From: Acrocarpospora macrocephala
GTDB lineage: Bacteria > Actinomycetota > Actinomycetes > Streptosporangiales > Streptosporangiaceae
Assembly: GCF_009687865.1 (NCBI RefSeq)
Contig: NZ_BLAE01000003.1
Span: 297,921 to 352,435, forward strand
Reading direction: 5' to 3'
DNA length: 54,515 nt
Part shown: in pieces, positions 1-54,515 of the stretch
Layout: every line of letters begins with the position of its first letter
How positions within the stretch are numbered: the stretch's first letter is position 1
Made by a program: the position numbers and the translations under genes
Notes under the pieces: model-generated
Databases searched by the model: none
Told to the model about the DNA's origin: nothing
What the model saw: the letters and a program-made list of their open reading frames with translations, nothing else

Positions 1-704
1 GGGGGCGCCAGCGGCGGGATGTGGGTGGTGATGGGTGCTCCGGCGGTGTCGTTCTTGAAGCGGAGCAGGCCGCTGATGGCGGCGACAGCCGTACCTGCCG
101 GGTCGCTGGGGGCGGTGGCGCGGGTTCGGGCGGTCGGCGGGGTGCCGGGGATCAAGTCGAGCGGCTGGCTCCACTCGCATTCGCTAACCACGATCGTGCA
201 GGTCGGCTCCTGCGGCTTGGCCTTGTTCTGACCGTTGCACGGGAACGGGATGTTGTCGGCCTGGCTGCCGCCCTCCCACTTGGAGATCACGCTTGGGTCG
301 ATGATGCCGACCTGGACGGGGAAGGCGGCGGAGCCGGCGCCGTCGGGGCCGGTCACGCCGCGGACGCGGGTCTGGTGGGCGCAGCCCTTGCGGTCGTCCC
401 AGACCGGGAGCTGGCCGGCGACGGTGAAGTACATCCGGGACGGGTTGATGCACTGGGTGAGGGAGACCGGGGAGTTCGGGGCGAAGTTGCGCCACCGGAC
501 CGTCACCGTCTGGCCGGGGTCGAGGTCCACGACGTCGGGGCCGTCGACTCTGGTGCCGCCGGTCGCGGCGGTCCAGACTTCCACTGTCGGCAGTTCGGCC
601 GCCGCCATGGCGCTCGTCGGTCCCGGGGCGGGAAATGTCAGCAGGGCCGCGGCGATCGCGATCGCCCCCACGGCGGCCAGGGTCCTGCGTGACGCTCGCA
701 ACAC
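1..704 (-). CDS. Secreted protein, neocarzinostatin-like Ig fold (3' end outside window)
   Basis: This gene reads leftward and runs off the window edge, so only the first ~234 codons are visible. It starts at GTG 704 (TTG 701 also possible) behind GGAGAG. A signal peptide (hydrophobic AAVGAIAIAAALL, then an Ala-rich cleavage region) is followed by GQTVTVRWRNFAP, a paired Cys stretch and a TGPDGAGSAAF segment. That pattern resembles the neocarzinostatin/macromomycin-type Ig fold, but the match is from memory and weak. It diverges from the pst operon, sharing a ~310 bp intergenic region, so it may be a phosphate-regulated surface protein. The function is unknown. Confidence 0.6.
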   Translation of the reverse strand, partial: MLRASRRTLAAVGAIAIAAALLTFPAPGPTSAMAAAELPTVEVWTAATGGTRVDGPDVVDLDPGQTVTVRWRNFAPNSPVSLTQCINPSRMYFTVAGQLPVWDDRKGCAHQTRVRGVTGPDGAGSAAFPVQVGIIDPSVISKWEGGSQADNIPFPCNGQNKAKPQEPTCTIVVSECEWSQPLDLIPGTPPTARTRATAPSDPAGTAVAAISGLLRFKNDTAGAPITTHIPPLAP

Positions 705-789
705 AGTGCTCTCCACTTGCAAATGGCAGTAATCCCCCAAAAGGAAAGCGTTCGGGTGCCCGTCCGGCAATGGCATCGGGGGGCGGACA

Positions 790-900
790 TGAGTGTTCAC
801 TGGCACGTCGTGCCGTGGACACGGGAGGCCCGGCGGAATTCACCTGACCTCGCGATTCGCCGCGACTGGCAATTGTCGCGCCGGTTCTCGTTAACCCGGG
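790..900 (+). promoter_or_regulatory. Candidate promoter/PHO-box region of the pst operon
   Basis: The divergent region between the secreted-protein gene and pstC contains PHO-box-like cores GTTCACT (795-801), ATTCACC (838-844) and ATTCGCC (855-861). Actinobacterial PhoP binds 11-bp direct repeats resembling GTTCACC. The spacing here is not a clean 11 bp, so this is a weak candidate supported mainly by the downstream genes. Confidence 0.25.
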
Positions 901-1013
901 ATTGGTGATGCGGACAGGTCGGCATGGCGACACTTCGGTCTGACATATGCCCGCGAAGGGGAGCGCTCAGCACCAAGAGCCTCAGCGATGAGAGCCTCAG
1001 CAATAGGAGCACG

Positions 1014-2099
1014 GTGGAATCGAACGACGCCGAGGGATCGACGGGCCTCGCGGCCCTCGGCTTAGGTGAACCTCCGGACCCTCCAGGTCCTTCGAATCCC
1101 TCGGACCCCCCGAGTCCGCCAGGTCCTCCGGGACCTCCGGCCGACGAGGGTCCCCTGGCCGACGAGGGACCTCGCCGCATCGAGGCGAGGCTGAGCGGGA
1201 GCGACCGCTTCTACCGGGCGCTGGCCAGCACCGGCGCCGGGATCACGCTGCTGATCATCGTGCTGATCGGCGTCTTCCTGCTCCTGGAAGCGCTGCCCGC
1301 GTTCCAGTCCGCCGGGTTCGGCTTCCTGACCACCCAGCCCTGGAACCCCGACTCGGTGCCGCCCGAATTCGGCGTCGCCGCCATGATGTTCGGCACCGCC
1401 ATCACCGCGATCGTGGCCATGCTGGTGACTGTGCCGCTGGCCCTGGCCACGGCCGTGTTCATCAACGAGTACGCCCCGCGCGCCATCCGCGCCGCGCTCA
1501 CCTCGCTGGTCGACCTGATGGCGGCCATCCCCAGCCTGATCTTCGCCCTCTGGGGGTTGTTCTTCCTGGTCCCGTGGCTCCAGCCGATCGAGGGCTGGCT
1601 GGTGGCGCAGCTGGGCGGCTCGCTGCCGTTCATGCGGGCCGTCGCCACCGGCTCCTCGCTCTTCAACGCGGGCCTGGTGATCGCGCTGATGGCGATCCCG
1701 ATCACCACCTCGATCATCCGCGAGGTGCTCTCGCAGGCCCCCCGGCACGAGTGCGAGGGCGCGCTGGCGCTCGGCGGCACCCGGTGGGGGATGATCACTA
1801 CGGTCATCCTGCCGTTCGGGCGCACCGGCATCATCGGCGGCTCCATGCTCGGCCTCGGCCGCGCGCTCGGCGAGACCATCGCGGCCACGCTGATCCTCAA
1901 CATCCGCTTCGAGATCAAGCCGCAGATCTTCGAGACCGGCGGCATCACCGTGGCCAGCGGGATCGCGGTGGAGTTCTTCGACGCGCAGGAGCTGGGCCTG
2001 AGCGCGCTCATGGCGGCCGGGCTCTCGCTCTTCCTGGTGACCATCGTGATCAACCTGCTGGCCGCGATCGTGGTCGAGCGCGCGAAGTCGGTGGCCTGA
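1014..2099 (+). CDS. pstC: Phosphate ABC transporter permease PstC
   Basis: This is a membrane subunit of the high-affinity phosphate importer. GTG 1014 is preferred because AGGAG (1005-1009) sits just upstream; an in-frame ATG at 924 would add 30 polar residues. The ~361-residue product begins with an unusual Pro-rich, acidic cytoplasmic segment (repeated PPGP, DEGP). Several hydrophobic helices follow, with a binding-protein-dependent transport signature (EGALALGGTRWG, then GLGRALGETIAA), the loop that docks on the ATPase. It is the first gene of pstCABS, with one base between its stop and the pstA start. PstC family membership is clear; the Pro-rich extension is atypical. Confidence 0.93.
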   Translation: MESNDAEGSTGLAALGLGEPPDPPGPSNPSDPPSPPGPPGPPADEGPLADEGPRRIEARLSGSDRFYRALASTGAGITLLIIVLIGVFLLLEALPAFQSAGFGFLTTQPWNPDSVPPEFGVAAMMFGTAITAIVAMLVTVPLALATAVFINEYAPRAIRAALTSLVDLMAAIPSLIFALWGLFFLVPWLQPIEGWLVAQLGGSLPFMRAVATGSSLFNAGLVIALMAIPITTSIIREVLSQAPRHECEGALALGGTRWGMITTVILPFGRTGIIGGSMLGLGRALGETIAATLILNIRFEIKPQIFETGGITVASGIAVEFFDAQELGLSALMAAGLSLFLVTIVINLLAAIVVERAKSVA

Positions 2100-2100
2100 C

Positions 2101-3252
2101 ATGGCGGCGACCCGGGCTATCGAGCAAAAGCCCGCCGAAAAGCAGGATATTCCGGATAAAGCGGTGGATGCGGCGAAGGCGGCGCCGCGGCGGCGGCCCC
2201 GGGCCTGGCGGTGGGCCGACATCGGGGAGTTCGCCGGATCGGCCGCCTCCGCGCTGCTGCTGACCTGGCTGATCTTCGACAGATTCCTGCCGTTCCGGAT
2301 CCAGGGCGTGGCGTTCGTCGTCGCCTGGTATGTGCTGACCCTGCCCATCTACTGGCTGGTCGTCCGGGACGGCCACGGCCCGGTGACCGCCCGCGACCGG
2401 CTGGCCTCCCTCCTGATCACCACCGGCGCGGCGGTGGCCCTCTCGCCGATCTTCCTGGTGGTCGGGTACGTCACCGTCCGCGGCCTCGGCGTGATCGACT
2501 TCAGCTTCCTGGCCGAGACCATGGAGTTGACCGGCCCGCTCTCGGAGGCCGATGACGGCGGCCTGCTGCACTCGCTCATCGGCACCCTGGAGCAGCTCGG
2601 CATCGCCACCCTGATCGCGGTCCCGCTCGGCGTGCTGACCGCCGTCTACCTGAGCGAGATCTCCGGCCCGCTGGCCCGGCCCACCCGGCTGGTGGCCGAC
2701 GCGATGACCGCGCTGCCGTCGATCGTGGCCGGACTGTTCGTGTACTCGATCGTGGTCATCCGCACCGGGTGGGGGTTCTCCGGCTTCGCGGGCAGCCTGG
2801 CGCTGACCATCCTGATGCTGCCCACGGTGACCATCGCGGCCGAGCAGGTGCTCCGGGTGGTGCCCGGCAGCCTGCGGGAGGCGGCGCTGGCGCTGGGCTC
2901 GCCGTACTGGCGGAGTGTGCTGCTGGTGGTGTTGCCGACCGCGCGGGCGGGGCTGGCGACCGCGGTGATCCTCGGCATGGCCCGGGTGGTGGGGGAGACC
3001 GCGCCGGTTCTGCTCACGGTGGGCGGGACCAACGTCCTCAACGTCAATCCGTTCTCCGACTACCAGGACAACATCCCGCTCTTCGTGTTCAACCAGATCA
3101 GAAGCTCCAAGGAGACCTTTGTGGAACGTGCCTGGGGTGGCGCGCTGCTCCTGCTCGTGCTCGTGCTCATACTCTTCGTGCTGGCCCGGCTGGCCGGCGG
3201 CGCCGGTCCCGGCGGGGGCCGGAGCCGCCGTCGGAAGGGGGCGGCGAAGTGA
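2101..3252 (+). CDS. pstA: Phosphate ABC transporter permease PstA
   Basis: This is the second permease subunit, pairing with PstC to form the phosphate channel. The 383-residue product has a basic cytoplasmic N-terminus, about seven hydrophobic segments and the ABC-permease EAA loop ([20 protein letters not shown]) followed by [13 protein letters not shown], typical of PstA. The C-terminus is a hydrophobic helix followed by a Gly/Arg-rich tail. ATG 2101 follows the pstC stop by one base, and its stop overlaps the pstB GTG (GTGA), indicating translational coupling. An extra N-terminal helix pair makes it longer than the usual ~300 residues. Confidence 0.93.
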
Positions 3253-4100
3253 GCACCCAGGAGACCGAGAAGGAGACCGAGACCACCACGGCCACCATGA
3301 CCACCACGGCCACGATGCCGGTCCAGCCGGCCGGGGGCACGCTGCGCGGGGTCGGGGTGTCGGCCTGGTTCGGTGCGCGCCGGGTGCTGGAAGGCGTCAA
3401 CATCGACATGCGCGCCGGGGTGGTGACGGCGCTGATCGGCCCCTCCGGCTGCGGCAAGTCCACCTTCCTGCGCATCCTCAACCGCATGCACGAGCTCGTC
3501 CCCATCGCCTCGCTGGCCGGGAGCGTACTGCTGGACGGCGACGACATCTACGGCACGGCGCTGCCCATCACCGAGGTGCGGCGGCGGATCGGCATGGTCT
3601 TCCAGAAGCCCAACCCGTTCCCCGCCATGACCATCGGCGACAACGTGATGGCCGGGCTGAAACTCACCGGCCGCAAGGCCGCCAACCGGGAGCAGCTCAT
3701 CGAGGAGAGCCTGCGCCGCGCCGGTCTCTGGAACGAGGTGCGCAACCGCCTGAGCGCCCCGGCGGGCGGGCTCTCCGGCGGCCAGCAGCAGCGGCTCTGC
3801 ATCGCCAGGTCGCTGGCCGTCCGGCCGGACGTGCTGCTCATGGACGAGCCCTGCTCGGCGCTCGACCCGACCTCCACCCGCCGGATCGAGGAGACCATCC
3901 ATGAACTCAAGGACCAGGTGACGATCGTGATCGTCACCCACAACATGCAGCAGGCGCAGCGGGTCTCCCAGCACTGCGCGTTCTTCCTGGCGGCCGAGGA
4001 CGAGCCGGGCCGGGTGGTCGAGCAGGGCGCCACCGAGCACATCTTCGGCTCGCCCGAGGACCCGCGCACCGCCGACTACGTCAACGGGAGGTTCGGATGA
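3249..4100 (+). CDS. pstB: Phosphate ABC transporter ATP-binding protein PstB
   Basis: This cytoplasmic ATPase powers phosphate import. GTG 3249 overlaps the pstA stop and gives 283 residues; the first ~30 are Thr/Glu-rich and nonconserved. Walker [10 protein letters not shown] spans 64-72, the ABC signature LSGGQQQR 175-182, and Walker B VLLMDEP 195-201. The switch His lies in IVTHNMQQA, and QKPNPFP is characteristic of PstB. The stop overlaps the pstS ATG by four bases. No phoU follows, although phoU often accompanies pstB. Confidence 0.95.
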
Positions 4101-6022
4101 GCCGGGTCGCGATTTCGCTGTTGATGGTCCTGGTCTTCCTGGGAACCGGGCCCTCCCCCGCGAGCGGCGCGGACCTGCCGACCGTGAACGGGGCCGGGTC
4201 CACGTTCGCGTATCTGGCGATCCAGCAGTGGACCGTGGACGTGCGGCGGCAGGGGCTGTCGATCAACTACCAGCAGGTGGGATCCACCGCGGGGCGGGAC
4301 CGGTTCTCGAAGAGGGAGAACGCCGACTTCGCCTCCAGCGACGTGTCCTACCGGTTCCCCGACAACCTCGGCACGGAGGCCTTGCCGAACTTTCCGTACA
4401 CGTACATGCCGCTGGTCGGGGGTGGCACCGCCGTCATGTACAGCATCAAGGACAACGCCGGGCAGCCCATCACCGGGCTTCGGCTGTCGGGGCCGCTGCT
4501 GGTGAAGATCTTCACCAGCGCGTACTACACGCAGTATCGGGGCGAGCCGGAGATGTTCTGGGACGATAACGACATCAAGGCGGAGAACCCCGACATCCAG
4601 GCCCGGCTGCCGCACGCGCCGATCTACCCGGTGGTGCGCAAGGGTGGGTCCGGGACCACCTCGGTGTTCACCGAATACCTCAGCAAGCAGGCGGGGGACC
4701 GGTGGAAGGGCTACATGGAGGGCGGGTGCACCAAACCCGAAGGCTGCACCGGCCTGCCGCCCGCCGCACCGTCGGAGGACTGCAAGGGCGCCACCTGCGG
4801 GGCCACCGACGAGTGGCCGGACGGCCGGGGGTCGGGCGTGGAGTACAAGAGCGGCTCCGACACCGTCGCGATCGCCGTCCAGCAGGGACCGGCGGGCAAG
4901 GGCGCCATCGGCTACGCCGAGTACGCCTACGCCATCCAGGCCGGGCTGTCAGTGGTCAAGCTGAAGAACGCCTCCGGCAACTACGCCGAGCCGACCGCCT
5001 GCAGCCAGGCGATCGCGCTGACCGCGGCGCGCCGTAAGCCGGACGGCACCTACGACCTGACCGACGTGTACGCGCACACGCACCCCAACGCCTACCCGAT
5101 CTCCAGCTACAACTACATCATCGTGCCGACCGACGGGTACGACGCCGCCAAGGGCGAGGTGATCAGCAAGTTCACCCTGCACGCGATCACCGAGGGGCAG
5201 AAGAACGTCGACGCGATCGGCTACTCCCAGCTCCCGCAGGAACTCATCGAGCAGGGCCTGACCGCGCTCAACTCGGTGCCCGGCCATCCGACGCTGCCAA
5301 CCAGCGGAGCTCAGTGGGGCGCGTACTACAAGAGCCTCTCCCTGCCGGACGGGAAGAAGTGCGCCGAGGAAGGCGAGAAGGCGGTCGAGGAGAACCCCCC
5401 GAATAGCAATAACAACAACAACGATAACCAGAACAACAACAATAATAATAACCAGAACAACAATAGCAACAACAATAGCAATAACAACAACAATAATAAC
5501 AACAACAGCAACTCGCCCAGCCCGAGCGCCAGTCCTTCGCCGGGGGCCAGCAATCCCAGCGGTGGCGGCGGCGGGTCGAGTGCCAGTCCCAGCAATTCTC
5601 CCAAGTCCGGCGGTAAGTCCAACCCGACCGGCGGTTCCAGCAAGTCGGCCACGGGCGGCCCGGGCAGTGGCACGCCGGGAGCCGGGGACGGCGGTGGCGA
5701 CGGTGAGACCGGTGGCCCGGGCAGCGGTACGCCGACCGGCGGGGACATGTCGACGACGACCGGCACTAGCGACGGAACCACGCCCGGCGTCTCCCCCGAC
5801 GGGCAGGTCCTCCCGCTGGCCGACAGCTCGGGTACCAGCGGCGGCAACGCCAGCATCAACCCGCAACTCGCCGGGGGCGCCGCGACCGAGGTCAAGAAGG
5901 TCGCGGAGGCCGCCAGCACGCCCTGGACGCTGCTCGCGATGGTCCTCGCGCTGATCGCGGTCGTCTTCGGTCCCGCCGTGGCCGGGATGGCGGCCCGCCT
6001 GCGCCGCTCCCGCCAGCACTGA
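4097..6022 (+). CDS. pstS: Membrane-anchored PstS-type phosphate-binding protein
   Basis: This is the extracytoplasmic substrate-binding subunit of the Pst importer. An N-terminal signal peptide without a lipobox Cys is followed by the PstS domain (about 25-430): NGAGSTF near 30, [10 protein letters not shown], and RKGGSGTT at 181-188. Next come an Asn/Ser tract (about 436-473), a Gly/Ser/Pro/Thr-rich linker and a C-terminal hydrophobic helix ([16 protein letters not shown]) ending in a basic tail. It is therefore tethered to the membrane by its C-terminus, not lipidated. The canonical RxDGSGT loop has Gly183 where Asp is usual. Its position last in the operon, after pstCAB, differs from the common pstSCAB order. 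Confidence 0.88.
5402..5513 (+). repeat. Asn-codon low-complexity tract in pstS
   Basis: A run of AAC/AAT codons broken by a few AGC/CAG/GAT codons encodes a poly-Asn/Ser/Gln linker. It is markedly AT-rich against the surrounding high-GC DNA and separates the binding domain from the wall-spanning Gly/Ser stalk. It probably works as a flexible spacer and is a likely site of length variation. Confidence 0.85.
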
Positions 6023-6032
6023 GAGAGAACCT

Positions 6033-8387
6033 ATGAGAATCCGACGGCTGGCCGTCGCCGCCCTCCTGGGTGGATCGGTCATCGTGGTCCCGCCGTTCGC
6101 CGGGAGCGCTGTCGCCGCGCCCGCGGCGCAGATCAGCACCCCGGGGGAGGGGACGCTGCACTCGCGCGCCCCCATCACCGTCAGCGGCACCGCGACCGGG
6201 GCGGTCTCCGTCCGGGTCGGCATCCAGGACCGCGCCGGGAAGCTCTGGTGGCGGCCGGGCACCTGGGGTGACTACAGCGCTCCCGTCGTGCCCGTCGGCC
6301 CCGGTGGCGCGTGGAGCTACACCTGGCCGGGCGGCGAGCCGGGCGACTACCTGGTCCAGGCCGTGGCGACAGCCGCCGATGGCTCCACCGACCCCGCGCT
6401 GCCGTTCCGCCGCTTCACCGTCACCGAACTGCCCGCCGCGGTCTCGGCGCAGCCGGACGCGGCGATCGCCGAGCCCGCCAAGGACGCGATCGTGCCCCGG
6501 GGCCGGGAGGTGGTCCTGCGCGGCCTGGCCGTCGACGACGTGTCGGTCACCGACGTCCGGGTGGCCGTACGCAACGTGGGCACCCAGCAGTGGTGGCATC
6601 CGAACGGGACCTGGGACACGAACTACGAAGCCCTCCAGGCCACGCCCTTCAGCGGCAGCGGGACCTTCGCGTGGACCTTCCGGTGGACCCCGCCCGAAGA
6701 CGGCCAGTACACCTTCGCCGTCAAGGTGCGGGACGGATCCGGCGCCGCCCGCGACATCAGCCGGACGTTCTTCGCCGACGGCAACGCGCCCACCACGACG
6801 GTCACGACCACCCGCCGGGCCTTCCCGAGCGGCGGGCCGGTGAAATGGGAGGGTGTGGCCGACGACGCGCGCGGCGTCGGCTCCGTCATGGTGGCCCTGC
6901 TCGACCGGGGCACCGGTAAATGGCTGCGCACCGACGGGACCTGGGGCGCCTACCAGCGGCGCGCGGTCACGCTGACCGGCCCACGTGACGGCGGGAAGGC
7001 GTCGGTGGCCAACGGGCAGCAGCTCTTCACCAGGACCGGCTGGTCCTTCGCGTGGACGCCACCAGGCCCCGGCAGCTATCAGGCTGAGTTCACCGCCATC
7101 GACGCGGCCGGCCAGGAGGACCCGGCCTACCCCCGCGTGCCCTTCACGGTCGGCGGCCCCGACTCGGCCGCGTTCGCCCCCGAGGTCACGATCACCGCGC
7201 CGATCCTCGGCAAGGGGTACGGCACCGGCCCGATCACGTTCTCCGGCACGGCCACCGACGACACCTCGGTACGCGAGGTGCGCCTCTACGTCATCAGCCG
7301 GGACACCGGCCAGTACTGGCAGCCCACCGGAGGCTGGGGCGCGGCCGCCGTCGCCTTCCGGCCCGCGCTCCAGGGTTCGGCCTGGTCGGCCACCTGGACC
7401 CCGCCGTCGTACGGCAACTTCACCCTGCGCGCCGAAGCGGCCGACGACCGGGGACTCACCGCCTCGCTCGCGGTGCCGTTCAGCCGGGGCAGCGGCGCGG
7501 GCGCCGGCTACGTCACGCTGCTGGCGAGCCGCTCGCAACTCGGCGCCGTCGACCAGAACTGCCAGCTCAGACGCGGCTCCGTCCCCCTCTTCGGAGACCT
7601 CGCCGACGACCTGCGCGCCCGGAACATCCCTGTCACGGGGTCGGTCGTGGTCCGCTACGCCGACGAGAACTTCTGCGACCCGACCCTGGCCGACTACGCC
7701 ACCTGGCCGGAGACCGAGCGCCTCCGCGACGAGTACGGCTGGAGCTTTGTCAGCCACAGCGCCAGCTACATCAACCTGACCCCGCCGGCCGGGCAACCCC
7801 AGCCGTCCCCGCAGACCCTGCGCGCGGAGACCTGCGGCTCGCTCGACGCCTTCGCCGCGCACGGCCACAGCCGGGCCTGGGGCCTGTTCCTCTACCCGGG
7901 GTACACGGGCAGCCCGCCCACCACCGCGGTCCAGCTCGACCCGGTGGCCACCTGCTTCGCCTACGCCCGCCAGTACGGCTACGGCGTCAACCTGCGCGAG
8001 CAGGCGCTCTCGCCCTACTTCGTGAGCGTGCAGGGCCTGGCCGGGAACTGGTGCAACGACCCCGCCCTCACCTGCTACCACTGGGTTCCGGTGCTGGGGA
8101 CGCGTACCGACGGCACCCGCTACACCCCGCCGGATCAGGTAGCCGCGATGCTGTCGGGCGTGGCGGGGCAGTGGCGCATCCTTCAGATCTACAAGTTCCT
8201 GCGCGGCAAACGCCTGGGCGGCACCGGCACCCAGTGGGACTGCACCGGCGACTGGCGGACCCACTGGACCAGCGACGGCGAGTCGTACTGCGCGAACGAC
8301 TTCACCACCGCCCTCAACCAGGCGCGCGGCGCCACGTACGCGGATCCGGCGACCGTGGCGACCGCGTGGGGCCGGGGGAGTCCCTGA
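6033..8387 (+). CDS. Secreted Ig-like repeat protein with deacetylase-like C-terminal domain
   Basis: This is a 784-residue exported protein with a signal peptide cleaved near Ala-Ala residues ~25-30. Four Ig-like repeats of about 100 residues follow (roughly 33-130, 145-245, 255-370, 385-490). Each carries a WW/W-x-P-x-G-T/G-W-G turn and a W-(S/A)-(Y/W/T)-T-W strand. The last ~290 residues (from GYVTLLASR) look like a NodB/polysaccharide-deacetylase-type barrel: VTGSVVVRY, WSFVSHSASY and ESCGS-like segments. The classical DD and HxxxH metal motifs are incomplete, so activity is doubtful. A GAGAGA site precedes ATG 6033, ten bases after pstS, so it may be co-transcribed. Confidence 0.7.
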   Translation: MRIRRLAVAALLGGSVIVVPPFAGSAVAAPAAQISTPGEGTLHSRAPITVSGTATGAVSVRVGIQDRAGKLWWRPGTWGDYSAPVVPVGPGGAWSYTWPGGEPGDYLVQAVATAADGSTDPALPFRRFTVTELPAAVSAQPDAAIAEPAKDAIVPRGREVVLRGLAVDDVSVTDVRVAVRNVGTQQWWHPNGTWDTNYEALQATPFSGSGTFAWTFRWTPPEDGQYTFAVKVRDGSGAARDISRTFFADGNAPTTTVTTTRRAFPSGGPVKWEGVADDARGVGSVMVALLDRGTGKWLRTDGTWGAYQRRAVTLTGPRDGGKASVANGQQLFTRTGWSFAWTPPGPGSYQAEFTAIDAAGQEDPAYPRVPFTVGGPDSAAFAPEVTITAPILGKGYGTGPITFSGTATDDTSVREVRLYVISRDTGQYWQPTGGWGAAAVAFRPALQGSAWSATWTPPSYGNFTLRAEAADDRGLTASLAVPFSRGSGAGAGYVTLLASRSQLGAVDQNCQLRRGSVPLFGDLADDLRARNIPVTGSVVVRYADENFCDPTLADYATWPETERLRDEYGWSFVSHSASYINLTPPAGQPQPSPQTLRAETCGSLDAFAAHGHSRAWGLFLYPGYTGSPPTTAVQLDPVATCFAYARQYGYGVNLREQALSPYFVSVQGLAGNWCNDPALTCYHWVPVLGTRTDGTRYTPPDQVAAMLSGVAGQWRILQIYKFLRGKRLGGTGTQWDCTGDWRTHWTSDGESYCANDFTTALNQARGATYADPATVATAWGRGSP

Positions 8388-8404
8388 AGCCGTTGTCTCG
8401 ACAG

Positions 8405-8427
8405 CTGCGCGCTAGTCACGCGCGCAG
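8405..8427. terminator. Hairpin between convergent genes
   Basis: Arms CTGCGCGC (8405-8412) and GCGCGCAG (8420-8427) form a perfect 8-bp stem with a 7-base loop. It sits where the Ig-repeat gene and the methyltransferase gene converge and overlaps the latter's stop codon. It could terminate both transcripts. There is no U-tract, as is common in actinobacteria. Confidence 0.5.
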
Positions 8428-9278
8428 ACCACGCTGAAGGTCAGCGTGGCCAGATCGGTGCGATCCCGGAATGGCCTGGCCAGACCGGGTCGTACCCGCT
8501 CGACGTAGGCGTCCGTGGCGACGCGGCCGGGCACGATGCGCGCCCGCCAGCCCGTCTCCTCGGCCGCCGCCAGGTAGTCGCTCGCGCGCAGCCGGTTGGG
8601 CACGCCGGGGAAGCTCATCCGCCGGTAGGTCCAGTCCGAGTAGCGGAGCAGGTTGAGCGGGTCGCGGGGACGGATGCCGCGCATGTGCACCATGCCATCC
8701 ACATGATGGGTCATGGTCGCGTTCGGCGCGGCCAGCTCGCCCAGCCGCGCGAACGTGGCGGGCACGTCGTCGAAATGCTCCAGCGCGGCACTGCTCACCA
8801 CCACGTCATAAGGGCCGTCCAGCCCCGGCAGCCCGGGAAACGCGGTCACGTGGTAGCCGATCCGATCCAGATCCACCGGCACGCCCAGGCGTTCCCCGAG
8901 GGCGTCGTAGTAGCGCGAGCCCGCGTCGTCGGCGAGCGGAAAAAGGTCCGCCGCCGTGTACGAGGCCGCGCCACGAGAAAGGATCACCGCACCGGTTCCA
9001 AGGTCAGGCCCGGGCCCCAATTCGAGCACCCGCAAGCCCTCCCAGCTCTGGACCCCGTCCTCCTCCCACCGGTCGACGACCGCGACCACATAGTCCACAC
9101 TCCGCCCCACCTCTTCCGTCGTGTACGGCCTCGGCCGCCGGTAAGCCTTGCCACGATGGCGTACCGCGTTAGCCAGGCCAAGGCCGAGGCCAAGGGTCCA
9201 CCAGAGCGGATTGGGATGGCGGGCGGCGGACAGGCTCAGCCGCCCCGGGCCGATGATCGGCGTGCCAGTGGTCGTCAT
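8412..9278 (-). CDS. Class I SAM-dependent methyltransferase
   Basis: This 288-residue protein has a short hydrophobic N-terminus (WWTLGLGLGLANAV) and then a Rossmann methyltransferase core. Motif I is VLELGPGPDLGTG, an acidic post-I strand carries AADLFPLAD, and motif IV is YDVVVSSAALEHFDD. The substrate is not apparent. ATG 9278 is preceded by AGGAA at a good distance. The leader containing this ribosome binding site is the edge of the upstream tandem-repeat array. The gene converges with the Ig-repeat gene. Confidence 0.82.
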   Translation of the reverse strand: MTTTGTPIIGPGRLSLSAARHPNPLWWTLGLGLGLANAVRHRGKAYRRPRPYTTEEVGRSVDYVVAVVDRWEEDGVQSWEGLRVLELGPGPDLGTGAVILSRGAASYTAADLFPLADDAGSRYYDALGERLGVPVDLDRIGYHVTAFPGLPGLDGPYDVVVSSAALEHFDDVPATFARLGELAAPNATMTHHVDGMVHMRGIRPRDPLNLLRYSDWTYRRMSFPGVPNRLRASDYLAAAEETGWRARIVPGRVATDAYVERVRPGLARPFRDRTDLATLTFSVVCARD

Positions 9279-9279
9279 G

Positions 9280-9668
9280 GGGGATTCCTAGCGAGGCCCC
9301 GCCAACGGCGGCGATCCTGCCGGGGAACAGCGGAGGAACAGCGACACGCACGCTCGACATGAAGTTCTTCACCGGCAGCCGTGTGGATGTTGTCACGGCA
9401 TTCACCTAGGGTTCCTCCCGCTCTATGGGGATTCCCAGCGAGGGCGGCGATCCCGCACCGCCACGGTGGCCCGGCATGGAGTTTCTTCACCGGCACATGC
9501 GTGGGTGTTGTCACGGTGCTCGCTGAGGGTTCCTCCCGCTTTGTGGGGATTCCCAGCGAGGAGTTGCCAGTGGTGGCGATCCCGCAGCGCCACGGTGGCT
9601 CGGCATGGAGTTCTTCACCGGCGCATGCGTCGGTGTTGTCACGGTGTTCGCCGAGGGTTCTCTCCGCT
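9280..9668. repeat. Tandem array of three long (~118-147 bp) repeats
   Basis: This otherwise gene-free stretch holds three direct copies. They begin with GGGGATTCC(C/T)AGCGAGG at 9280, 9427 and 9545, and include CACGGTGGC(C/T)CGGCATGGAGTT and GTTGTCACGG segments. Copies 2 and 3 are close; copy 1 is more diverged and longer. Read leftward, the first copy contains the ribosome binding site region of the methyltransferase gene. No convincing gene is seen between the array and the phytase-like gene. Confidence 0.85.
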
Positions 9669-9717
9669 TCGCCATGATCGGTCGTTCTCTGTTGTTTCGC
9701 TTGTTGGATCGCCGCGT

Positions 9718-9760
9718 GGTTCGCCGTGCGGCTTCCCGTGTGTTTCCCCGTGTGATTTCG
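9718..9760 (+). promoter_or_regulatory. PHO-box-like direct repeats upstream of phytase gene
   Basis: Three imperfect repeats, GTTCGCCGTG (9719), GCTTCCCGTG (9731) and GTTTCCCCGTG (9742), recur every 11-12 bp about 20-60 bases before the start codon. PhoP-dependent promoters in actinobacteria use 11-bp direct repeats with a GTTCACC core, so phosphate control is plausible. The match is imperfect. Confidence 0.35.
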
Positions 9761-9780
9761 GACGAGGTGGAGTGACCGCT

Positions 9781-11043
9781 GTGAGAAGGCTGCCGATCGC
9801 CGGGGCCGTGGTGGCCGCTGTCGCCTTGGTTGTGGTGGTTTCCACCAACGCGAACCTGACCGGTGCCGAGTTGCTGGGGGACCCTGAGCTCGACATCGTG
9901 GTGGCCCCCACGCCAGAGCAGCCAACCGCGGCCCCTTCCGCGCAGCCGACTCCCGCTGCTCCGGCGGAGACCCAGCCTCAGACACGGGGGCAGGTCTACG
10001 TGCGTCCGGCCGGTCTGGCCAAGGTCACCGGTGGAGTGGCCGCTGGCGTGGGGATCTGGCGGCATCCGACCGACCGGCGCAAGAGCGTGGTCGTGGGCGC
10101 GGCCGAGGACGGCGGCATCGCCGCCTACAACCTGGCCGGTCGCCGCCTCCTCCGCCTGCAGGGCCCGGGAGTCCGGCTGACCGGCGTGGACGTGTTCTAC
10201 CGGTTCCGCTTCGACCCCGAGTGGACCAACGACATCGCAGTGGTCACCGACGGTGCGACCGGCAGGCTGCGCGCCCTCGCCTTCCGGCCAGTGGCCGCGA
10301 GTTTCGGAAACCCGCTCATCGAGGAGGTCACCGCGCCCGACATGCCGGTGATCTTCCCCGACGGATTCCCGCGCGACGTCAGGGTCTGGCAGGACGCCAC
10401 CGGGGTGTACGCGGTCGTCGCCCAGGACGGCGCCGCCCGGCTGGCGCTGGTGCGGCTGGTCCCCGCCGCCGGCCGCAAGGTCGCGTACGAGGTCGTCCGC
10501 ACCCTAGATCTGCCCACCGACCTGGTCACCCACGACCTGACCCCATGGACCCCCTGCGGTCCCGCCCCCATCGTGGGCCTGGCGGCCGACACGTCCACCC
10601 TCTACGTCGCGCAGCGCGGCGTCGGCATCTGGCAGCTCACCCCGGACCTCACCGGCCAGCCCTCCCTCGTCGACGTGGTCTCCGGATTCGGCGCCCTACC
10701 CGCCGCCGACGGCACCTGCGGCCCAGGCGAAGGCAGCGACCGCCTCGAAGACGTCGGCGCACTGTCCCTCTACCGCGCCCCCGGCAGCCCCGGCTACCTG
10801 ATCGCCGCCACCCCCGGAAACGGCCGTTTCACCGTGTACAACCGGCAGCCCGTCCAGTACATGGGCAGATTCCGCATCGGCTCGGTCCCGGCGACCGGCA
10901 GCCTGGCCGTCACGAACCTGGCCCTCGGATCGCCGTACGGCAAGGGCCTGCTGGTCGCCCGTACCGGCGGGAACGCGTTCGCACTGGTGAAGTGGGATGA
11001 CGTGGCCCGCCGGATGGGCCTGCTCGTCGACACCCGGGGCTGA
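9781..11043 (+). CDS. Beta-propeller phytase-like secreted protein
   Basis: GTG 9781 lies 8 bases after GGTGGAG; GTG 9772 is the alternative. The ~420-residue product has a signal peptide/anchor (AVVAAVALVVVVSTNA) and a Pro/Ala/Thr linker. A propeller follows whose first blades read GIWRHPTDRRKSVVVG, GGIAAYNLAGRRL and DIAVVTDG. These correspond to the HPTDP..S.V.GT.K and G.L.VYDL.GK signatures of beta-propeller phytases (3-phytases), which release phosphate from phytate with calcium. Some metal-site residues cannot be verified by eye, so it may be a divergent member. It ends four bases before an xdhC fragment. Confidence 0.72.
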   Translation: MRRLPIAGAVVAAVALVVVVSTNANLTGAELLGDPELDIVVAPTPEQPTAAPSAQPTPAAPAETQPQTRGQVYVRPAGLAKVTGGVAAGVGIWRHPTDRRKSVVVGAAEDGGIAAYNLAGRRLLRLQGPGVRLTGVDVFYRFRFDPEWTNDIAVVTDGATGRLRALAFRPVAASFGNPLIEEVTAPDMPVIFPDGFPRDVRVWQDATGVYAVVAQDGAARLALVRLVPAAGRKVAYEVVRTLDLPTDLVTHDLTPWTPCGPAPIVGLAADTSTLYVAQRGVGIWQLTPDLTGQPSLVDVVSGFGALPAADGTCGPGEGSDRLEDVGALSLYRAPGSPGYLIAATPGNGRFTVYNRQPVQYMGRFRIGSVPATGSLAVTNLALGSPYGKGLLVARTGGNAFALVKWDDVARRMGLLVDTRG

Positions 11044-11046
11044 TCC

Positions 11047-11206
11047 TCACCTGGCGAATGCGAACCCGCCTGGACGGTTGTTGTGGTCGGCGAACATGGC
11101 GATGGCGATCTCCGGCGGCGGTACGCGACCCGATGTCGAGCCCGATCGGCCGATGCACCCGGGCGATCTCCGGCACGGCGACGCCCGGTTCGGTGAGCGC
11201 CTGGAC
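11047..11206 (-). pseudogene. Fragment of an XdhC-like gene (C-terminal part)
   Basis: Read leftward, this stretch encodes EIARVHRPIGLDIGSRT and then, after a frameshift, PEIAIAM and NNRPGGFAFAR. It matches the end of the XdhC-like gene at 13780-14301. The nucleotide match is strong but not identical, and the 5' part is absent. It is a decayed partial copy. Confidence 0.75.
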
Positions 11207-11280
11207 TTCCTAACCGGGGGACTGACGGCTGAGCAGTTCAGTGATGTCTTCACTCCCACGATAAGAAATCCGGCGAAGAA

Positions 11281-11913
11281 ATGAACGAAGAAGTCGGGTG
11301 GCTGACCGATGCCGAGCTTGGGCTGCTGCGGAATCTCGGCGATGCCGGGAGTCCGCTTCCGTGGCGGGCGATGGTCGAGGGCCGCGACCACTGGTCAGGC
11401 GACAGTTTCATCATGATCGGACCGGAGGATCGGCGCGAGGACGACATGTATGTGTCCCGTGAATACGGCCGGACGGGCACGGCGAATTTGGATTTGACAG
11501 CCGGAGCCCGAACCGCACTGCCCCGGCTGCTGGATGAAATCGTCACGCGACGCGCACGGTCCTCGGATTCTCCGGCTCCCGCGGAGCCGCTGGTCGATTC
11601 CGCTGAGGATTTCAACGACAAGGAAATCAGCGAAGAAGTCGGGTGGCTGACCGATGCCGAGCTTGAGCTGGTGCGGAGTCTCGGCGATGCCGGGAGTCCG
11701 CTTCCGTGGCGGGCGATGGTCGAGGGCCGGGACCATCCGGAAGGTGGTGGCAGTTTCATCATGATCGGACCGGGGGATCGGCACGAGGCCCACATGTATG
11801 TGTCTCGCGACTATGGACCGGCGAGCACGGAGGATTTGGATTTGATAGCCGCGTCCCGAACCGCACTGCCCCTGCTGCTGGATGAAATCGTCACGCGACG
11901 CGCACGGTCCTGA
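11281..11913 (+). CDS. Small protein made of two near-identical ~93-residue units
   Basis: The 210-residue product is a tandem duplication: EEVGWLTDAEL...GSPLPWRAMVEGRDH...SFIMIGP...LLDEIVTRRARS occurs at about 2-95 and again at 117-210. The DNA copies are offset by 345 bp (115 codons), so the frame is preserved, and they are very similar, indicating a recent event. The motif (PWxxxVEGRDHxxGxSFI, then an acidic helix and LLDE) recalls short Ead/Ea22-like or orphan actinobacterial proteins found near phage or regulatory genes. I cannot assign a function. It lies downstream of the xdhC fragment with a weak ribosome binding site. Confidence 0.65.
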   Translation: MNEEVGWLTDAELGLLRNLGDAGSPLPWRAMVEGRDHWSGDSFIMIGPEDRREDDMYVSREYGRTGTANLDLTAGARTALPRLLDEIVTRRARSSDSPAPAEPLVDSAEDFNDKEISEEVGWLTDAELELVRSLGDAGSPLPWRAMVEGRDHPEGGGSFIMIGPGDRHEAHMYVSRDYGPASTEDLDLIAASRTALPLLLDEIVTRRARS

Positions 11914-12020
11914 GTCTCCCCGTCCGCCCGGTGGCCCTCGGTGGGGCCAAACGCATTTAAGGTTCTGGCGCACGATCAGTTGGGCTGGCCGTCCCTGATG
12001 GCTTGCCCGGGCTCTCCCTT

Positions 12021-12806
12021 TCAGGCGCCGGCGCCGCCGTCCACCGGCACGATCGCGCCGGTCACCATCGAGGCCCGGTCGCTTAGCAGCCATGCGGCCG
12101 CCTCGGCGACTTCGTGGGGCTCGGCCATCCGTCCGAGTGGGATCGATGCCTTCAATTGCTCGACGATGCCGGGGGTCGCCGCCTCCCACGCGTCGATCAT
12201 CTCCGTGGCGGTGCCGCCGGGGGTGATGCCGTTCACCCGGATGCCATCACGGGCCCAGCTCACCGCGGCGGTCTCGGTAATGCTGTTGAGCGCGCGCTTC
12301 ATGGCACCGTATGCGGGGAGGGCGGGGTTCGCGCGGCGGCTGCCGATGCTCGAGGTGTTGACGATCGCCCCACCGCCGTTCCGTCGCATGAGTGCGGCCT
12401 CGGCGGTCATGGCGGTCCAGTGCGAGCGGAAGTTCACGGCGAACTGCTCGTCGATGTCCTCGTCGGTCGTGGTGTCGAGCGGGCCGACCCGCTGCTGGAT
12501 CGCCGCGCCGTTGTTGAAGGCTCCGTCGAGCCGTCCGTGCAGCTCTTCGACGCGGTCGACGGCGGCGCGGATGCTTGCGCGGTCGGCGAGGTCCAGGGCG
12601 ACGGCGTCGGCGACGCCCCCATCGGCGCGGACCTCGGTGACGATGCGGTCGAGAGCGTTGGTGCTGCGGGCGGCGAGCACGACAGCGGCGCCCTCCCGTG
12701 CGAAGAGCCGGGCCGCAGCTGCGCCGATGCCGCGGCTGGCGCCGGTGATGAATACGACCTTGCCGGTGAGCAGGCCGATGGGGGTGGTGTCGATGTTGTT
12801 TGTCAT
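12021..12806 (-). CDS. SDR family NAD(P)-dependent oxidoreductase
   Basis: This 261-residue classical short-chain dehydrogenase has TGASRGIG cofactor loop 21-28, NNG at 98-100 (NNAG variant), Asn125, Ser152/153, and catalytic Tyr166 and Lys170 (YGAMK). The C-terminal IRVNGITPGGTATEM and VDGG motifs are typical. ATG 12806 is chosen because the family fold begins within 15 residues; longer in-frame starts would add a Cys/Gly-rich, non-homologous extension. It diverges from the XRE regulator gene, so that regulator probably controls it. The substrate is unknown. Confidence 0.9.
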   Translation of the reverse strand: MTNNIDTTPIGLLTGKVVFITGASRGIGAAAARLFAREGAAVVLAARSTNALDRIVTEVRADGGVADAVALDLADRASIRAAVDRVEELHGRLDGAFNNGAAIQQRVGPLDTTTDEDIDEQFAVNFRSHWTAMTAEAALMRRNGGGAIVNTSSIGSRRANPALPAYGAMKRALNSITETAAVSWARDGIRVNGITPGGTATEMIDAWEAATPGIVEQLKASIPLGRMAEPHEVAEAAAWLLSDRASMVTGAIVPVDGGAGA

Positions 12807-12892
12807 GCTGACAGCGTCGTGCCAGCCCGGGATCCGGATGCAGGCACAGGCGGTACCAGGATCCGTCGCCGCGCAGCGTGCAGACTTGCGGT

Positions 12893-13750
12893 ATGGACAA
12901 GCAGGAGCTTGGGGCGTTCCTCCGTAGCCGTCGCGAGCGGCTCCGGCCGGAGGACGTCGGCCTCCCCTCGGGCTCGCGACGCCGGACACCAGGTCTTCGC
13001 CGCGAGGAGGTCGCGGTCCTCGCGCACATCTCCACCGAGTACTACGTCCGGCTCGAGCAGGGCAGGGCGCCGCGACCGTCGGGCGAGGTCCTCGCCGGGA
13101 TCGGAGGCGCGCTGCGGCTCACGGACGCCGAGTCCGATCACCTCCACGTCCTCGCGGGCACTGCGCCGAGCCGTACCGGACTGCATCGGCGCGACGTCCG
13201 CCCGAGCATTCTCGCGCTCCTCGAGCGGCTGCCGCAGACGGCCGCTTTCGTGACGTCCGCCGCGTTCGAGGTGCTCGCGTGGAACGACCTCGCGGCCGCG
13301 CTCATGGAGGACTTCGCTGAGCTCGCTCCGGAGGACCGCAATCTCGCGCGCCGGGCATTCCTCGGGTCGGCGCGTGCCGATGCGACGCCATACGGGATCT
13401 CCGACGCCGCGGAGTTCCGGCACCACGTCGTCACGGGGCTCCGATCCACCCTCGCCCGGTACCCATCCGACCCCGCCGTGATCAAACTCGTCGACGAGCT
13501 CCGCGACGCCAGCCCCGAGTTCGCCCGGCTCTGGGAGCGGCACGACGTGCAGGCTGCGCCGATGCTCACGAAGACTTTCCGTCACCCGGTCGTCGGGGAA
13601 ATCACCGTCGACTGCGACTCGCTCACGCTCACGGACCGCGACCAGCACCTCGTGCTCTACAGCGCGCCGCCAGGATCCCCTGGCGCCGAGGCTTTGGCTC
13701 TTCTGAATGTCCTTGGAGCCGAGTGCGTCAATGCGAGCAGGTCGCTCTGA
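12893..13750 (+). CDS. XRE/MmyB-type helix-turn-helix regulator
   Basis: The 285-residue protein has an N-terminal XRE helix-turn-helix (about 5-80: LGAFLRSRRERLRPEDVGL, RRTPGLRREEVAVLA, STEYYVRLEQGR). A MmyB-like ligand-binding domain follows (FEVLAWNDLAAALMEDF, RYPSDPAVIKLVDELR, HPVVGEITVDCDSLTL, DRDQHLVLYSA). This architecture is common in actinobacteria and usually lies divergent to an SDR gene, as here. It probably represses the SDR until an acyl or hydrophobic ligand binds (inference). The gap to the SDR gene is 86 bp and would hold both promoters. ATG 12893 is preferred over GTG 12878. Confidence 0.9.
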   Translation: MDKQELGAFLRSRRERLRPEDVGLPSGSRRRTPGLRREEVAVLAHISTEYYVRLEQGRAPRPSGEVLAGIGGALRLTDAESDHLHVLAGTAPSRTGLHRRDVRPSILALLERLPQTAAFVTSAAFEVLAWNDLAAALMEDFAELAPEDRNLARRAFLGSARADATPYGISDAAEFRHHVVTGLRSTLARYPSDPAVIKLVDELRDASPEFARLWERHDVQAAPMLTKTFRHPVVGEITVDCDSLTLTDRDQHLVLYSAPPGSPGAEALALLNVLGAECVNASRSL

Positions 13751-13779
13751 CGGAGCCGGAACAATTACCCGGCGAGCGG

Positions 13780-14301
13780 TTATCGGGCGAAGGCGAATCC
13801 GCCTGGGCGGTTGTTGCGGTCGGCGATCAGTCCGGCGAGGGTGGCGATGGCGATCTCCGGTGGGGTGCGTGATCCGATGTCGAGCCCGATCGGTCGATGG
13901 ACCCGGGCGATTTCCGACTCGGCGACTCCCAGTTCGGTGAGTGCCTGGACGTGGGGTCCTTGGTGGCGAGGGCTGCCGATGATTCCGATCCACCGGACCG
14001 GGTATCCGAGGACATCGCGGAGTATCGGCCCGATCTCGTCCCGGTGGTGGTCGGTGACGACGACGTCGGCCGTTTCGTCGAACTCCGCGGTGGGCTCGGT
14101 GACTCGCTTCACGCCGGGGAACTCGACGATCCGATCCGGATCCGGCTCGAACAAGATTGGCCGGTAGCCCAGATCGGTGCCATATTTCAGGAGAAATCCG
14201 GCCATGGGGGAGGCGAAGACCGCGACAAGCGTGCGCGTCTCCTCGACCGGAGCCGCTTCCCCGTGAGCGACCGCGCAGGACGCGTCGTGAACGTGGGCCA
14301 T
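13780..14301 (-). CDS. XdhC-like Rossmann protein, short form
   Basis: This 173-residue protein matches the C-terminal NAD-binding domain of XdhC/CoxI family maturation factors for molybdenum hydroxylases: LVAVFASPMAGFLLKYG, YRPILFEPD, DVVVTDHHRDEIGPIL, IGIIGSPRHQGPH, ARVHRPIGLDIGSRTP and PEIAIATLAGLIADR. The usual N-terminal XdhC domain is absent, so it is a single-domain form. No xanthine dehydrogenase genes are nearby. A decayed piece of the same region lies at 11047-11206. Confidence 0.85.
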   Translation of the reverse strand: MAHVHDASCAVAHGEAAPVEETRTLVAVFASPMAGFLLKYGTDLGYRPILFEPDPDRIVEFPGVKRVTEPTAEFDETADVVVTDHHRDEIGPILRDVLGYPVRWIGIIGSPRHQGPHVQALTELGVAESEIARVHRPIGLDIGSRTPPEIAIATLAGLIADRNNRPGGFAFAR

Positions 14302-14409
14302 CTCAGAACCTTCTCACGTAGCCGACAGCCGGTTATTTCACGACCGGTCATCTCAGGGTACGCCGCGATGGAATGCCGGGAAGGGACACGGCGGGTCATC
14401 AGGGGTTGC

Positions 14410-14600
14410 GTCGGCGGTTGAGCGGATCGTGAAGGGTCGTGTCGGCGGTGGGACGGGTCATCCAGGGGGCGTTTCGCCGGTTGAGCGGGTCATGAAGGGT
14501 CGCGGCGGCGGTCGAGTAGGTCATGAAGATTCGTAGCGGCGGTCGAGCGTGTCGTGAAGAGCTGTGTTGGCGATGGTGCTTCATGACGATTTGTCGCGGC
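14410..14600. repeat. 31-bp tandem repeat array (about 6 units)
   Basis: Units start at 14410, 14441, 14472, 14503, 14534 and 14565, an exact 31-bp period. They carry a GGCGGT(T/C)GAGC core and TCATGA/TCGTGA. The last unit overlaps the 3' end of the 102-codon gene at 14581, whose terminal codons and TGA stop match the repeat. The 279 bp between that gene and the xdhC-like start contain nothing else recognisable. Confidence 0.85.
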
Positions 14601-14886
14601 GGTGGGGAAGGACGAGTGGTTCGGCGGATGCGAGCCATGCCTCGGGGTTTGTGGCTGCGATCGGATACACGTAGTGGAAGTCGGCCTGGCCGGAGCTGAT
14701 GGCGTCCTCGCCCCATAACCGCCCGCAGTTCGTGCACCGCAGCACCCCGAGCCAACGAGAGTTGTCCCGCACCACGATGTCCAGAAATTTCCTGATCTTG
14801 TCGTAGTGGAGTGACAAGGCGTATCCGTCCTCCCACGTGATGGGTTGCGTGCGGGAGTCGTAACCACATGGGCAGGGGTCACTCAT
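14581..14886 (-). CDS. Small Cys-motif protein of unknown function
   Basis: The ~101-residue product begins MSDPCPCGYDSRT and has a second pair, RCTNCGRLWGED. Together CPCG and CTNCG form a likely four-Cys zinc knuckle. The C-terminus (AWLASAEPLVLPHRRDKSS) is polar. A GTG at 14895 would add three residues. The stop codon lies inside the 31-bp repeat array. The family is not recognised; the intact reading frame and Cys pairing support a real gene. Confidence 0.6.
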   Translation of the reverse strand: MSDPCPCGYDSRTQPITWEDGYALSLHYDKIRKFLDIVVRDNSRWLGVLRCTNCGRLWGEDAISSGQADFHYVYPIAATNPEAWLASAEPLVLPHRRDKSS

Positions 14887-14920
14887 GACAGTCACGATAG
14901 GTCGCCCGCTGCGGGAGCTT

Positions 14921-16576
14921 CTATGCCGTCGTCAACTGCCACGCGGGAAAGGAGACACCGCCGACCGTGATTCCGCCGTCACGGAAGGAGATCTCCGGAT
15001 TGTCGGTGCCCGGCACGATCAAGGTCAGCACCCGGGTGCCCGGCAGTGAGAGCACCGTTGTCGTCTCGACTTTACGCAGATAGCCAGGGGAGACCGTGTC
15101 CTGGCGGACCTCCGGCTCTCCGGCTGGGAGGAACACCATGGTCGCCCGCCAGTCCCCGTCCGCCAGCACCACCCGGCCATTGCGGTTCGAGATCACCCGA
15201 AGCGACGGCGCGAGATGCCACAGACTACGCAGCTGAGCGCCTTCCGGGACCTCATCAAGCACGACCATCAGATCCGGACCATGATTGACCAGCACCGACC
15301 TCGTGCGCACTACCCCATACGCGTCGTCGGCCAGCCGGAAGCTCTGCCGCGTCGCCCCCACATCGGAGTGCTCCAGACACGTAGCCGTACCCGGACGGAA
15401 CTCCCCGCCGACCACGACCGGGACATTGTGTGCCTCCGGCGAGGTCGTCCACTCCCGGTAGGCGTCCTTCTCGTACGAATGGAACCCCGCCTCCACCAGA
15501 ATGTCCCGGCCATGCGCGTGATACGTCACACCCAGATGATCCTCATGACCGTGCAACTTCCGCCCCGGCCCGAACCTGATCGAGTAATACGCCGACCTGC
15601 GGTCATTCCATCGGGTACGCCCGAACACATAACCACTGTCGAAAACCTTGACCGTCGCCTCCTCGTTCCGGAAGCCCACCGGGCGGGTGTCCGCGGGACT
15701 GTCCCCGATCGGCACCAGACGCCCGTCCGGTTGGGTGGCGTGGCTCACGTAGGTCTCCAGCGACCGGCGCCGCTCCTCCAGACCTTCAGGGATCGCGGCC
15801 CCACATCCTCTGATCGCGTCCAGCGCGACACCCAGGCGTCTGTGCACGTAGAGGCCGTACCTGGGGGCCTGCTCGTGCAGTGCGCCCTGGTCGTCGATCG
15901 CGAGTTCCGCCGACGCCGCCATCCGGCTGATCGCCAGGTCTGTCCACCGCCTTCGGCGGAAGCGGCAGCCGATCGCCAGCAGCGCGATGTCCTGGTCCAA
16001 ACCGTGGTTGTGGCCGGGCCGGTAGAGCGCGGGATCGGACAGCACGCGAGCATGCTCGATCAGGCTTCTGGACAGCCAGTTCGCCCGCACATGCGCGCTC
16101 AGCCGGACCAGCGCGGGCGCCCGCAGCGCCACCGAATGCTCAGCCCACGCCCACGCGCTGACCCCCGCCCAGCGCCGCGAGTTCTTCCGCACCCAGTCCT
16201 CGGCGATCTCGGCCGCACGCTCCAGCAGCGCCCGATCCCCGCCCTTCTCGTACGCGACGACAAGCCCGCCCATCCATCGCAACGCGTGCAGATTCAACAT
16301 CCACGACCGGTTGCGATGCGGATCGGCCCGCCAGTCGATATCCCGCCCCAGATCAACGACAGGCAACCCAACGAATCCCACCCGCCCGGCCATCACCTGC
16401 TCCACATCGATCGAAATCCCACCAGGACCCGCGACCACCGGCCCGTCGCTCGTAGCCAACGAAAGACGCGAATCCACCATCGTCATGAGGGCATGCCAAA
16501 ACAAGCGATTGCTCCAAACGAGAGAATGGGACCCCGAGGGCCGGGGAATTACAGGCGAACGACAGTCATCGGGCAT
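14921..16576 (-). CDS. Heparinase II/III-like polysaccharide lyase family protein
   Basis: The 551-residue protein has an alpha-toroid N-terminal region (DIDWRADPHRNRSWMLNLHA, then NHGLDQDIALLAIG near the centre). A beta-sandwich of heparinase II/III type follows, with RFGPGRKLHGHEDHLGV around 335-350 (His342, His344, His347) and DILVEAGFHSYEKDAYREW. Related enzymes cleave uronic-acid polysaccharides. No signal peptide is evident, which suggests cytosolic action or a mis-called start; Met31 or Met33 are alternatives without a clear ribosome binding site. The gene start abuts the 82-bp repeat array. Confidence 0.78.
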   Translation of the reverse strand: MPDDCRSPVIPRPSGSHSLVWSNRLFWHALMTMVDSRLSLATSDGPVVAGPGGISIDVEQVMAGRVGFVGLPVVDLGRDIDWRADPHRNRSWMLNLHALRWMGGLVVAYEKGGDRALLERAAEIAEDWVRKNSRRWAGVSAWAWAEHSVALRAPALVRLSAHVRANWLSRSLIEHARVLSDPALYRPGHNHGLDQDIALLAIGCRFRRRRWTDLAISRMAASAELAIDDQGALHEQAPRYGLYVHRRLGVALDAIRGCGAAIPEGLEERRRSLETYVSHATQPDGRLVPIGDSPADTRPVGFRNEEATVKVFDSGYVFGRTRWNDRRSAYYSIRFGPGRKLHGHEDHLGVTYHAHGRDILVEAGFHSYEKDAYREWTTSPEAHNVPVVVGGEFRPGTATCLEHSDVGATRQSFRLADDAYGVVRTRSVLVNHGPDLMVVLDEVPEGAQLRSLWHLAPSLRVISNRNGRVVLADGDWRATMVFLPAGEPEVRQDTVSPGYLRKVETTTVLSLPGTRVLTLIVPGTDNPEISFRDGGITVGGVSFPAWQLTTA

Positions 16577-16583
16577 GCCCGGC

Positions 16584-16940
16584 GTTCGCTCGATCGGCCT
16601 CCGGGGCCAGTTCGGCTTGGTCGTTACGGGGGAGCCGTTCGTTCAACCAACTTCCGGGACCGGTTCCGGCTTGGTCGTTATGCGGTCATTCCGGGGGGTG
16701 CGGCGCGGATGGTCTTTCGTTCGTTCAACCGGCTTCCGGGTCCAGTTCGGGCTTGGTCGTTATGCGGTCATCCCGGGGGGTGCGGCGCGGATGATCTTTC
16801 GTTCGTTCAACCGGCTTCCGGGACCAGTTCGGGCTTGGTCGTTAAGCGGTCATCCCGGGGGATGCGGGGCCGATGGTCTTTCGTTTGTCCAACCGGCTTC
16901 CAGGACGAGTTCGACCCGGTCGTTCTTCACTCCGGCCGCG
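16584..16940. repeat. 82-bp tandem repeat array overlapping a gene end
   Basis: The marker GTTCGTTCAACC recurs at 16637, 16719 and 16801, and as GTTTGTCCAACC at 16883: an exact 82-bp period, with a partial unit from 16584. Each unit includes CTTCCGGGACCAGTTCGGGCTTGGTCGTTA and a GGTCATCC(C)GGGGG segment. The last unit is the coding end of the CU044_5270-type gene, including its stop region. No gene lies in 16577-16849. Confidence 0.9.
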
Positions 16941-17854
16941 TCGGTGGTGGAGGAGATGACCTGGGAGCTCCCGGTGTCGATGATCAATGTCCGGCGGACC
17001 AGCCCAGACGGCTCCCGCAGCGTGAAGGAGAACGCCGCTCCAGCTCTGCCCGATTCGTCGGTTTGCGTGCCGAGGTAGGTGACATTCGGGAGGTCTGCGA
17101 GAGCACGGTACGCTGCGGCCCGTACATCAGGGGGAGACGGTTTGCTCCAGAGCAGACCACTGAGCGCGTCCGCCACCACACCCTCGTCCGCCGACACGAT
17201 CTCCGCGACGTGGGCACGAAGCGCCACGGGGTCGACCGGAAGGCTCCTGATCTGCGCGAACGTCATCGGCCGCCCCGCCATGCTGAACGCCACCCCGCCA
17301 CGCACGACCGCGAGCGTGCTCGGCCCCGGCGCCGTGAACACCTGGTGCCCAGGCCACTCGGCGGGCGAGCCTTCCTGGAGCCAGGCCTCCCGGTCGGCCG
17401 GCCCAGCCGGTTCCGCCCCCAGCGAGACCGCACCAGCCCAGACGTTCCCATTCCGGGAAACCCACTGCTCCGAAATACGGCGATCAACCATCCAATACCG
17501 GCTCCCGCCCTCGCCCAGCATCTCCGGATACCGCTGCCGCACCAGCTTCCTGACCCGCCAGTACGCCCCAGCCTGCACCGTCCCCGATTCCGCGGTGACC
17601 GCCGCCGCCAGCAGAATCGACCGCCCCGCGGGCTCCAACGTGGGAGTCGCTCCAGGAACGCCCGGAGATCCTCCCGGCAGCGCGATGACCGCCGCCGTCG
17701 CCACGGCCGCTGCCAGCCCGGCCACCGCGGCCGTCCACGGCCTCCGCAATCGCCGCCGCGCTTCGGCTTCGAGCAGGGCGCCCACTCTGGCCTTGAGAAC
17801 CGGGTCGGGTTTCGGCTCGCCGTACAGCTCCCGGACCCGCGTCAGCTCATCCAT
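16850..17854 (-). CDS. CU044_5270 family protein (sigma-factor partner)
   Basis: The 334-residue protein has a basic cytoplasmic N-terminus (MDELTRVRELYGEP), one transmembrane helix near 45-62 (AVAGLAAAVATAAVIALP) and an extracytoplasmic domain with YWRVRKLVRQRYPE, YWMVDRRISEQWVS and LLWSKPSPPDVRAAAYRALADLP. Such proteins are encoded directly after ECF sigma factors in actinobacteria and are thought to act as membrane sensors or anti-sigma partners; the role here is inferred. Its ATG overlaps the sigma stop by 8 bases. The last residues (about TNERPSAPHPPG) are encoded by one 82-bp repeat unit. Confidence 0.85.
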   Translation of the reverse strand: MDELTRVRELYGEPKPDPVLKARVGALLEAEARRRLRRPWTAAVAGLAAAVATAAVIALPGGSPGVPGATPTLEPAGRSILLAAAVTAESGTVQAGAYWRVRKLVRQRYPEMLGEGGSRYWMVDRRISEQWVSRNGNVWAGAVSLGAEPAGPADREAWLQEGSPAEWPGHQVFTAPGPSTLAVVRGGVAFSMAGRPMTFAQIRSLPVDPVALRAHVAEIVSADEGVVADALSGLLWSKPSPPDVRAAAYRALADLPNVTYLGTQTDESGRAGAAFSFTLREPSGLVRRTLIIDTGSSQVISSTTDAAGVKNDRVELVLEAGWTNERPSAPHPPG

Positions 17855-18485
17855 GGTCGCCCCCCATCGGGTTGCTGTCGCCCAGCGCCGCCCGCAGCTT
17901 GCGCCGGGCGCGATTCAGCCGCGAGCCCACCGTCCCGTACGGAATCCCCAGCGCGGCGGCGATCTCCTCGTGACTAAGCTCTGCCAGCGCGACCAGCAGC
18001 AACACGTCACGATCCCGCTGATGCAACTCAGCGACGGCCGCCGCGATGTCCGGACGCAGACTCTGCGCGCTCACCTGCGTGGAGACCTCTTCCTCATGTC
18101 CCGGAAAATCAGGATCTGGCCCGTGCCGTCCGAGAGCTCGCAGGGTGCGGACCTCGGTTCGATGGTGGCGGCGGATGAGATTGCTGGCGATGCCGTACAA
18201 CCAGACCCGGACACTCGCCCGAGACGGGTCATACCGCGCCCGCTTCCGGAACGCGGTGAGAAACGTCTCCGCGACCACGTCCTCCGCGCTGTCGGGCCCG
18301 AGCCGCTGCGTCACATACCGATGGATCTCCGCGAAATACGCATCGAAGATCACACTGAACCGCTCGGACTCGGCCAGCGACCGCCGCACCACCTCGGCAT
18401 CCCCACCCCGATGCCCGGCCCAGGACACCGTGGTCACGATGGTCTTCCCGTCATGTGCGTTCCTTCGGCTACGAGCGTCGGACAC
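17847..18485 (-). CDS. ECF-type RNA polymerase sigma factor
   Basis: This ~212-residue sigma-70 family factor has region 2 (YFAEIHRYVTQRLGPDSAED, TFLTAFRKRARYD, VRVWLYGIASNLIRRHHR) and region 4 (LAELSHEEIAAALGIPYGTV, RLNRARRKLRAAL), separated by an acidic linker. GTG 18485 is preferred because GGGAG lies 7 bases upstream; GTG 18518 and GTG 18437 are alternatives. It overlaps the downstream CU044_5270-type gene, forming a sigma/sensor pair that probably directs its own operon. Confidence 0.9.
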   Translation of the reverse strand: MSDARSRRNAHDGKTIVTTVSWAGHRGGDAEVVRRSLAESERFSVIFDAYFAEIHRYVTQRLGPDSAEDVVAETFLTAFRKRARYDPSRASVRVWLYGIASNLIRRHHRTEVRTLRALGRHGPDPDFPGHEEEVSTQVSAQSLRPDIAAAVAELHQRDRDVLLLVALAELSHEEIAAALGIPYGTVGSRLNRARRKLRAALGDSNPMGGDHG

Positions 18486-18581
18486 CCTGTATCTCCCGAT
18501 CCGCCCATCCACTTTCACGCTGCCCGCAGCCGATTTCGGTGGGAGGCGACGTCCCCCTATAGTCGTCGCCTCCCTGGGATG

Positions 18582-19025
18582 TCAGGCGATGACGCTCACG
18601 AGGCCGAGGTCCACGTAGCCGCCCATGGCGCCGGGGGTGCCGGCGACGTTGAGGTAGCTGAGGGAGGCGACGATCGCGTAGCTGCTGCCGCCGGGGCCGG
18701 CGGGGAGGCCGGTGGTGACGACGATGGCGTCGGAGTAGGCGTTGAGGCCGGTGAGGGGCTTGGTCTGGGGGGCCGCGGGGAAGGGCGCGTCGTGCGGGCC
18801 GCCGATCTCGTCGATCAGCAGGCGGAGTTGCCAGGTGCCGCCGATCATGGGTGCGAGGGAGCCGGTGAGCTCCCAGGTGAGGTTGACCTGGAAGGGGTCT
18901 CCCGCCTTGAGGACGTCGGCGGGTGGGCCGCCGCCCACGTCGACCAGTTCGGCCTGGATCTTTCCGCTGAGCAGGGCCGGGGCCAGCCCGAACGGAATCT
19001 GGAAACTGCCAGAGGTGAATGCCAT
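18582..19025 (-). CDS. Hypothetical 147-residue protein
   Basis: ATG 19025 follows GGGAGG at ideal spacing. The product starts MAFTSGSFQIPFG and has beta-strand-like segments (IQAELVDVGGG, FQVNLTWELTG, TWQLRLLIDEIGG, SSYAIVASLSYLNVAG). No signal peptide or helix is seen, and the pattern suggests a small beta-sandwich. The family is not recognised. It lies alone between the sigma-factor operon and the terminator of the metalloprotease gene. Confidence 0.65.
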   Translation of the reverse strand: MAFTSGSFQIPFGLAPALLSGKIQAELVDVGGGPPADVLKAGDPFQVNLTWELTGSLAPMIGGTWQLRLLIDEIGGPHDAPFPAAPQTKPLTGLNAYSDAIVVTTGLPAGPGGSSYAIVASLSYLNVAGTPGAMGGYVDLGLVSVIA

Positions 19026-19125
19026 GGTTCCTCCCGTTGTCTGATATCCGAAACGGTAGGAAAGGACGGCATCGCGTGGCCTCGGGGGTTGTGCCGGGAA
19101 GTTCCCTAGGGTCCTGGTCAGATGC

Positions 19126-19159
19126 TTTGAGGGGTACGGCAATCGCCGTACCCCTCAAA
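19126..19159 (-). terminator. Strong 15-bp hairpin terminator
   Basis: Arms TTTGAGGGGTACGGC (19126-19140) and GCCGTACCCCTCAAA (19145-19159) pair perfectly around a 4-base loop. The hairpin ends six bases past the metalloprotease stop (leftward), so it is the likely terminator of that gene and insulates the small gene beyond. Confidence 0.8.
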
Positions 19160-19165
19160 GGGGAT

Positions 19166-21259
19166 TTAGCGGCCTACGGCGAGGCAGGTGGACTTGGACT
19201 TCTTGGTGGGGTCGCTCTCCGAGGTGGCCGTCAGGTTGACCTTGGCGAGCAGGGCGCCGCCCTTGGCCCGCAGGACGTGGACGGGCACGGTGACCTTCTT
19301 GCCGAACTCGGCGGTGGCGAGCTGGTTGGGCAGGGAGACCGTCCAGCCGCGGCCCTCCACCTCGGCGGTCAGGCGGTAGACGTCATTGTTGAGGTAGGCG
19401 GACACGTCCTCGGGGTGCTGGGCCGTGGTGGCGGCCTTCTTGCCGGTGTTGAGCACCGGGAACTTGCAGGTGGCGATGCTGTCGCCGGCGGTGATGCCGA
19501 TGCTGGGCAGCACCTGGACGCCGCGCTTCTGCGGTCCTGAGCCGTCCAGCGAGCGGATCGCCACCCGGTAGGAGAGCACGCCCTTGCTGCGCTTCACGTC
19601 CAGGACGTAGAAGTGCAGGCGGTTGGCCTCGTCGGTGAACTCGAACTCGCTGCCGGAGTCGGCGCCGGCGTGGAATAGCGCGTCCGACAGCTGCCGGTAG
19701 TCGCCGATCGTGATCGGGACCTGGGTGCCGTCCGGCAGGACGTAGTCGGTCATGCCGATGTCCTGCGGGTTGGCGTCGATGACCCACTCGAACGGGGCCT
19801 GGTCCTGGTCCTTGGTCTTGGCCAGCAGCACCCCGGAGTCGGGCGTGAACGAGTCGGCGCCCATCCGGTCCACGACCTCGACCGTGTAGTTGTTGTAGCG
19901 TCCGCCGTCACAGAGCGGGTCGGTGCTGGTCGAACAGGCGGGGCTCAGGTCCGCGCCCATCGCGATGTTGACGCCCATCAGCCCGTTCGACCCCGGCTGT
20001 ACGGCCCGAGCCGTCACCTCCGCCACCACGAGCCCGGACTCGTCCAGCGCGTCCCGGTTCAGCCGCAGCACGTTCGCCTCGTCGACCATGTTCAGCTTGA
20101 TCTTGTTGCGGAGCATGTGCTGGGCGCCCATCGAACCGCCCGAGGTGGGCGGGATCAGCCAGCGGCTGTGCGGGCCGCCCGGGCCGTTGAAACTGCCCCG
20201 GCTGAGCATCTCCCAGATCCCGGTGTACGCGCGACGCACCGGAACCGCGTACGGGTTGTTGTAGTTGTCGCCGACGCCCATGATGTGGCTCAGTTCGTGG
20301 GCGTACACGCCCATGCCGGAGCTCTCCGCCTGGACCGAGTCGACGCCGAAGCGGGCGTTGGGCCAGAAGGTCGAACCCGCCTGCCAGGACGTCCACTCCA
20401 CGTAGCGGGTGGGCGACCAGTTCGGCAGGGCCGGGTCGTCCGGGCCCCACTCGTCGGTGACCTCTTCCTTGGTCGGGAACTTCATCATGCCGAACTCCTG
20501 CCAGGTGGACGACTCGTCCTGGCCGGCGCTGACGTAGAAGATGAAGTCGAACTGGGCCGCGGTCTCCGGGCCGACCGCCGCCAGCCAGGCCGCGTTGCCG
20601 TCGGCGCGCAGGTTCTTGTTGCAGGTGTCCCCGGCCGGGCAGGAGTTGCGCTGGTACTCCAGCGCGTACTCGTGGTCCTTGCCCGGCATTGTGTAAGGGC
20701 CGAAACCGGTGAGGTTCACGCCGTACCGGCCGCCGGAGTCCTCCATCCAGTATTCGTGGATGGTGTGACCGCGGTTGAGGTCGTTCGGGGTGTTGAGGAA
20801 GTCCTGGTAGAACTTGGCGACCTGGTCGCGCGGGATGTCGTGGGCTTCCGCGGTGGGGTTCTTGAATACGGTCGAGCCCTTGGGTTGGGTGACGACGAAG
20901 GGCTGGTTGGGGTAGTCCAGCAGGACCAGGGCGCCCTTGAAGGTGCGCACCGAGCCGGGCGTGGAGGGGTCGGCCCAGTTGGTGCCCGGCACCTTCTTGT
21001 AGTCGGCCCACGTCATGTGGTCCGGGTTCTTCCAGTTCTGCGGGTCGATCGGGGCGGGGTGCCCCTGCTGACCGCCCAGGGAGCGGAGCTGGGCCGCGCC
21101 GGGTTCGTCCTGCTGCCACGGCTGGGTTTGCGGCCAGTGGTCGTAGCGCCAGGGGAACTCGGGGTCGGGTGCGGGCTCAGCGGAAACAGGGGTCACCGAA
21201 AGTAACGAGAGGGGCAACAGTGCCACGGTCGCCAGGAGCAACCTGAGGGGGCGTCTCAT
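19166..21259 (-). CDS. Secreted M6-type (immune inhibitor A-like) metalloprotease
   Basis: The 697-residue secreted protein has a signal peptide (LLLATVALLPLSLLSVTPVSA) and a pro-region. The catalytic zinc motif HELSHIMGVGD runs 321-331, with His321, Glu322, His325 and a downstream Asp331. IWEMLSRGSFNGPGGP corresponds to the conserved Met-turn of M6 peptidases. The C-terminal part has beta-strand-rich segments typical of NEW3/Ig-like extensions. It probably degrades extracellular proteins. The start lacks a clear ribosome binding site. Confidence 0.88.
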   Translation of the reverse strand: MRRPLRLLLATVALLPLSLLSVTPVSAEPAPDPEFPWRYDHWPQTQPWQQDEPGAAQLRSLGGQQGHPAPIDPQNWKNPDHMTWADYKKVPGTNWADPSTPGSVRTFKGALVLLDYPNQPFVVTQPKGSTVFKNPTAEAHDIPRDQVAKFYQDFLNTPNDLNRGHTIHEYWMEDSGGRYGVNLTGFGPYTMPGKDHEYALEYQRNSCPAGDTCNKNLRADGNAAWLAAVGPETAAQFDFIFYVSAGQDESSTWQEFGMMKFPTKEEVTDEWGPDDPALPNWSPTRYVEWTSWQAGSTFWPNARFGVDSVQAESSGMGVYAHELSHIMGVGDNYNNPYAVPVRRAYTGIWEMLSRGSFNGPGGPHSRWLIPPTSGGSMGAQHMLRNKIKLNMVDEANVLRLNRDALDESGLVVAEVTARAVQPGSNGLMGVNIAMGADLSPACSTSTDPLCDGGRYNNYTVEVVDRMGADSFTPDSGVLLAKTKDQDQAPFEWVIDANPQDIGMTDYVLPDGTQVPITIGDYRQLSDALFHAGADSGSEFEFTDEANRLHFYVLDVKRSKGVLSYRVAIRSLDGSGPQKRGVQVLPSIGITAGDSIATCKFPVLNTGKKAATTAQHPEDVSAYLNNDVYRLTAEVEGRGWTVSLPNQLATAEFGKKVTVPVHVLRAKGGALLAKVNLTATSESDPTKKSKSTCLAVGR

Positions 21260-21262
21260 ACT

Positions 21263-21298
21263 ATGTCACGTTATATAGGCCATATTTAGAGATCAATT
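21263..21298 (-). promoter_or_regulatory. Candidate promoter of the metalloprotease gene
   Basis: Read leftward, TTGATC and TATAAC are separated by 15 bases in an AT-rich stretch just before the ATG. The short distance to the start suggests a very short leader. Spacing is slightly below optimum, so this is tentative. Confidence 0.3.
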
Positions 21299-21519
21299 GA
21301 CACTTTGTTAGGAGTGTCGAAACAGTTTTGGATGCGTCGGCATCAGAAGAACCCGGCACGGGGAGCCGTGACCTCGATGGTGCCCTTGACCAGTGCGAGC
21401 GCCGCCCCAAGTCGCGTCACATCGACCCGGCCGGCATCATCCAGCGCAGGAACTTCACGGGCTACGACGAGGCGATCCTCGCGTGGACTGACGCGATCGG
21501 CGTTCCGTCCCAGCCCTGA

Positions 21520-21700
21520 CCGTGGCGGGCTGCCTGGCCTTCGGGAAGATCACCGGCGTGCCTGTCGTGCTCAACACATCTTTCAACGACCGAGAACCCA
21601 TGGTCGAGACCCCCGCCGATGCCCTGGCCACCTCCAGGCCACCGATTTGGACGCCCTGTGCTTGGGCGACTACCTCGTGCAGAAAGGGCGCGACTCGCGG
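21520..21700 (+). pseudogene. Carbamoyltransferase C-terminal remnant, frameshifted
   Basis: One frame reads GKITGVPVVLNTSFNDREP and VETPADALAT; after a shift near 21632 another reads ATDLDALCLGDYLVQKG. Both are the conserved C-terminal signature of NodU/CmcH-type O-carbamoyltransferases, but the frames are broken and the N-terminal ~400 residues are missing. The flanking parts of 21260-21763 show no other gene; a hairpin GACACT/AGTGTC lies at 21299-21318. Confidence 0.75.
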
Positions 21701-21763
21701 GTGTACGGGGCGCTCAGCTCGTCGATGGTCGTGATCCATGACACCGCCACCCAGAATCGTTTG

Positions 21764-22285
21764 TTAAAGATCTTTTCCGGATTGCTGGGTGGATCTTCCG
21801 CCGTACAGGGAGACGCGTTCGTCCTTGGTGAAGTCGAACTTCTCGTCGAGGAACAGGTCGTGGCGGAACGGGGAGAGGGCGATGTTGATCGTCCACTGTT
21901 CGTAGTACCACTCGGTGCTGGAGCCGCTGAAGCGAAAGTTGGCCTGGTAGCGAGCCCGCGAGCCTGGATTGAGTAGAAAGACCTGGCCGGGGTGGCGGTT
22001 GGTCGGGTAGGAGGCCCAAACCGGAGCGCGCATCACACGCATGTCCGGTCCGGCCTGTTCGAAACGCAGGCCGTTGAGCTGGGCGGGAAGATCCAAGCCG
22101 TCGAGAACGCCGACCGGCTCGTAGCCGGTTCGCTGGTCCGCGAGGATGTCATGGCAGGTCAGCTGGGCATCCGGCGGCGGTGGGAGCGAGCAGGCGGTGG
22201 GCACCCCCCGCCGCTTGGCCGCTTCCTCCGCGCCACGGCCCCGCTTGGTCCACCGGATCACGATCCGCTGCACGATCAGCATCAT
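21764..22285 (-). CDS. Hypothetical 173-residue protein in the DUF4291 operon
   Basis: The ATG overlaps the stop of the upstream DUF4291 gene (ATGA), so the two are translationally coupled. The sequence begins with a hydrophobic/basic segment, then a Pro-rich stretch (SLPPPPDAQLTC). A globular part follows with YPTNRHPGQVFLLNPG, STEWYYEQWTINIALSPFRH and EKFDFTKDERVSLYG. The family is not recognised. The context suggests a function linked to DUF4291. Confidence 0.6.
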   Translation of the reverse strand: MMLIVQRIVIRWTKRGRGAEEAAKRRGVPTACSLPPPPDAQLTCHDILADQRTGYEPVGVLDGLDLPAQLNGLRFEQAGPDMRVMRAPVWASYPTNRHPGQVFLLNPGSRARYQANFRFSGSSTEWYYEQWTINIALSPFRHDLFLDEKFDFTKDERVSLYGGRSTQQSGKDL

Positions 22286-22851
22286 GCCTCGGACGCCATC
22301 GTGGCGCCGATTACCGTCTTCAGGTCGTCGGAGAGCGGATAGGGGCGCTCGGCCGGAAGGAGCGGGGTGACGTCCGCGCCGTCGCGGAGTGCCTGGTGGA
22401 TGTCGTGCGCTCGCTGGGTGACGTCGGTGATCGTCAGCGTGCCGTCGAGGTAGCGGTCGACAGCCTGGCCGGACAGCCCGATCTGGATGGATCGGTACGG
22501 CAGGGCGTTCAGGTGCACGTCACGCTCGGGATCCCACTGGACGCGTACGGGATAGTCCCGCTTGTGCTGCGCGCCGTGGCTGAGGCAGGAGTGCGCGAGC
22601 GCCCATTCGAAGGCGTCGCGGGACAACTCGATGGCCAGAACCCGGGTCTGACCGGGCTTGGTGGCGTACCCGCAGCGGTACATCATCCACAGAAACGAGG
22701 GTTTGATCCAGGTCATCCGCTCGCGTTTGAACGGCGCGACGAATCGCTGGGCGGCGAGCGCCGGAGTGGCGATGGCCGGGTCATAGGCCTGGTAGACCGT
22801 GACCGCCTCCTCGGTGTAGACGGCCCGGATCTGCCGATAGGGCATGTTCAT
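22282..22851 (-). CDS. DUF4291 domain-containing protein
   Basis: The 189-residue product matches the DUF4291 family along its length: PYRQIRAVYTEEAVTVYQAY, PFKRERMTWIKPSFLWMMYR, GQTRVLAIELSRDAFEWAL, VRVQWDPERDV and PYRSIQIGL. The function of the family is not established. It precedes and overlaps the small downstream gene. The ADP-ribosylglycohydrolase gene lies upstream on the same strand with a ~42 bp gap, so all three could share a transcript. Confidence 0.88.
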   Translation of the reverse strand: MNMPYRQIRAVYTEEAVTVYQAYDPAIATPALAAQRFVAPFKRERMTWIKPSFLWMMYRCGYATKPGQTRVLAIELSRDAFEWALAHSCLSHGAQHKRDYPVRVQWDPERDVHLNALPYRSIQIGLSGQAVDRYLDGTLTITDVTQRAHDIHQALRDGADVTPLLPAERPYPLSDDLKTVIGATMASEA

Positions 22852-22893
22852 GCGCCCCAGCGTGACGACCCGGGCTCGCGACCGGCAACCAGA

Positions 22894-23796
22894 TTAGTCA
22901 TCGCTCGGGGACGGCCGGGCTGGGACGTTGGCCCAGGCGGGCAAGGGTTCGCGGGAGGGCGGCCAGTGGCTTGGGAGGGGGGAGCGGGTGGCGATGATGC
23001 CGCCGACGATGGCGCAGGTGGTGTCGATGTCGCCGCCGGCGGTGGCGGTGGTCCAGAAGGCCTGTTCGTAGTTGTCGAGGTGGCGGGCGGCGGACCACAG
23101 GGTGAAGGGGACGGTGTCCTGGGCGGAGACGGCGCGTCCGTTGCCCAGGGTGTGGGCGGCCAGGACGGGGTCGGTGAGGGGGAGGAGGCGGCGGGCTTCG
23201 GTGATTCCGTCGCGGACCTGGCTGGGTGGGGTGTGGTGGAGGACCTGGTCGAGGAAGCGGCCGGGGGTGAGGTCGGGTGTCGCCGCGGCGGTGGCGGCGG
23301 CCACGGCGATGGCGACGGCGCCCGCGACGGCTTCCGGGTGGGTGTGGGTGACCTGGGCCGACGCCTTCGCCTCCCGTACGGCTCGGGCCGGGTCGCCGGC
23401 GAACCACGCGCCGAGCGGCGCCACCCGCATGGCGGCGCCGTTGCCCCACGAGCCGCTGCCGTCGAACATGCCGGTGGCCAGGGTTCGCCAGTCGCCGCCT
23501 TCGCGGACCAGGCGCAGCATGCGGTTGGTGGCGGGGCCGTACCCGCGGTCGAAATCGTGGCGCGCGGCGAAGCTCGCGGCGAGTTCGTCCTGGTCGATGG
23601 TGCCGTGGTCGGTGAGGACGCGGTGGATGGAGCAGGCCATCTCGGTGTCGTCGGTCCACTGCCAGGGTCCGGGCGGCAGGGAGCGGTCGGTGAGGGCTTG
23701 GCGGTTGGCGGGGACGTAGAACTGGGAGCCGAGTGCGTCGCCGAGGGCCAGGCCGTGCAGGGAGGCGGTCGCGCGTGATCGGGATTCGGTCAGCAT
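22894..23796 (-). CDS. ADP-ribosylglycohydrolase family protein
   Basis: This 300-residue DraG-type hydrolase has GLALGDALGSQFY near the N-terminus, the magnesium-binding WTDDTEMA, GSWGNGAAMRVAPLGAWF, and C-terminal GGDIDTTCAIVGGIIA. Such enzymes remove ADP-ribose from proteins or nucleic acids. ATG 23796 is chosen because GGAGGG lies just upstream; an earlier in-frame start would add 10 residues. It is the first gene of a likely three-gene operon with DUF4291. Confidence 0.92.
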   Translation of the reverse strand: MLTESRSRATASLHGLALGDALGSQFYVPANRQALTDRSLPPGPWQWTDDTEMACSIHRVLTDHGTIDQDELAASFAARHDFDRGYGPATNRMLRLVREGGDWRTLATGMFDGSGSWGNGAAMRVAPLGAWFAGDPARAVREAKASAQVTHTHPEAVAGAVAIAVAAATAAATPDLTPGRFLDQVLHHTPPSQVRDGITEARRLLPLTDPVLAAHTLGNGRAVSAQDTVPFTLWSAARHLDNYEQAFWTTATAGGDIDTTCAIVGGIIATRSPLPSHWPPSREPLPAWANVPARPSPSDD

Positions 23797-24281
23797 CGCC
23801 CTCCATTGTGGCACCGATCTTCCCAATCGGGTCCTTCGCGTTTAGGCCATAGCATCCGCCTGAGTCCAGCCGACACCATGTCGTGAAATTTCCTGCTAAA
23901 TCATTGAGTCGGAATAGTTACCATTCCGAGCCGGTGATCCGAATAAGGTTCTCATGCTCGGGTTGTCGCAAACATGAGCCAGTGGCAGGATGGTGGACAC
24001 CTTTGACCATGATCCCATTCTCGGAGTAAGGATTCCTTGTCATAAAAAAGGTTTCTTACCAACTCTCTCCGTAACGCAAGCTCGCCCAAATCGCGATGAT
24101 CCATATCGGTCGCCTCATCGGTCTCACCTGCCCCCGGTGCAAATTTCTTCAGGCTTATAACAATTGCACCGTTCCGGACGTTTTGCGGTGCGCCAACCCG
24201 TAGGTTCTCCCCTTGTCTGAGAAGGGCTAGTTTGCCCAGGTAAAACTGGGCATGTGGGGGCAAATCGCCCAGGAGGATCAC
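23797..24281 (+). promoter_or_regulatory. AT-richer structured leader of the polysaccharide operon
   Basis: This 485-bp gap has lower GC than its surroundings and several inverted repeats: TCGGAAT/ATTCCGA near 23910-23930, GGTGCAA (24136)/TTGCACC (24164), and GCCCAG (24234)/CTGGGC (24246). A second GCCCAG at 24267 overlaps the ribosome binding site AGGAGG of the glycosyltransferase gene, so CTGGGC can pair with either. TTTGCCC (24231) can also pair with GGGCAAA (24258). This looks like a mutually exclusive switch; the ligand is unknown and no known riboswitch class was recognised. Confidence 0.45.
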
Positions 24282-25544
24282 GTGGCGTCCGATGCAAACT
24301 GGTTTGATGCTGCCTACGAATGGTTCGTTCGCTCCAGTGCCAACGGCACCTGGCGCGACCTGATCCCCCTAGGACTGGCCGGCCTCCTCGTCTGGGGGCT
24401 GTGGCTCTACCGGGTGGTGCTGTCCCGGCTGGCCAAGCCGGTCGTGAACAGCTACCGGACCACGGTCTCCGTCGTCGTCCCGTCCTACCGGGAGGACGCC
24501 GAGATCCTGGTCCGCTGCCTGGCCAGCTGGCTGGCCCAGGATCCGTACGAAGTGATCATCGTGGTGGACGTCGGCGACACCGAATGCCACACGAAACTGC
24601 ACGAGGTGGTGGACCCCCGGCTGAAGGTCCTCATCTACGAGCACTCCGGCAAACGCTCCGCGCTGGGCGTGGGCATCCGGGCGGCCCGCGGCGAGGTCGT
24701 GGTCTTCGCCGACTCCGACACCTGGTGGCAGCCGGGCCTGCTGGCCGCCGTCCAGATGCCGTTCGAGGATCCCTCGGTCGGCGGCGTCGGCACCCAGCAG
24801 AACGTCTACCAGCGGACCAGCAGCATCTGGCGGCGCATCGCCGACTGGCTGGTCAACCTGCGCTACTACGACTACGTGCCCGCGATGGGCAGCCGGGGCG
24901 GGGTGGCCTGCCTGTCCGGCCGGACCGCCGCCTACCGGCGCGCGGCCATCCTCCCGGTGGTCCACAACCTGGAGAACGAGTTCTTCCTCGGCCGCCGGTG
25001 CATCGCCGGCGACGACGGCCGCCTGACCTGGCTGGTCCTCGCCTCCGGATACAAGACCGTGCACCAGTCCTCGGCCCGGGCCATCTCGATGTTCCCCGAC
25101 TCCTTCCGCGCCTTCGTCAAGCAGCGCGTCCGGTGGAGCCGCAACTCCTACCGGTGCTACCTGACGGCGCTGTGGAAGGGGTGGCTGTGGAAGACCCCGC
25201 TGGTCACCAAGGTCACCGTGCTGCAGATCCTGCTCACCCCGGTGACCATGGGCGTCACGCTCGCCTACCTGTTCTTCAGCAGGCTGGAGCTCACCCCGTG
25301 GGGCATCGGGCTGGCCGTCGGCTGGCTGCTGCTGGGCCGGGGCGTACGCGGCTGGTCGCACCTGCGCCGCCACCCCGCGGAGATCCTGCTGCTACCACTC
25401 CTCTGCCTGGTGGTCATCATGATCGCCCTGCCGATCAAGCTGTGGGCGTTCCTGACCATGAACAAGCAGGGCTGGCTTACCCGCACGTCCGACCAGGTAG
25501 GCGGGGCCGGCCAGAGCGCCGCCACGCTCAAGGGGATGGCCTGA
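24282..25544 (+). CDS. Processive GT2 glycosyltransferase (polysaccharide synthase)
   Basis: This 420-residue membrane synthase of hyaluronan/chitin/alginate-synthase type has one N-terminal helix (GLAGLLVWGLWLYRVVL) and a cytoplasmic GT-A domain with VVVPSYRED. DxD Asp residues lie at 144-146 (FADSDTWW), the catalytic GDD at 243-245 and the processivity motif QRVRW at 281-285. Three or four C-terminal helices complete it. It would polymerise UDP-sugars and extrude the chain. GTG 24282 follows AGGAGG at 5 bases. It heads an operon with beta-helix proteins and UGDH; the product is probably a uronate-containing polymer. Confidence 0.88.
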   Translation: MASDANWFDAAYEWFVRSSANGTWRDLIPLGLAGLLVWGLWLYRVVLSRLAKPVVNSYRTTVSVVVPSYREDAEILVRCLASWLAQDPYEVIIVVDVGDTECHTKLHEVVDPRLKVLIYEHSGKRSALGVGIRAARGEVVVFADSDTWWQPGLLAAVQMPFEDPSVGGVGTQQNVYQRTSSIWRRIADWLVNLRYYDYVPAMGSRGGVACLSGRTAAYRRAAILPVVHNLENEFFLGRRCIAGDDGRLTWLVLASGYKTVHQSSARAISMFPDSFRAFVKQRVRWSRNSYRCYLTALWKGWLWKTPLVTKVTVLQILLTPVTMGVTLAYLFFSRLELTPWGIGLAVGWLLLGRGVRGWSHLRRHPAEILLLPLLCLVVIMIALPIKLWAFLTMNKQGWLTRTSDQVGGAGQSAATLKGMA

Positions 25545-25545
25545 G

Positions 25546-27519
25546 ATGGCGCGTTTTGCCCCACTGACCCTCATCGCGGCGCTGGCGTTCGGTCTCGGTA
25601 CGGCTCCCGCCGCCGCAGCACCTCCCGCCGCCCGCGACCCGGCGCCCACCACGTTCACCGCCGACGAAGCCGAAGCCCAGGCGGCTCTGGTGGACATGGA
25701 GGACCAGCGGCTGGTCCAGACCCGCGCCGCGCTCACCGCCCTGCTGCAGACCGGCGGCATCGAGGCCGCCCAGCGCAAGCAACCCCAGGTCTTCGTCTCG
25801 TCGCACGGCCGGACGCTGGTGCTGCCCGCGCGCAACACCAATGCCCCGTACACGCTCAGGGACCTGGCGGCGGTCGAAAAGGGCCGGTACGTCCGCCAGA
25901 TGAAGGACGGCTCGGTCCTGCTCGGCATCCACGTCTTCGTGGCCGACGGCGCCCGCCTGCAGCTGCGCGGACCGCTGACGCTGCGGATGGGCAGCCTGCC
26001 CGGCTCGTTCAGCTCGATCGTCACGTTCGGCGGCAGCATCGAGATCAAGGGCACCGCCAAAAATCCGGTGCGCATCACGAGCTGGGATGTCCGTACCCAG
26101 CAACCGGACCGTTCCACGGTCGACGGGCGGGCCTACATCCGCGCGGTCGGCGGCGAGTTCGAGATGGCCTACGCGCAGGTCTCGGATCTCGGGTTCTGGA
26201 GCGGCCGCACCGGGGGCATCGCGCTCACCGGCACCGAGCGGCCGGCCAGCGCCTACCGGCACAGGACCAAGGCGCAGCGCCACCAGGACAAGGCCAAACG
26301 CCTGGCCGCCAACAACAACCCCGACAAGGGCGGCGGCAACTTCGGCGACGTGGAGACCATCCCGGTCGGCCCCGGCACCGCCTCCCACGTGCTCGCCGAC
26401 GAGCTGGTGTCCGGATCGATCAAGAACAGCGTGATCACCGGTGACGCGTTCGGGCTGTTCGTGTCCGGCTCGAACCAGACGCAGATCATCGACAACAAGA
26501 TCGTCGACAGCCTGGTGCACGGCGTGTTCATGCACCGGTTCGCCAAGAACGCCACGATCGAGAAGACCGAGGTGATCGGCAGCGGCGGTGACGGCTTCGT
26601 GCTGTCGCGGGCCACGGAGAAGGTCAGGGTCACCGACTGCCTGGCCCAGGGCAACGGCCGCAACGGCTTCACCGTCAACGGCCGGGCCCTCGCGCAGGGC
26701 CCGTCCGCGAGCGGCGAGTCGCTGGCCGTGTACGGCGACAGCTCGATCAACAGCAGCATCGCCCGCGACAACGGCCGCTACGGCATCGAGGTGCTCGGCG
26801 GCAGCCGGCTGGCCGTGCAGACCAGCGAAATCATCGGCGGCGACATGGGCATCGTGGTCCGCGAGGGCGCCAGCGGCGTGCAGATCTCCGGCAACAAGCT
26901 GACCAACCAGCGCCGCCAGGCGATCGCCCTGCGCGACGGCGCGACCGGCGCGCACGTGGCGGGCAACACCATCAAGGGCACGACCACCGGCATCTACCTG
27001 CGCGACTCCGACGGCACGGTCGTCGGAAACAAGGTCACGACGATCACGGACCCGAAGGCGCACGGCATCACCGTGGTCGGGCAGGCGGACGGGTCCGAGA
27101 TCACCCGCAACACCCTCATCGGCTCCGGCACCAGCGCGATCAGCATCGCGCGCTCCTCCGGCAAGCTGAACAAGCACAACAACGACGAGGACGGCTGGAA
27201 GGACACCTCGACGTTCTGGGTCAAGGCCAAGCGCTACGTCAAACCCATGAACGTGATCTGGGCGTGCGTCCTCCTGCTGGTCATCGTCTCGGCGATCCGG
27301 TCCCGCGGCATCATGGAGAGGCGGCGGCGCGGCAAGATCCGCGACCCGTACGAGCTGCAGAAGCCGATGGAGGAGCGGCCGCTCATGCTGCTGCGCCACG
27401 CGGCGCGGGGTCAGGACCAGTCCGAGAACACCGCGCCCGTGCCCATGCCCGGCCGGGCGAGCAGGCATCGGCCGCCGGCGCACGCGGGTTCGACCCCGAC
27501 GATCGGGGGCAGAGGATGA
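25546..27519 (+). CDS. Membrane-anchored right-handed beta-helix protein (1)
   Basis: This is a 657-residue extracellular protein with a signal peptide (LTLIAALAFGLGTAPAAAA) and a conserved N-terminal region (VDMEDQRLVQTRAALTALL; LGFWSGRTGGIAL). A long parallel beta-helix follows (repeats such as NSVITGDAFGLFVSGSNQTQ, NKIVDSLVHGVFMHRF). A C-terminal helix (MNVIWACVLLLVIVSAI) and a basic tail with DPYELQKPMEERP end it. Beta-helix enzymes of this type include alginate C5-epimerases and polysaccharide lyases, so it may modify the nascent polymer. It is a paralog of the next gene, whose ATG overlaps its stop. Confidence 0.85.
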   Translation: MARFAPLTLIAALAFGLGTAPAAAAPPAARDPAPTTFTADEAEAQAALVDMEDQRLVQTRAALTALLQTGGIEAAQRKQPQVFVSSHGRTLVLPARNTNAPYTLRDLAAVEKGRYVRQMKDGSVLLGIHVFVADGARLQLRGPLTLRMGSLPGSFSSIVTFGGSIEIKGTAKNPVRITSWDVRTQQPDRSTVDGRAYIRAVGGEFEMAYAQVSDLGFWSGRTGGIALTGTERPASAYRHRTKAQRHQDKAKRLAANNNPDKGGGNFGDVETIPVGPGTASHVLADELVSGSIKNSVITGDAFGLFVSGSNQTQIIDNKIVDSLVHGVFMHRFAKNATIEKTEVIGSGGDGFVLSRATEKVRVTDCLAQGNGRNGFTVNGRALAQGPSASGESLAVYGDSSINSSIARDNGRYGIEVLGGSRLAVQTSEIIGGDMGIVVREGASGVQISGNKLTNQRRQAIALRDGATGAHVAGNTIKGTTTGIYLRDSDGTVVGNKVTTITDPKAHGITVVGQADGSEITRNTLIGSGTSAISIARSSGKLNKHNNDEDGWKDTSTFWVKAKRYVKPMNVIWACVLLLVIVSAIRSRGIMERRRRGKIRDPYELQKPMEERPLMLLRHAARGQDQSENTAPVPMPGRASRHRPPAHAGSTPTIGGRG

Positions 27520-29453
27520 AGCGCCTGTTCCTCATCCTCATGGCGCTGACCCTGTCCGCGGTCGGCACCTGGGCGTACCTGTCCTACATCGACCGCCCGC
27601 CGCCGACGCCGGGCGTCAACGAGGTGTCCGCGGCGGATGCGCAGCAGCAGTCGACCCTGGTCGACCAGGAGGATTTGCGGATCATGCAGACTCGGGCCAC
27701 GCTGTCCTCCGCGATGGCGCGGGGCGGTCCGGCCGCCGCGGCCGCCCGGGTGCCGCACATCTCCAGTTCGGCCAATGGCCGGACGCTGGTGCTGCCGCAG
27801 CGGCGTGAGCCGTACCGGGTGGCGGACCTGGAGAAGCTGGGTGGCGAGGAGTTCCAGAAGCAGGACGACAATTCGTACGTGCTGGGCATCAACGTGTTCC
27901 TCGGCCCGGGATCCAAACTGGTGCTCCAGAACGCGACCGGGCCGCTGGTGATCCGGATGCGCAGCGAGCCCGGCACCTTCGTGTCGATCGTGAGCTTCGG
28001 CGCGAGCATCCGCATCAACGGATCGGCCCAGAACCCGGTCCGGCTCAGCAGCTGGGACACCCACACCAGGACGGTGGACACCAAGGTCGCCGACGGGCGG
28101 GCCTACCTGCGCGCGGTCGGCGGGGAGCTCAAGATGAGCTACGCCATGGTCGAGCATCTCGGCTTCTGGAGCGGCCCGACCGGCGGGGTGGCCATGACCG
28201 GCAGCGACCGGCCCAGCCAGACCGCCAAGCGTCAGCTGCCTCCCACGCTCCCGGCGGGCACCGTCACCCCCACGGTCTCGCCCACGCCCACGCCCACCGC
28301 CGCGGGGGAGCGGCAGTCGAAGGTGCTCATGCCCAACGGCCAGCTCGTGCCGAGCGACGGCGGCGACGACGAGATCGTGGTCACCGACGGCACGGGCGGC
28401 GGGAAGGCCACCTTCCAGCTGCCGGAGGCCAACCTGGTCACCGGCGACATCACCGACACCACGATCACGGGCAACGCGTACGGGATCTTCATCACGGCCT
28501 CCAACGAGACCAGGATCACCAACGTCAGGGTGAGCGGCAGCCTGGTCGACGGCGTGCTGCTGCACCGGTTCGCCCGCAACGCCACCATCGAGAACACCAC
28601 CGTGAGCAACAGCCGAGGCGACGGGTTCGTGCTGTCCCGGGGCACCCAGAACGTCACGATCACCGGGTCCACGTCCGAGCACAACGCCGGCAACGGCTTC
28701 ACCATCAGCGGCCTGCCGCTGGCCCGGGGTCCGTCGGCGTCGGGGGAGTCGCTGCGCAGCTTCGGCGGCAGCTCGGTGACCAGCAGCGTGGCCCGGGAGA
28801 ACGGGCGCTACGGTGTGGAGATCCAGGGCGGGGTCAAGCTGGCCGTACAGACCAGCGAGGTGATCGGCGGAGAGATGGGCATCGTGGTGAGCCAGGACGC
28901 CACCGGGGTGCAGGTCTCCGGCAACCGGCTCACCGGCCAGCGCATCCAGGGGATCGCGCTCCGCGACGGCGTGCGGTCGGCCCGGGTCAGCGGCAACATC
29001 GTCCGCGACACCGCGACCGCGATCTTCCTCAGGGACGCCGAGGCCACCATCTCCGGCAACACGGTCCAGTCCGCGTCCCTGCACGCGATCTCCCTGCTGG
29101 GCAACGCCGACGGCACCAAGATCACCGGAAACACCCTGGGCGGCGCGGGCCGCAGCGCCATCGACAGCAGCCGGGCGAAGGGCATCGAGACCCCCACGGC
29201 CAACAACGTCGACGGCTGGCAGGACACGGCCGGGTTCTGGACGATGGTGAAGCGGATCGCCAAGCCGATGAACATCATCTGGTTCGCGGTGATCGCGCTG
29301 ATCGTGATCTCGGCCCTGCGGGCCATGCGCGGTGACGGCCCGCGGGTCGGCCGCAGAATCGTCCATCCGTACGAGAAGCAGACACTGCTGGAGGAGCGGC
29401 CGGCGCAGGTCCTGAGGACCGCCACCGCCCGCACTCCGGCGGGGAGGAGCTGA
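27516..29453 (+). CDS. Membrane-anchored right-handed beta-helix protein (2)
   Basis: This 645-residue paralog of the preceding protein has an N-terminal signal/anchor (LFLILMALTLSAVGTWAYL) and a matching N-terminal region (VDQEDLRIMQTRATLSSAM; LGFWSGPTGGVAM). A Thr/Pro linker, a beta-helix (NAYGIFITASNETRITNVRV, DGVLLHRFARNATIENTTV), a C-terminal helix (MNIIWFAVIALIVISAL) and the tail HPYEKQTLLEERP follow. The shared architecture, C-terminal helix and tail imply the two proteins work together, perhaps as a hetero-oligomeric epimerase or lyase at the outer face. ATG 27516 overlaps the previous stop. Confidence 0.85.
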   Translation: MKRLFLILMALTLSAVGTWAYLSYIDRPPPTPGVNEVSAADAQQQSTLVDQEDLRIMQTRATLSSAMARGGPAAAAARVPHISSSANGRTLVLPQRREPYRVADLEKLGGEEFQKQDDNSYVLGINVFLGPGSKLVLQNATGPLVIRMRSEPGTFVSIVSFGASIRINGSAQNPVRLSSWDTHTRTVDTKVADGRAYLRAVGGELKMSYAMVEHLGFWSGPTGGVAMTGSDRPSQTAKRQLPPTLPAGTVTPTVSPTPTPTAAGERQSKVLMPNGQLVPSDGGDDEIVVTDGTGGGKATFQLPEANLVTGDITDTTITGNAYGIFITASNETRITNVRVSGSLVDGVLLHRFARNATIENTTVSNSRGDGFVLSRGTQNVTITGSTSEHNAGNGFTISGLPLARGPSASGESLRSFGGSSVTSSVARENGRYGVEIQGGVKLAVQTSEVIGGEMGIVVSQDATGVQVSGNRLTGQRIQGIALRDGVRSARVSGNIVRDTATAIFLRDAEATISGNTVQSASLHAISLLGNADGTKITGNTLGGAGRSAIDSSRAKGIETPTANNVDGWQDTAGFWTMVKRIAKPMNIIWFAVIALIVISALRAMRGDGPRVGRRIVHPYEKQTLLEERPAQVLRTATARTPAGRS

Positions 29454-29456
29454 GCG

Positions 29457-30626
29457 ATGCGCCTGGACATCGACAGAAAGACCCTGGTGGGAATGCTGGC
29501 CGGGGCCGTCATCACGGTGATCATCGTGGTGCTGGTACGCGGGATTTTCGGCGGCTCCAGCGAGCCGAGCATGCAAGTTGAGGACATTCATCCGCAAAGC
29601 GGTGGAACGACCGACTCCTCCCAAACGTCCCAGGTACCACAGGAATCGCAGGTGGAGGACCAAGAGGAGGATGACGTGGAACCGTTCGTTGCCCTGCAAC
29701 AGCCCCCCGCCATCCCCGTCCCCACCGGCGAGGGAACGATCGACTGCCCGGAGGCCACGGTGACCGTCACCGACGCCGCCGGCCTCGCCGAGGCGATCGA
29801 GGCGGCCGAACCCGGCACCGTGATCAAGCTGGAGCCCGGCGTGTACGCGGGCCGCTTCGTGGCCACGGTCCCCGGCACCGAATCCGACCCGATCTTCGTC
29901 TGCGGCTCGCCCGAGGCGATCATCGACGGCGGCGGCGTCAAGAAGGGCTACGCCTTCCACCTCAACGAGGTCAGCCACTGGCGGCTGATCGGCTTCACGG
30001 TCCGCAACAGCCAGAAGGGCGTGATGGCCGACAAGACCAGCCACACGATCATCCAGGGCCTGACCGTGCACCACATCGGCGACGAAGCCATCCACCTGCG
30101 CAACTTCAGCAGCGACAACATCGTCCAGTACAACATGATCTACGCCACCGGCCTGCGCCGGGAGAAGTTCGGCGAGGGCGTCTACCTCGGCACCGCCGAG
30201 AGCAACTGGGCGACCTTCTCCGGCGGCCAGATGGACCGCAGCGACCGCAACCTCGTGCGCGGCAACGTCATCAGGGCCACCGCCGAGGCGATCGACATCA
30301 AGGAAGGCACCTCCGACGGCCGCGTCGTCGGCAACATCTTCGACGGCTCCGTCCTCGGCGGTTCCAAGCACAACGACTCCTGGGTCGACGTCAAGGGCAA
30401 CGGCTACGTCATCGAGGCCAACACCGGCAGCAACACCAACGCGGACGGCTTCCAGACCCACAAGATCGTGGACGGCTGGGGCACCGGCAACGTGTTCCGC
30501 GCCAACATCATCGATCTCGGCAACTCCGGCGGATACGGCGTCAACGACACCGTCGGCGGAAACACCATCGCCTGCGACAACAAGGTCACCGGCGGCACGC
30601 TCGTCAAAAAGGGCAGCTGTTCCTGA
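29457..30626 (+). CDS. N-terminally anchored beta-helix protein, lyase-like
   Basis: The 389-residue protein has one N-terminal transmembrane helix (MLAGAVITVIIVVLVRG), a Gln/Ser/acidic stalk and a beta-helix domain beginning TVTDAAGLAEAIEAAEPGTV. Further signatures are IKLEPGVYAGRF, CGSPEAIIDGGG, WRLIGFTVRNSQKGVM and DDAIHL-like GDEAIHLRN. This resembles PL6/chondroitinase-B or pectate-lyase-type folds and is distinct from the two preceding proteins. The family acts on uronate polymers, so it could trim the polysaccharide. The catalytic residues cannot be assigned by eye. It starts four bases after the previous stop. Confidence 0.82.
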   Translation: MRLDIDRKTLVGMLAGAVITVIIVVLVRGIFGGSSEPSMQVEDIHPQSGGTTDSSQTSQVPQESQVEDQEEDDVEPFVALQQPPAIPVPTGEGTIDCPEATVTVTDAAGLAEAIEAAEPGTVIKLEPGVYAGRFVATVPGTESDPIFVCGSPEAIIDGGGVKKGYAFHLNEVSHWRLIGFTVRNSQKGVMADKTSHTIIQGLTVHHIGDEAIHLRNFSSDNIVQYNMIYATGLRREKFGEGVYLGTAESNWATFSGGQMDRSDRNLVRGNVIRATAEAIDIKEGTSDGRVVGNIFDGSVLGGSKHNDSWVDVKGNGYVIEANTGSNTNADGFQTHKIVDGWGTGNVFRANIIDLGNSGGYGVNDTVGGNTIACDNKVTGGTLVKKGSCS

Positions 30627-30664
30627 GCACCGAGCTCAACCACACGCGAAAGGAAAGTACAGAC

Positions 30665-31996
30665 ATGAGCGACGCCGCACTCCCACGGCTGACGGTCATC
30701 GGAACCGGCTACCTCGGGGCGACGCACGCCATCTGCATGGCGTCACTGGGCTACGAGGTGGTAGGCCTCGACGTGGACGCCAACAAGATCAAGAAATTGC
30801 AGTCCGGCGAAGTGCCGTTCTTCGAGCCCGGACTGCCCGAACTGCTGGCCAAGACCATGGAATCCGGCCGGCTCCGCTTCACCACCTCCTACGAGGAGGC
30901 CGCCGCCCACGGCGACGTGCACTTCATCTGCGTCGGCACCCCCCAGCAGCCCGGCTCCGACGCCTGCGACCTCACCTACGTCGACGCCACCGTCCGCGCC
31001 CTGGCCGCCCGCCTGACCCGCCGCTGCCTGGTCGTCGGCAAGTCGACCGTCCCCGTCGGCACGGCCGCCCGGCTCGGCGACATGCTCCGCGAGCTGGCCC
31101 CCGCCGGGGACGAGGTCGAACTGGCCTGGAACCCCGAGTTCCTGCGCGAAGGCTTCGCCGTCGACGACACCCTGCGCCCCGACCGCCTCGTCTTCGGCGT
31201 CGCCTCCGACTGGGCCCGCGACCAGCTCACCGCGGCCTTCCGGCCGATCCTCGACCTGGGGACCCCCACCGTCGTCACCGACCTGTCCACCGCCGAACTC
31301 GTCAAGGTGGCCGCCAACTCCTTCCTGGCCACCAAGATCTCCTACATCAACGCGATGGCCGAGGTCTGCGAGGCCACCGGCGCCGACGTACGCGACCTGG
31401 CCAAGGCCCTCGCCTACGACGACCGCATCGGCGGCCGCTTCCTCCAGCCCGGCCTCGGCTTCGGCGGCGGCTGCCTGCCCAAGGACATCCGCGCCTTCGC
31501 CCACCGCGCCGAGGAGATCGGCGTCGGCCAGGCCGTCTCCTTCCTCCGCGAAGTCGACGCCATCAACCGCCGCCGCCGCTCTCGTACCATCGACCTGGTC
31601 AGGGAACTCCTCGGCGGCCAGCTCGACGGCAAGCGCGTCGCCTGCCTGGGCGCGGCCTTCAAGCCCAACTCCGACGACATCCGCGACGCCCCCGCCCTGG
31701 ACGTGGCCCGCACCATGCACGGCCTGGGCGCGAACGTCCGTGTCTACGACCCTGCGGCTCTCGACAACGCCCGCCGCGCGTACCCCGAACTCAGGTACGG
31801 CACCAGCGCTCTCGACGTGGCCCAGGACGCGGACGTGGTGGTGCTGCTGACCGAATGGGCCGAGTTCCGGGAGATTCAGCCGTCCGCGCTGGCGCAGGTG
31901 GTCCGGAACCGCCGGATCGTGGACGGCCGCCATGCTCTGGACGCGGAGGCCTGGCGCGCCGAGGGCTGGGAGTACCGCGCTCTGGGCCGCCCCTAG
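30665..31996 (+). CDS. ugd: UDP-glucose 6-dehydrogenase
   Basis: This 443-residue cytosolic enzyme oxidises UDP-glucose to UDP-glucuronate using NAD+. The Rossmann loop GTGYLG runs 13-18, the catalytic Cys270 lies in FGGGCLPKD, and C-terminal GKRVACLGAAFKPNSDDIRD is typical of UDP-Glc/GDP-Man dehydrogenases. It ends the synthase/beta-helix operon (38 bp after the previous gene) and should supply the uronate precursor. The stop abuts the stop of the convergent regulator gene with no gap. A near-identical copy of its last ~440 bp lies at 48933-49376. Confidence 0.93.
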   Translation: MSDAALPRLTVIGTGYLGATHAICMASLGYEVVGLDVDANKIKKLQSGEVPFFEPGLPELLAKTMESGRLRFTTSYEEAAAHGDVHFICVGTPQQPGSDACDLTYVDATVRALAARLTRRCLVVGKSTVPVGTAARLGDMLRELAPAGDEVELAWNPEFLREGFAVDDTLRPDRLVFGVASDWARDQLTAAFRPILDLGTPTVVTDLSTAELVKVAANSFLATKISYINAMAEVCEATGADVRDLAKALAYDDRIGGRFLQPGLGFGGGCLPKDIRAFAHRAEEIGVGQAVSFLREVDAINRRRRSRTIDLVRELLGGQLDGKRVACLGAAFKPNSDDIRDAPALDVARTMHGLGANVRVYDPAALDNARRAYPELRYGTSALDVAQDADVVVLLTEWAEFREIQPSALAQVVRNRRIVDGRHALDAEAWRAEGWEYRALGRP

Positions 31997-34900
31997 TCAC
32001 CCGCAGGTGGCGTGGTACGGCTCGACCGGGAGGTAGGTGCTCCACTCCGCGTACGGCAGGTCGCGGCCTACCTCCCGGCAGATCCGCGCCCTGGCGGCGT
32101 CGGCCGACAGCGACCAGCGGATCACCTTTCCGTCGTCGCCGCCGGAGAGCAGGTCGCCGCCCGAGGTGAAGGCCAGGGCGCGTACGGGTGCGTCGTGGCC
32201 GGTCAGCACGGCGACGCGGGTCCAGGTGGCGGTGTCCCACACGCTGATCGTGTGGTCGTCGCCCGCCGCGGCCAGGAAACGCCCGTTCCGGCTGAAGGCG
32301 ACCACCTGGACGGAGGCGGTGTGCCCGGTCAGGGTGGCCACGGCCGTACCCGACCGGACGTTCCAGATCTTCACCGTCCGATCGGCTCCGGCGGTGGCGG
32401 CCAGCTTGCCGTCGGGGCTGAGGCTGACGTCGCGCACCTCGCCCTGGCCGGTGGCCCAGTCGAGCAGCCGGGTGTCGGTGGCGGTGTCCCAGACCAGGAC
32501 GCTGCCCGCCGGGCTGCCGGAGACGAGCAGCCGCCCGTCCCGGCTGTACTCCAGCGTGGTCGCGATGTACGGCAGGCCGGGAATCGGCCGTTCCGACATC
32601 GCGGGGGTGTCCCAGCGGAACCGCCCCTGGGAGGCGGTGGCGACGGAGCGGCCGTCCGGATGGTGGGCGATGTCCGTGGAGGCGGCCAGGCCCGCGTACG
32701 GGACGGTGGCGATCCGGCGCCGGAGGGCCACGTCCCAGACGACGATGGTGTGGTCGCGGGTGAGGGCGAGGAGGCGTTCGCCGCCGGGGCTGAAGGCGAT
32801 CGCCTGCACGTGGTCGGAGTGGTCGGCGAGAACGGCCAGTGGTGTTCCGTCCTGGTCCCAGAGGCGGACGGTGCCGTCCGATCCCGCGCTGGCGGTGAGC
32901 AATCCGTCGGAGCTGGTCTCGATGTCGTTGACGGCTCCGCTGTGGCCGATGAAGGGCGGCACGGCGTGCTCGCGGATCACGATGGTGCGGCCGAGCCCGG
33001 CGGAGGCGAGGGCGGCGCCGTCCCGGCTCAACGCCACCGAGCGGGCCTCGGCGCGGCCCCGATCCTGGTAGGTGGCGAGCGGCAGCCGCCGCGCCACATC
33101 CCAGATGGTGATATATCCGTATTCGTTGGCGACGGCGATTCTGCCGTTGGCGGGAGCGGAGACCACCCAGGCGAGCGCTTCCTGCGCGGGGATGTCGCCG
33201 AGCGCCTTCACCTTGCTCGCCCCGACGTCCCAGAAGTGCACGCCGCCATCGGTGGTGCTGGTGGCGAGGCGGCCGGTCCCGGCGTCGAAGTCGACGGTGT
33301 GCGCCCCGGGCGCGGGGACGGTGGTGACGCGCTCGCCGGTGGCGGCGCCCCACACGATCGGCTCGCCCTTCCCGTCGGCGGAGACGAGCAGCCGCCGGTC
33401 GGGGCTGAACGCCAGGGAGAGGACCTCGTGCCCGGTCGTGAGGGTCCGGCGGTGCTGCCCGCCGATGTCGCGGACCTCGATCCCGGTGTCCGTGCCGACC
33501 GCGACCGTGGTCCCGTCGGAGCTGAAGGCCAGCGCGCCGCTCAGCCGGTCGTACGCCTGCTTGAACAGGGCCCGGCGGGCGCGCACGTCCCAGACGATCA
33601 GCGATCCGGCGCTGGGCCCGATGGCGGCGGCGCTGGCGACCGAGGCCAGCAGGGTGGAGTCGGCGCTGAAGGCCACGTCCCTGGCGTAGTGGTCCACACC
33701 GTCGGCGTGGCCGGTGAGGCTGGCCAGGAGGGTGCGGCGGGCGGGGTCCCACAGGCCGATGGTCCCGTCCCGCCCCGCTGAGGCGGCCAGCTTGCCGTCG
33801 GGGCTCAGCGCGATGTCGAAGACCGGCGTGCCGCCGGTGTTGAGGTCGATCCGCCGCCGGGCCACGGCGGCGGCGCTCAGCATCGCGCCCAGGGTCTGCG
33901 GGTCGGGGCGCAGGCGGTGGGCCTCGACGGCCAGCAGCCCGGCCGTGTCGGGGTCGGTGGCCAGCAGCTGCCGGGAGGTGAGGGCGAGCTGGTGGGAGCT
34001 TTCGACGAGCTGCCGCAGCCGGGCCTCCCCGCCCTGCCGTACGGCGGTGACGGCGCCCGCGATCGCGAGCACCAGCATGACGGCCAGTCCGGCGGCCAGG
34101 CGTTTGAACAGGCGGGTTCGGCGTGCCGAGGCCAGGCGTTCGGTGTCGGCGAGGGCGCGTCCCGCCGCGAGGAAGGCGGCTTCGCGCTGGTTCAGCTCCT
34201 GCGGGTTCTCCTCGGCCCAGCTTCCCGCGGTGAGCAGCCGCAGGCCCCGGTAGAGGACGCCGGGGTCGCGGCCGAGCTCCGCCCAGGTGCGGGCGTCCTC
34301 GGTGAGCCGCCGGTGCGCCAGCAGGTCGGCCCGGTCGTCGGTGAGCCAGCGGTGCAGCCGGGGCCAGGCTCGGATGAGCGCCTCGTGCGCCACCTCGACC
34401 CGGTCGGCCGCCAGGACGATCAGGCGGGCCGCCGCGAGGGCGTCCAGGACGCCGTCGACGGCCTCGGGGTCGGCGATGCCGTCGAGTTCGGCCCGGTCCA
34501 CGGGCCTGCGGGTGTCGTCGGTGCCCTCGCCGAGCGCGGTGAGCCGCAGGAAGATCCGGCGCGCGATCCGGCGTCCGGTGTCGTCGAGCAGGTCGTACTC
34601 GCGTTCCGCGGTCTGCGCGATGGCGCCGCGCACGCCGCCGCCGGCCTGGTAGGCGGCCAGGCTGAGGGCGGTTCCGGTGCGGTTCCGCCAGGTCTCCAGC
34701 AGGGCGTGGGACAGCAGCGGCAGCGAGCCGGGTGCTGTGCCGGTCTCGGCCACGATCGTGGCGAGCAGTTCGGCGTCCACGGTCAGCCCGGCCCGCGCGG
34801 CCGGACCTGTGATCATCTCGCGCAGGTCGGCGAGCGCGGGCGGGCCGATGAGCAGGGTCGCCTCGTCCGCCAGCGCCGCCACCAGGTCCGCGTGCCGGGA

Positions 34901-36199
34901 CAGCTGGGCCAGGAAGTCGGCGCGCACGCCCTGTACTACGGTGGTGCGCCGGTCGGGTCCGAGGGCGGCGTCGAGCAGGGCCCGGATGAACAGGTCGCGT
35001 TCCGCGGGGTCGGCGCAGAGGGTGAAGACCTCTTCGAACTGGTCCACCACCAGCAGCACCCGGGTCTCCGGCGGGCCAGGGGCCATCGCGTTCCTGAGGG
35101 CGATGTCCAGCTGGGACGGGTCGCGCGCCAGATCCTCGCGCAGCCGGTCGGCGTCCAGGTCGGCCAGCTTGGCGACCTGCCTGGCCAGCGCCTCCAGCGG
35201 GCGGTCGCCCGGTGTCATCAGCAAGGTCTGCCAGCGCGGATCCCGGCTGGCCGGACCGAGCAGCCCGGCCCGCAGCAGCGAGGACTTGCCGCTGCCCGAC
35301 GCGCCGAGCACGCTCACGATCGGCAGCCGCCCGACCCGGTCGAGCAGCCGTTCGGCCGCCTGGGCGCGGCCGAAGAACCACTCCTCCTGCTCGGGCCCGA
35401 ACGCCCGCATGCCCTGGAACGGCGGCTGCGTCCCGGCGGTCACGGCCACCTGGCGAGATCGCTGCGGGGCGGCGAGCCGCCGGTCGCCGCGCAGCACCGC
35501 CTCGTGCAGCCGCCGCAGCTCCAGGCCCGGTTCGACGCCGAGCTGGTCGGCCAGCAGCGCCCTGGTCCGCCGGAAGACCTCCAGCGCCTCGGCCTGACGG
35601 CCGGACCGGTAGAGGGCGACCATGAGGTGCCCGCGGATCGACTCCCGGAAGGGGAACGTTTCCGTCATCGCCGTCAGTTCGGCGACGACGTCGGCATGGC
35701 GGCCCAGCTTCAGGTCGGCCAGCACCCGATCCTCGCCGGCGCGCAGCCGGGACTCCTCCAGTTTGAGCGCCGCCTGCCTGATCACCGGCGTCTCGGCGAG
35801 GTCGCCGTAGGCGGGGCCGCGCCACAGGGCCAGCGCCCGGTCCAGCAGGTCGCGGGCGGCGGCCGGGTCCTCGGCCAGCGCCGCGGCGGCCACGTCCCGG
35901 TCGAACCGGTCCGCGTCGAGCTCGCCGGGCCCGACCCTGATCGAGTAGCCGTACGTGTCGCGGGTGATGCGCTCCCCGTCCCAGAGGGTGCGGCGCAGCT
36001 GGTGGACGTACAGCCGCAGGTTCTCCGCCGCTGAGGCCGGTGGTCGTTCCCACAGCGCCTCGGCCAGCCGCGCGCGCGGGACAGGCGTGTTGGCCTGGCT
36101 CACCAGCACGCCCAGCAGGATCCGCTGCTTGGTCGATCGCAGCGGGAGCGCGGCCCCGTCGATTTCCACGGCAAGCGGGCCGAGCACGCGGAACTCCAC
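31997..36199 (-). CDS. SARP-nSTAND1-TM-WD40 signalling regulator (AfsR-like)
   Basis: This 1400-residue multidomain regulator has an N-terminal OmpR-type winged helix (MEFRVLGPLAVEIDG, LRLYVHQLRRTLWDG) and a BTAD domain (about 96-245). An nSTAND1 NTPase follows, with Walker A GASGSGKSS at 299-307 and VLLVVDQFEEVFTLC. A transmembrane helix (LAAGLAVMLVLAIAGAVTAV, about 700-720) precedes WD40 repeats (about 770-1390; DIALSPDGKLAASAGRDGTIGLWD-type units). The helix separates the DNA-binding half from the beta-propellers, so a membrane sensor is plausible. It diverges from the DNRLRE/RHS genes and may regulate them. Confidence 0.9.
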   Translation of the reverse strand: MEFRVLGPLAVEIDGAALPLRSTKQRILLGVLVSQANTPVPRARLAEALWERPPASAAENLRLYVHQLRRTLWDGERITRDTYGYSIRVGPGELDADRFDRDVAAAALAEDPAAARDLLDRALALWRGPAYGDLAETPVIRQAALKLEESRLRAGEDRVLADLKLGRHADVVAELTAMTETFPFRESIRGHLMVALYRSGRQAEALEVFRRTRALLADQLGVEPGLELRRLHEAVLRGDRRLAAPQRSRQVAVTAGTQPPFQGMRAFGPEQEEWFFGRAQAAERLLDRVGRLPIVSVLGASGSGKSSLLRAGLLGPASRDPRWQTLLMTPGDRPLEALARQVAKLADLDADRLREDLARDPSQLDIALRNAMAPGPPETRVLLVVDQFEEVFTLCADPAERDLFIRALLDAALGPDRRTTVVQGVRADFLAQLSRHADLVAALADEATLLIGPPALADLREMITGPAARAGLTVDAELLATIVAETGTAPGSLPLLSHALLETWRNRTGTALSLAAYQAGGGVRGAIAQTAEREYDLLDDTGRRIARRIFLRLTALGEGTDDTRRPVDRAELDGIADPEAVDGVLDALAAARLIVLAADRVEVAHEALIRAWPRLHRWLTDDRADLLAHRRLTEDARTWAELGRDPGVLYRGLRLLTAGSWAEENPQELNQREAAFLAAGRALADTERLASARRTRLFKRLAAGLAVMLVLAIAGAVTAVRQGGEARLRQLVESSHQLALTSRQLLATDPDTAGLLAVEAHRLRPDPQTLGAMLSAAAVARRRIDLNTGGTPVFDIALSPDGKLAASAGRDGTIGLWDPARRTLLASLTGHADGVDHYARDVAFSADSTLLASVASAAAIGPSAGSLIVWDVRARRALFKQAYDRLSGALAFSSDGTTVAVGTDTGIEVRDIGGQHRRTLTTGHEVLSLAFSPDRRLLVSADGKGEPIVWGAATGERVTTVPAPGAHTVDFDAGTGRLATSTTDGGVHFWDVGASKVKALGDIPAQEALAWVVSAPANGRIAVANEYGYITIWDVARRLPLATYQDRGRAEARSVALSRDGAALASAGLGRTIVIREHAVPPFIGHSGAVNDIETSSDGLLTASAGSDGTVRLWDQDGTPLAVLADHSDHVQAIAFSPGGERLLALTRDHTIVVWDVALRRRIATVPYAGLAASTDIAHHPDGRSVATASQGRFRWDTPAMSERPIPGLPYIATTLEYSRDGRLLVSGSPAGSVLVWDTATDTRLLDWATGQGEVRDVSLSPDGKLAATAGADRTVKIWNVRSGTAVATLTGHTASVQVVAFSRNGRFLAAAGDDHTISVWDTATWTRVAVLTGHDAPVRALAFTSGGDLLSGGDDGKVIRWSLSADAARARICREVGRDLPYAEWSTYLPVEPYHATCG

Positions 36200-36348
36200 T
36201 GTGGTTCCCCCGTCGTCGATTTCCAGCGTCGCCGCACGTTATCGAGCCAATGTACGCCCGACAAGAGTCGATATACGGCCTATATACGCCTCCTCCACGC
36301 CCGCCTCCACAAACTGATCCCCGCATGTCACGACTACGGGGAGCACCT
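36200..36348. promoter_or_regulatory. Divergent promoter region with TATACG repeats
   Basis: Between the SARP regulator and the DNRLRE protein gene lie two imperfect 10-bp direct repeats, ATATACGGCC (36271) and TATATACGCC (36281), in a locally AT-rich patch. SARPs bind direct repeats, so these could be operator sites as well as a -10 region. GGGGAG precedes the ATG at 36349. Confidence 0.35.
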
Positions 36349-39231
36349 ATGAGATTGGCGAAGGCGGCGTGCGCGAGCGCGCTCGGGCTGCTGCTGGCGG
36401 GGACCGGCGCACCGCCGATCATGGCCCAGACGGCCGCCGCGACCGTGCTGGCGGACGAGACGCGGAAGTTCACCGGCGTCCGCCAGCACTGGAACGTGCT
36501 GCGGAAGCAGTTCGGCAACAACAGCTACTACGACAAGGCGACGATCGAGTCCGACGACACGACCAGGGGAACGCTGCGCGCCGGTCACAACTCCGACGGC
36601 GGCGGCACCACCGCCAGGACCATCCTGCAGCTGGACACCTCCCGGGTGGCCAGGACCCACATCCTGTGGGCCAAGCTGCGCCTCTGGCAGGCGTGGTCGT
36701 CCAAGGACTGCGGCAACGGCAACGAGTCCGGCGGGGCGGTGGACGTCTACCAGGTGCCCGCCTTCAACTCCGGCACGACCTGGAACGCGACCTGGAACAC
36801 GACCGCGTGGGCCACCAACCTGGGCGGCAACAGCAAGGCCGTGCGCCGCTACGGAGGCGGCTACCAGGGCCGCTGCCCAGATGACTGGGTGGCCTTCGAC
36901 GTCACCGGCGCGGTCCGCAAGGTCGCGGAGGCGGGCGACACGTCGATCTCGCTCGGGCTCAGGGCCGAGAACGAGAGCGACGAGTACAGCTGGAAGCGTT
37001 ACCTGATATTCGGGGGCGCCAACGGCAAGAACCCCAACCTGGACATCGGCTACAACACCCTCCCGGCCGCTCCCGCCGCCCTGGTCACCGATGACGACTC
37101 CGCGCCCGGTGACGCCACCGACGACGCGGTGTGCGTGGCCGGCCCCGCCCGCCCGGCGATCACCTCGGCGACGCCGAAGCTGAGCGCCAAGATGATCGAC
37201 GGCGACGGATCCACGCACGCCGAGTTCGAATGGTCGGAGGTCGGCGTCGGCCGGATCGGCGGGACGACGACGGGCCTGGTCGCCGATGGCGCCAACGCGA
37301 GCGCCACCATCCCCGCCGGTACGTTCCAGGAAGGGCACACCTACTCCTGGCGGGTCCGCGGATACGACCTGCTCGGCGCGTACGGCACCGACAACGGCGC
37401 CTGGTCGCGCGCCTGCGAGTTCACCGTCGAGACCCCGGGCCCGGCCAACAGCCCGCCGCTCCCGTCGATCAGCTCCACCGACTTCGCCAGGGACGACTTC
37501 GGCCCCACCGCGATCGGCGTGCCCGGCAAGGTCACGTTCTCGGGCACCGACGTGGTCGCCTTCCGGTACGGCTTCCGCCAGGACGCCCTGGCCATGACGG
37601 TCCCGGCCAGGCCGGACGGCACCGCCGAAGTGCCGATCACCATGTGGCACGGCGACCCGGCCGAACTGTGGGTCCAGGCCGTGGACCGGGCCGGGAACAA
37701 GAGCGTCGGCCCGGACGGCGACCCCGCCTCCGGCATCGCCCGCTACCCGTTCCAGGCGGTCGACGGCAGCGGCCAGATCCCGCACGAGCGCGGCGACCTC
37801 AACGGCGACGGCGGCGCCGACCTCACCGTGCTGACCGACGGCGACCGGGGCCGCGCCCAGGTGTGGAACCTGACCGGTGCGAGCCCGGTCAACGTGTTCG
37901 ACGCGGGCGCCTTCCCGCTGGACAAGGTGAAGAGCGCCGCCGGTGACTTCGACGGGGACGGCCGGACCGATCTGGCGATGTTCCGTGACGAGGGCGGCGG
38001 CCGTACCACCCTGCACCTGCTGGCTTCGGACGGCAACGCGCTGACCGGAACCCAGGTGTGGGAGTCGGCCACCTGGGACTGGGCCAAGACGAAGGTCGTG
38101 GCGGGCAACTTCGACGGCGACGAGGCGAAGCGCGACGACCTGGCCGTCATGTACGACCTGGGCGGTGCCACGCTGGACCTGCGCGTCTTCCTCGGCACCG
38201 GCGACGGATTCGCCGCGCCCGCCGCGTGGGGGAGCGCCGCCAGGGACGCCACCAAGATCAAGCTCGTCGCGGGTGACTTCGACGGGGACGGCGCCCACGA
38301 CCTCGCCGAGATCAGGGATCTGGGCAGCAGGATCGGCATCTACATCCTGCCCTCCACCCGCTCGTCCTTCGCCGCCCCCGCCACCTGGTACGACGACCCG
38401 AGCCGTGGCTGGAGCTGGGCCAAGACCAAGCTGGTCGGCGCCGACGTGACCGGGGACGGCCGCGCGGAGATCGCCGCCTTCTACCGGTACAGCGAAGCCA
38501 ATCAAACCTCCCTCTACCTGTTCGCCAACACGGGCACCGGATTCGTCCCCCCGCCCACGATCCCGCTCTGGCAGTCCGGCGACCACTCCTGGAACTGGCA
38601 CCTCGTCGAGCCCACGGCCGGGGACCTGGACGGCGACAACGACGAGGACCTGATCGTCGACTACGCCTGCTGCGGATCGGCGCAGCACGTGCTGTGGCGG
38701 TTCACCGCCGCCGCAGGCACGGTGGCGGCTCCGCAGCAGTACTGGCGCGGCGCGTTGAGCACCACCGGCAGGTCCGGGGTCGAGGTCGACCCGGCCGCGA
38801 CCTACCAGCTGGTGGCCTCCCACTCGGGCCGGTGCGTGGCCGTCGCCAACGCCGGCACCGCCGACAACGCGGCCATGATCCAGTACGACTGCCCTGGCGG
38901 CGCCAACCAGCGATTCCGGGTGGTGGCCACCGGAGCCGCCCAGTTCATGCTGCAACCGGCCCACGTCACCGGCAAGTGCGTGACCGCCGGAGCCTCCTCC
39001 GCTCCCGGCACGAAGGCCGTCCAGTACACGTGCGCGGCGCCGTCGGGCGACCAGGCGTACCGGCTCGAATACGTGGCCGGTTCCGGCGACGACACCCTGG
39101 TGCGGCTGCGGCCGATGCACTCCGGCAACTGCCTGGACGTGGCGGGCGCGAACCTGCTCAACAACGCGCTGATCCACCAGTGGGCCTGCCTGAACACCCC
39201 GAACCAAGAGTTCTACCTGCGCCGATCCTGA
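36349..39231 (+). CDS. Secreted DNRLRE / FG-GAP / ricin-lectin protein
   Basis: The 960-residue secreted protein starts at ATG 36349 (GGGGAG upstream). After a signal peptide come a DNRLRE-type domain (about 35-235: LQLDTSRVARTHILWAKLRL, DWVAFDVTGAVRKVAEAG), a fibronectin-like region and at least six FG-GAP calcium loops (DLNGDGGADL, DFDGDGRTDL, DFDGDGAHDL, DLDGDNDEDL). A C-terminal ricin-type beta-trefoil (about 860-960, with NQRF, DQAY and NQEF repeats) ends it. Such modules bind sugars and decorate cell surfaces. It is followed by the RHS toxin gene after 30 bp, so it may help present or target it. Confidence 0.85.
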   Translation: MRLAKAACASALGLLLAGTGAPPIMAQTAAATVLADETRKFTGVRQHWNVLRKQFGNNSYYDKATIESDDTTRGTLRAGHNSDGGGTTARTILQLDTSRVARTHILWAKLRLWQAWSSKDCGNGNESGGAVDVYQVPAFNSGTTWNATWNTTAWATNLGGNSKAVRRYGGGYQGRCPDDWVAFDVTGAVRKVAEAGDTSISLGLRAENESDEYSWKRYLIFGGANGKNPNLDIGYNTLPAAPAALVTDDDSAPGDATDDAVCVAGPARPAITSATPKLSAKMIDGDGSTHAEFEWSEVGVGRIGGTTTGLVADGANASATIPAGTFQEGHTYSWRVRGYDLLGAYGTDNGAWSRACEFTVETPGPANSPPLPSISSTDFARDDFGPTAIGVPGKVTFSGTDVVAFRYGFRQDALAMTVPARPDGTAEVPITMWHGDPAELWVQAVDRAGNKSVGPDGDPASGIARYPFQAVDGSGQIPHERGDLNGDGGADLTVLTDGDRGRAQVWNLTGASPVNVFDAGAFPLDKVKSAAGDFDGDGRTDLAMFRDEGGGRTTLHLLASDGNALTGTQVWESATWDWAKTKVVAGNFDGDEAKRDDLAVMYDLGGATLDLRVFLGTGDGFAAPAAWGSAARDATKIKLVAGDFDGDGAHDLAEIRDLGSRIGIYILPSTRSSFAAPATWYDDPSRGWSWAKTKLVGADVTGDGRAEIAAFYRYSEANQTSLYLFANTGTGFVPPPTIPLWQSGDHSWNWHLVEPTAGDLDGDNDEDLIVDYACCGSAQHVLWRFTAAAGTVAAPQQYWRGALSTTGRSGVEVDPAATYQLVASHSGRCVAVANAGTADNAAMIQYDCPGGANQRFRVVATGAAQFMLQPAHVTGKCVTAGASSAPGTKAVQYTCAAPSGDQAYRLEYVAGSGDDTLVRLRPMHSGNCLDVAGANLLNNALIHQWACLNTPNQEFYLRRS

Positions 39232-39261
39232 CGCGAGCACCGAAACTCCAGGAGAAATCAC

Positions 39262-42200
39262 ATGAAGCGCTGGCTCGCGCCCGCGGTCGCCTGTCTACTC
39301 GTCCTGACCCTTTCCCCAACGGCTGCCGCCGGGGTTCTGCCCGACCCTGAGGATCTGTCCGCTCCGGCGGTGCAGCGGGAGAAGTCCGTGCCGGGGTCGA
39401 AGATCCTGCCCGCCATTCCCGCACCATTGCCGAAGGTGCCCGAGCTATCCGGGACACGCGCGGTCACCTGGCCAAAACCTGGCGCCGTCACGGTGCAGAC
39501 CGGGACGGCTTTCACCAAGGCTGGAGCGTTGCCGATCTCCGTCGCGCCCGCCGCCTCGAAGCAGAACGCGCCGCCCAGCCGGGTCCGGGTGGAGGTTCTG
39601 CCGCGCGCCGGTGACGGCCTGCTGTTCCGCACGAGCAAGATCGACGAGACCCCTGCGACAGCCGCCTTCGAGGTGGACTACTCGGGTTTCCGTGGCGCGT
39701 TCGGCGGTGACTGGGCCTCCCGGCTGGAGTTACGGACGCTCCCCGAGTGCGCGCTGACCACGCCGGGGCTGCCCAAATGCCAGGGCAGGGCCGTACCGGC
39801 CCAGAACGACGTCAAGGCGGGCAAGATCAGTTCCGAGCTGCCGCTCGGCGGGCTGTACGCGCTGGCCGCGGCCCCCTCCGGCAGCGCGGGCACGTTCGCC
39901 GCCACCGGCCTTTCCCCCTCCTCGACCTGGGGCGCGGGCGGTTCGACCGGCGACTTCACCTGGAACTACCCGCTCCGGGTCCCGCCGGGCCTCGGCGGGC
40001 CGACCCCGTCGATCGCGCTCTCCTACTCCTCGGGCAGCGTCGACGGCAGGACGGTCGCCACCAACAACCAGCCCTCCTGGGTCGGTGAGGGCTTCGAGTG
40101 GTGGCCGGGCTTCATCGAGCGCCGGTACAAGCCCTGCTCCGAGGACGGCAAGGACGGCGTCGGCGACCAGTGCTGGGAGACCGACAACGCGACGTTGTCG
40201 CTGAACGGCGGCGGCAGCGAACTGGTCAAGGACGACAAGACCGGCGTCTGGCGGCCCCGCAACGACGACGGCTCCCGGATCGAGCGGCTCACCGACACGA
40301 CCCGGGCCAACGGCGACAACGACGGCGAGTACTGGCGGGTCACCACCACCGACGGCACCCAGTACTACTTCGGCATGAACCGCCTGCCCAGCTGGACGAC
40401 CGGCAAGACCGAGACCGGCTCCACCTGGACGCTCCCGGTGTACGGCAACGAGACCGGCGAACCCTGCCACGCCATCACGTACTGCACGCAGGCCTGGCGG
40501 TGGAACCTCGACTATGTCGTGGATCCGCACGGCAACGTGATGACGTACTGGTACAACCAGGAGAAGAACCTCTACGGCCGCGACGCCGATCCCGCCAAGG
40601 CCACCGAGTACGTGCGCGGCGGCACCCTGGCCAGAATCGACTACGGCCTGCGCACCGGCCAGGAGTACGCCGGAACCCCGGCCGCCCAGGTCGTCTTCAC
40701 CGCCGCCGACCGCTGCCTGCCCGGCACAGCCTGCGACATCACCAAGCCGGAGCAGTGGTCGGACACCCCGCTCGACCAGCGCTGCGCCGCCGCCCCCTGC
40801 ACCGGCGTGCTGACCCCGACGTTCTGGTCCCAGAAACGCCTGGCCTCCGTCACCACCCAGATCTGGAACGGCACGGGCTTCACCCCCGTCGACACCTGGA
40901 CGCTGCGGCACACCTTCCCCGACCCCGGTGACGGAACCCGGGCCGGGCTGTGGCTGGCCGGGCTCACCCACGCCGGGACCGGCGACGCGGTCATGCCGGA
41001 GATCAAGTTCACCCCGCAGCAGCTCGACAACCGCGTCATCGGCCCCGACGGGCGGCCCCCGATGCGGTGGCCGCGGGTGGGCGCGATCGAGAACGAGACC
41101 GGCGGCGACCTGCGCGTCACCTATTCCACCAAGGACTGCGTCTCCGGCACCCGGATGCCGCCCAGCCCCGACACCAACACCTATCGCTGCCACCCGGTCA
41201 AGGGCGCCTACCCCGGCCAGCCCGACAAGCTGGAGTGGTTCCACAAGTACGTGGTGACCGAGGTCACCGAGAACGACTACGTCGGCGGCGGCGCCCAGAT
41301 CCGTACCTTCTACAACTATCCCGAGGCCCCGGCCTGGCACTTCGACGACGCCGACGGGCTGGTGGCCGAGGAGGACAAGACCTGGGCGCAGTGGCGCGGC
41401 TACGAGGTCGTCGAGACCACCCGGGGAGTCACACCGGACGTGCGGACGTTCGAGCGGAGCCGGTTCTTCCGCGGCATGGACGGCGACCGCACGGCCTCCG
41501 GCGGGCGCAAGACCGTCAAGATCCGCGACTCCGAGGGCGTCGAGGTGGCCGACAACGACCGCTACGCCGGCATGCCCCGCGAGGAGATCACCTACAACGG
41601 CGTCAGCGGAGCCGAGGTGTCGGCGACGATCTCCGACCCGTGGCTGCGCGAGACCGCGTCGGCGGTCCACTCGTGGGGGACGGTGACCGCCTCGCTCGCC
41701 GACGTCGGCACCACCCGCGTCCGCACCCCCAAGGCGGGGGGCGGCACCTTCCAGACCCGCGTGGACAAGGAGTTCAACGACCAGGGCCTGACGACGCGGG
41801 TGCACGAGCACGGCGACACCGCGGTCGGCGGCGACGAGAAGTGCACCACCTTCACCTACGCCCGCAACGAGACGCTGTGGCTGCTGTCGGCCACCAGCCG
41901 GGTGGAGACCTACGCGCTGCCCTGCGGCCAGAACCCCACCGGCGACGAGCAGGTGATCGCCGACGTGCGGATGTGGCACGACGCCACCACCGCCTGGAAC
42001 ACCCCCGCGACCAAGGGCGACGTCACCAAGGTCGAAGAGCTCAAGACCTGGCCGTCCACCTACCTCACCAAGAGCAGGGCCGCGTTCGACCTCTACGGCC
42101 GCGTCACCGAGTCGTGGGACCAGGCGGGGGAACGCTCGACCACCTCCTACGAGCCCGCGACCGGCGGCCCGCTCCGCGCCTACGTCTCCACGAACCCCCT

Positions 42201-45200
42201 CGACCACACCACCCGCACCGAACTCAACCCCGCCTGGGGCCTGCCCACCAAGACCGTCGACGCCAACGACCGTACTACCGAGATCGTCTACGACGGCCTC
42301 GGCCGGATCAGCAGCGGCTGGGAACCCGGCCGTGACACCGGCCAGCCGCCGAACGTGCGCTACACCTACGACATCCGGGGCCGGACGGGACCGCCCGCCG
42401 TCACCACCCGCTCGCTCCGCGCCGACGGCGGCTACACCGTCATGATCGAGCTGTACGACGGCCTGCTGCGCACCCGCCAGACCCAGATCCCCGGCCCCAA
42501 CGGCGGGCGCATCATCTCCGACACCCTCTACAACTCCCTCGGCCAGTCGCACAAACAGAACGGCGCGTACTGGAACGCCGCGGCCCCCGTCACCGACCTG
42601 TTCGGCGTCAAGGACGCAGACGTCCCCGGGCAGAACCGGTCGACCTTCGACGGCGCCGGGCGGACGATCGCCGAAGCGCATCTCGCGTTCGCGGTGGAAC
42701 GGTGGCGCAGCGCCACCGCCTACCCGGGCGCCGACCGCGTCGACGTGACCCCACCGGCCGGCGGCACCGCCACCACGGCGATCATGGACGCGCTGGGCCG
42801 TACGAAGGAACTGCGGCAGTACCAGGCGGCCACGCCGACCGGCGCCTACGACACCACCCGATACGCCTTCACCAGGGCGGGACGCCTGGAGACCGTCACC
42901 GACCCGGCGGGGAACATCTGGAAGCACGCCTACGACCTGCGCGGACGGGAGATCCGCACCGACGACCCCGACCGGGGATCGACTCGCTACGACTACGACG
43001 ACGCGGACCGGTTGATCTCCACTGAGGACGCCAGGCACCAGATCCTGGCCTATGCGTACGACAAGCTGGGACGGCGCACCGCCATCCACGAGGGCACTCT
43101 GGACGGGCCGAAACGCGCCTCCTGGACGTACGACACGCTCGAGTCCGGGATGCTCACCTCCGCAAGCCGGTTCTCCGGCGGCAACGAGTACAGCACCTCG
43201 GTGACCGGATACGACGTCGGCTACCGGCCCACCGGAAGCACGGTGACGATCCCCGCCTCCGAAGGCGCCCTGGCCGGGACCTACACCTACGGCTCCACCT
43301 TCAACACCGACGGCACCGTCGCCACGATGAGCCTGCCCGGCGTCGGATCCCTGGCGGGGGAGACGCTCAGCTACGGCTACGACGCGTTCGGCAACCCGCT
43401 CACCCTGTCCGGCCAGTCCAGCTACGTGTCGGGCAGCGCGTACAGCGACATGTCCGAACTCGGTCAGCTGACGCTCGGCACGGGCGGTAAGCGGCTCTGG
43501 CTGACCTACACCTACGAGGTCGGCTCGCGCCGCCTGACCGGAATCCACACCAAACGGGAGGCCGCCGGCGCCGTCCAGGGCGACGTCCGCTACACCTACG
43601 ACCATGCGGGGAACGTCACCAAGGTCGTCGACGCGCCCGGCGCCACCGGCGTGCCCACCGACACCCAGTGTTTCGGCTACGACCACCTGCGCCGGTTGAA
43701 GGAGGCCTGGACGCCCGACGGCGCCAACTGCGCCACTCCCACCTCGGCGAACGTCGGCGGGCCCGCGCCGTACTGGACGAGCTACGGCTACGACAAGATC
43801 GGCAACCGCACCTCCGAGGTGCGGCACGCCGTCGCGGGCGGCACCCAGGTCGACAAGACCTTCGACTACCCGGACCCGGCCGCCGGGGAGCCGCAGCCGC
43901 ACACCCTGCGCGGCGTGACGGTCAGCGACTCGACCGGCACCAGAACCCTCGCCTACGACTACGACAAGAACGGCAACACCACCACCCGTCCGTCCGCCTC
44001 CGGCGCGCCGCAGACCCTGACCTGGGACGCCGAAGGCCGGTTGAGCGCCATCCAGGAGGGCGCCGCCAAGACCGAGTTCGTCTACGACGCCGCCGGCAAC
44101 CGGCTGATCCGCAAGGACGCGGACGGCTCCGCCACCCTCTACCTGCCCGGCCAGGAACTCCGCGCCAAGGGCACGGTGAAATCCGGCACCCGCTACTACG
44201 CCCACGGCGGCACCACGGTCGCCGTCCGCACCGACGACGGCAAGCTCACCTGGCTGTCGGCCGACCGGTTCGGCACCGCCCAGCTGGCCTTCGCCGCCAC
44301 CGACCTGGCCGTCACCCGCCGCAGGTTCACCCCGTTCGGCGAAACACGCGGCGCGGGTACGACCTGGCCGGGCTCGACCGGATTCGTCGACGGCGTGCAG
44401 GACCCGACCGGGCTCACCCACCTGGGCGCGCGCGAGTACGACCCGGTCACCGGCCGGTTCCTGTCCGTCGACCCGCTCATCGACGTGGCGGATCCGCAGC
44501 AGATGCATGGTTACGCGTACGCCGGCAGCAGTCCCGTCACCTTCGCCGACCCTGACGGCCTGATGCACGTCGCCGAGGACAGCGGCGGCCGCAGCGATGC
44601 CGGCGGGTCCGCGCCCCCGGACCCCGGCCCGAGCGACGAGGAGATCGAAGAGGCCAAGGAGGTCACGAAGAAGGGCGTGCTCGATATCGTCCTCGAAACC
44701 GGCGGCGACATCCTGATGGAGGTCCTCGGCATCAACGACATCCGCAACTGCTTCACCAAGGGCGACGTGGTGGCGTGCGTGTCGATGGTGGCCGGAATGT
44801 TCCCGCTAGGGAAGCTGCTCAAAGCACGGAAGATCGCCAAGGCGCTGCATCGGGCGTACGAGGCCTACCGGGCGTTCGACCGCAAACTCGCCGCCGCGCG
44901 GAACGTCCTGGCCCGGGCGGCCCGCAAAGCCGACGAGGCGGCCGAAGCGGTCGCGGAGACCACGGCCAAAGCCGCCGACGACGTGGCGGCGGCCGCGGCC
45001 AAACAAGCGGACGAGGCAGTCGAAGGGGCGGCGGAGACGGTCGACGACCTCGGCGGATCCTGTGCCCTCTCCAACAGCTTCGCCCCCGGCACGCTGGTGC
45101 TGATGGCCGACGGAAGTCGCCGCCCGATCGAGGAGATCGAACCCGGAGACGAGGTCCTCGCCACCGACCCGGAGACCGACGCCACCGAGGCCAAGCCGGT

Positions 45201-45822
45201 CACCGCCACCATCGAGGGCACCGGAGCGAAGGTCCTCGTCGACATCACCTTCGCCACCGGGGCGACGGTCACCGCCACCGACGGGCATCCGTTCTGGCTG
45301 GAACGGGAGTCCGCCTGGGTGGACGCCGCCGACCTGGAGCCCGGAGACAGGCTGCTGGACTCCTCCGGCGACCAGGTACGGGTGAACACGGTCACCGTCC
45401 ACGAGCAGGCCGCGACCGTGCACAACCTCACAGTCGCCGACACCCACACCTACTACGTCGCCTCCGGCCGGACCGACGCGCTGGTCCACAACGCCGGCGG
45501 CGGCAAGAGCAAGTGCGGCGGCGGGAGCAACCACAAGGACAACGCCAAACAGAACAGGCAGGACTACAGCACCAACAAGGCCGGGCAGCGGCCGGTCGCG
45601 GGCGGGCCGCCCATGCGGGTCGCCCCGAGAGTCATCCAGCTCCCGGCGGAGGCGGTGCCGACCGCCGAATTCCTCAAGATGCGAAGGGAACTCCCCGGCA
45701 AGGCCCGCGACTGGGTCCTCATCAAGGGGCTGGAATACGTAATGGGCCGAGACCAAGCGAACACCAAGCGTGTTCCGTGGGGGCCGATTCTGAGGTGGAT
45801 CTTGGAAGCGGGTACGTCCTAG
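39262..45822 (+). CDS. RHS polymorphic toxin with pretoxin Hint domain
   Basis: The 2186-residue exported RHS protein has a signal peptide, an N-terminal region of actinobacterial RHS type (FTWNYPLRVPPGLGGPTPSI) and many YD repeats. The RHS core YDPVTGRFLSVDP starts at 1726. An Ala-rich coiled linker (about 1850-1925) leads to a Hint autoprotease (Cys1934 to about HN2077: APGTLVLMADGSRRPIEEI, THTYYVASGRTDALVHN). The last ~108 residues (2079-2186) form the variable toxin tip, rich in Gly, Lys and Arg, with a family I cannot recognise. The core would encapsulate and Hint would release the tip. No immunity gene follows on the same strand. Confidence 0.9.
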   Translation: MKRWLAPAVACLLVLTLSPTAAAGVLPDPEDLSAPAVQREKSVPGSKILPAIPAPLPKVPELSGTRAVTWPKPGAVTVQTGTAFTKAGALPISVAPAASKQNAPPSRVRVEVLPRAGDGLLFRTSKIDETPATAAFEVDYSGFRGAFGGDWASRLELRTLPECALTTPGLPKCQGRAVPAQNDVKAGKISSELPLGGLYALAAAPSGSAGTFAATGLSPSSTWGAGGSTGDFTWNYPLRVPPGLGGPTPSIALSYSSGSVDGRTVATNNQPSWVGEGFEWWPGFIERRYKPCSEDGKDGVGDQCWETDNATLSLNGGGSELVKDDKTGVWRPRNDDGSRIERLTDTTRANGDNDGEYWRVTTTDGTQYYFGMNRLPSWTTGKTETGSTWTLPVYGNETGEPCHAITYCTQAWRWNLDYVVDPHGNVMTYWYNQEKNLYGRDADPAKATEYVRGGTLARIDYGLRTGQEYAGTPAAQVVFTAADRCLPGTACDITKPEQWSDTPLDQRCAAAPCTGVLTPTFWSQKRLASVTTQIWNGTGFTPVDTWTLRHTFPDPGDGTRAGLWLAGLTHAGTGDAVMPEIKFTPQQLDNRVIGPDGRPPMRWPRVGAIENETGGDLRVTYSTKDCVSGTRMPPSPDTNTYRCHPVKGAYPGQPDKLEWFHKYVVTEVTENDYVGGGAQIRTFYNYPEAPAWHFDDADGLVAEEDKTWAQWRGYEVVETTRGVTPDVRTFERSRFFRGMDGDRTASGGRKTVKIRDSEGVEVADNDRYAGMPREEITYNGVSGAEVSATISDPWLRETASAVHSWGTVTASLADVGTTRVRTPKAGGGTFQTRVDKEFNDQGLTTRVHEHGDTAVGGDEKCTTFTYARNETLWLLSATSRVETYALPCGQNPTGDEQVIADVRMWHDATTAWNTPATKGDVTKVEELKTWPSTYLTKSRAAFDLYGRVTESWDQAGERSTTSYEPATGGPLRAYVSTNPLDHTTRTELNPAWGLPTKTVDANDRTTEIVYDGLGRISSGWEPGRDTGQPPNVRYTYDIRGRTGPPAVTTRSLRADGGYTVMIELYDGLLRTRQTQIPGPNGGRIISDTLYNSLGQSHKQNGAYWNAAAPVTDLFGVKDADVPGQNRSTFDGAGRTIAEAHLAFAVERWRSATAYPGADRVDVTPPAGGTATTAIMDALGRTKELRQYQAATPTGAYDTTRYAFTRAGRLETVTDPAGNIWKHAYDLRGREIRTDDPDRGSTRYDYDDADRLISTEDARHQILAYAYDKLGRRTAIHEGTLDGPKRASWTYDTLESGMLTSASRFSGGNEYSTSVTGYDVGYRPTGSTVTIPASEGALAGTYTYGSTFNTDGTVATMSLPGVGSLAGETLSYGYDAFGNPLTLSGQSSYVSGSAYSDMSELGQLTLGTGGKRLWLTYTYEVGSRRLTGIHTKREAAGAVQGDVRYTYDHAGNVTKVVDAPGATGVPTDTQCFGYDHLRRLKEAWTPDGANCATPTSANVGGPAPYWTSYGYDKIGNRTSEVRHAVAGGTQVDKTFDYPDPAAGEPQPHTLRGVTVSDSTGTRTLAYDYDKNGNTTTRPSASGAPQTLTWDAEGRLSAIQEGAAKTEFVYDAAGNRLIRKDADGSATLYLPGQELRAKGTVKSGTRYYAHGGTTVAVRTDDGKLTWLSADRFGTAQLAFAATDLAVTRRRFTPFGETRGAGTTWPGSTGFVDGVQDPTGLTHLGAREYDPVTGRFLSVDPLIDVADPQQMHGYAYAGSSPVTFADPDGLMHVAEDSGGRSDAGGSAPPDPGPSDEEIEEAKEVTKKGVLDIVLETGGDILMEVLGINDIRNCFTKGDVVACVSMVAGMFPLGKLLKARKIAKALHRAYEAYRAFDRKLAAARNVLARAARKADEAAEAVAETTAKAADDVAAAAAKQADEAVEGAAETVDDLGGSCALSNSFAPGTLVLMADGSRRPIEEIEPGDEVLATDPETDATEAKPVTATIEGTGAKVLVDITFATGATVTATDGHPFWLERESAWVDAADLEPGDRLLDSSGDQVRVNTVTVHEQAATVHNLTVADTHTYYVASGRTDALVHNAGGGKSKCGGGSNHKDNAKQNRQDYSTNKAGQRPVAGGPPMRVAPRVIQLPAEAVPTAEFLKMRRELPGKARDWVLIKGLEYVMGRDQANTKRVPWGPILRWILEAGTS

Positions 45823-45843
45823 GTCTCGCTGGACGCGGAACAT

Positions 45844-45874
45844 CGCGCCTGTCACCGTCCAGGTGACAGGCGCG
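45844..45874. terminator. Perfect 13-bp hairpin between convergent genes
   Basis: CGCGCCTGTCACC (45844-45856) and GGTGACAGGCGCG (45862-45874) pair perfectly with a 5-base loop. It sits between the RHS gene stop and the convergent oxidoreductase stop, and probably terminates both. Confidence 0.8.
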
Positions 45875-45888
45875 ACGCGCTTCACCGA

Positions 45889-47409
45889 TCATCGGCGGTG
45901 CCGGTTTTCGCTGGTGCCAGTCTCGAGTGCCGTCGGCGGAGAGCGCGGCCCGCACTCCGCCGCTCGGGCGATGTTGCCGGGCATCCGGCCGAAGATCAGG
46001 CGGTGGAACGGGGAGATACCCCGCCAGTACAGGTGCCCGAGCAGGCCGCGTGGATGGAATATCGCGCGCTGCCGGTAGAGCGTCCGGCCCGGCTCGCGGC
46101 CCGGTTCGGCGGCGAGTTCGAGCCACGCGAGGCCGGGGAGGAGCATCTCGGCGCGCAGCCGGAGCAGGTGGCCCGGTTCTATCTCCTCCACGCGCCAGAA
46201 GTCGACCACGTCGCCGACCCGCAGGTGGTCGGGGTCGCGGCGGCCGCGGCGCAGGCCCACGCCGCCCATCAGGCGGTCGATCAGGCCGCGCAGCCGCCAG
46301 GCGACGGGGAGCGAGTACCAGCCGTTGGCGCCGCCGATTCCCTGGATCACCCGCCAGACCGCAGCGGGGGGAGCGGCCACCTCGCGGGTGCGTTCGTCGG
46401 CGTACAGGCTGCCGCCCGCCCAGTCGGGGTCGGTGGGGAGGGGGTCGCTGGGGGCGCCGGGTGTGGAGGCCGAGGACCAGCGGGTGGCGACGTCGGCTTC
46501 CTTGATGCGGCGCAGCGCGAGCCGTACCGACTCGTCGAAGCCGATCAGGCCGTCCGGGGGGTCGGGGATGTAGGTGGAAATATCGTGTTCCGCGCAGACA
46601 GCTTCGTGGCGTAGTGACTCGACCAGGGGGCGGGCGAGGCTCGCGGGCACCGGTGTGACGAGGCCGACCCAGAGGCTGGAGAGTCCTGGCGTCAGCACCG
46701 GCACCGGGATGATCACCCGAGGTGGCAGCCCGGCGACCTGGGCGTACCTCCGCATCATGTCGCCATAGGTCAGGACGTCGGGGCCGCCGATGTCGAAGGC
46801 GCGGTTCACCTCGTCCGGCACGGAGGCCCAGCCGACGAGGTAGCGCAGGGTGTCGCGGATCGCGATCGGCTGGGTGGGGCTGTGCACCCAGCGGGGCGTG
46901 GTCATCACCGGCAGGCGTTCGGTCAGGTGACGCAGCATCTCGAACGAGGCCGACCCCGATCCGATGATCATCGCCGCTCGCAGCACCACGGCGGGGGTGG
47001 GCGCGGCCAGGAAGATCTCTCCGACCTCGGTTCGTGACCCCATATGCGGGGACAGCTTCTCGCGCGCGTGGGTCAGCCCGCCCAGGTACACGATCCTCCG
47101 GACCCCGGCCGAATTCGCCGCCTCGGCGAAGTTCGTGGCCGCCCGCCGGTCCCGCTCCGCGAAAGCGGGCCCGCCCGCCATCGAATGCACCAGGTAGTAG
47201 GCGACTTCCACGCCGCGCAGGGACTCGCGCATCGCCTCGGGGTCGGCTACGTCTCCCGCCGACACGCGTACCTTCCCGGCCCACGGGACATCACGCAGCC
47301 GCTCCGGCCGCCGTACGACACAGGCGACGTCATGTCCCGCGGCGATCAACTCTGGCACCAACCGGCCGCCCACGTAGCCGGTCGCCCCCGTCACCAGCAC
47401 ATTCCCCAT
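45889..47409 (-). CDS. NAD(P)-binding oxidoreductase with DUF2867 domain
   Basis: This 506-residue two-domain protein has an N-terminal atypical SDR/NmrA-like Rossmann fold (GNVLVTGATGYVGGRLVPEL, YYLVHSMAGG, VLRAAMIIGSGSASFEM). A C-terminal DUF2867 domain follows (WYSLPVAWRLRGLIDRLMGG, VGDVVDFWRVEEIEPGHLLRL). This fusion is common in actinobacteria; the substrate is unknown. ATG 47409 is chosen since the glycine-rich motif follows directly; the longer start adds seven residues. It converges with the RHS gene. Confidence 0.88.
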   Translation of the reverse strand: MGNVLVTGATGYVGGRLVPELIAAGHDVACVVRRPERLRDVPWAGKVRVSAGDVADPEAMRESLRGVEVAYYLVHSMAGGPAFAERDRRAATNFAEAANSAGVRRIVYLGGLTHAREKLSPHMGSRTEVGEIFLAAPTPAVVLRAAMIIGSGSASFEMLRHLTERLPVMTTPRWVHSPTQPIAIRDTLRYLVGWASVPDEVNRAFDIGGPDVLTYGDMMRRYAQVAGLPPRVIIPVPVLTPGLSSLWVGLVTPVPASLARPLVESLRHEAVCAEHDISTYIPDPPDGLIGFDESVRLALRRIKEADVATRWSSASTPGAPSDPLPTDPDWAGGSLYADERTREVAAPPAAVWRVIQGIGGANGWYSLPVAWRLRGLIDRLMGGVGLRRGRRDPDHLRVGDVVDFWRVEEIEPGHLLRLRAEMLLPGLAWLELAAEPGREPGRTLYRQRAIFHPRGLLGHLYWRGISPFHRLIFGRMPGNIARAAECGPRSPPTALETGTSENRHRR

Positions 47410-47461
47410 GACCCTAGCTTCGCATCCCACCTTTATACGGTTGCGTCCAGATATAGGCGAT

Positions 47462-47908
47462 CTAACGTGTTATTTCGGCTTTATGTGCTTTTATTTGGCT
47501 ATTTGATGTTATGGGAGGTTTGAGGCGCTCCGGCTCGCCGGAAGTGGTCAGTTCGCTGGCCCGGCGGGCCTCAAGGATCGCCGGTAGGTACTGCTCGCTC
47601 CAGGCGCAAGCCGCGTCGATGAGGATCAGCATGCTGCGGCCGAGTTCGGTGAGCTCGTATTCGACCCGGGGCGGGTTCTCGTCGTAGGCGGTCCTGGTCA
47701 CCAGGCCGTCCCGGCGCATGGCCCGCAGGGTCGCGGTGAGCACCTTTGGGGTGATCGTCCGGAGCGGGACCCGCAACTCGGTGAAGCGCCGTGGCCCGGC
47801 GGCCAGGCATCTGACGATCATTCCCGTCCATTTGTCGCCGATCTGGAAGGGCATCGCGCTGGACGGGCACACGGGATCGAACATGTCCGGATCAAGTGGC
47901 TCGGTCAT
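47462..47908 (-). CDS. HxlR-type transcriptional regulator, copy 1
   Basis: This 148-residue winged-helix regulator of HxlR type (CPSSAMPFQIGDKWTGMIVR, RFTELRVPLRTITPKVLTATL, RTAYDENPPRVEYELTELGR) has an early conserved Cys14 that may sense electrophiles or oxidation. It diverges from an NAD(P)-binding oxidoreductase gene, and a palindrome lies between them. It is a paralog of the regulator at 52642-53019. Its C-terminus is longer than that of copy 2 and ends in an Ile/Thr-rich tail. Confidence 0.9.
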   Translation of the reverse strand: MTEPLDPDMFDPVCPSSAMPFQIGDKWTGMIVRCLAAGPRRFTELRVPLRTITPKVLTATLRAMRRDGLVTRTAYDENPPRVEYELTELGRSMLILIDAACAWSEQYLPAILEARRASELTTSGEPERLKPPITSNSQIKAHKAEITR

Positions 47909-47945
47909 GGTTCCGCAGCATAGGCCGGTATCGTTGGGGTAACCA

Positions 47946-47960
47946 GTATCTCGTGGATAC
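47946..47960. promoter_or_regulatory. Palindromic operator GTATC-N5-GATAC, copy 1
   Basis: GTATCTCGTGGATAC lies between the divergent HxlR and oxidoreductase genes and is conserved in the duplicated cassette (53057-53071) with only the spacer changing. HxlR proteins bind dyads of this kind, so it is the likely operator. Confidence 0.65.
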
Positions 47961-47970
47961 CGTCAGGCCC

Positions 47971-48633
47971 ATGAGTGTGATCGTGGTTTTCGGAGCAGGC
48001 GGCCGAGCAGGCCGGGCGGTCCTGAACGAGGCGCTGTCGCGTGATCATCGCGTCGTCGCCGCCGTGCGGGACCCCGCCAAATATCGAGATCTGGAGACGG
48101 ACCGCGTCTCGATGATCCGCGCGGACGTGACGGACGCCGCCGCCGTCGCCGAGGCCGCCCACGGCACGGACGCCGCAGTCCACGCGGTGTCGCCGTTCTC
48201 TGGCCCGGAGGGCCTCGACGCCCTTGATCCCGCGTTCTTCGTCAAGGCGTCGGACGCGCTGCTGACAGGACTCGCGTCAGCGGGAGTCGGCAGGCTGCTG
48301 GTGGTCGGCCTGTTCGCCAACATGCCCACCAGGTCAGGCGGTCTGGTCATGGACGACCCGGCTCTGCTCCCGCCGCAGATCAGACCGTTCGCCCAGGCCC
48401 ATACCGACGGTCTCGACCACCTGAGCGCCGCGGACTCGCCGCTCGACTGGCTCATGCTGACCCCGCCCGCCGCCCTGTCGATCGACCTCCCGCGCACCGG
48501 TTCCTACCGCATCGGCACGCAGGCGTATGCGGAGGAGGGGCAGCTATCCTACGCGGACCTGGCCGTCGCGATCATCGACGAGATCGAACACCCGACCCAC
48601 CACAGGACCCGCGTCCCCGTCTACAGTCATTGA
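47971..48633 (+). CDS. NAD(P)-binding NmrA/epimerase-like oxidoreductase, copy 1
   Basis: The 220-residue product has an N-terminal Rossmann motif VIVVFGAGGRAGRAVLNEAL, IRADVTDAAAVAEAA, VHAVSPFSGPEG and VVGLFANMP. A C-terminal substrate region (DWLMLTPPAALSIDLPRTGS, YADLAVAIIDEIE) follows. This fits NAD(P)H-binding proteins (PF13460 type) often paired with HxlR, which respond to reactive carbonyls or redox stress; that role is inferred. ATG 47971 matches copy 2 and lacks a ribosome binding site, so a leaderless or short-leader transcript is possible. Confidence 0.88.
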   Translation: MSVIVVFGAGGRAGRAVLNEALSRDHRVVAAVRDPAKYRDLETDRVSMIRADVTDAAAVAEAAHGTDAAVHAVSPFSGPEGLDALDPAFFVKASDALLTGLASAGVGRLLVVGLFANMPTRSGGLVMDDPALLPPQIRPFAQAHTDGLDHLSAADSPLDWLMLTPPAALSIDLPRTGSYRIGTQAYAEEGQLSYADLAVAIIDEIEHPTHHRTRVPVYSH

Positions 48634-48734
48634 TCGACATCCCGGATGGCTCCGCCCGCGACCCGCCGATTCCCGCGGGTCCCAGGCGGCCCAGATGAGT
48701 GGCCACTCCCCGCACCTCCGACCCGGCGACTTCC

Positions 48735-48925
48735 GCGCGCGTCAACGCTGCCTGGTACAGGATCGATTCGCTGGCTGGCCGCGCACGCGACGGTCACCCT
48801 GCGCGAACTCGACTTCCCCGCGAAACGGAGGACGTCGCGCGCTGGGAAGCCGCCAAACAGGTCCGGCTTCCCGGCGACCTCTACGCCTCCCTGCTCCGCC
48901 ACAACCGACGGCAATTTCGGTTCGG
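48735..48925 (+). pseudogene. SMI1/KNR4 (SUKH)-like immunity remnant, frameshifted
   Basis: Segments in two alternating frames read AWYRIDS, then WLAAHATVTLRELDFPAK, then EDVARWEAAKQVRLPGDLYASLLRHN. This is the N-terminal half of an SMI1/KNR4-type domain, a family that includes immunity proteins for polymorphic toxins. At least two frameshifts are present, and the sequence runs directly into the copied ugd 3' end. Confidence 0.65.
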
Positions 48926-48932
48926 GCTTCCA

Positions 48933-49376
48933 GTCGACGCGATCAACCGCCGCCGCCGCTCTCGTACCATCGACCTGGTCAGGGAACTGCTCGGCGGCCA
49001 GCTCGACGGCAAGCGGATCGCCTGCCTGGGCGCGGCCTTCAAGCCCAACTCCGACGACATCCGCGACGCCCCCGCCCTGGACGTGGCCCGCACCATGCAC
49101 GGCCTGGGCGCGAACGTCCGCGTCTACGACCCCGCCGCTCTCGACAACGCCCGCCGCGCGTACCCCGAACTCAGGTACGGCACCAGCGCCCTGGACGTCG
49201 CCCAGGACGCGGACGTGGTGGTGCTGCTGACCGAATGGGCCGAATTCCGGGAGATCCAGCCGTCCGCGCTGGCGCAGGTGGTCCGGAACCGCCGGATCGT
49301 GGACGGCCGCCATGCTCTGGACGCGGAGGCCTGGCGCGCCGAGGGCTGGGAGTACCGCGCCCTGGGCCGCCCCTGA
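48933..49376 (+). pseudogene. Copied 3' third of ugd (partial duplication)
   Basis: About 443 bp are nearly identical to 31553-31996, encoding DAINRRRRSRTIDLVRELLG through to the C-terminal WEYRALGRP and a stop. Only the C-terminal domain is present; the NAD-binding and catalytic Cys parts are missing. Similarity fades over the next ~70 bp into sequence resembling the 3' end of the SARP regulator gene (shared GGGAGGTAGG and CCTACCTCCCG). The remainder of 49377-49642 shows no gene. Confidence 0.88.
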
Positions 49377-49642
49377 CAGGCGACTTACGGCTCAGCCGGG
49401 AGGTAGGCAGTTTGCGGATCCTGCCCTACCTCCCGCCTGCTGCCAGCCGTTACTCGTAAGATACGCCGGACGGCTACTGGCGTTCGCGGCCTGGCTGACC
49501 TGCCCGGGATCTCGCCGTCGCGGGTGCGGATGGCGTCGTGGTCGTGGTTTCTGTCTCGGCCATACGGTGCCGACCATGTCGGAGCGCTGTCGTTCGGGCG
49601 GAGGGGAGCCGCCGCCGCACGGCTGGCGGAGGGCTGAGATGG

Positions 49643-50221
49643 TCAGTTCCTGGACGGTGCCAGATGGGCGCGCTCTCCCTGCGCGCCGAACAGGGTGAGC
49701 AGCTCCGCGGGCTGGCTGTCGGCGCTGCCGATCCAGTGCGGTATGCGGGTGTCGAACTCCGCGGCCTCGCCGACGCTGAGCCGGAACTCCTGCTCGCCGA
49801 GCACGAACCTGACGTGCCCGTTGAGGACGTAGAACCACTCGTATCCCTCGTGGGTCCGCAGGTCCATCGTGGGCGCTCGGCCGGCGGGTGGATAGATCAC
49901 CTTGTAGGCCTGGATACCGCCGGCCCGCCTGGTCAGTGGCACCATCACCAGCCCGGATCGCCGTACTGGTCGCAGGTGGATGCGCGGGTCGCCGGTGGGC
50001 GGCGCCGCGACGAGATCATCGAGCGGGACGCCGTGCGCCCGGGCCAGCGGCAGTAGCTGCTCCAGCGTGGGGCGGAGCTTGCCGTTCTCGAGACGGGACA
50101 GGGTGCTCGCTGTGAGACCGGTTTCGTTTGCCAGCGCCGCCAGCGTGGCGCTCCGCGCCCGGCGCAGGTCACGCAGACGCGGCCCGACTCCGGCCAAAAC
50201 GTCTCCTGCGGGGTTGTCCAT
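49643..50221 (-). CDS. XRE-cupin transcriptional regulator
   Basis: The 192-residue protein has an XRE helix-turn-helix (LRDLRRARSATLAALANETG, STLSRLENGKLRPTLEQLL) and a C-terminal cupin (EGYEWFYVLNGHVRFVLGEQ, VGEAAEFDTRIPHWIG). These small-molecule-responsive repressors typically control a divergent gene. The methyltransferase gene at 50346 lies divergent with a ~125 bp gap. ATG 50221 is preferred because it starts just before the HTH; an earlier start would add a His/Arg-rich stretch. Confidence 0.9.
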   Translation of the reverse strand: MDNPAGDVLAGVGPRLRDLRRARSATLAALANETGLTASTLSRLENGKLRPTLEQLLPLARAHGVPLDDLVAAPPTGDPRIHLRPVRRSGLVMVPLTRRAGGIQAYKVIYPPAGRAPTMDLRTHEGYEWFYVLNGHVRFVLGEQEFRLSVGEAAEFDTRIPHWIGSADSQPAELLTLFGAQGERAHLAPSRN

Positions 50222-50345
50222 CCCCCGATGATGCGGATCCGCAACTTTTCTTGCAAGGGGGAAACGGCGGTGGCGATGCTGTCGGTACATCTCCGGCATC
50301 GAAGGTGCGTATCGGAGCACGCCGGCCGACGAAGGGGCAACTCAG

Positions 50346-51008
50346 ATGGATTCCACCCGACGCCGACGACCCACCGCCGACGCCGCGGACGAGGACGCCG
50401 AGTTGTTCTGGGAGCGGCACTACCGCACCCGGCGTACCTGGGACGCACACGTCAACCCGCTGCTCGCCGAGACCGCCGCACCGCTGCGCCCCGGCACCGC
50501 CCTGGATCTGGGCTGCGGCGCCGGCGGTGACGCCATCTGGCTCGCCCAGCGGGGCTGGCACGTCACCGCCGTGGACATCTCCACTACCGCCGTCGAACGG
50601 GTGCGGGAACGCGCCCGCGATCTCGGCGTCGCGGACCGGGTCGCCACCGAACAGCACGATCTGGCCAGAAGCTTCCCGGCCGGCCAGTTCGATCTCGTCA
50701 CCGCCCAGTACTTCCACACCCCGTTCCCGTTGCTCCGCAGCCGAGTCCTGCGCACCGCCGCACGGGCCCTGCGCCCCGGCGGTCTGCTGCTGATCGTCGA
50801 CCACGGCTCCACCGCGCCCTGGTCGTGGAACCAGGACCCCGACATCCACTACCCCACACCCACCGAGATCGCCGCCGAACTTGATCTCGACCCCGCGCAC
50901 TGGTCCGTCCTGCGCGCCGACATGCCCCGCCGCCGGGCCACCGGACCCGCCGGTGAGACCGCCACCGTCATCGACAACATCCTGCTCGTCCAGCGAACCG
51001 CCGGATGA
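50346..51008 (+). CDS. Class I SAM-dependent methyltransferase
   Basis: The 220-residue protein has FWERHYRTRRTWDAHVNPLL near the start, motif I ALDLGCGAGGDAIWLA, post-I VTAVDISTTAVERVRERA and a post-motif segment LRPGGLLLIVDHGSTAPW. The N-terminal arrangement resembles the thiopurine/tellurite-type methyltransferases, but the substrate cannot be fixed. It is divergent from the XRE-cupin regulator and followed by a DinB-like gene 42 bp downstream, so the two may be co-transcribed. Confidence 0.88.
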   Translation: MDSTRRRRPTADAADEDAELFWERHYRTRRTWDAHVNPLLAETAAPLRPGTALDLGCGAGGDAIWLAQRGWHVTAVDISTTAVERVRERARDLGVADRVATEQHDLARSFPAGQFDLVTAQYFHTPFPLLRSRVLRTAARALRPGGLLLIVDHGSTAPWSWNQDPDIHYPTPTEIAAELDLDPAHWSVLRADMPRRRATGPAGETATVIDNILLVQRTAG

Positions 51009-51050
51009 CCGCCTGAACCACACGACGTCACGTCGGGACGGAGTGCCTCG

Positions 51051-51560
51051 ATGCCAGGAAACCACGCGCAGCGATCCAGGACGCGGGCGAAGGACACCAC
51101 GCCTCCGCGCACCGGCGCCGACGAGAAGGCCACCCTGCGGGGCTTCCTCGACTATCTGCGGAACGCGGTCGCGGACAAGGTCGCGGGCGTGCCGGAACCG
51201 CAGGTCCGAACGGGCGGAGTGCCCTCGGGCACCAACCTTCTCGGGCTGCTCAAGCATCTGGCGTTCGTCGAACGGTTCTACTTCCTCGGCGAGGATGTCG
51301 GCGACTGGCGCGCGACCATGCGGCCGTCCGCGGAGGACACCATCGACGGCGTGCTCGCCGACTACCGGAAGACCGTCGAGCGAGCGAATCAGGTCATCGA
51401 CGCCTGCCCAGACCTGGCCCTTCCCGCCCCGCGACCCCCGCGCCCAGGGCCGGCACCATCGATGCGATGGGTCCTGGTGCACATGATTGAAGAGACCGGC
51501 CGCCACGCCGGCCACGCCGACATCCTCCGCGAGCAGATTGACGGATCCACCGGCCGCTGA
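51051..51560 (+). CDS. DinB/DUF664 family protein
   Basis: The 169-residue protein has four predicted helices and the DUF664/DinB-like pattern GTNLLGLLKHLAFVERFYFL, TIDGVLADYRKTVERAN and MRWVLVHMIEETGRHAGHADILRE. His residues in LLKHLA and ETGRHAGHAD probably form the metal site. Such proteins often act in thiol-dependent detoxification (for example with mycothiol) or are of unknown role. It follows a methyltransferase gene. Confidence 0.88.
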   Translation: MPGNHAQRSRTRAKDTTPPRTGADEKATLRGFLDYLRNAVADKVAGVPEPQVRTGGVPSGTNLLGLLKHLAFVERFYFLGEDVGDWRATMRPSAEDTIDGVLADYRKTVERANQVIDACPDLALPAPRPPRPGPAPSMRWVLVHMIEETGRHAGHADILREQIDGSTGR

Positions 51561-51781
51561 CAAGCGCGCGGCGCACTGGGCCGCTTCGTGATCGGTCCGG
51601 CCGTGGAGGTTTCGGCGTTCACCGCGTGGCGGGTAACCCGGCAGCGGTCGCCGCCACCAGGCGGACAGGGTCGGTCGGAAGGGCCGGAACGCTGCGGCGA
51701 TGTGAGCCAGGTGAGCATGGCGCGGTGGCGGCCGGGGTTAATGGGTGGCGGCTCTGGAGGGTCTGTGGTCACAGTGGGTCT

Positions 51782-52525
51782 GTGCCGGAGAACAACTTTG
51801 ATGAACGGACAGCGGAAACGTATGAGGCCAAGTGGCCGGAACTATTTGACCCGGCGGTCGTCGACCCGGCTGTCAGTTTCCTCGCCGATCTAGCAGGATC
51901 AGGCGCCGCTCTTGAACTCGGCATCGGTACTGGCCGCATCGCGTTGCCGCTCAGCCGGCGAGGCGTTCGCGTGCACGGAATCGAGCTGTCGCCCGCCATG
52001 GTGGCGCAGTTGCGGGCCAAACCCGGCGCGCAGAGCATCGGCGTGACCATCGGCGACTTCGCGACCACCGGGCCTGGCGGCACCTTCCAGCTCGCCTACT
52101 TGGTACGCAACACGATCACGAACCTGACCACGCAAGACGAACAGGTTGAGACCTTCCGCAACGTGGCGGCGCATCTCGAACCCGGCGGCTGCTTCGTCAT
52201 CGAGGTCTACATCCCAGAACTTCGGCGTCTCCCGCCCGGCCAGACCATCCACCCGTTCACCGTGACCCCGGCCCACCTCGGTTTCGAGGAGTACGACGTC
52301 GCGTCGCAGATCGCGGTCTCCCATCACTACTGGGTGGTGGACGGCCAGCTGGAGACCCGATCGTCGCCGCACCGCTACGTATGGCCGTCCGAACTGGACC
52401 TCATGGCCCGACTCGCCGGAATGACCTTGCACGAGCGATGGGCCGACTGGAAGCGCGAGCCCTTCACCAGCGACAGCACAAGTCACATTTCGGTCTGGCA
52501 AAAGACGCCACGGGATGGCTCGTGA
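51782..52525 (+). CDS. Class I SAM-dependent methyltransferase
   Basis: The 247-residue protein starts at GTG 51782 (VPENNFDERTAETYEAKWPE), the usual position for this family; GTG codons further upstream would add a nonhomologous extension. Motif I is ALELGIGTGRIALPLSRRG, followed by VHGIELSPAMVAQLRAK, IGDFATTGPGGTFQLAYLV and LEPGGCFVIEVYIPELRR. The substrate is unknown. It lies just before the second HxlR cassette. Confidence 0.85.
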   Translation: MPENNFDERTAETYEAKWPELFDPAVVDPAVSFLADLAGSGAALELGIGTGRIALPLSRRGVRVHGIELSPAMVAQLRAKPGAQSIGVTIGDFATTGPGGTFQLAYLVRNTITNLTTQDEQVETFRNVAAHLEPGGCFVIEVYIPELRRLPPGQTIHPFTVTPAHLGFEEYDVASQIAVSHHYWVVDGQLETRSSPHRYVWPSELDLMARLAGMTLHERWADWKREPFTSDSTSHISVWQKTPRDGS

Positions 52526-52641
52526 GACAACCATCGCGACGGCCGCCACGACGTTCTCGGCTACCAACGAGGTGTTGCTCCACGTCAGGGGCGGTTTCGA
52601 CGACTTTGAGAACACCACTTTGGGCAGCTCGTTCCGCGTAC

Positions 52642-53019
52642 TCATCGGAAGGTGGTCAGCTCTTCGCTGGCTCGCCGGGCCGCGAGAATCGCCGGTAGGT
52701 ACTGCTCGCTCCAGGTGCGGGCCGCGTCGATGAGGATCAACATGCTCCGCCCGAGTTCGGTGAGCTCGTATTCGACCCGCGGAGGATTCTCGTCGTAGGC
52801 GGTCCTGGTCACCAGTCCATCGCGTTGCATGGCGCGCAGAGTCGCGGTGAGCACTTTGGGGGTGATCGTACGAAGCGGAACCCGTAGTTCGGTGAAGCGC
52901 CTCGGTCCATCGGCGAGGCACCTAACGATCATTCCCGTCCACTTGTCGCCGATTTGAAAGGGGATCGCACTGGACGGGCACATGGGGTCGAACATGTCCG
53001 GATCAAGTGGCTCGATCAT
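52642..53019 (-). CDS. HxlR-type transcriptional regulator, copy 2
   Basis: The 125-residue paralog of the regulator at 47462-47908 has CPSSAIPFQIGDKWTGMIVR and RFTELRVPLRTITPKVLTATL, with an early Cys14. Most differences are at the ends: this copy stops earlier (EELTTFR). The divergent arrangement with an oxidoreductase and the intergenic palindrome is kept. Confidence 0.9.
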   Translation of the reverse strand: MIEPLDPDMFDPMCPSSAIPFQIGDKWTGMIVRCLADGPRRFTELRVPLRTITPKVLTATLRAMQRDGLVTRTAYDENPPRVEYELTELGRSMLILIDAARTWSEQYLPAILAARRASEELTTFR

Positions 53020-53056
53020 GGTCCCGCAGCATAGGCCAGTATCGTTGAAGTAACCA

Positions 53057-53071
53057 GTATCCCGTGGATAC
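53057..53071. promoter_or_regulatory. Palindromic operator GTATC-N5-GATAC, copy 2
   Basis: GTATCCCGTGGATAC is the counterpart of the site at 47946-47960. The surrounding GTAACCA and GGATACCGTCA are also conserved, which suggests that regulator binding selects for this segment. Confidence 0.65.
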
Positions 53072-53081
53072 CGTCATGGCC

Positions 53082-53747
53082 ATGAGCATGATCGTTGTTT
53101 TCGGAGCGGGTGGCCGCGCGGGTCGCGCGGTGGTCGACGAGGCGTTGTCGCGGGGTCACCGCGTCACGGCCGCCGTACGGGACACGGCCAAATACCCAGA
53201 CCTGGAGACGGAGGACGTCATCCTGGTCCGCGCGGACGTGACGGACGCCGCCTCCATCGCGGAAGCCGCCCGAGGCGCGGACGCTGTCGTCCACGCGGTG
53301 TCCCCGTTCTCCGGTCCAGAGCAGGGTTTCGACACCCTAGATCCCGCGTTCTTCGTGAAGGCCGCAGACGCCCTGCTGGAGGGACTGACCGCGGAGAGAG
53401 TCGGAAGGCTGCTGGTGATCGGCCTATTCGCCACCATGCCCGACAGGTCCGGCGGGTTGATCATGGACGATCCCGCCGCCTTCCCGCCGGAGATCAAACC
53501 GTTCGCCCGCGCCCACGCCGACGGCTTCGACCGTCTAAACATGGCGGACACCCCGCTCGACTGGCTCATGCTGACCCCGCCCGCCAACCTGTCGCTCGAC
53601 CTCCCGCGGACCGGTTCCTATCGCCTCACCACGGAGCCGTACATGGAGGACGGCCAACTGTCCTACGCGGACCTGGCCGTCGCGATCGTCGACGAGATCG
53701 AACGACCGGCCCACCACAGGATCCGCGTCCCCGTCTACAGTCATTGA
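53082..53747 (+). CDS. NAD(P)-binding oxidoreductase, copy 2
   Basis: The 221-residue paralog of the 47971-48633 product begins MSMIVVFGAGGRAGRAVVDEAL and has VRADVTDAASIAEAA, VIGLFATMP and DWLMLTPPANLSLDLPRTGS. ATG 53082 is chosen by alignment with copy 1 (MSVIVVFG); GTG 53064 and ATG 53076 are alternatives. Together with the HxlR copy 2 it forms the second of two direct cassettes. Confidence 0.88.
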   Translation: MSMIVVFGAGGRAGRAVVDEALSRGHRVTAAVRDTAKYPDLETEDVILVRADVTDAASIAEAARGADAVVHAVSPFSGPEQGFDTLDPAFFVKAADALLEGLTAERVGRLLVIGLFATMPDRSGGLIMDDPAAFPPEIKPFARAHADGFDRLNMADTPLDWLMLTPPANLSLDLPRTGSYRLTTEPYMEDGQLSYADLAVAIVDEIERPAHHRIRVPVYSH

Positions 53748-53989
53748 TCGACATGACGTACAAGATCTATAGAGTGCGCCACCAGGGCCGCTGCCGACCA
53801 CCTGCGCGGGTGGTCCTCGCCCGTCTCCCATGCCCACACTGGGGCCGTAGCAGCTGAACCGACCGCCGCCGAACTGCGTGCCACCGCGTGCCGTCCAGTC
53901 AACCGGCCAGCTGTGTCGCGGACCCCGAATTGATCGACGACTGACACTACGCGCCCGCGTGAAGGGGGGCGGCCCACAGTGCGGGGTTG

Positions 53990-54200
53990 TGGGGTGCGTG
54001 ATGGCGGGTGTGCTGGATGGCCAGCGGCTCCAGTGCAGCCAGCCGAGCAGGTAGCGGGCCGCCCAGGGTCGAAGGAATTCTCGCCTTGTGAGGCCGAGGG
54101 CGATGAGCGGGTTGTGGAAGTCGTCGTGTGCCCAGCGGGTGCCTTCGGCGATGTCGGTGAAGTTCAGCAGGCGTAGCGCGCCGATCGCGTGGCTACGCAT
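53990..54200 (-). pseudogene. Transposase C-terminal remnant
   Basis: Read leftward, the sequence gives RSHAIGALRLLNFTDIAEGT, HDDFHNPLIALGLT, which resembles the end of ISAs1-like transposases (pattern NIAxALRHHARDxxRxLxLLGL). The upstream part is missing and no terminal inverted repeats are clear. The rest of 53748-54332 shows no intact gene. Confidence 0.35.
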
Positions 54201-54228
54201 GGTGGCGCGCCGATCGCGTAGCTACGCG
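54176..54228. repeat. Two ~23-bp direct repeats
   Basis: GCGCGCCGATCGCGTGGCTACGC (54176) recurs as GCGCGCCGATCGCGTAGCTACGC (54206) with one difference. They sit at the edge of the transposase remnant and could be a target or scar of an element. Confidence 0.6.
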
Positions 54229-54332
54229 CGGCGGCCAGGATCGACTCTTCACGCGCTGTCCCAGGATCGGGGAACTCCCTCAACCCCCGGGGTTCCCGGC
54301 CTGGGTGGGTGGCGCTCTCGTGCCGGTTCGGT

Positions 54333-54515
54333 TCAGCGTCGGAACCGTCCGGCGAAGCGGTTTCGTTTGCCGTGGTAGAGGAGGGTCCAGGTGCCGTCGT
54401 GGTTGCGGCGGGTGCGGTAGCGGTCGGGGTGGGTTGCTTTGTCGCGGTTGTGCCAGGTGCAGGCGGGGGCGAGTTGGTCGAGGTCGGTGGTGCCGCCGTC
54501 GGCCCAGCCTTGGAC
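54333..54515 (-). CDS. HNH endonuclease, C-terminal part (start outside window)
   Basis: The gene reads leftward and begins beyond the right edge; 60 codons and a stop are visible. The sequence VQGWADGGTTDLDQLAPACT followed by WHNRDKATHPDRYRTRR is typical of the C-terminal HNH module in DUF222/HNH-type nucleases. The C-terminal KRNRFAGRFRR is basic. The missing N-terminus prevents further assignment. Confidence 0.65.
   Translation of the reverse strand, partial: VQGWADGGTTDLDQLAPACTWHNRDKATHPDRYRTRRNHDGTWTLLYHGKRNRFAGRFRR

Follow-up and report, generated by a model that had tools for sequence, protein, structure and literature searches.

A conserved five-gene unit of Actinomycetota predicted to synthesize and modify a uronate polymer at the cell surface

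Five genes on the plus strand of a 54,515-nt stretch of DNA (the window) encode a GT2 synthase, two paralogous beta-helix (BH) proteins, BH1 and BH2, a PL31-like enzyme and a UDP-glucose 6-dehydrogenase type enzyme (UGDH), and we think it probable, with a fair margin of doubt, that they form a membrane-anchored synthase-epimerase-lyase system for a uronan, probably glucuronan. The evidence consists of gene content, gene order, conservation, remote homology, residue conservation and a natural gene fusion. The original prediction had described the locus as a possible unit for the synthesis and modification of a uronate polymer, comparable to the alginate and hyaluronan systems and equipped with beta-helix enzymes that carry anchors, and this description is supported in part, by the conserved adjacency of the genes and by the anchors seen in hydropathy profiles.

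Organization and distribution of the gene unit

The intergenic gaps along the order GT2, BH1, BH2, PL31 and UGDH are 1, -4, 3 and 38 nt, and all the five genes predicted from the sequence, i.e. a synthase, two paralogous beta-helix genes, a third beta-helix gene and UGDH, tightly spaced on one strand, were confirmed. The operon genes do not extend into the first 450 bases of the interval 23797..31996, where a gene on the minus strand has its start (at about 23796-23826) and the remainder up to the GT2 gene is leader. A promoter and terminator scan returned nothing above shuffled sequences.

The five-gene arrangement is beyond chance, because many families, and other classes of the phylum too, share this gene order. 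When the synthase alone was used for searching, the BH gene was the next gene in 79 of 80 named loci, and continued the reading frame of the synthase in the remaining one; when BH was used, it adjoined GT2 in all 31 GT2-bearing loci. The view that synthase and beta-helix genes are never adjacent in homologs clearly fails against these counts. The third enzyme is present in every named locus with at least 5 kb downstream (69/69). UGDH, divergent copies included, is adjacent in 63 of the 69 named loci with room and absent there in 6/69, while the corresponding figures for the BH-found loci with room are 23/29 and 6/29. Judging from the record titles, the carriers include Streptomyces, Actinomadura, Actinoplanes, Kribbella, Arthrobacter and other genera; the genome-search counts are lower bounds, as at most the first 3 or the first 5 candidates per genome were scored. 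As read from these sequences, the five-gene unit is an old one that many soil actinomycetes have conserved. It also appears to be undescribed as a system within the literature searched, where titles and abstract openings gave no description of the gene cluster.

Two BH copies are the rule among the Streptosporangiales loci, and a single copy is found in 40/40 of the named loci L124-L163. BH1 and BH2 share 46-49% identity and form sister clades in the tree, which fits a single duplication within Streptosporangiales. The unit itself is widespread across Actinomycetota rather than confined to the genome studied here.

When 914 flanking genes from 107 loci, called with a crude gene caller, were clustered, no family was shared across the lineages, and the most widespread one was present in 24/107 loci. 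This bears on the idea that the helix genes and the lyase serve to break down foreign uronans and that the synthase is merely a neighbour, which would agree with the description of PL31 enzymes as degrading enzymes in the literature as far as consulted. However, the flanking genes are not common to the loci, while the genes of the unit overlap, keep a constant order over families, encode membrane anchors and are represented by a fusion (see below); we therefore regard this idea as extremely unlikely.

The synthase, the dehydrogenase and the donor sugar

The first gene (24252..25544, plus strand) encodes a processive GT2 synthase of the NodC/hyaluronan-synthase kind according to its Pfam, structure and NCBIfam matches, including PF13641 (2.5e-30) and hyaluronan synthase structures (1.3e-19); its true start is likely the GTG at 24282, after an AGGAGG at 24271-24276. 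In alignment with the solved structures it carries the DxD, GDD, QxxRW and W-x-TR gate motifs expected of a processive GT2 of the hyaluronan synthase type. The DxD, GDD, QxxRW and W-x-x-R positions are invariant in 105/105 homologs, and the gate Thr is present in 31/31. On the other hand, Arg224 is also invariant (105/105), whereas Pro stands there in the aligned sequences of two hyaluronan synthases and one NodC, so that their GP is an invariant GR in the operon synthase. Identity with the NodC chitooligosaccharide synthase was rejected (TIGR04242, 142 bits vs a cut-off of 550).

The last gene (30665..31996, plus strand; PF03721, PF00984 and PF03720) encodes the UGDH, the presumed source of UDP-glucuronate, which matched the UDP-glucose dehydrogenase structure 4a7p at 1.6e-98 and TIGR03026 at 425.7 bits. 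Among the NCBIfam equivalogs TuaD and AglM lead, both below their cut-offs. Apart from one unspecified sugar dehydrogenase, all structure matches with E up to 1e-60 are UDP-glucose dehydrogenases, and none of them is named as a GDP-mannose dehydrogenase.

In the alginate operon of Pseudomonas and Azotobacter, algD, alg8, algG and algL bring together a sugar-nucleotide dehydrogenase, a processive GT2, a beta-helix protein of the C5-epimerase type and a lyase, and a similar set is combined here, with the BH proteins as putative epimerases and the PL31-like protein as the predicted lyase. The present unit differs in that its dehydrogenase is of the UDP-glucose type, its synthase is NodC/hyaluronan-synthase-like, its lyase is of PL31 and not of the family of AlgL, its helix proteins are membrane-tethered, and no outer-membrane export gene is among the five. 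The PilZ c-di-GMP receptor (Alg44) domain PF07238 has 0 matches in the window's genome and is matched in 5 of 14 control genomes. A mannuronan or alginate might still be made by another route, in which the dehydrogenase and the synthase handle mannose-type nucleotide sugars and BH forms guluronate as AlgG does; the likeness of BH to AlgG and the preference of a lyase relative for polymannuronate (both described below) would be in line with this, but the dehydrogenase belongs to the UDP-glucose type and the matches of the synthase are to NodC and hyaluronan synthases, which use UDP-sugars, and we consider such a route very unlikely.

The beta-helix proteins and AlgG-type epimerases

BH1 (25546..27519, plus strand; PF13229, 1.9e-23) is a membrane-tethered beta-helix protein and a putative polyuronate C5-epimerase related to AlgG and AlgE. 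The start of its paralog BH2 (27516..29453, plus strand) overlaps the stop of BH1, the overlap being 4 nt long (ATGA). Hydropathy places one hydrophobic segment at each terminus of both proteins, at residues 4-22 and 563-591 in BH1; the C-terminal one (27232..27318 in BH1 and 29253..29333 in BH2) is followed by a tail, which is basic and contains D-P-Y in BH1, and contains H-P-Y in BH2. The third beta-helix protein has an N-terminal hydrophobic segment only, so that the anchoring comes out as first proposed, C-terminal for the two paralogs and N-terminal for the third.

The BH family profile found AlgG at 9.7e-14, and its first eight structure matches are all mannuronan C5-epimerases. When the four outlier loci L070, L072, L074 and L078 were left out (profile A6, 34/38 rows), AlgG was again the top match (2.2e-9) and in the same register, while the profile A5, built from 14 close BHs, matched AlgE6 at 1.5e-6 and AlgG only at 0.6 and in a different register. 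Individually, 15 of the 38 BH members matched the AlgG mannuronan 5-epimerase model NF038177 (E up to 0.01; best 1.1e-12; model cut-off 700 bits), BH1 not being among them, and neither BH1 nor BH2 of the window matched this model at E 0.1. Of the three folds put forward for comparison, AlgG (with AlgE) was borne out by profile, and PL6 and chondroitinase B were not. A NosD identity was rejected for BH1 and BH2 (TIGR04247, 26.8 and 36.2 bits, respectively, vs a cut-off of 300); a weak NosD match is seen in 35/38 BH members.

His330 of BH1 (codon 26533..26535) aligns with the DPHD His of AlgG, and Arg355 (codon 26608..26610) with the Arg in the 'SR' coil of that enzyme, which we take to be the active-site Arg, the two AlgG residues presumably being H319 and R345. 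Roles for the DPHD His and for an Arg in AlgG are given in a review (PMC4444821). The His is retained in 135 of 139 BH rows and the Arg in 137. In contrast, the Asp-Pro of DPHD and the Tyr five places before its His are each kept in 1/38 BH rows, that of L074; the activity of BH may therefore be changed or absent. The BH family further differs from AlgG and AlgE by an extra N-terminal region and by the C-terminal membrane segment with its H/D/N-P-Y tail. Taken together, the family is, by sequence, remotely related to AlgG-type C5-epimerases and may share their activity.

BH1 and BH2 might instead have lost or altered their catalytic function and serve as beta-helix scaffolds for holding or guiding the chain, the rest of the system being the same, a reading that overlaps the other polymer readings. 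The loss of Asp-Pro and Tyr in 37/38 rows and the weak or absent individual AlgG matches are in its favour, but the His and the Arg are kept almost throughout, and in the loci with a complete DPH motif the helix either takes up the position of BH or is joined to the synthase by fusion; on balance we doubt it, although it deserves serious consideration. In L074 a canonical YGFDPH...SR site lies beside a (partial) synthase of the operon's GT2 family. In the protein P0009, found in one genome of another class, an AlgG-type helix (NF038177, 4.4e-25, 88.3 bits) with the DPH motif, YGIDPHT, is fused to a GT2 of the operon type (481 bits); the gene adjoins an NDP-sugar dehydrogenase gene, whose product has no match to the C-terminal domain. 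This fusion is the strongest link that sequence comparison offers between the operon and a possible AlgG-type epimerisation.

The PL31-type enzyme and the proposed pathway

The fourth gene (29457..30626, plus strand; N-terminal hydrophobic anchor 29475-29564) encodes a predicted PL31-type polysaccharide lyase, which matched the structure of Paenibacillus PsAly (6KFN) at 1.4e-44 alone and at 3.5e-69 with the family profile. It had been foreseen as a beta-helix protein of another type; it is indeed of a separate type, and falls into a known family, PL31. Y243 and K282, which correspond to the catalytic Tyr184 and Lys221 of PsAly, are kept in 109/109 homologs, as are the positions of the cation ligands Glu181, Glu216 and Asp219 and those of Lys128, His154, Arg156 and Lys252, while that of Asp250 is kept in 108/109; the conserved active-site residues and first-site cation ligands are those given in the PsAly study (PMC6796002). 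By sequence the third enzyme is PL31-like, and is likely to act as a lyase. According to the same study, PsAly prefers polymannuronate (PMC6796002). Both alginate lyases and beta-1,4-glucuronan lyases are reported among the members of PL31. The operon enzyme differs from PsAly in being membrane-anchored and encoded within a synthase operon, and its substrate is probably self-made. A related lyase is carried by a prophage in the same genome. No match was obtained when 50,697 phage records were searched by tblastn with the lyase as query.

The product could also be a glucuronate heteropolymer, either hyaluronan-like (GlcA/GlcNAc) or of the pneumococcal type 3 kind (GlcA/Glc), with BH and PL31 acting on its uronates. 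Among known proteins the synthase indeed most resembles NodC and the hyaluronan synthases of solved structure, and a single processive GT2 is paired with UGDH in the has operons (hasA-hasB) and in the type 3 capsule operon as well, for which we know of no epimerase or lyase partner. Against this stand the GR that replaces the GP of hyaluronan synthases and NodC, the AlgG-type helix of P0009, and the action of PL31 enzymes on homopolymeric uronans in the literature as far as consulted, and we judge a heteropolymer to be unlikely.

For the favoured uronan system, we infer the donor sugar, the linkage, the topology, the epimerase and lyase activities and the order of events as follows. UGDH would supply UDP-glucuronate, which GT2 would polymerise, the likeliest product being a beta-1,4-linked glucuronan, and export via a channel that the synthase itself forms in the membrane. 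Held on the outside of the membrane by their C-terminal segments, with the conserved tails inside, BH1 and BH2 would epimerise the uronate at C5 while the chain emerges, converting GlcA to L-iduronate if the polymer is a glucuronan. The anchored lyase would then cut the chain by beta-elimination, serving length setting, release or clearance. More tentatively, and with less confidence than even chance would give, we suggest that many actinomycetes make a bacterial iduronan, i.e. a beta-1,4-glucuronate homopolymer that is part-epimerised to L-iduronate at the surface by a synthase-coupled, AlgG-derived epimerase, and that phages carry PL31 lyases against it; to our knowledge, no polymer of this class is known from Gram-positive bacteria.

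PL31 genes carried by phages point to an encounter of phages with the polymer on the cell surface, and the natural fusion P0009 makes the coupling of synthesis and epimerisation testable within one polypeptide. The unit would provide a gene set for bacterial glucuronan as well as a self-contained Gram-positive analogue of the alginate machine, and an enzymatic route to glucuronan and iduronate polymers would be of interest to glycosaminoglycan chemistry.

Layout and conservation of the five-gene unit

The unit consists of five plus-strand genes, which encode the processive synthase GT2 (24252-25544, with a probable GTG start at 24282, 3' of AGGAGG), the paralogous beta-helix proteins BH1 (25546-27519) and BH2 (27516-29453), a third beta-helix enzyme of the PL31 lyase type (29457-30626), and the UDP-glucose dehydrogenase UGDH (30665-31996). 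The tight one-strand spacing claimed in the original prediction holds: the five genes are real, and the successive intergenic distances are 1, -4, 3 and 38 nt. The unit is bounded by a divergent gene (22894 to about 23796-23826, minus strand) and by a convergent one (31997-36199, minus strand), the latter being SARP/AfsR-like as judged by eye from its first residues. Elsewhere in the window, a lectin/FG-GAP protein precedes an RHS protein of 2186 aa that bears a pretoxin-HINT domain (36040-45822), and two similar divergent gene pairs (47462-48633 and 52642-53747), whose small minus-strand proteins have near-identical starts, probably represent a local duplication, judging from these first residues.

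Genome contigs were scanned with the synthase alignment only, and the best 80 of 239 relatives were kept, a set that leans to close relatives. The adjacency of synthase and beta-helix genes, on which the proposed operon depended, was recovered in other genomes: in 79 of these best 80 of 239 relatives a BH gene directly follows GT2, and in the 80th, L123, it is in frame with GT2. In the 69 of these loci with at least 5 kb past GT2, the lyase is always present (69/69) and UGDH is present in 63; the six loci without UGDH in the stretch examined belong to Catellatospora (five) and Streptomyces inusitatus. When the BH protein was used as the query, at least 30 of the 394 genomes of a class sample, including that of the window, gave a match at 1e-10. 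The resulting set comprises 32 loci from 31 genomes (three of the window's genus; G371 was left out), 31 of which contain GT2, always adjoining BH (31/31), while L078 has BH and no GT2. Among the 29 loci with room, the lyase lies downstream on the same strand in 26, and UGDH occurs within the stretch in 23, downstream on the same strand in 11 of them; the UGDH of L072, one of the 23, is a weak match (136 bits). An actinobacterial copy of the operon also occurs in L163, where the record title names Vibrio cholerae strain 35D; its BH groups with that of Arthrobacter cheniae (L161), and this assembly is probably mislabelled or contaminated.

The beta-helix paralogs and their relation to C5-epimerases

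A quick maximum-likelihood tree built from 139 BH rows places BH1 (39 rows) and BH2 (34 rows) in sister clades with SH-aLRT values of 98 and 100, each spanning Thermomonosporaceae and Streptosporangiaceae. At least two BH frames are found in 34 of the 40 named loci L084-L123 (L085 has three, its BH2 being interrupted); five loci have one, four of these being cut by the sequence end and the fifth, L104 of Actinomadura craniellae, having a BH outside both clades; the remaining locus is the frame-fused L123. A single BH is present in all 40 of the loci L124-L163. On the tree, one duplication at the base of the Streptosporangiales would explain the BH pair, the branches being long and the deep order unsure.

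A profile of 38 BH homologs ranked the mannuronan C5-epimerase AlgG (4OZY) first (9.7e-14, positions 99-406), followed by AlgE6, AlgE4 and two more mannuronan 5-epimerase sequences, and then by NosD at 1.2e-4. Without four outlier loci (34 rows), AlgG was again top (2.2e-9) in an unchanged register; a profile of 14 close BHs placed AlgE6 at the top (1.5e-6), with AlgG dropping to 0.6 in a different register. The NCBIfam AlgG model was matched individually by 15 of the 38 members, and no match to it was found for the window's BH1 searched alone. In the register of the 38- and 34-row profiles, BH1 His330 is aligned to the His of the AlgG DPHD motif, which is thought to abstract the proton according to a review (PMC4444821), and Arg355 to the Arg of the 'SR' coil. 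Equivalents of His330 and Arg355 are kept in 135 and 137 of the 139 BH rows, respectively, and none of the 73 Streptosporangiales rows of BH1 and BH2 lacks either residue. In 37 of the 38 rows the DPHD motif has lost its Asp and Pro, and the Tyr five residues ahead of the His is missing too; the sole row possessing these three residues, L074, adjoins a partial synthase of the GT2 family. Of 152 BH rows, with some genomes counted twice, 142 have a hydrophobic segment near the C terminus and 132 have an H/D/N-P-Y tail; this conserved tail may contact the synthase.

The synthase, its fusion to a beta-helix and the dehydrogenase

GT2 is 430 aa long and matches Pfam PF13641, and hyaluronan synthases lead its structure matches, at 1.3e-19 for the single sequence and 6e-28 when the family profile is used; the NodC model TIGR04242 gave 142 bits, below its cut-off of 550. 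Family members are 55-99% identical to it (31 sequences). In 105 of 105 aligned homologs there is no variation at any of the 11 positions checked: Asp109, both Asp of DxD, Arg224, both Asp of GDD, the Gln, Arg and Trp of the QxxRW motif, and the Trp and Arg of the gate. NodC and the two hyaluronan synthases aligned have Pro in place of Arg224; a carboxylate-binding role for this Arg is no more than a guess. All three Pfam domains were found in UGDH, whose best structure match is a UDP-glucose dehydrogenase (1.6e-98).

A synthase search over the phylum at E <=1e-90 recovered at least 4 of 296 genomes, namely the window genome and three from outside its class. Two of these three loci contain GT2-BH-PL31 (L179 and L180, the latter with UGDH too). 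The third, L181, encodes a single 814-aa frame (9320-11764, minus strand) in which an AlgG-type beta-helix is joined to the synthase: the helix part carries a canonical DPH motif (YGIDPHT) and matches NF038177 at 4.4e-25 and 88.3 bits (cut-off 700), and the synthase part scores 481 bits to the GT2 family. The preceding gene encodes an NDP-sugar dehydrogenase that gave no match to the C-terminal domain, and no PL31 gene was found in 18 kb around the fusion. The L181 fusion is a physical tie, in one genome, between an AlgG-type helix and this synthase. A single 1158-aa frame in L123 of Actinomadura sp. CNU-125 (7950-11423, plus strand) also covers GT2 and a BH of the main clade, and could reflect either a fusion or an error in the sequence.

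The PL31-type lyase and the nature of the system

The third beta-helix protein matches the Paenibacillus alginate lyase PsAly (6KFN) at 1.4e-44 alone and 3.5e-69 with a profile. PsAly is assigned to PL31 in PMC8618178, and PMC6796002 gives polymannuronate as its preferred substrate. Of the residues named there, equivalents of Tyr184, Lys221, Glu181, Glu216, Asp219, Lys128, His154, Arg156 and Lys252 are kept in all 109 homologs, and that of Asp250 in 108 of 109. Since a relative of a GH5-PL31 enzyme is described in PMC13235733 as having both alginate and glucuronan lyase activities, PL31 is a family reported to cut the polymer that would be fed by the operon's UGDH. Seven Actinomadura loci (L103, L108, L112, L115, L117, L120, L121) carry a tandem PL31 pair inside the operon. 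The window genome has a further PL31 paralog, 64% identical (L082, 9926-11041, minus strand); the 19.5 kb surrounding it gave no match to GT2, BH1, BH2 or UGDH, and its relatives sit at other places in sister genomes.

Another PL31 gene of the window genome (L083 on contig C6, 9191-10195, minus strand), with a signal-peptide-like start, lies in a prophage-like module with portal, head morphogenesis, scaffold and major head genes, and with a gene matching a head-tail adaptor ranked below two unknown families. Its product is 46-49% identical to the operon lyase with the same active-site residues, and is possibly a phage depolymerase or moron directed against the polymer. In a viral collection, 7 of 70 candidate stretches encode relatives of the lyase, including L168, L169, where the gene is ~6 kb from one matching virion proteins, and L170, where it follows an endolysin; a search of 50,697 named phage records gave no relative.

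The five-gene unit would work like an alginate operon and is distinct from it: it is not an alginate operon because its dehydrogenase is of the UDP-glucose type and because no PilZ match was found in the 12.1-Mb window genome. As read from the sequences, the unit would be an anchored putative uronan (probably glucuronan) synthase-epimerase-lyase system.
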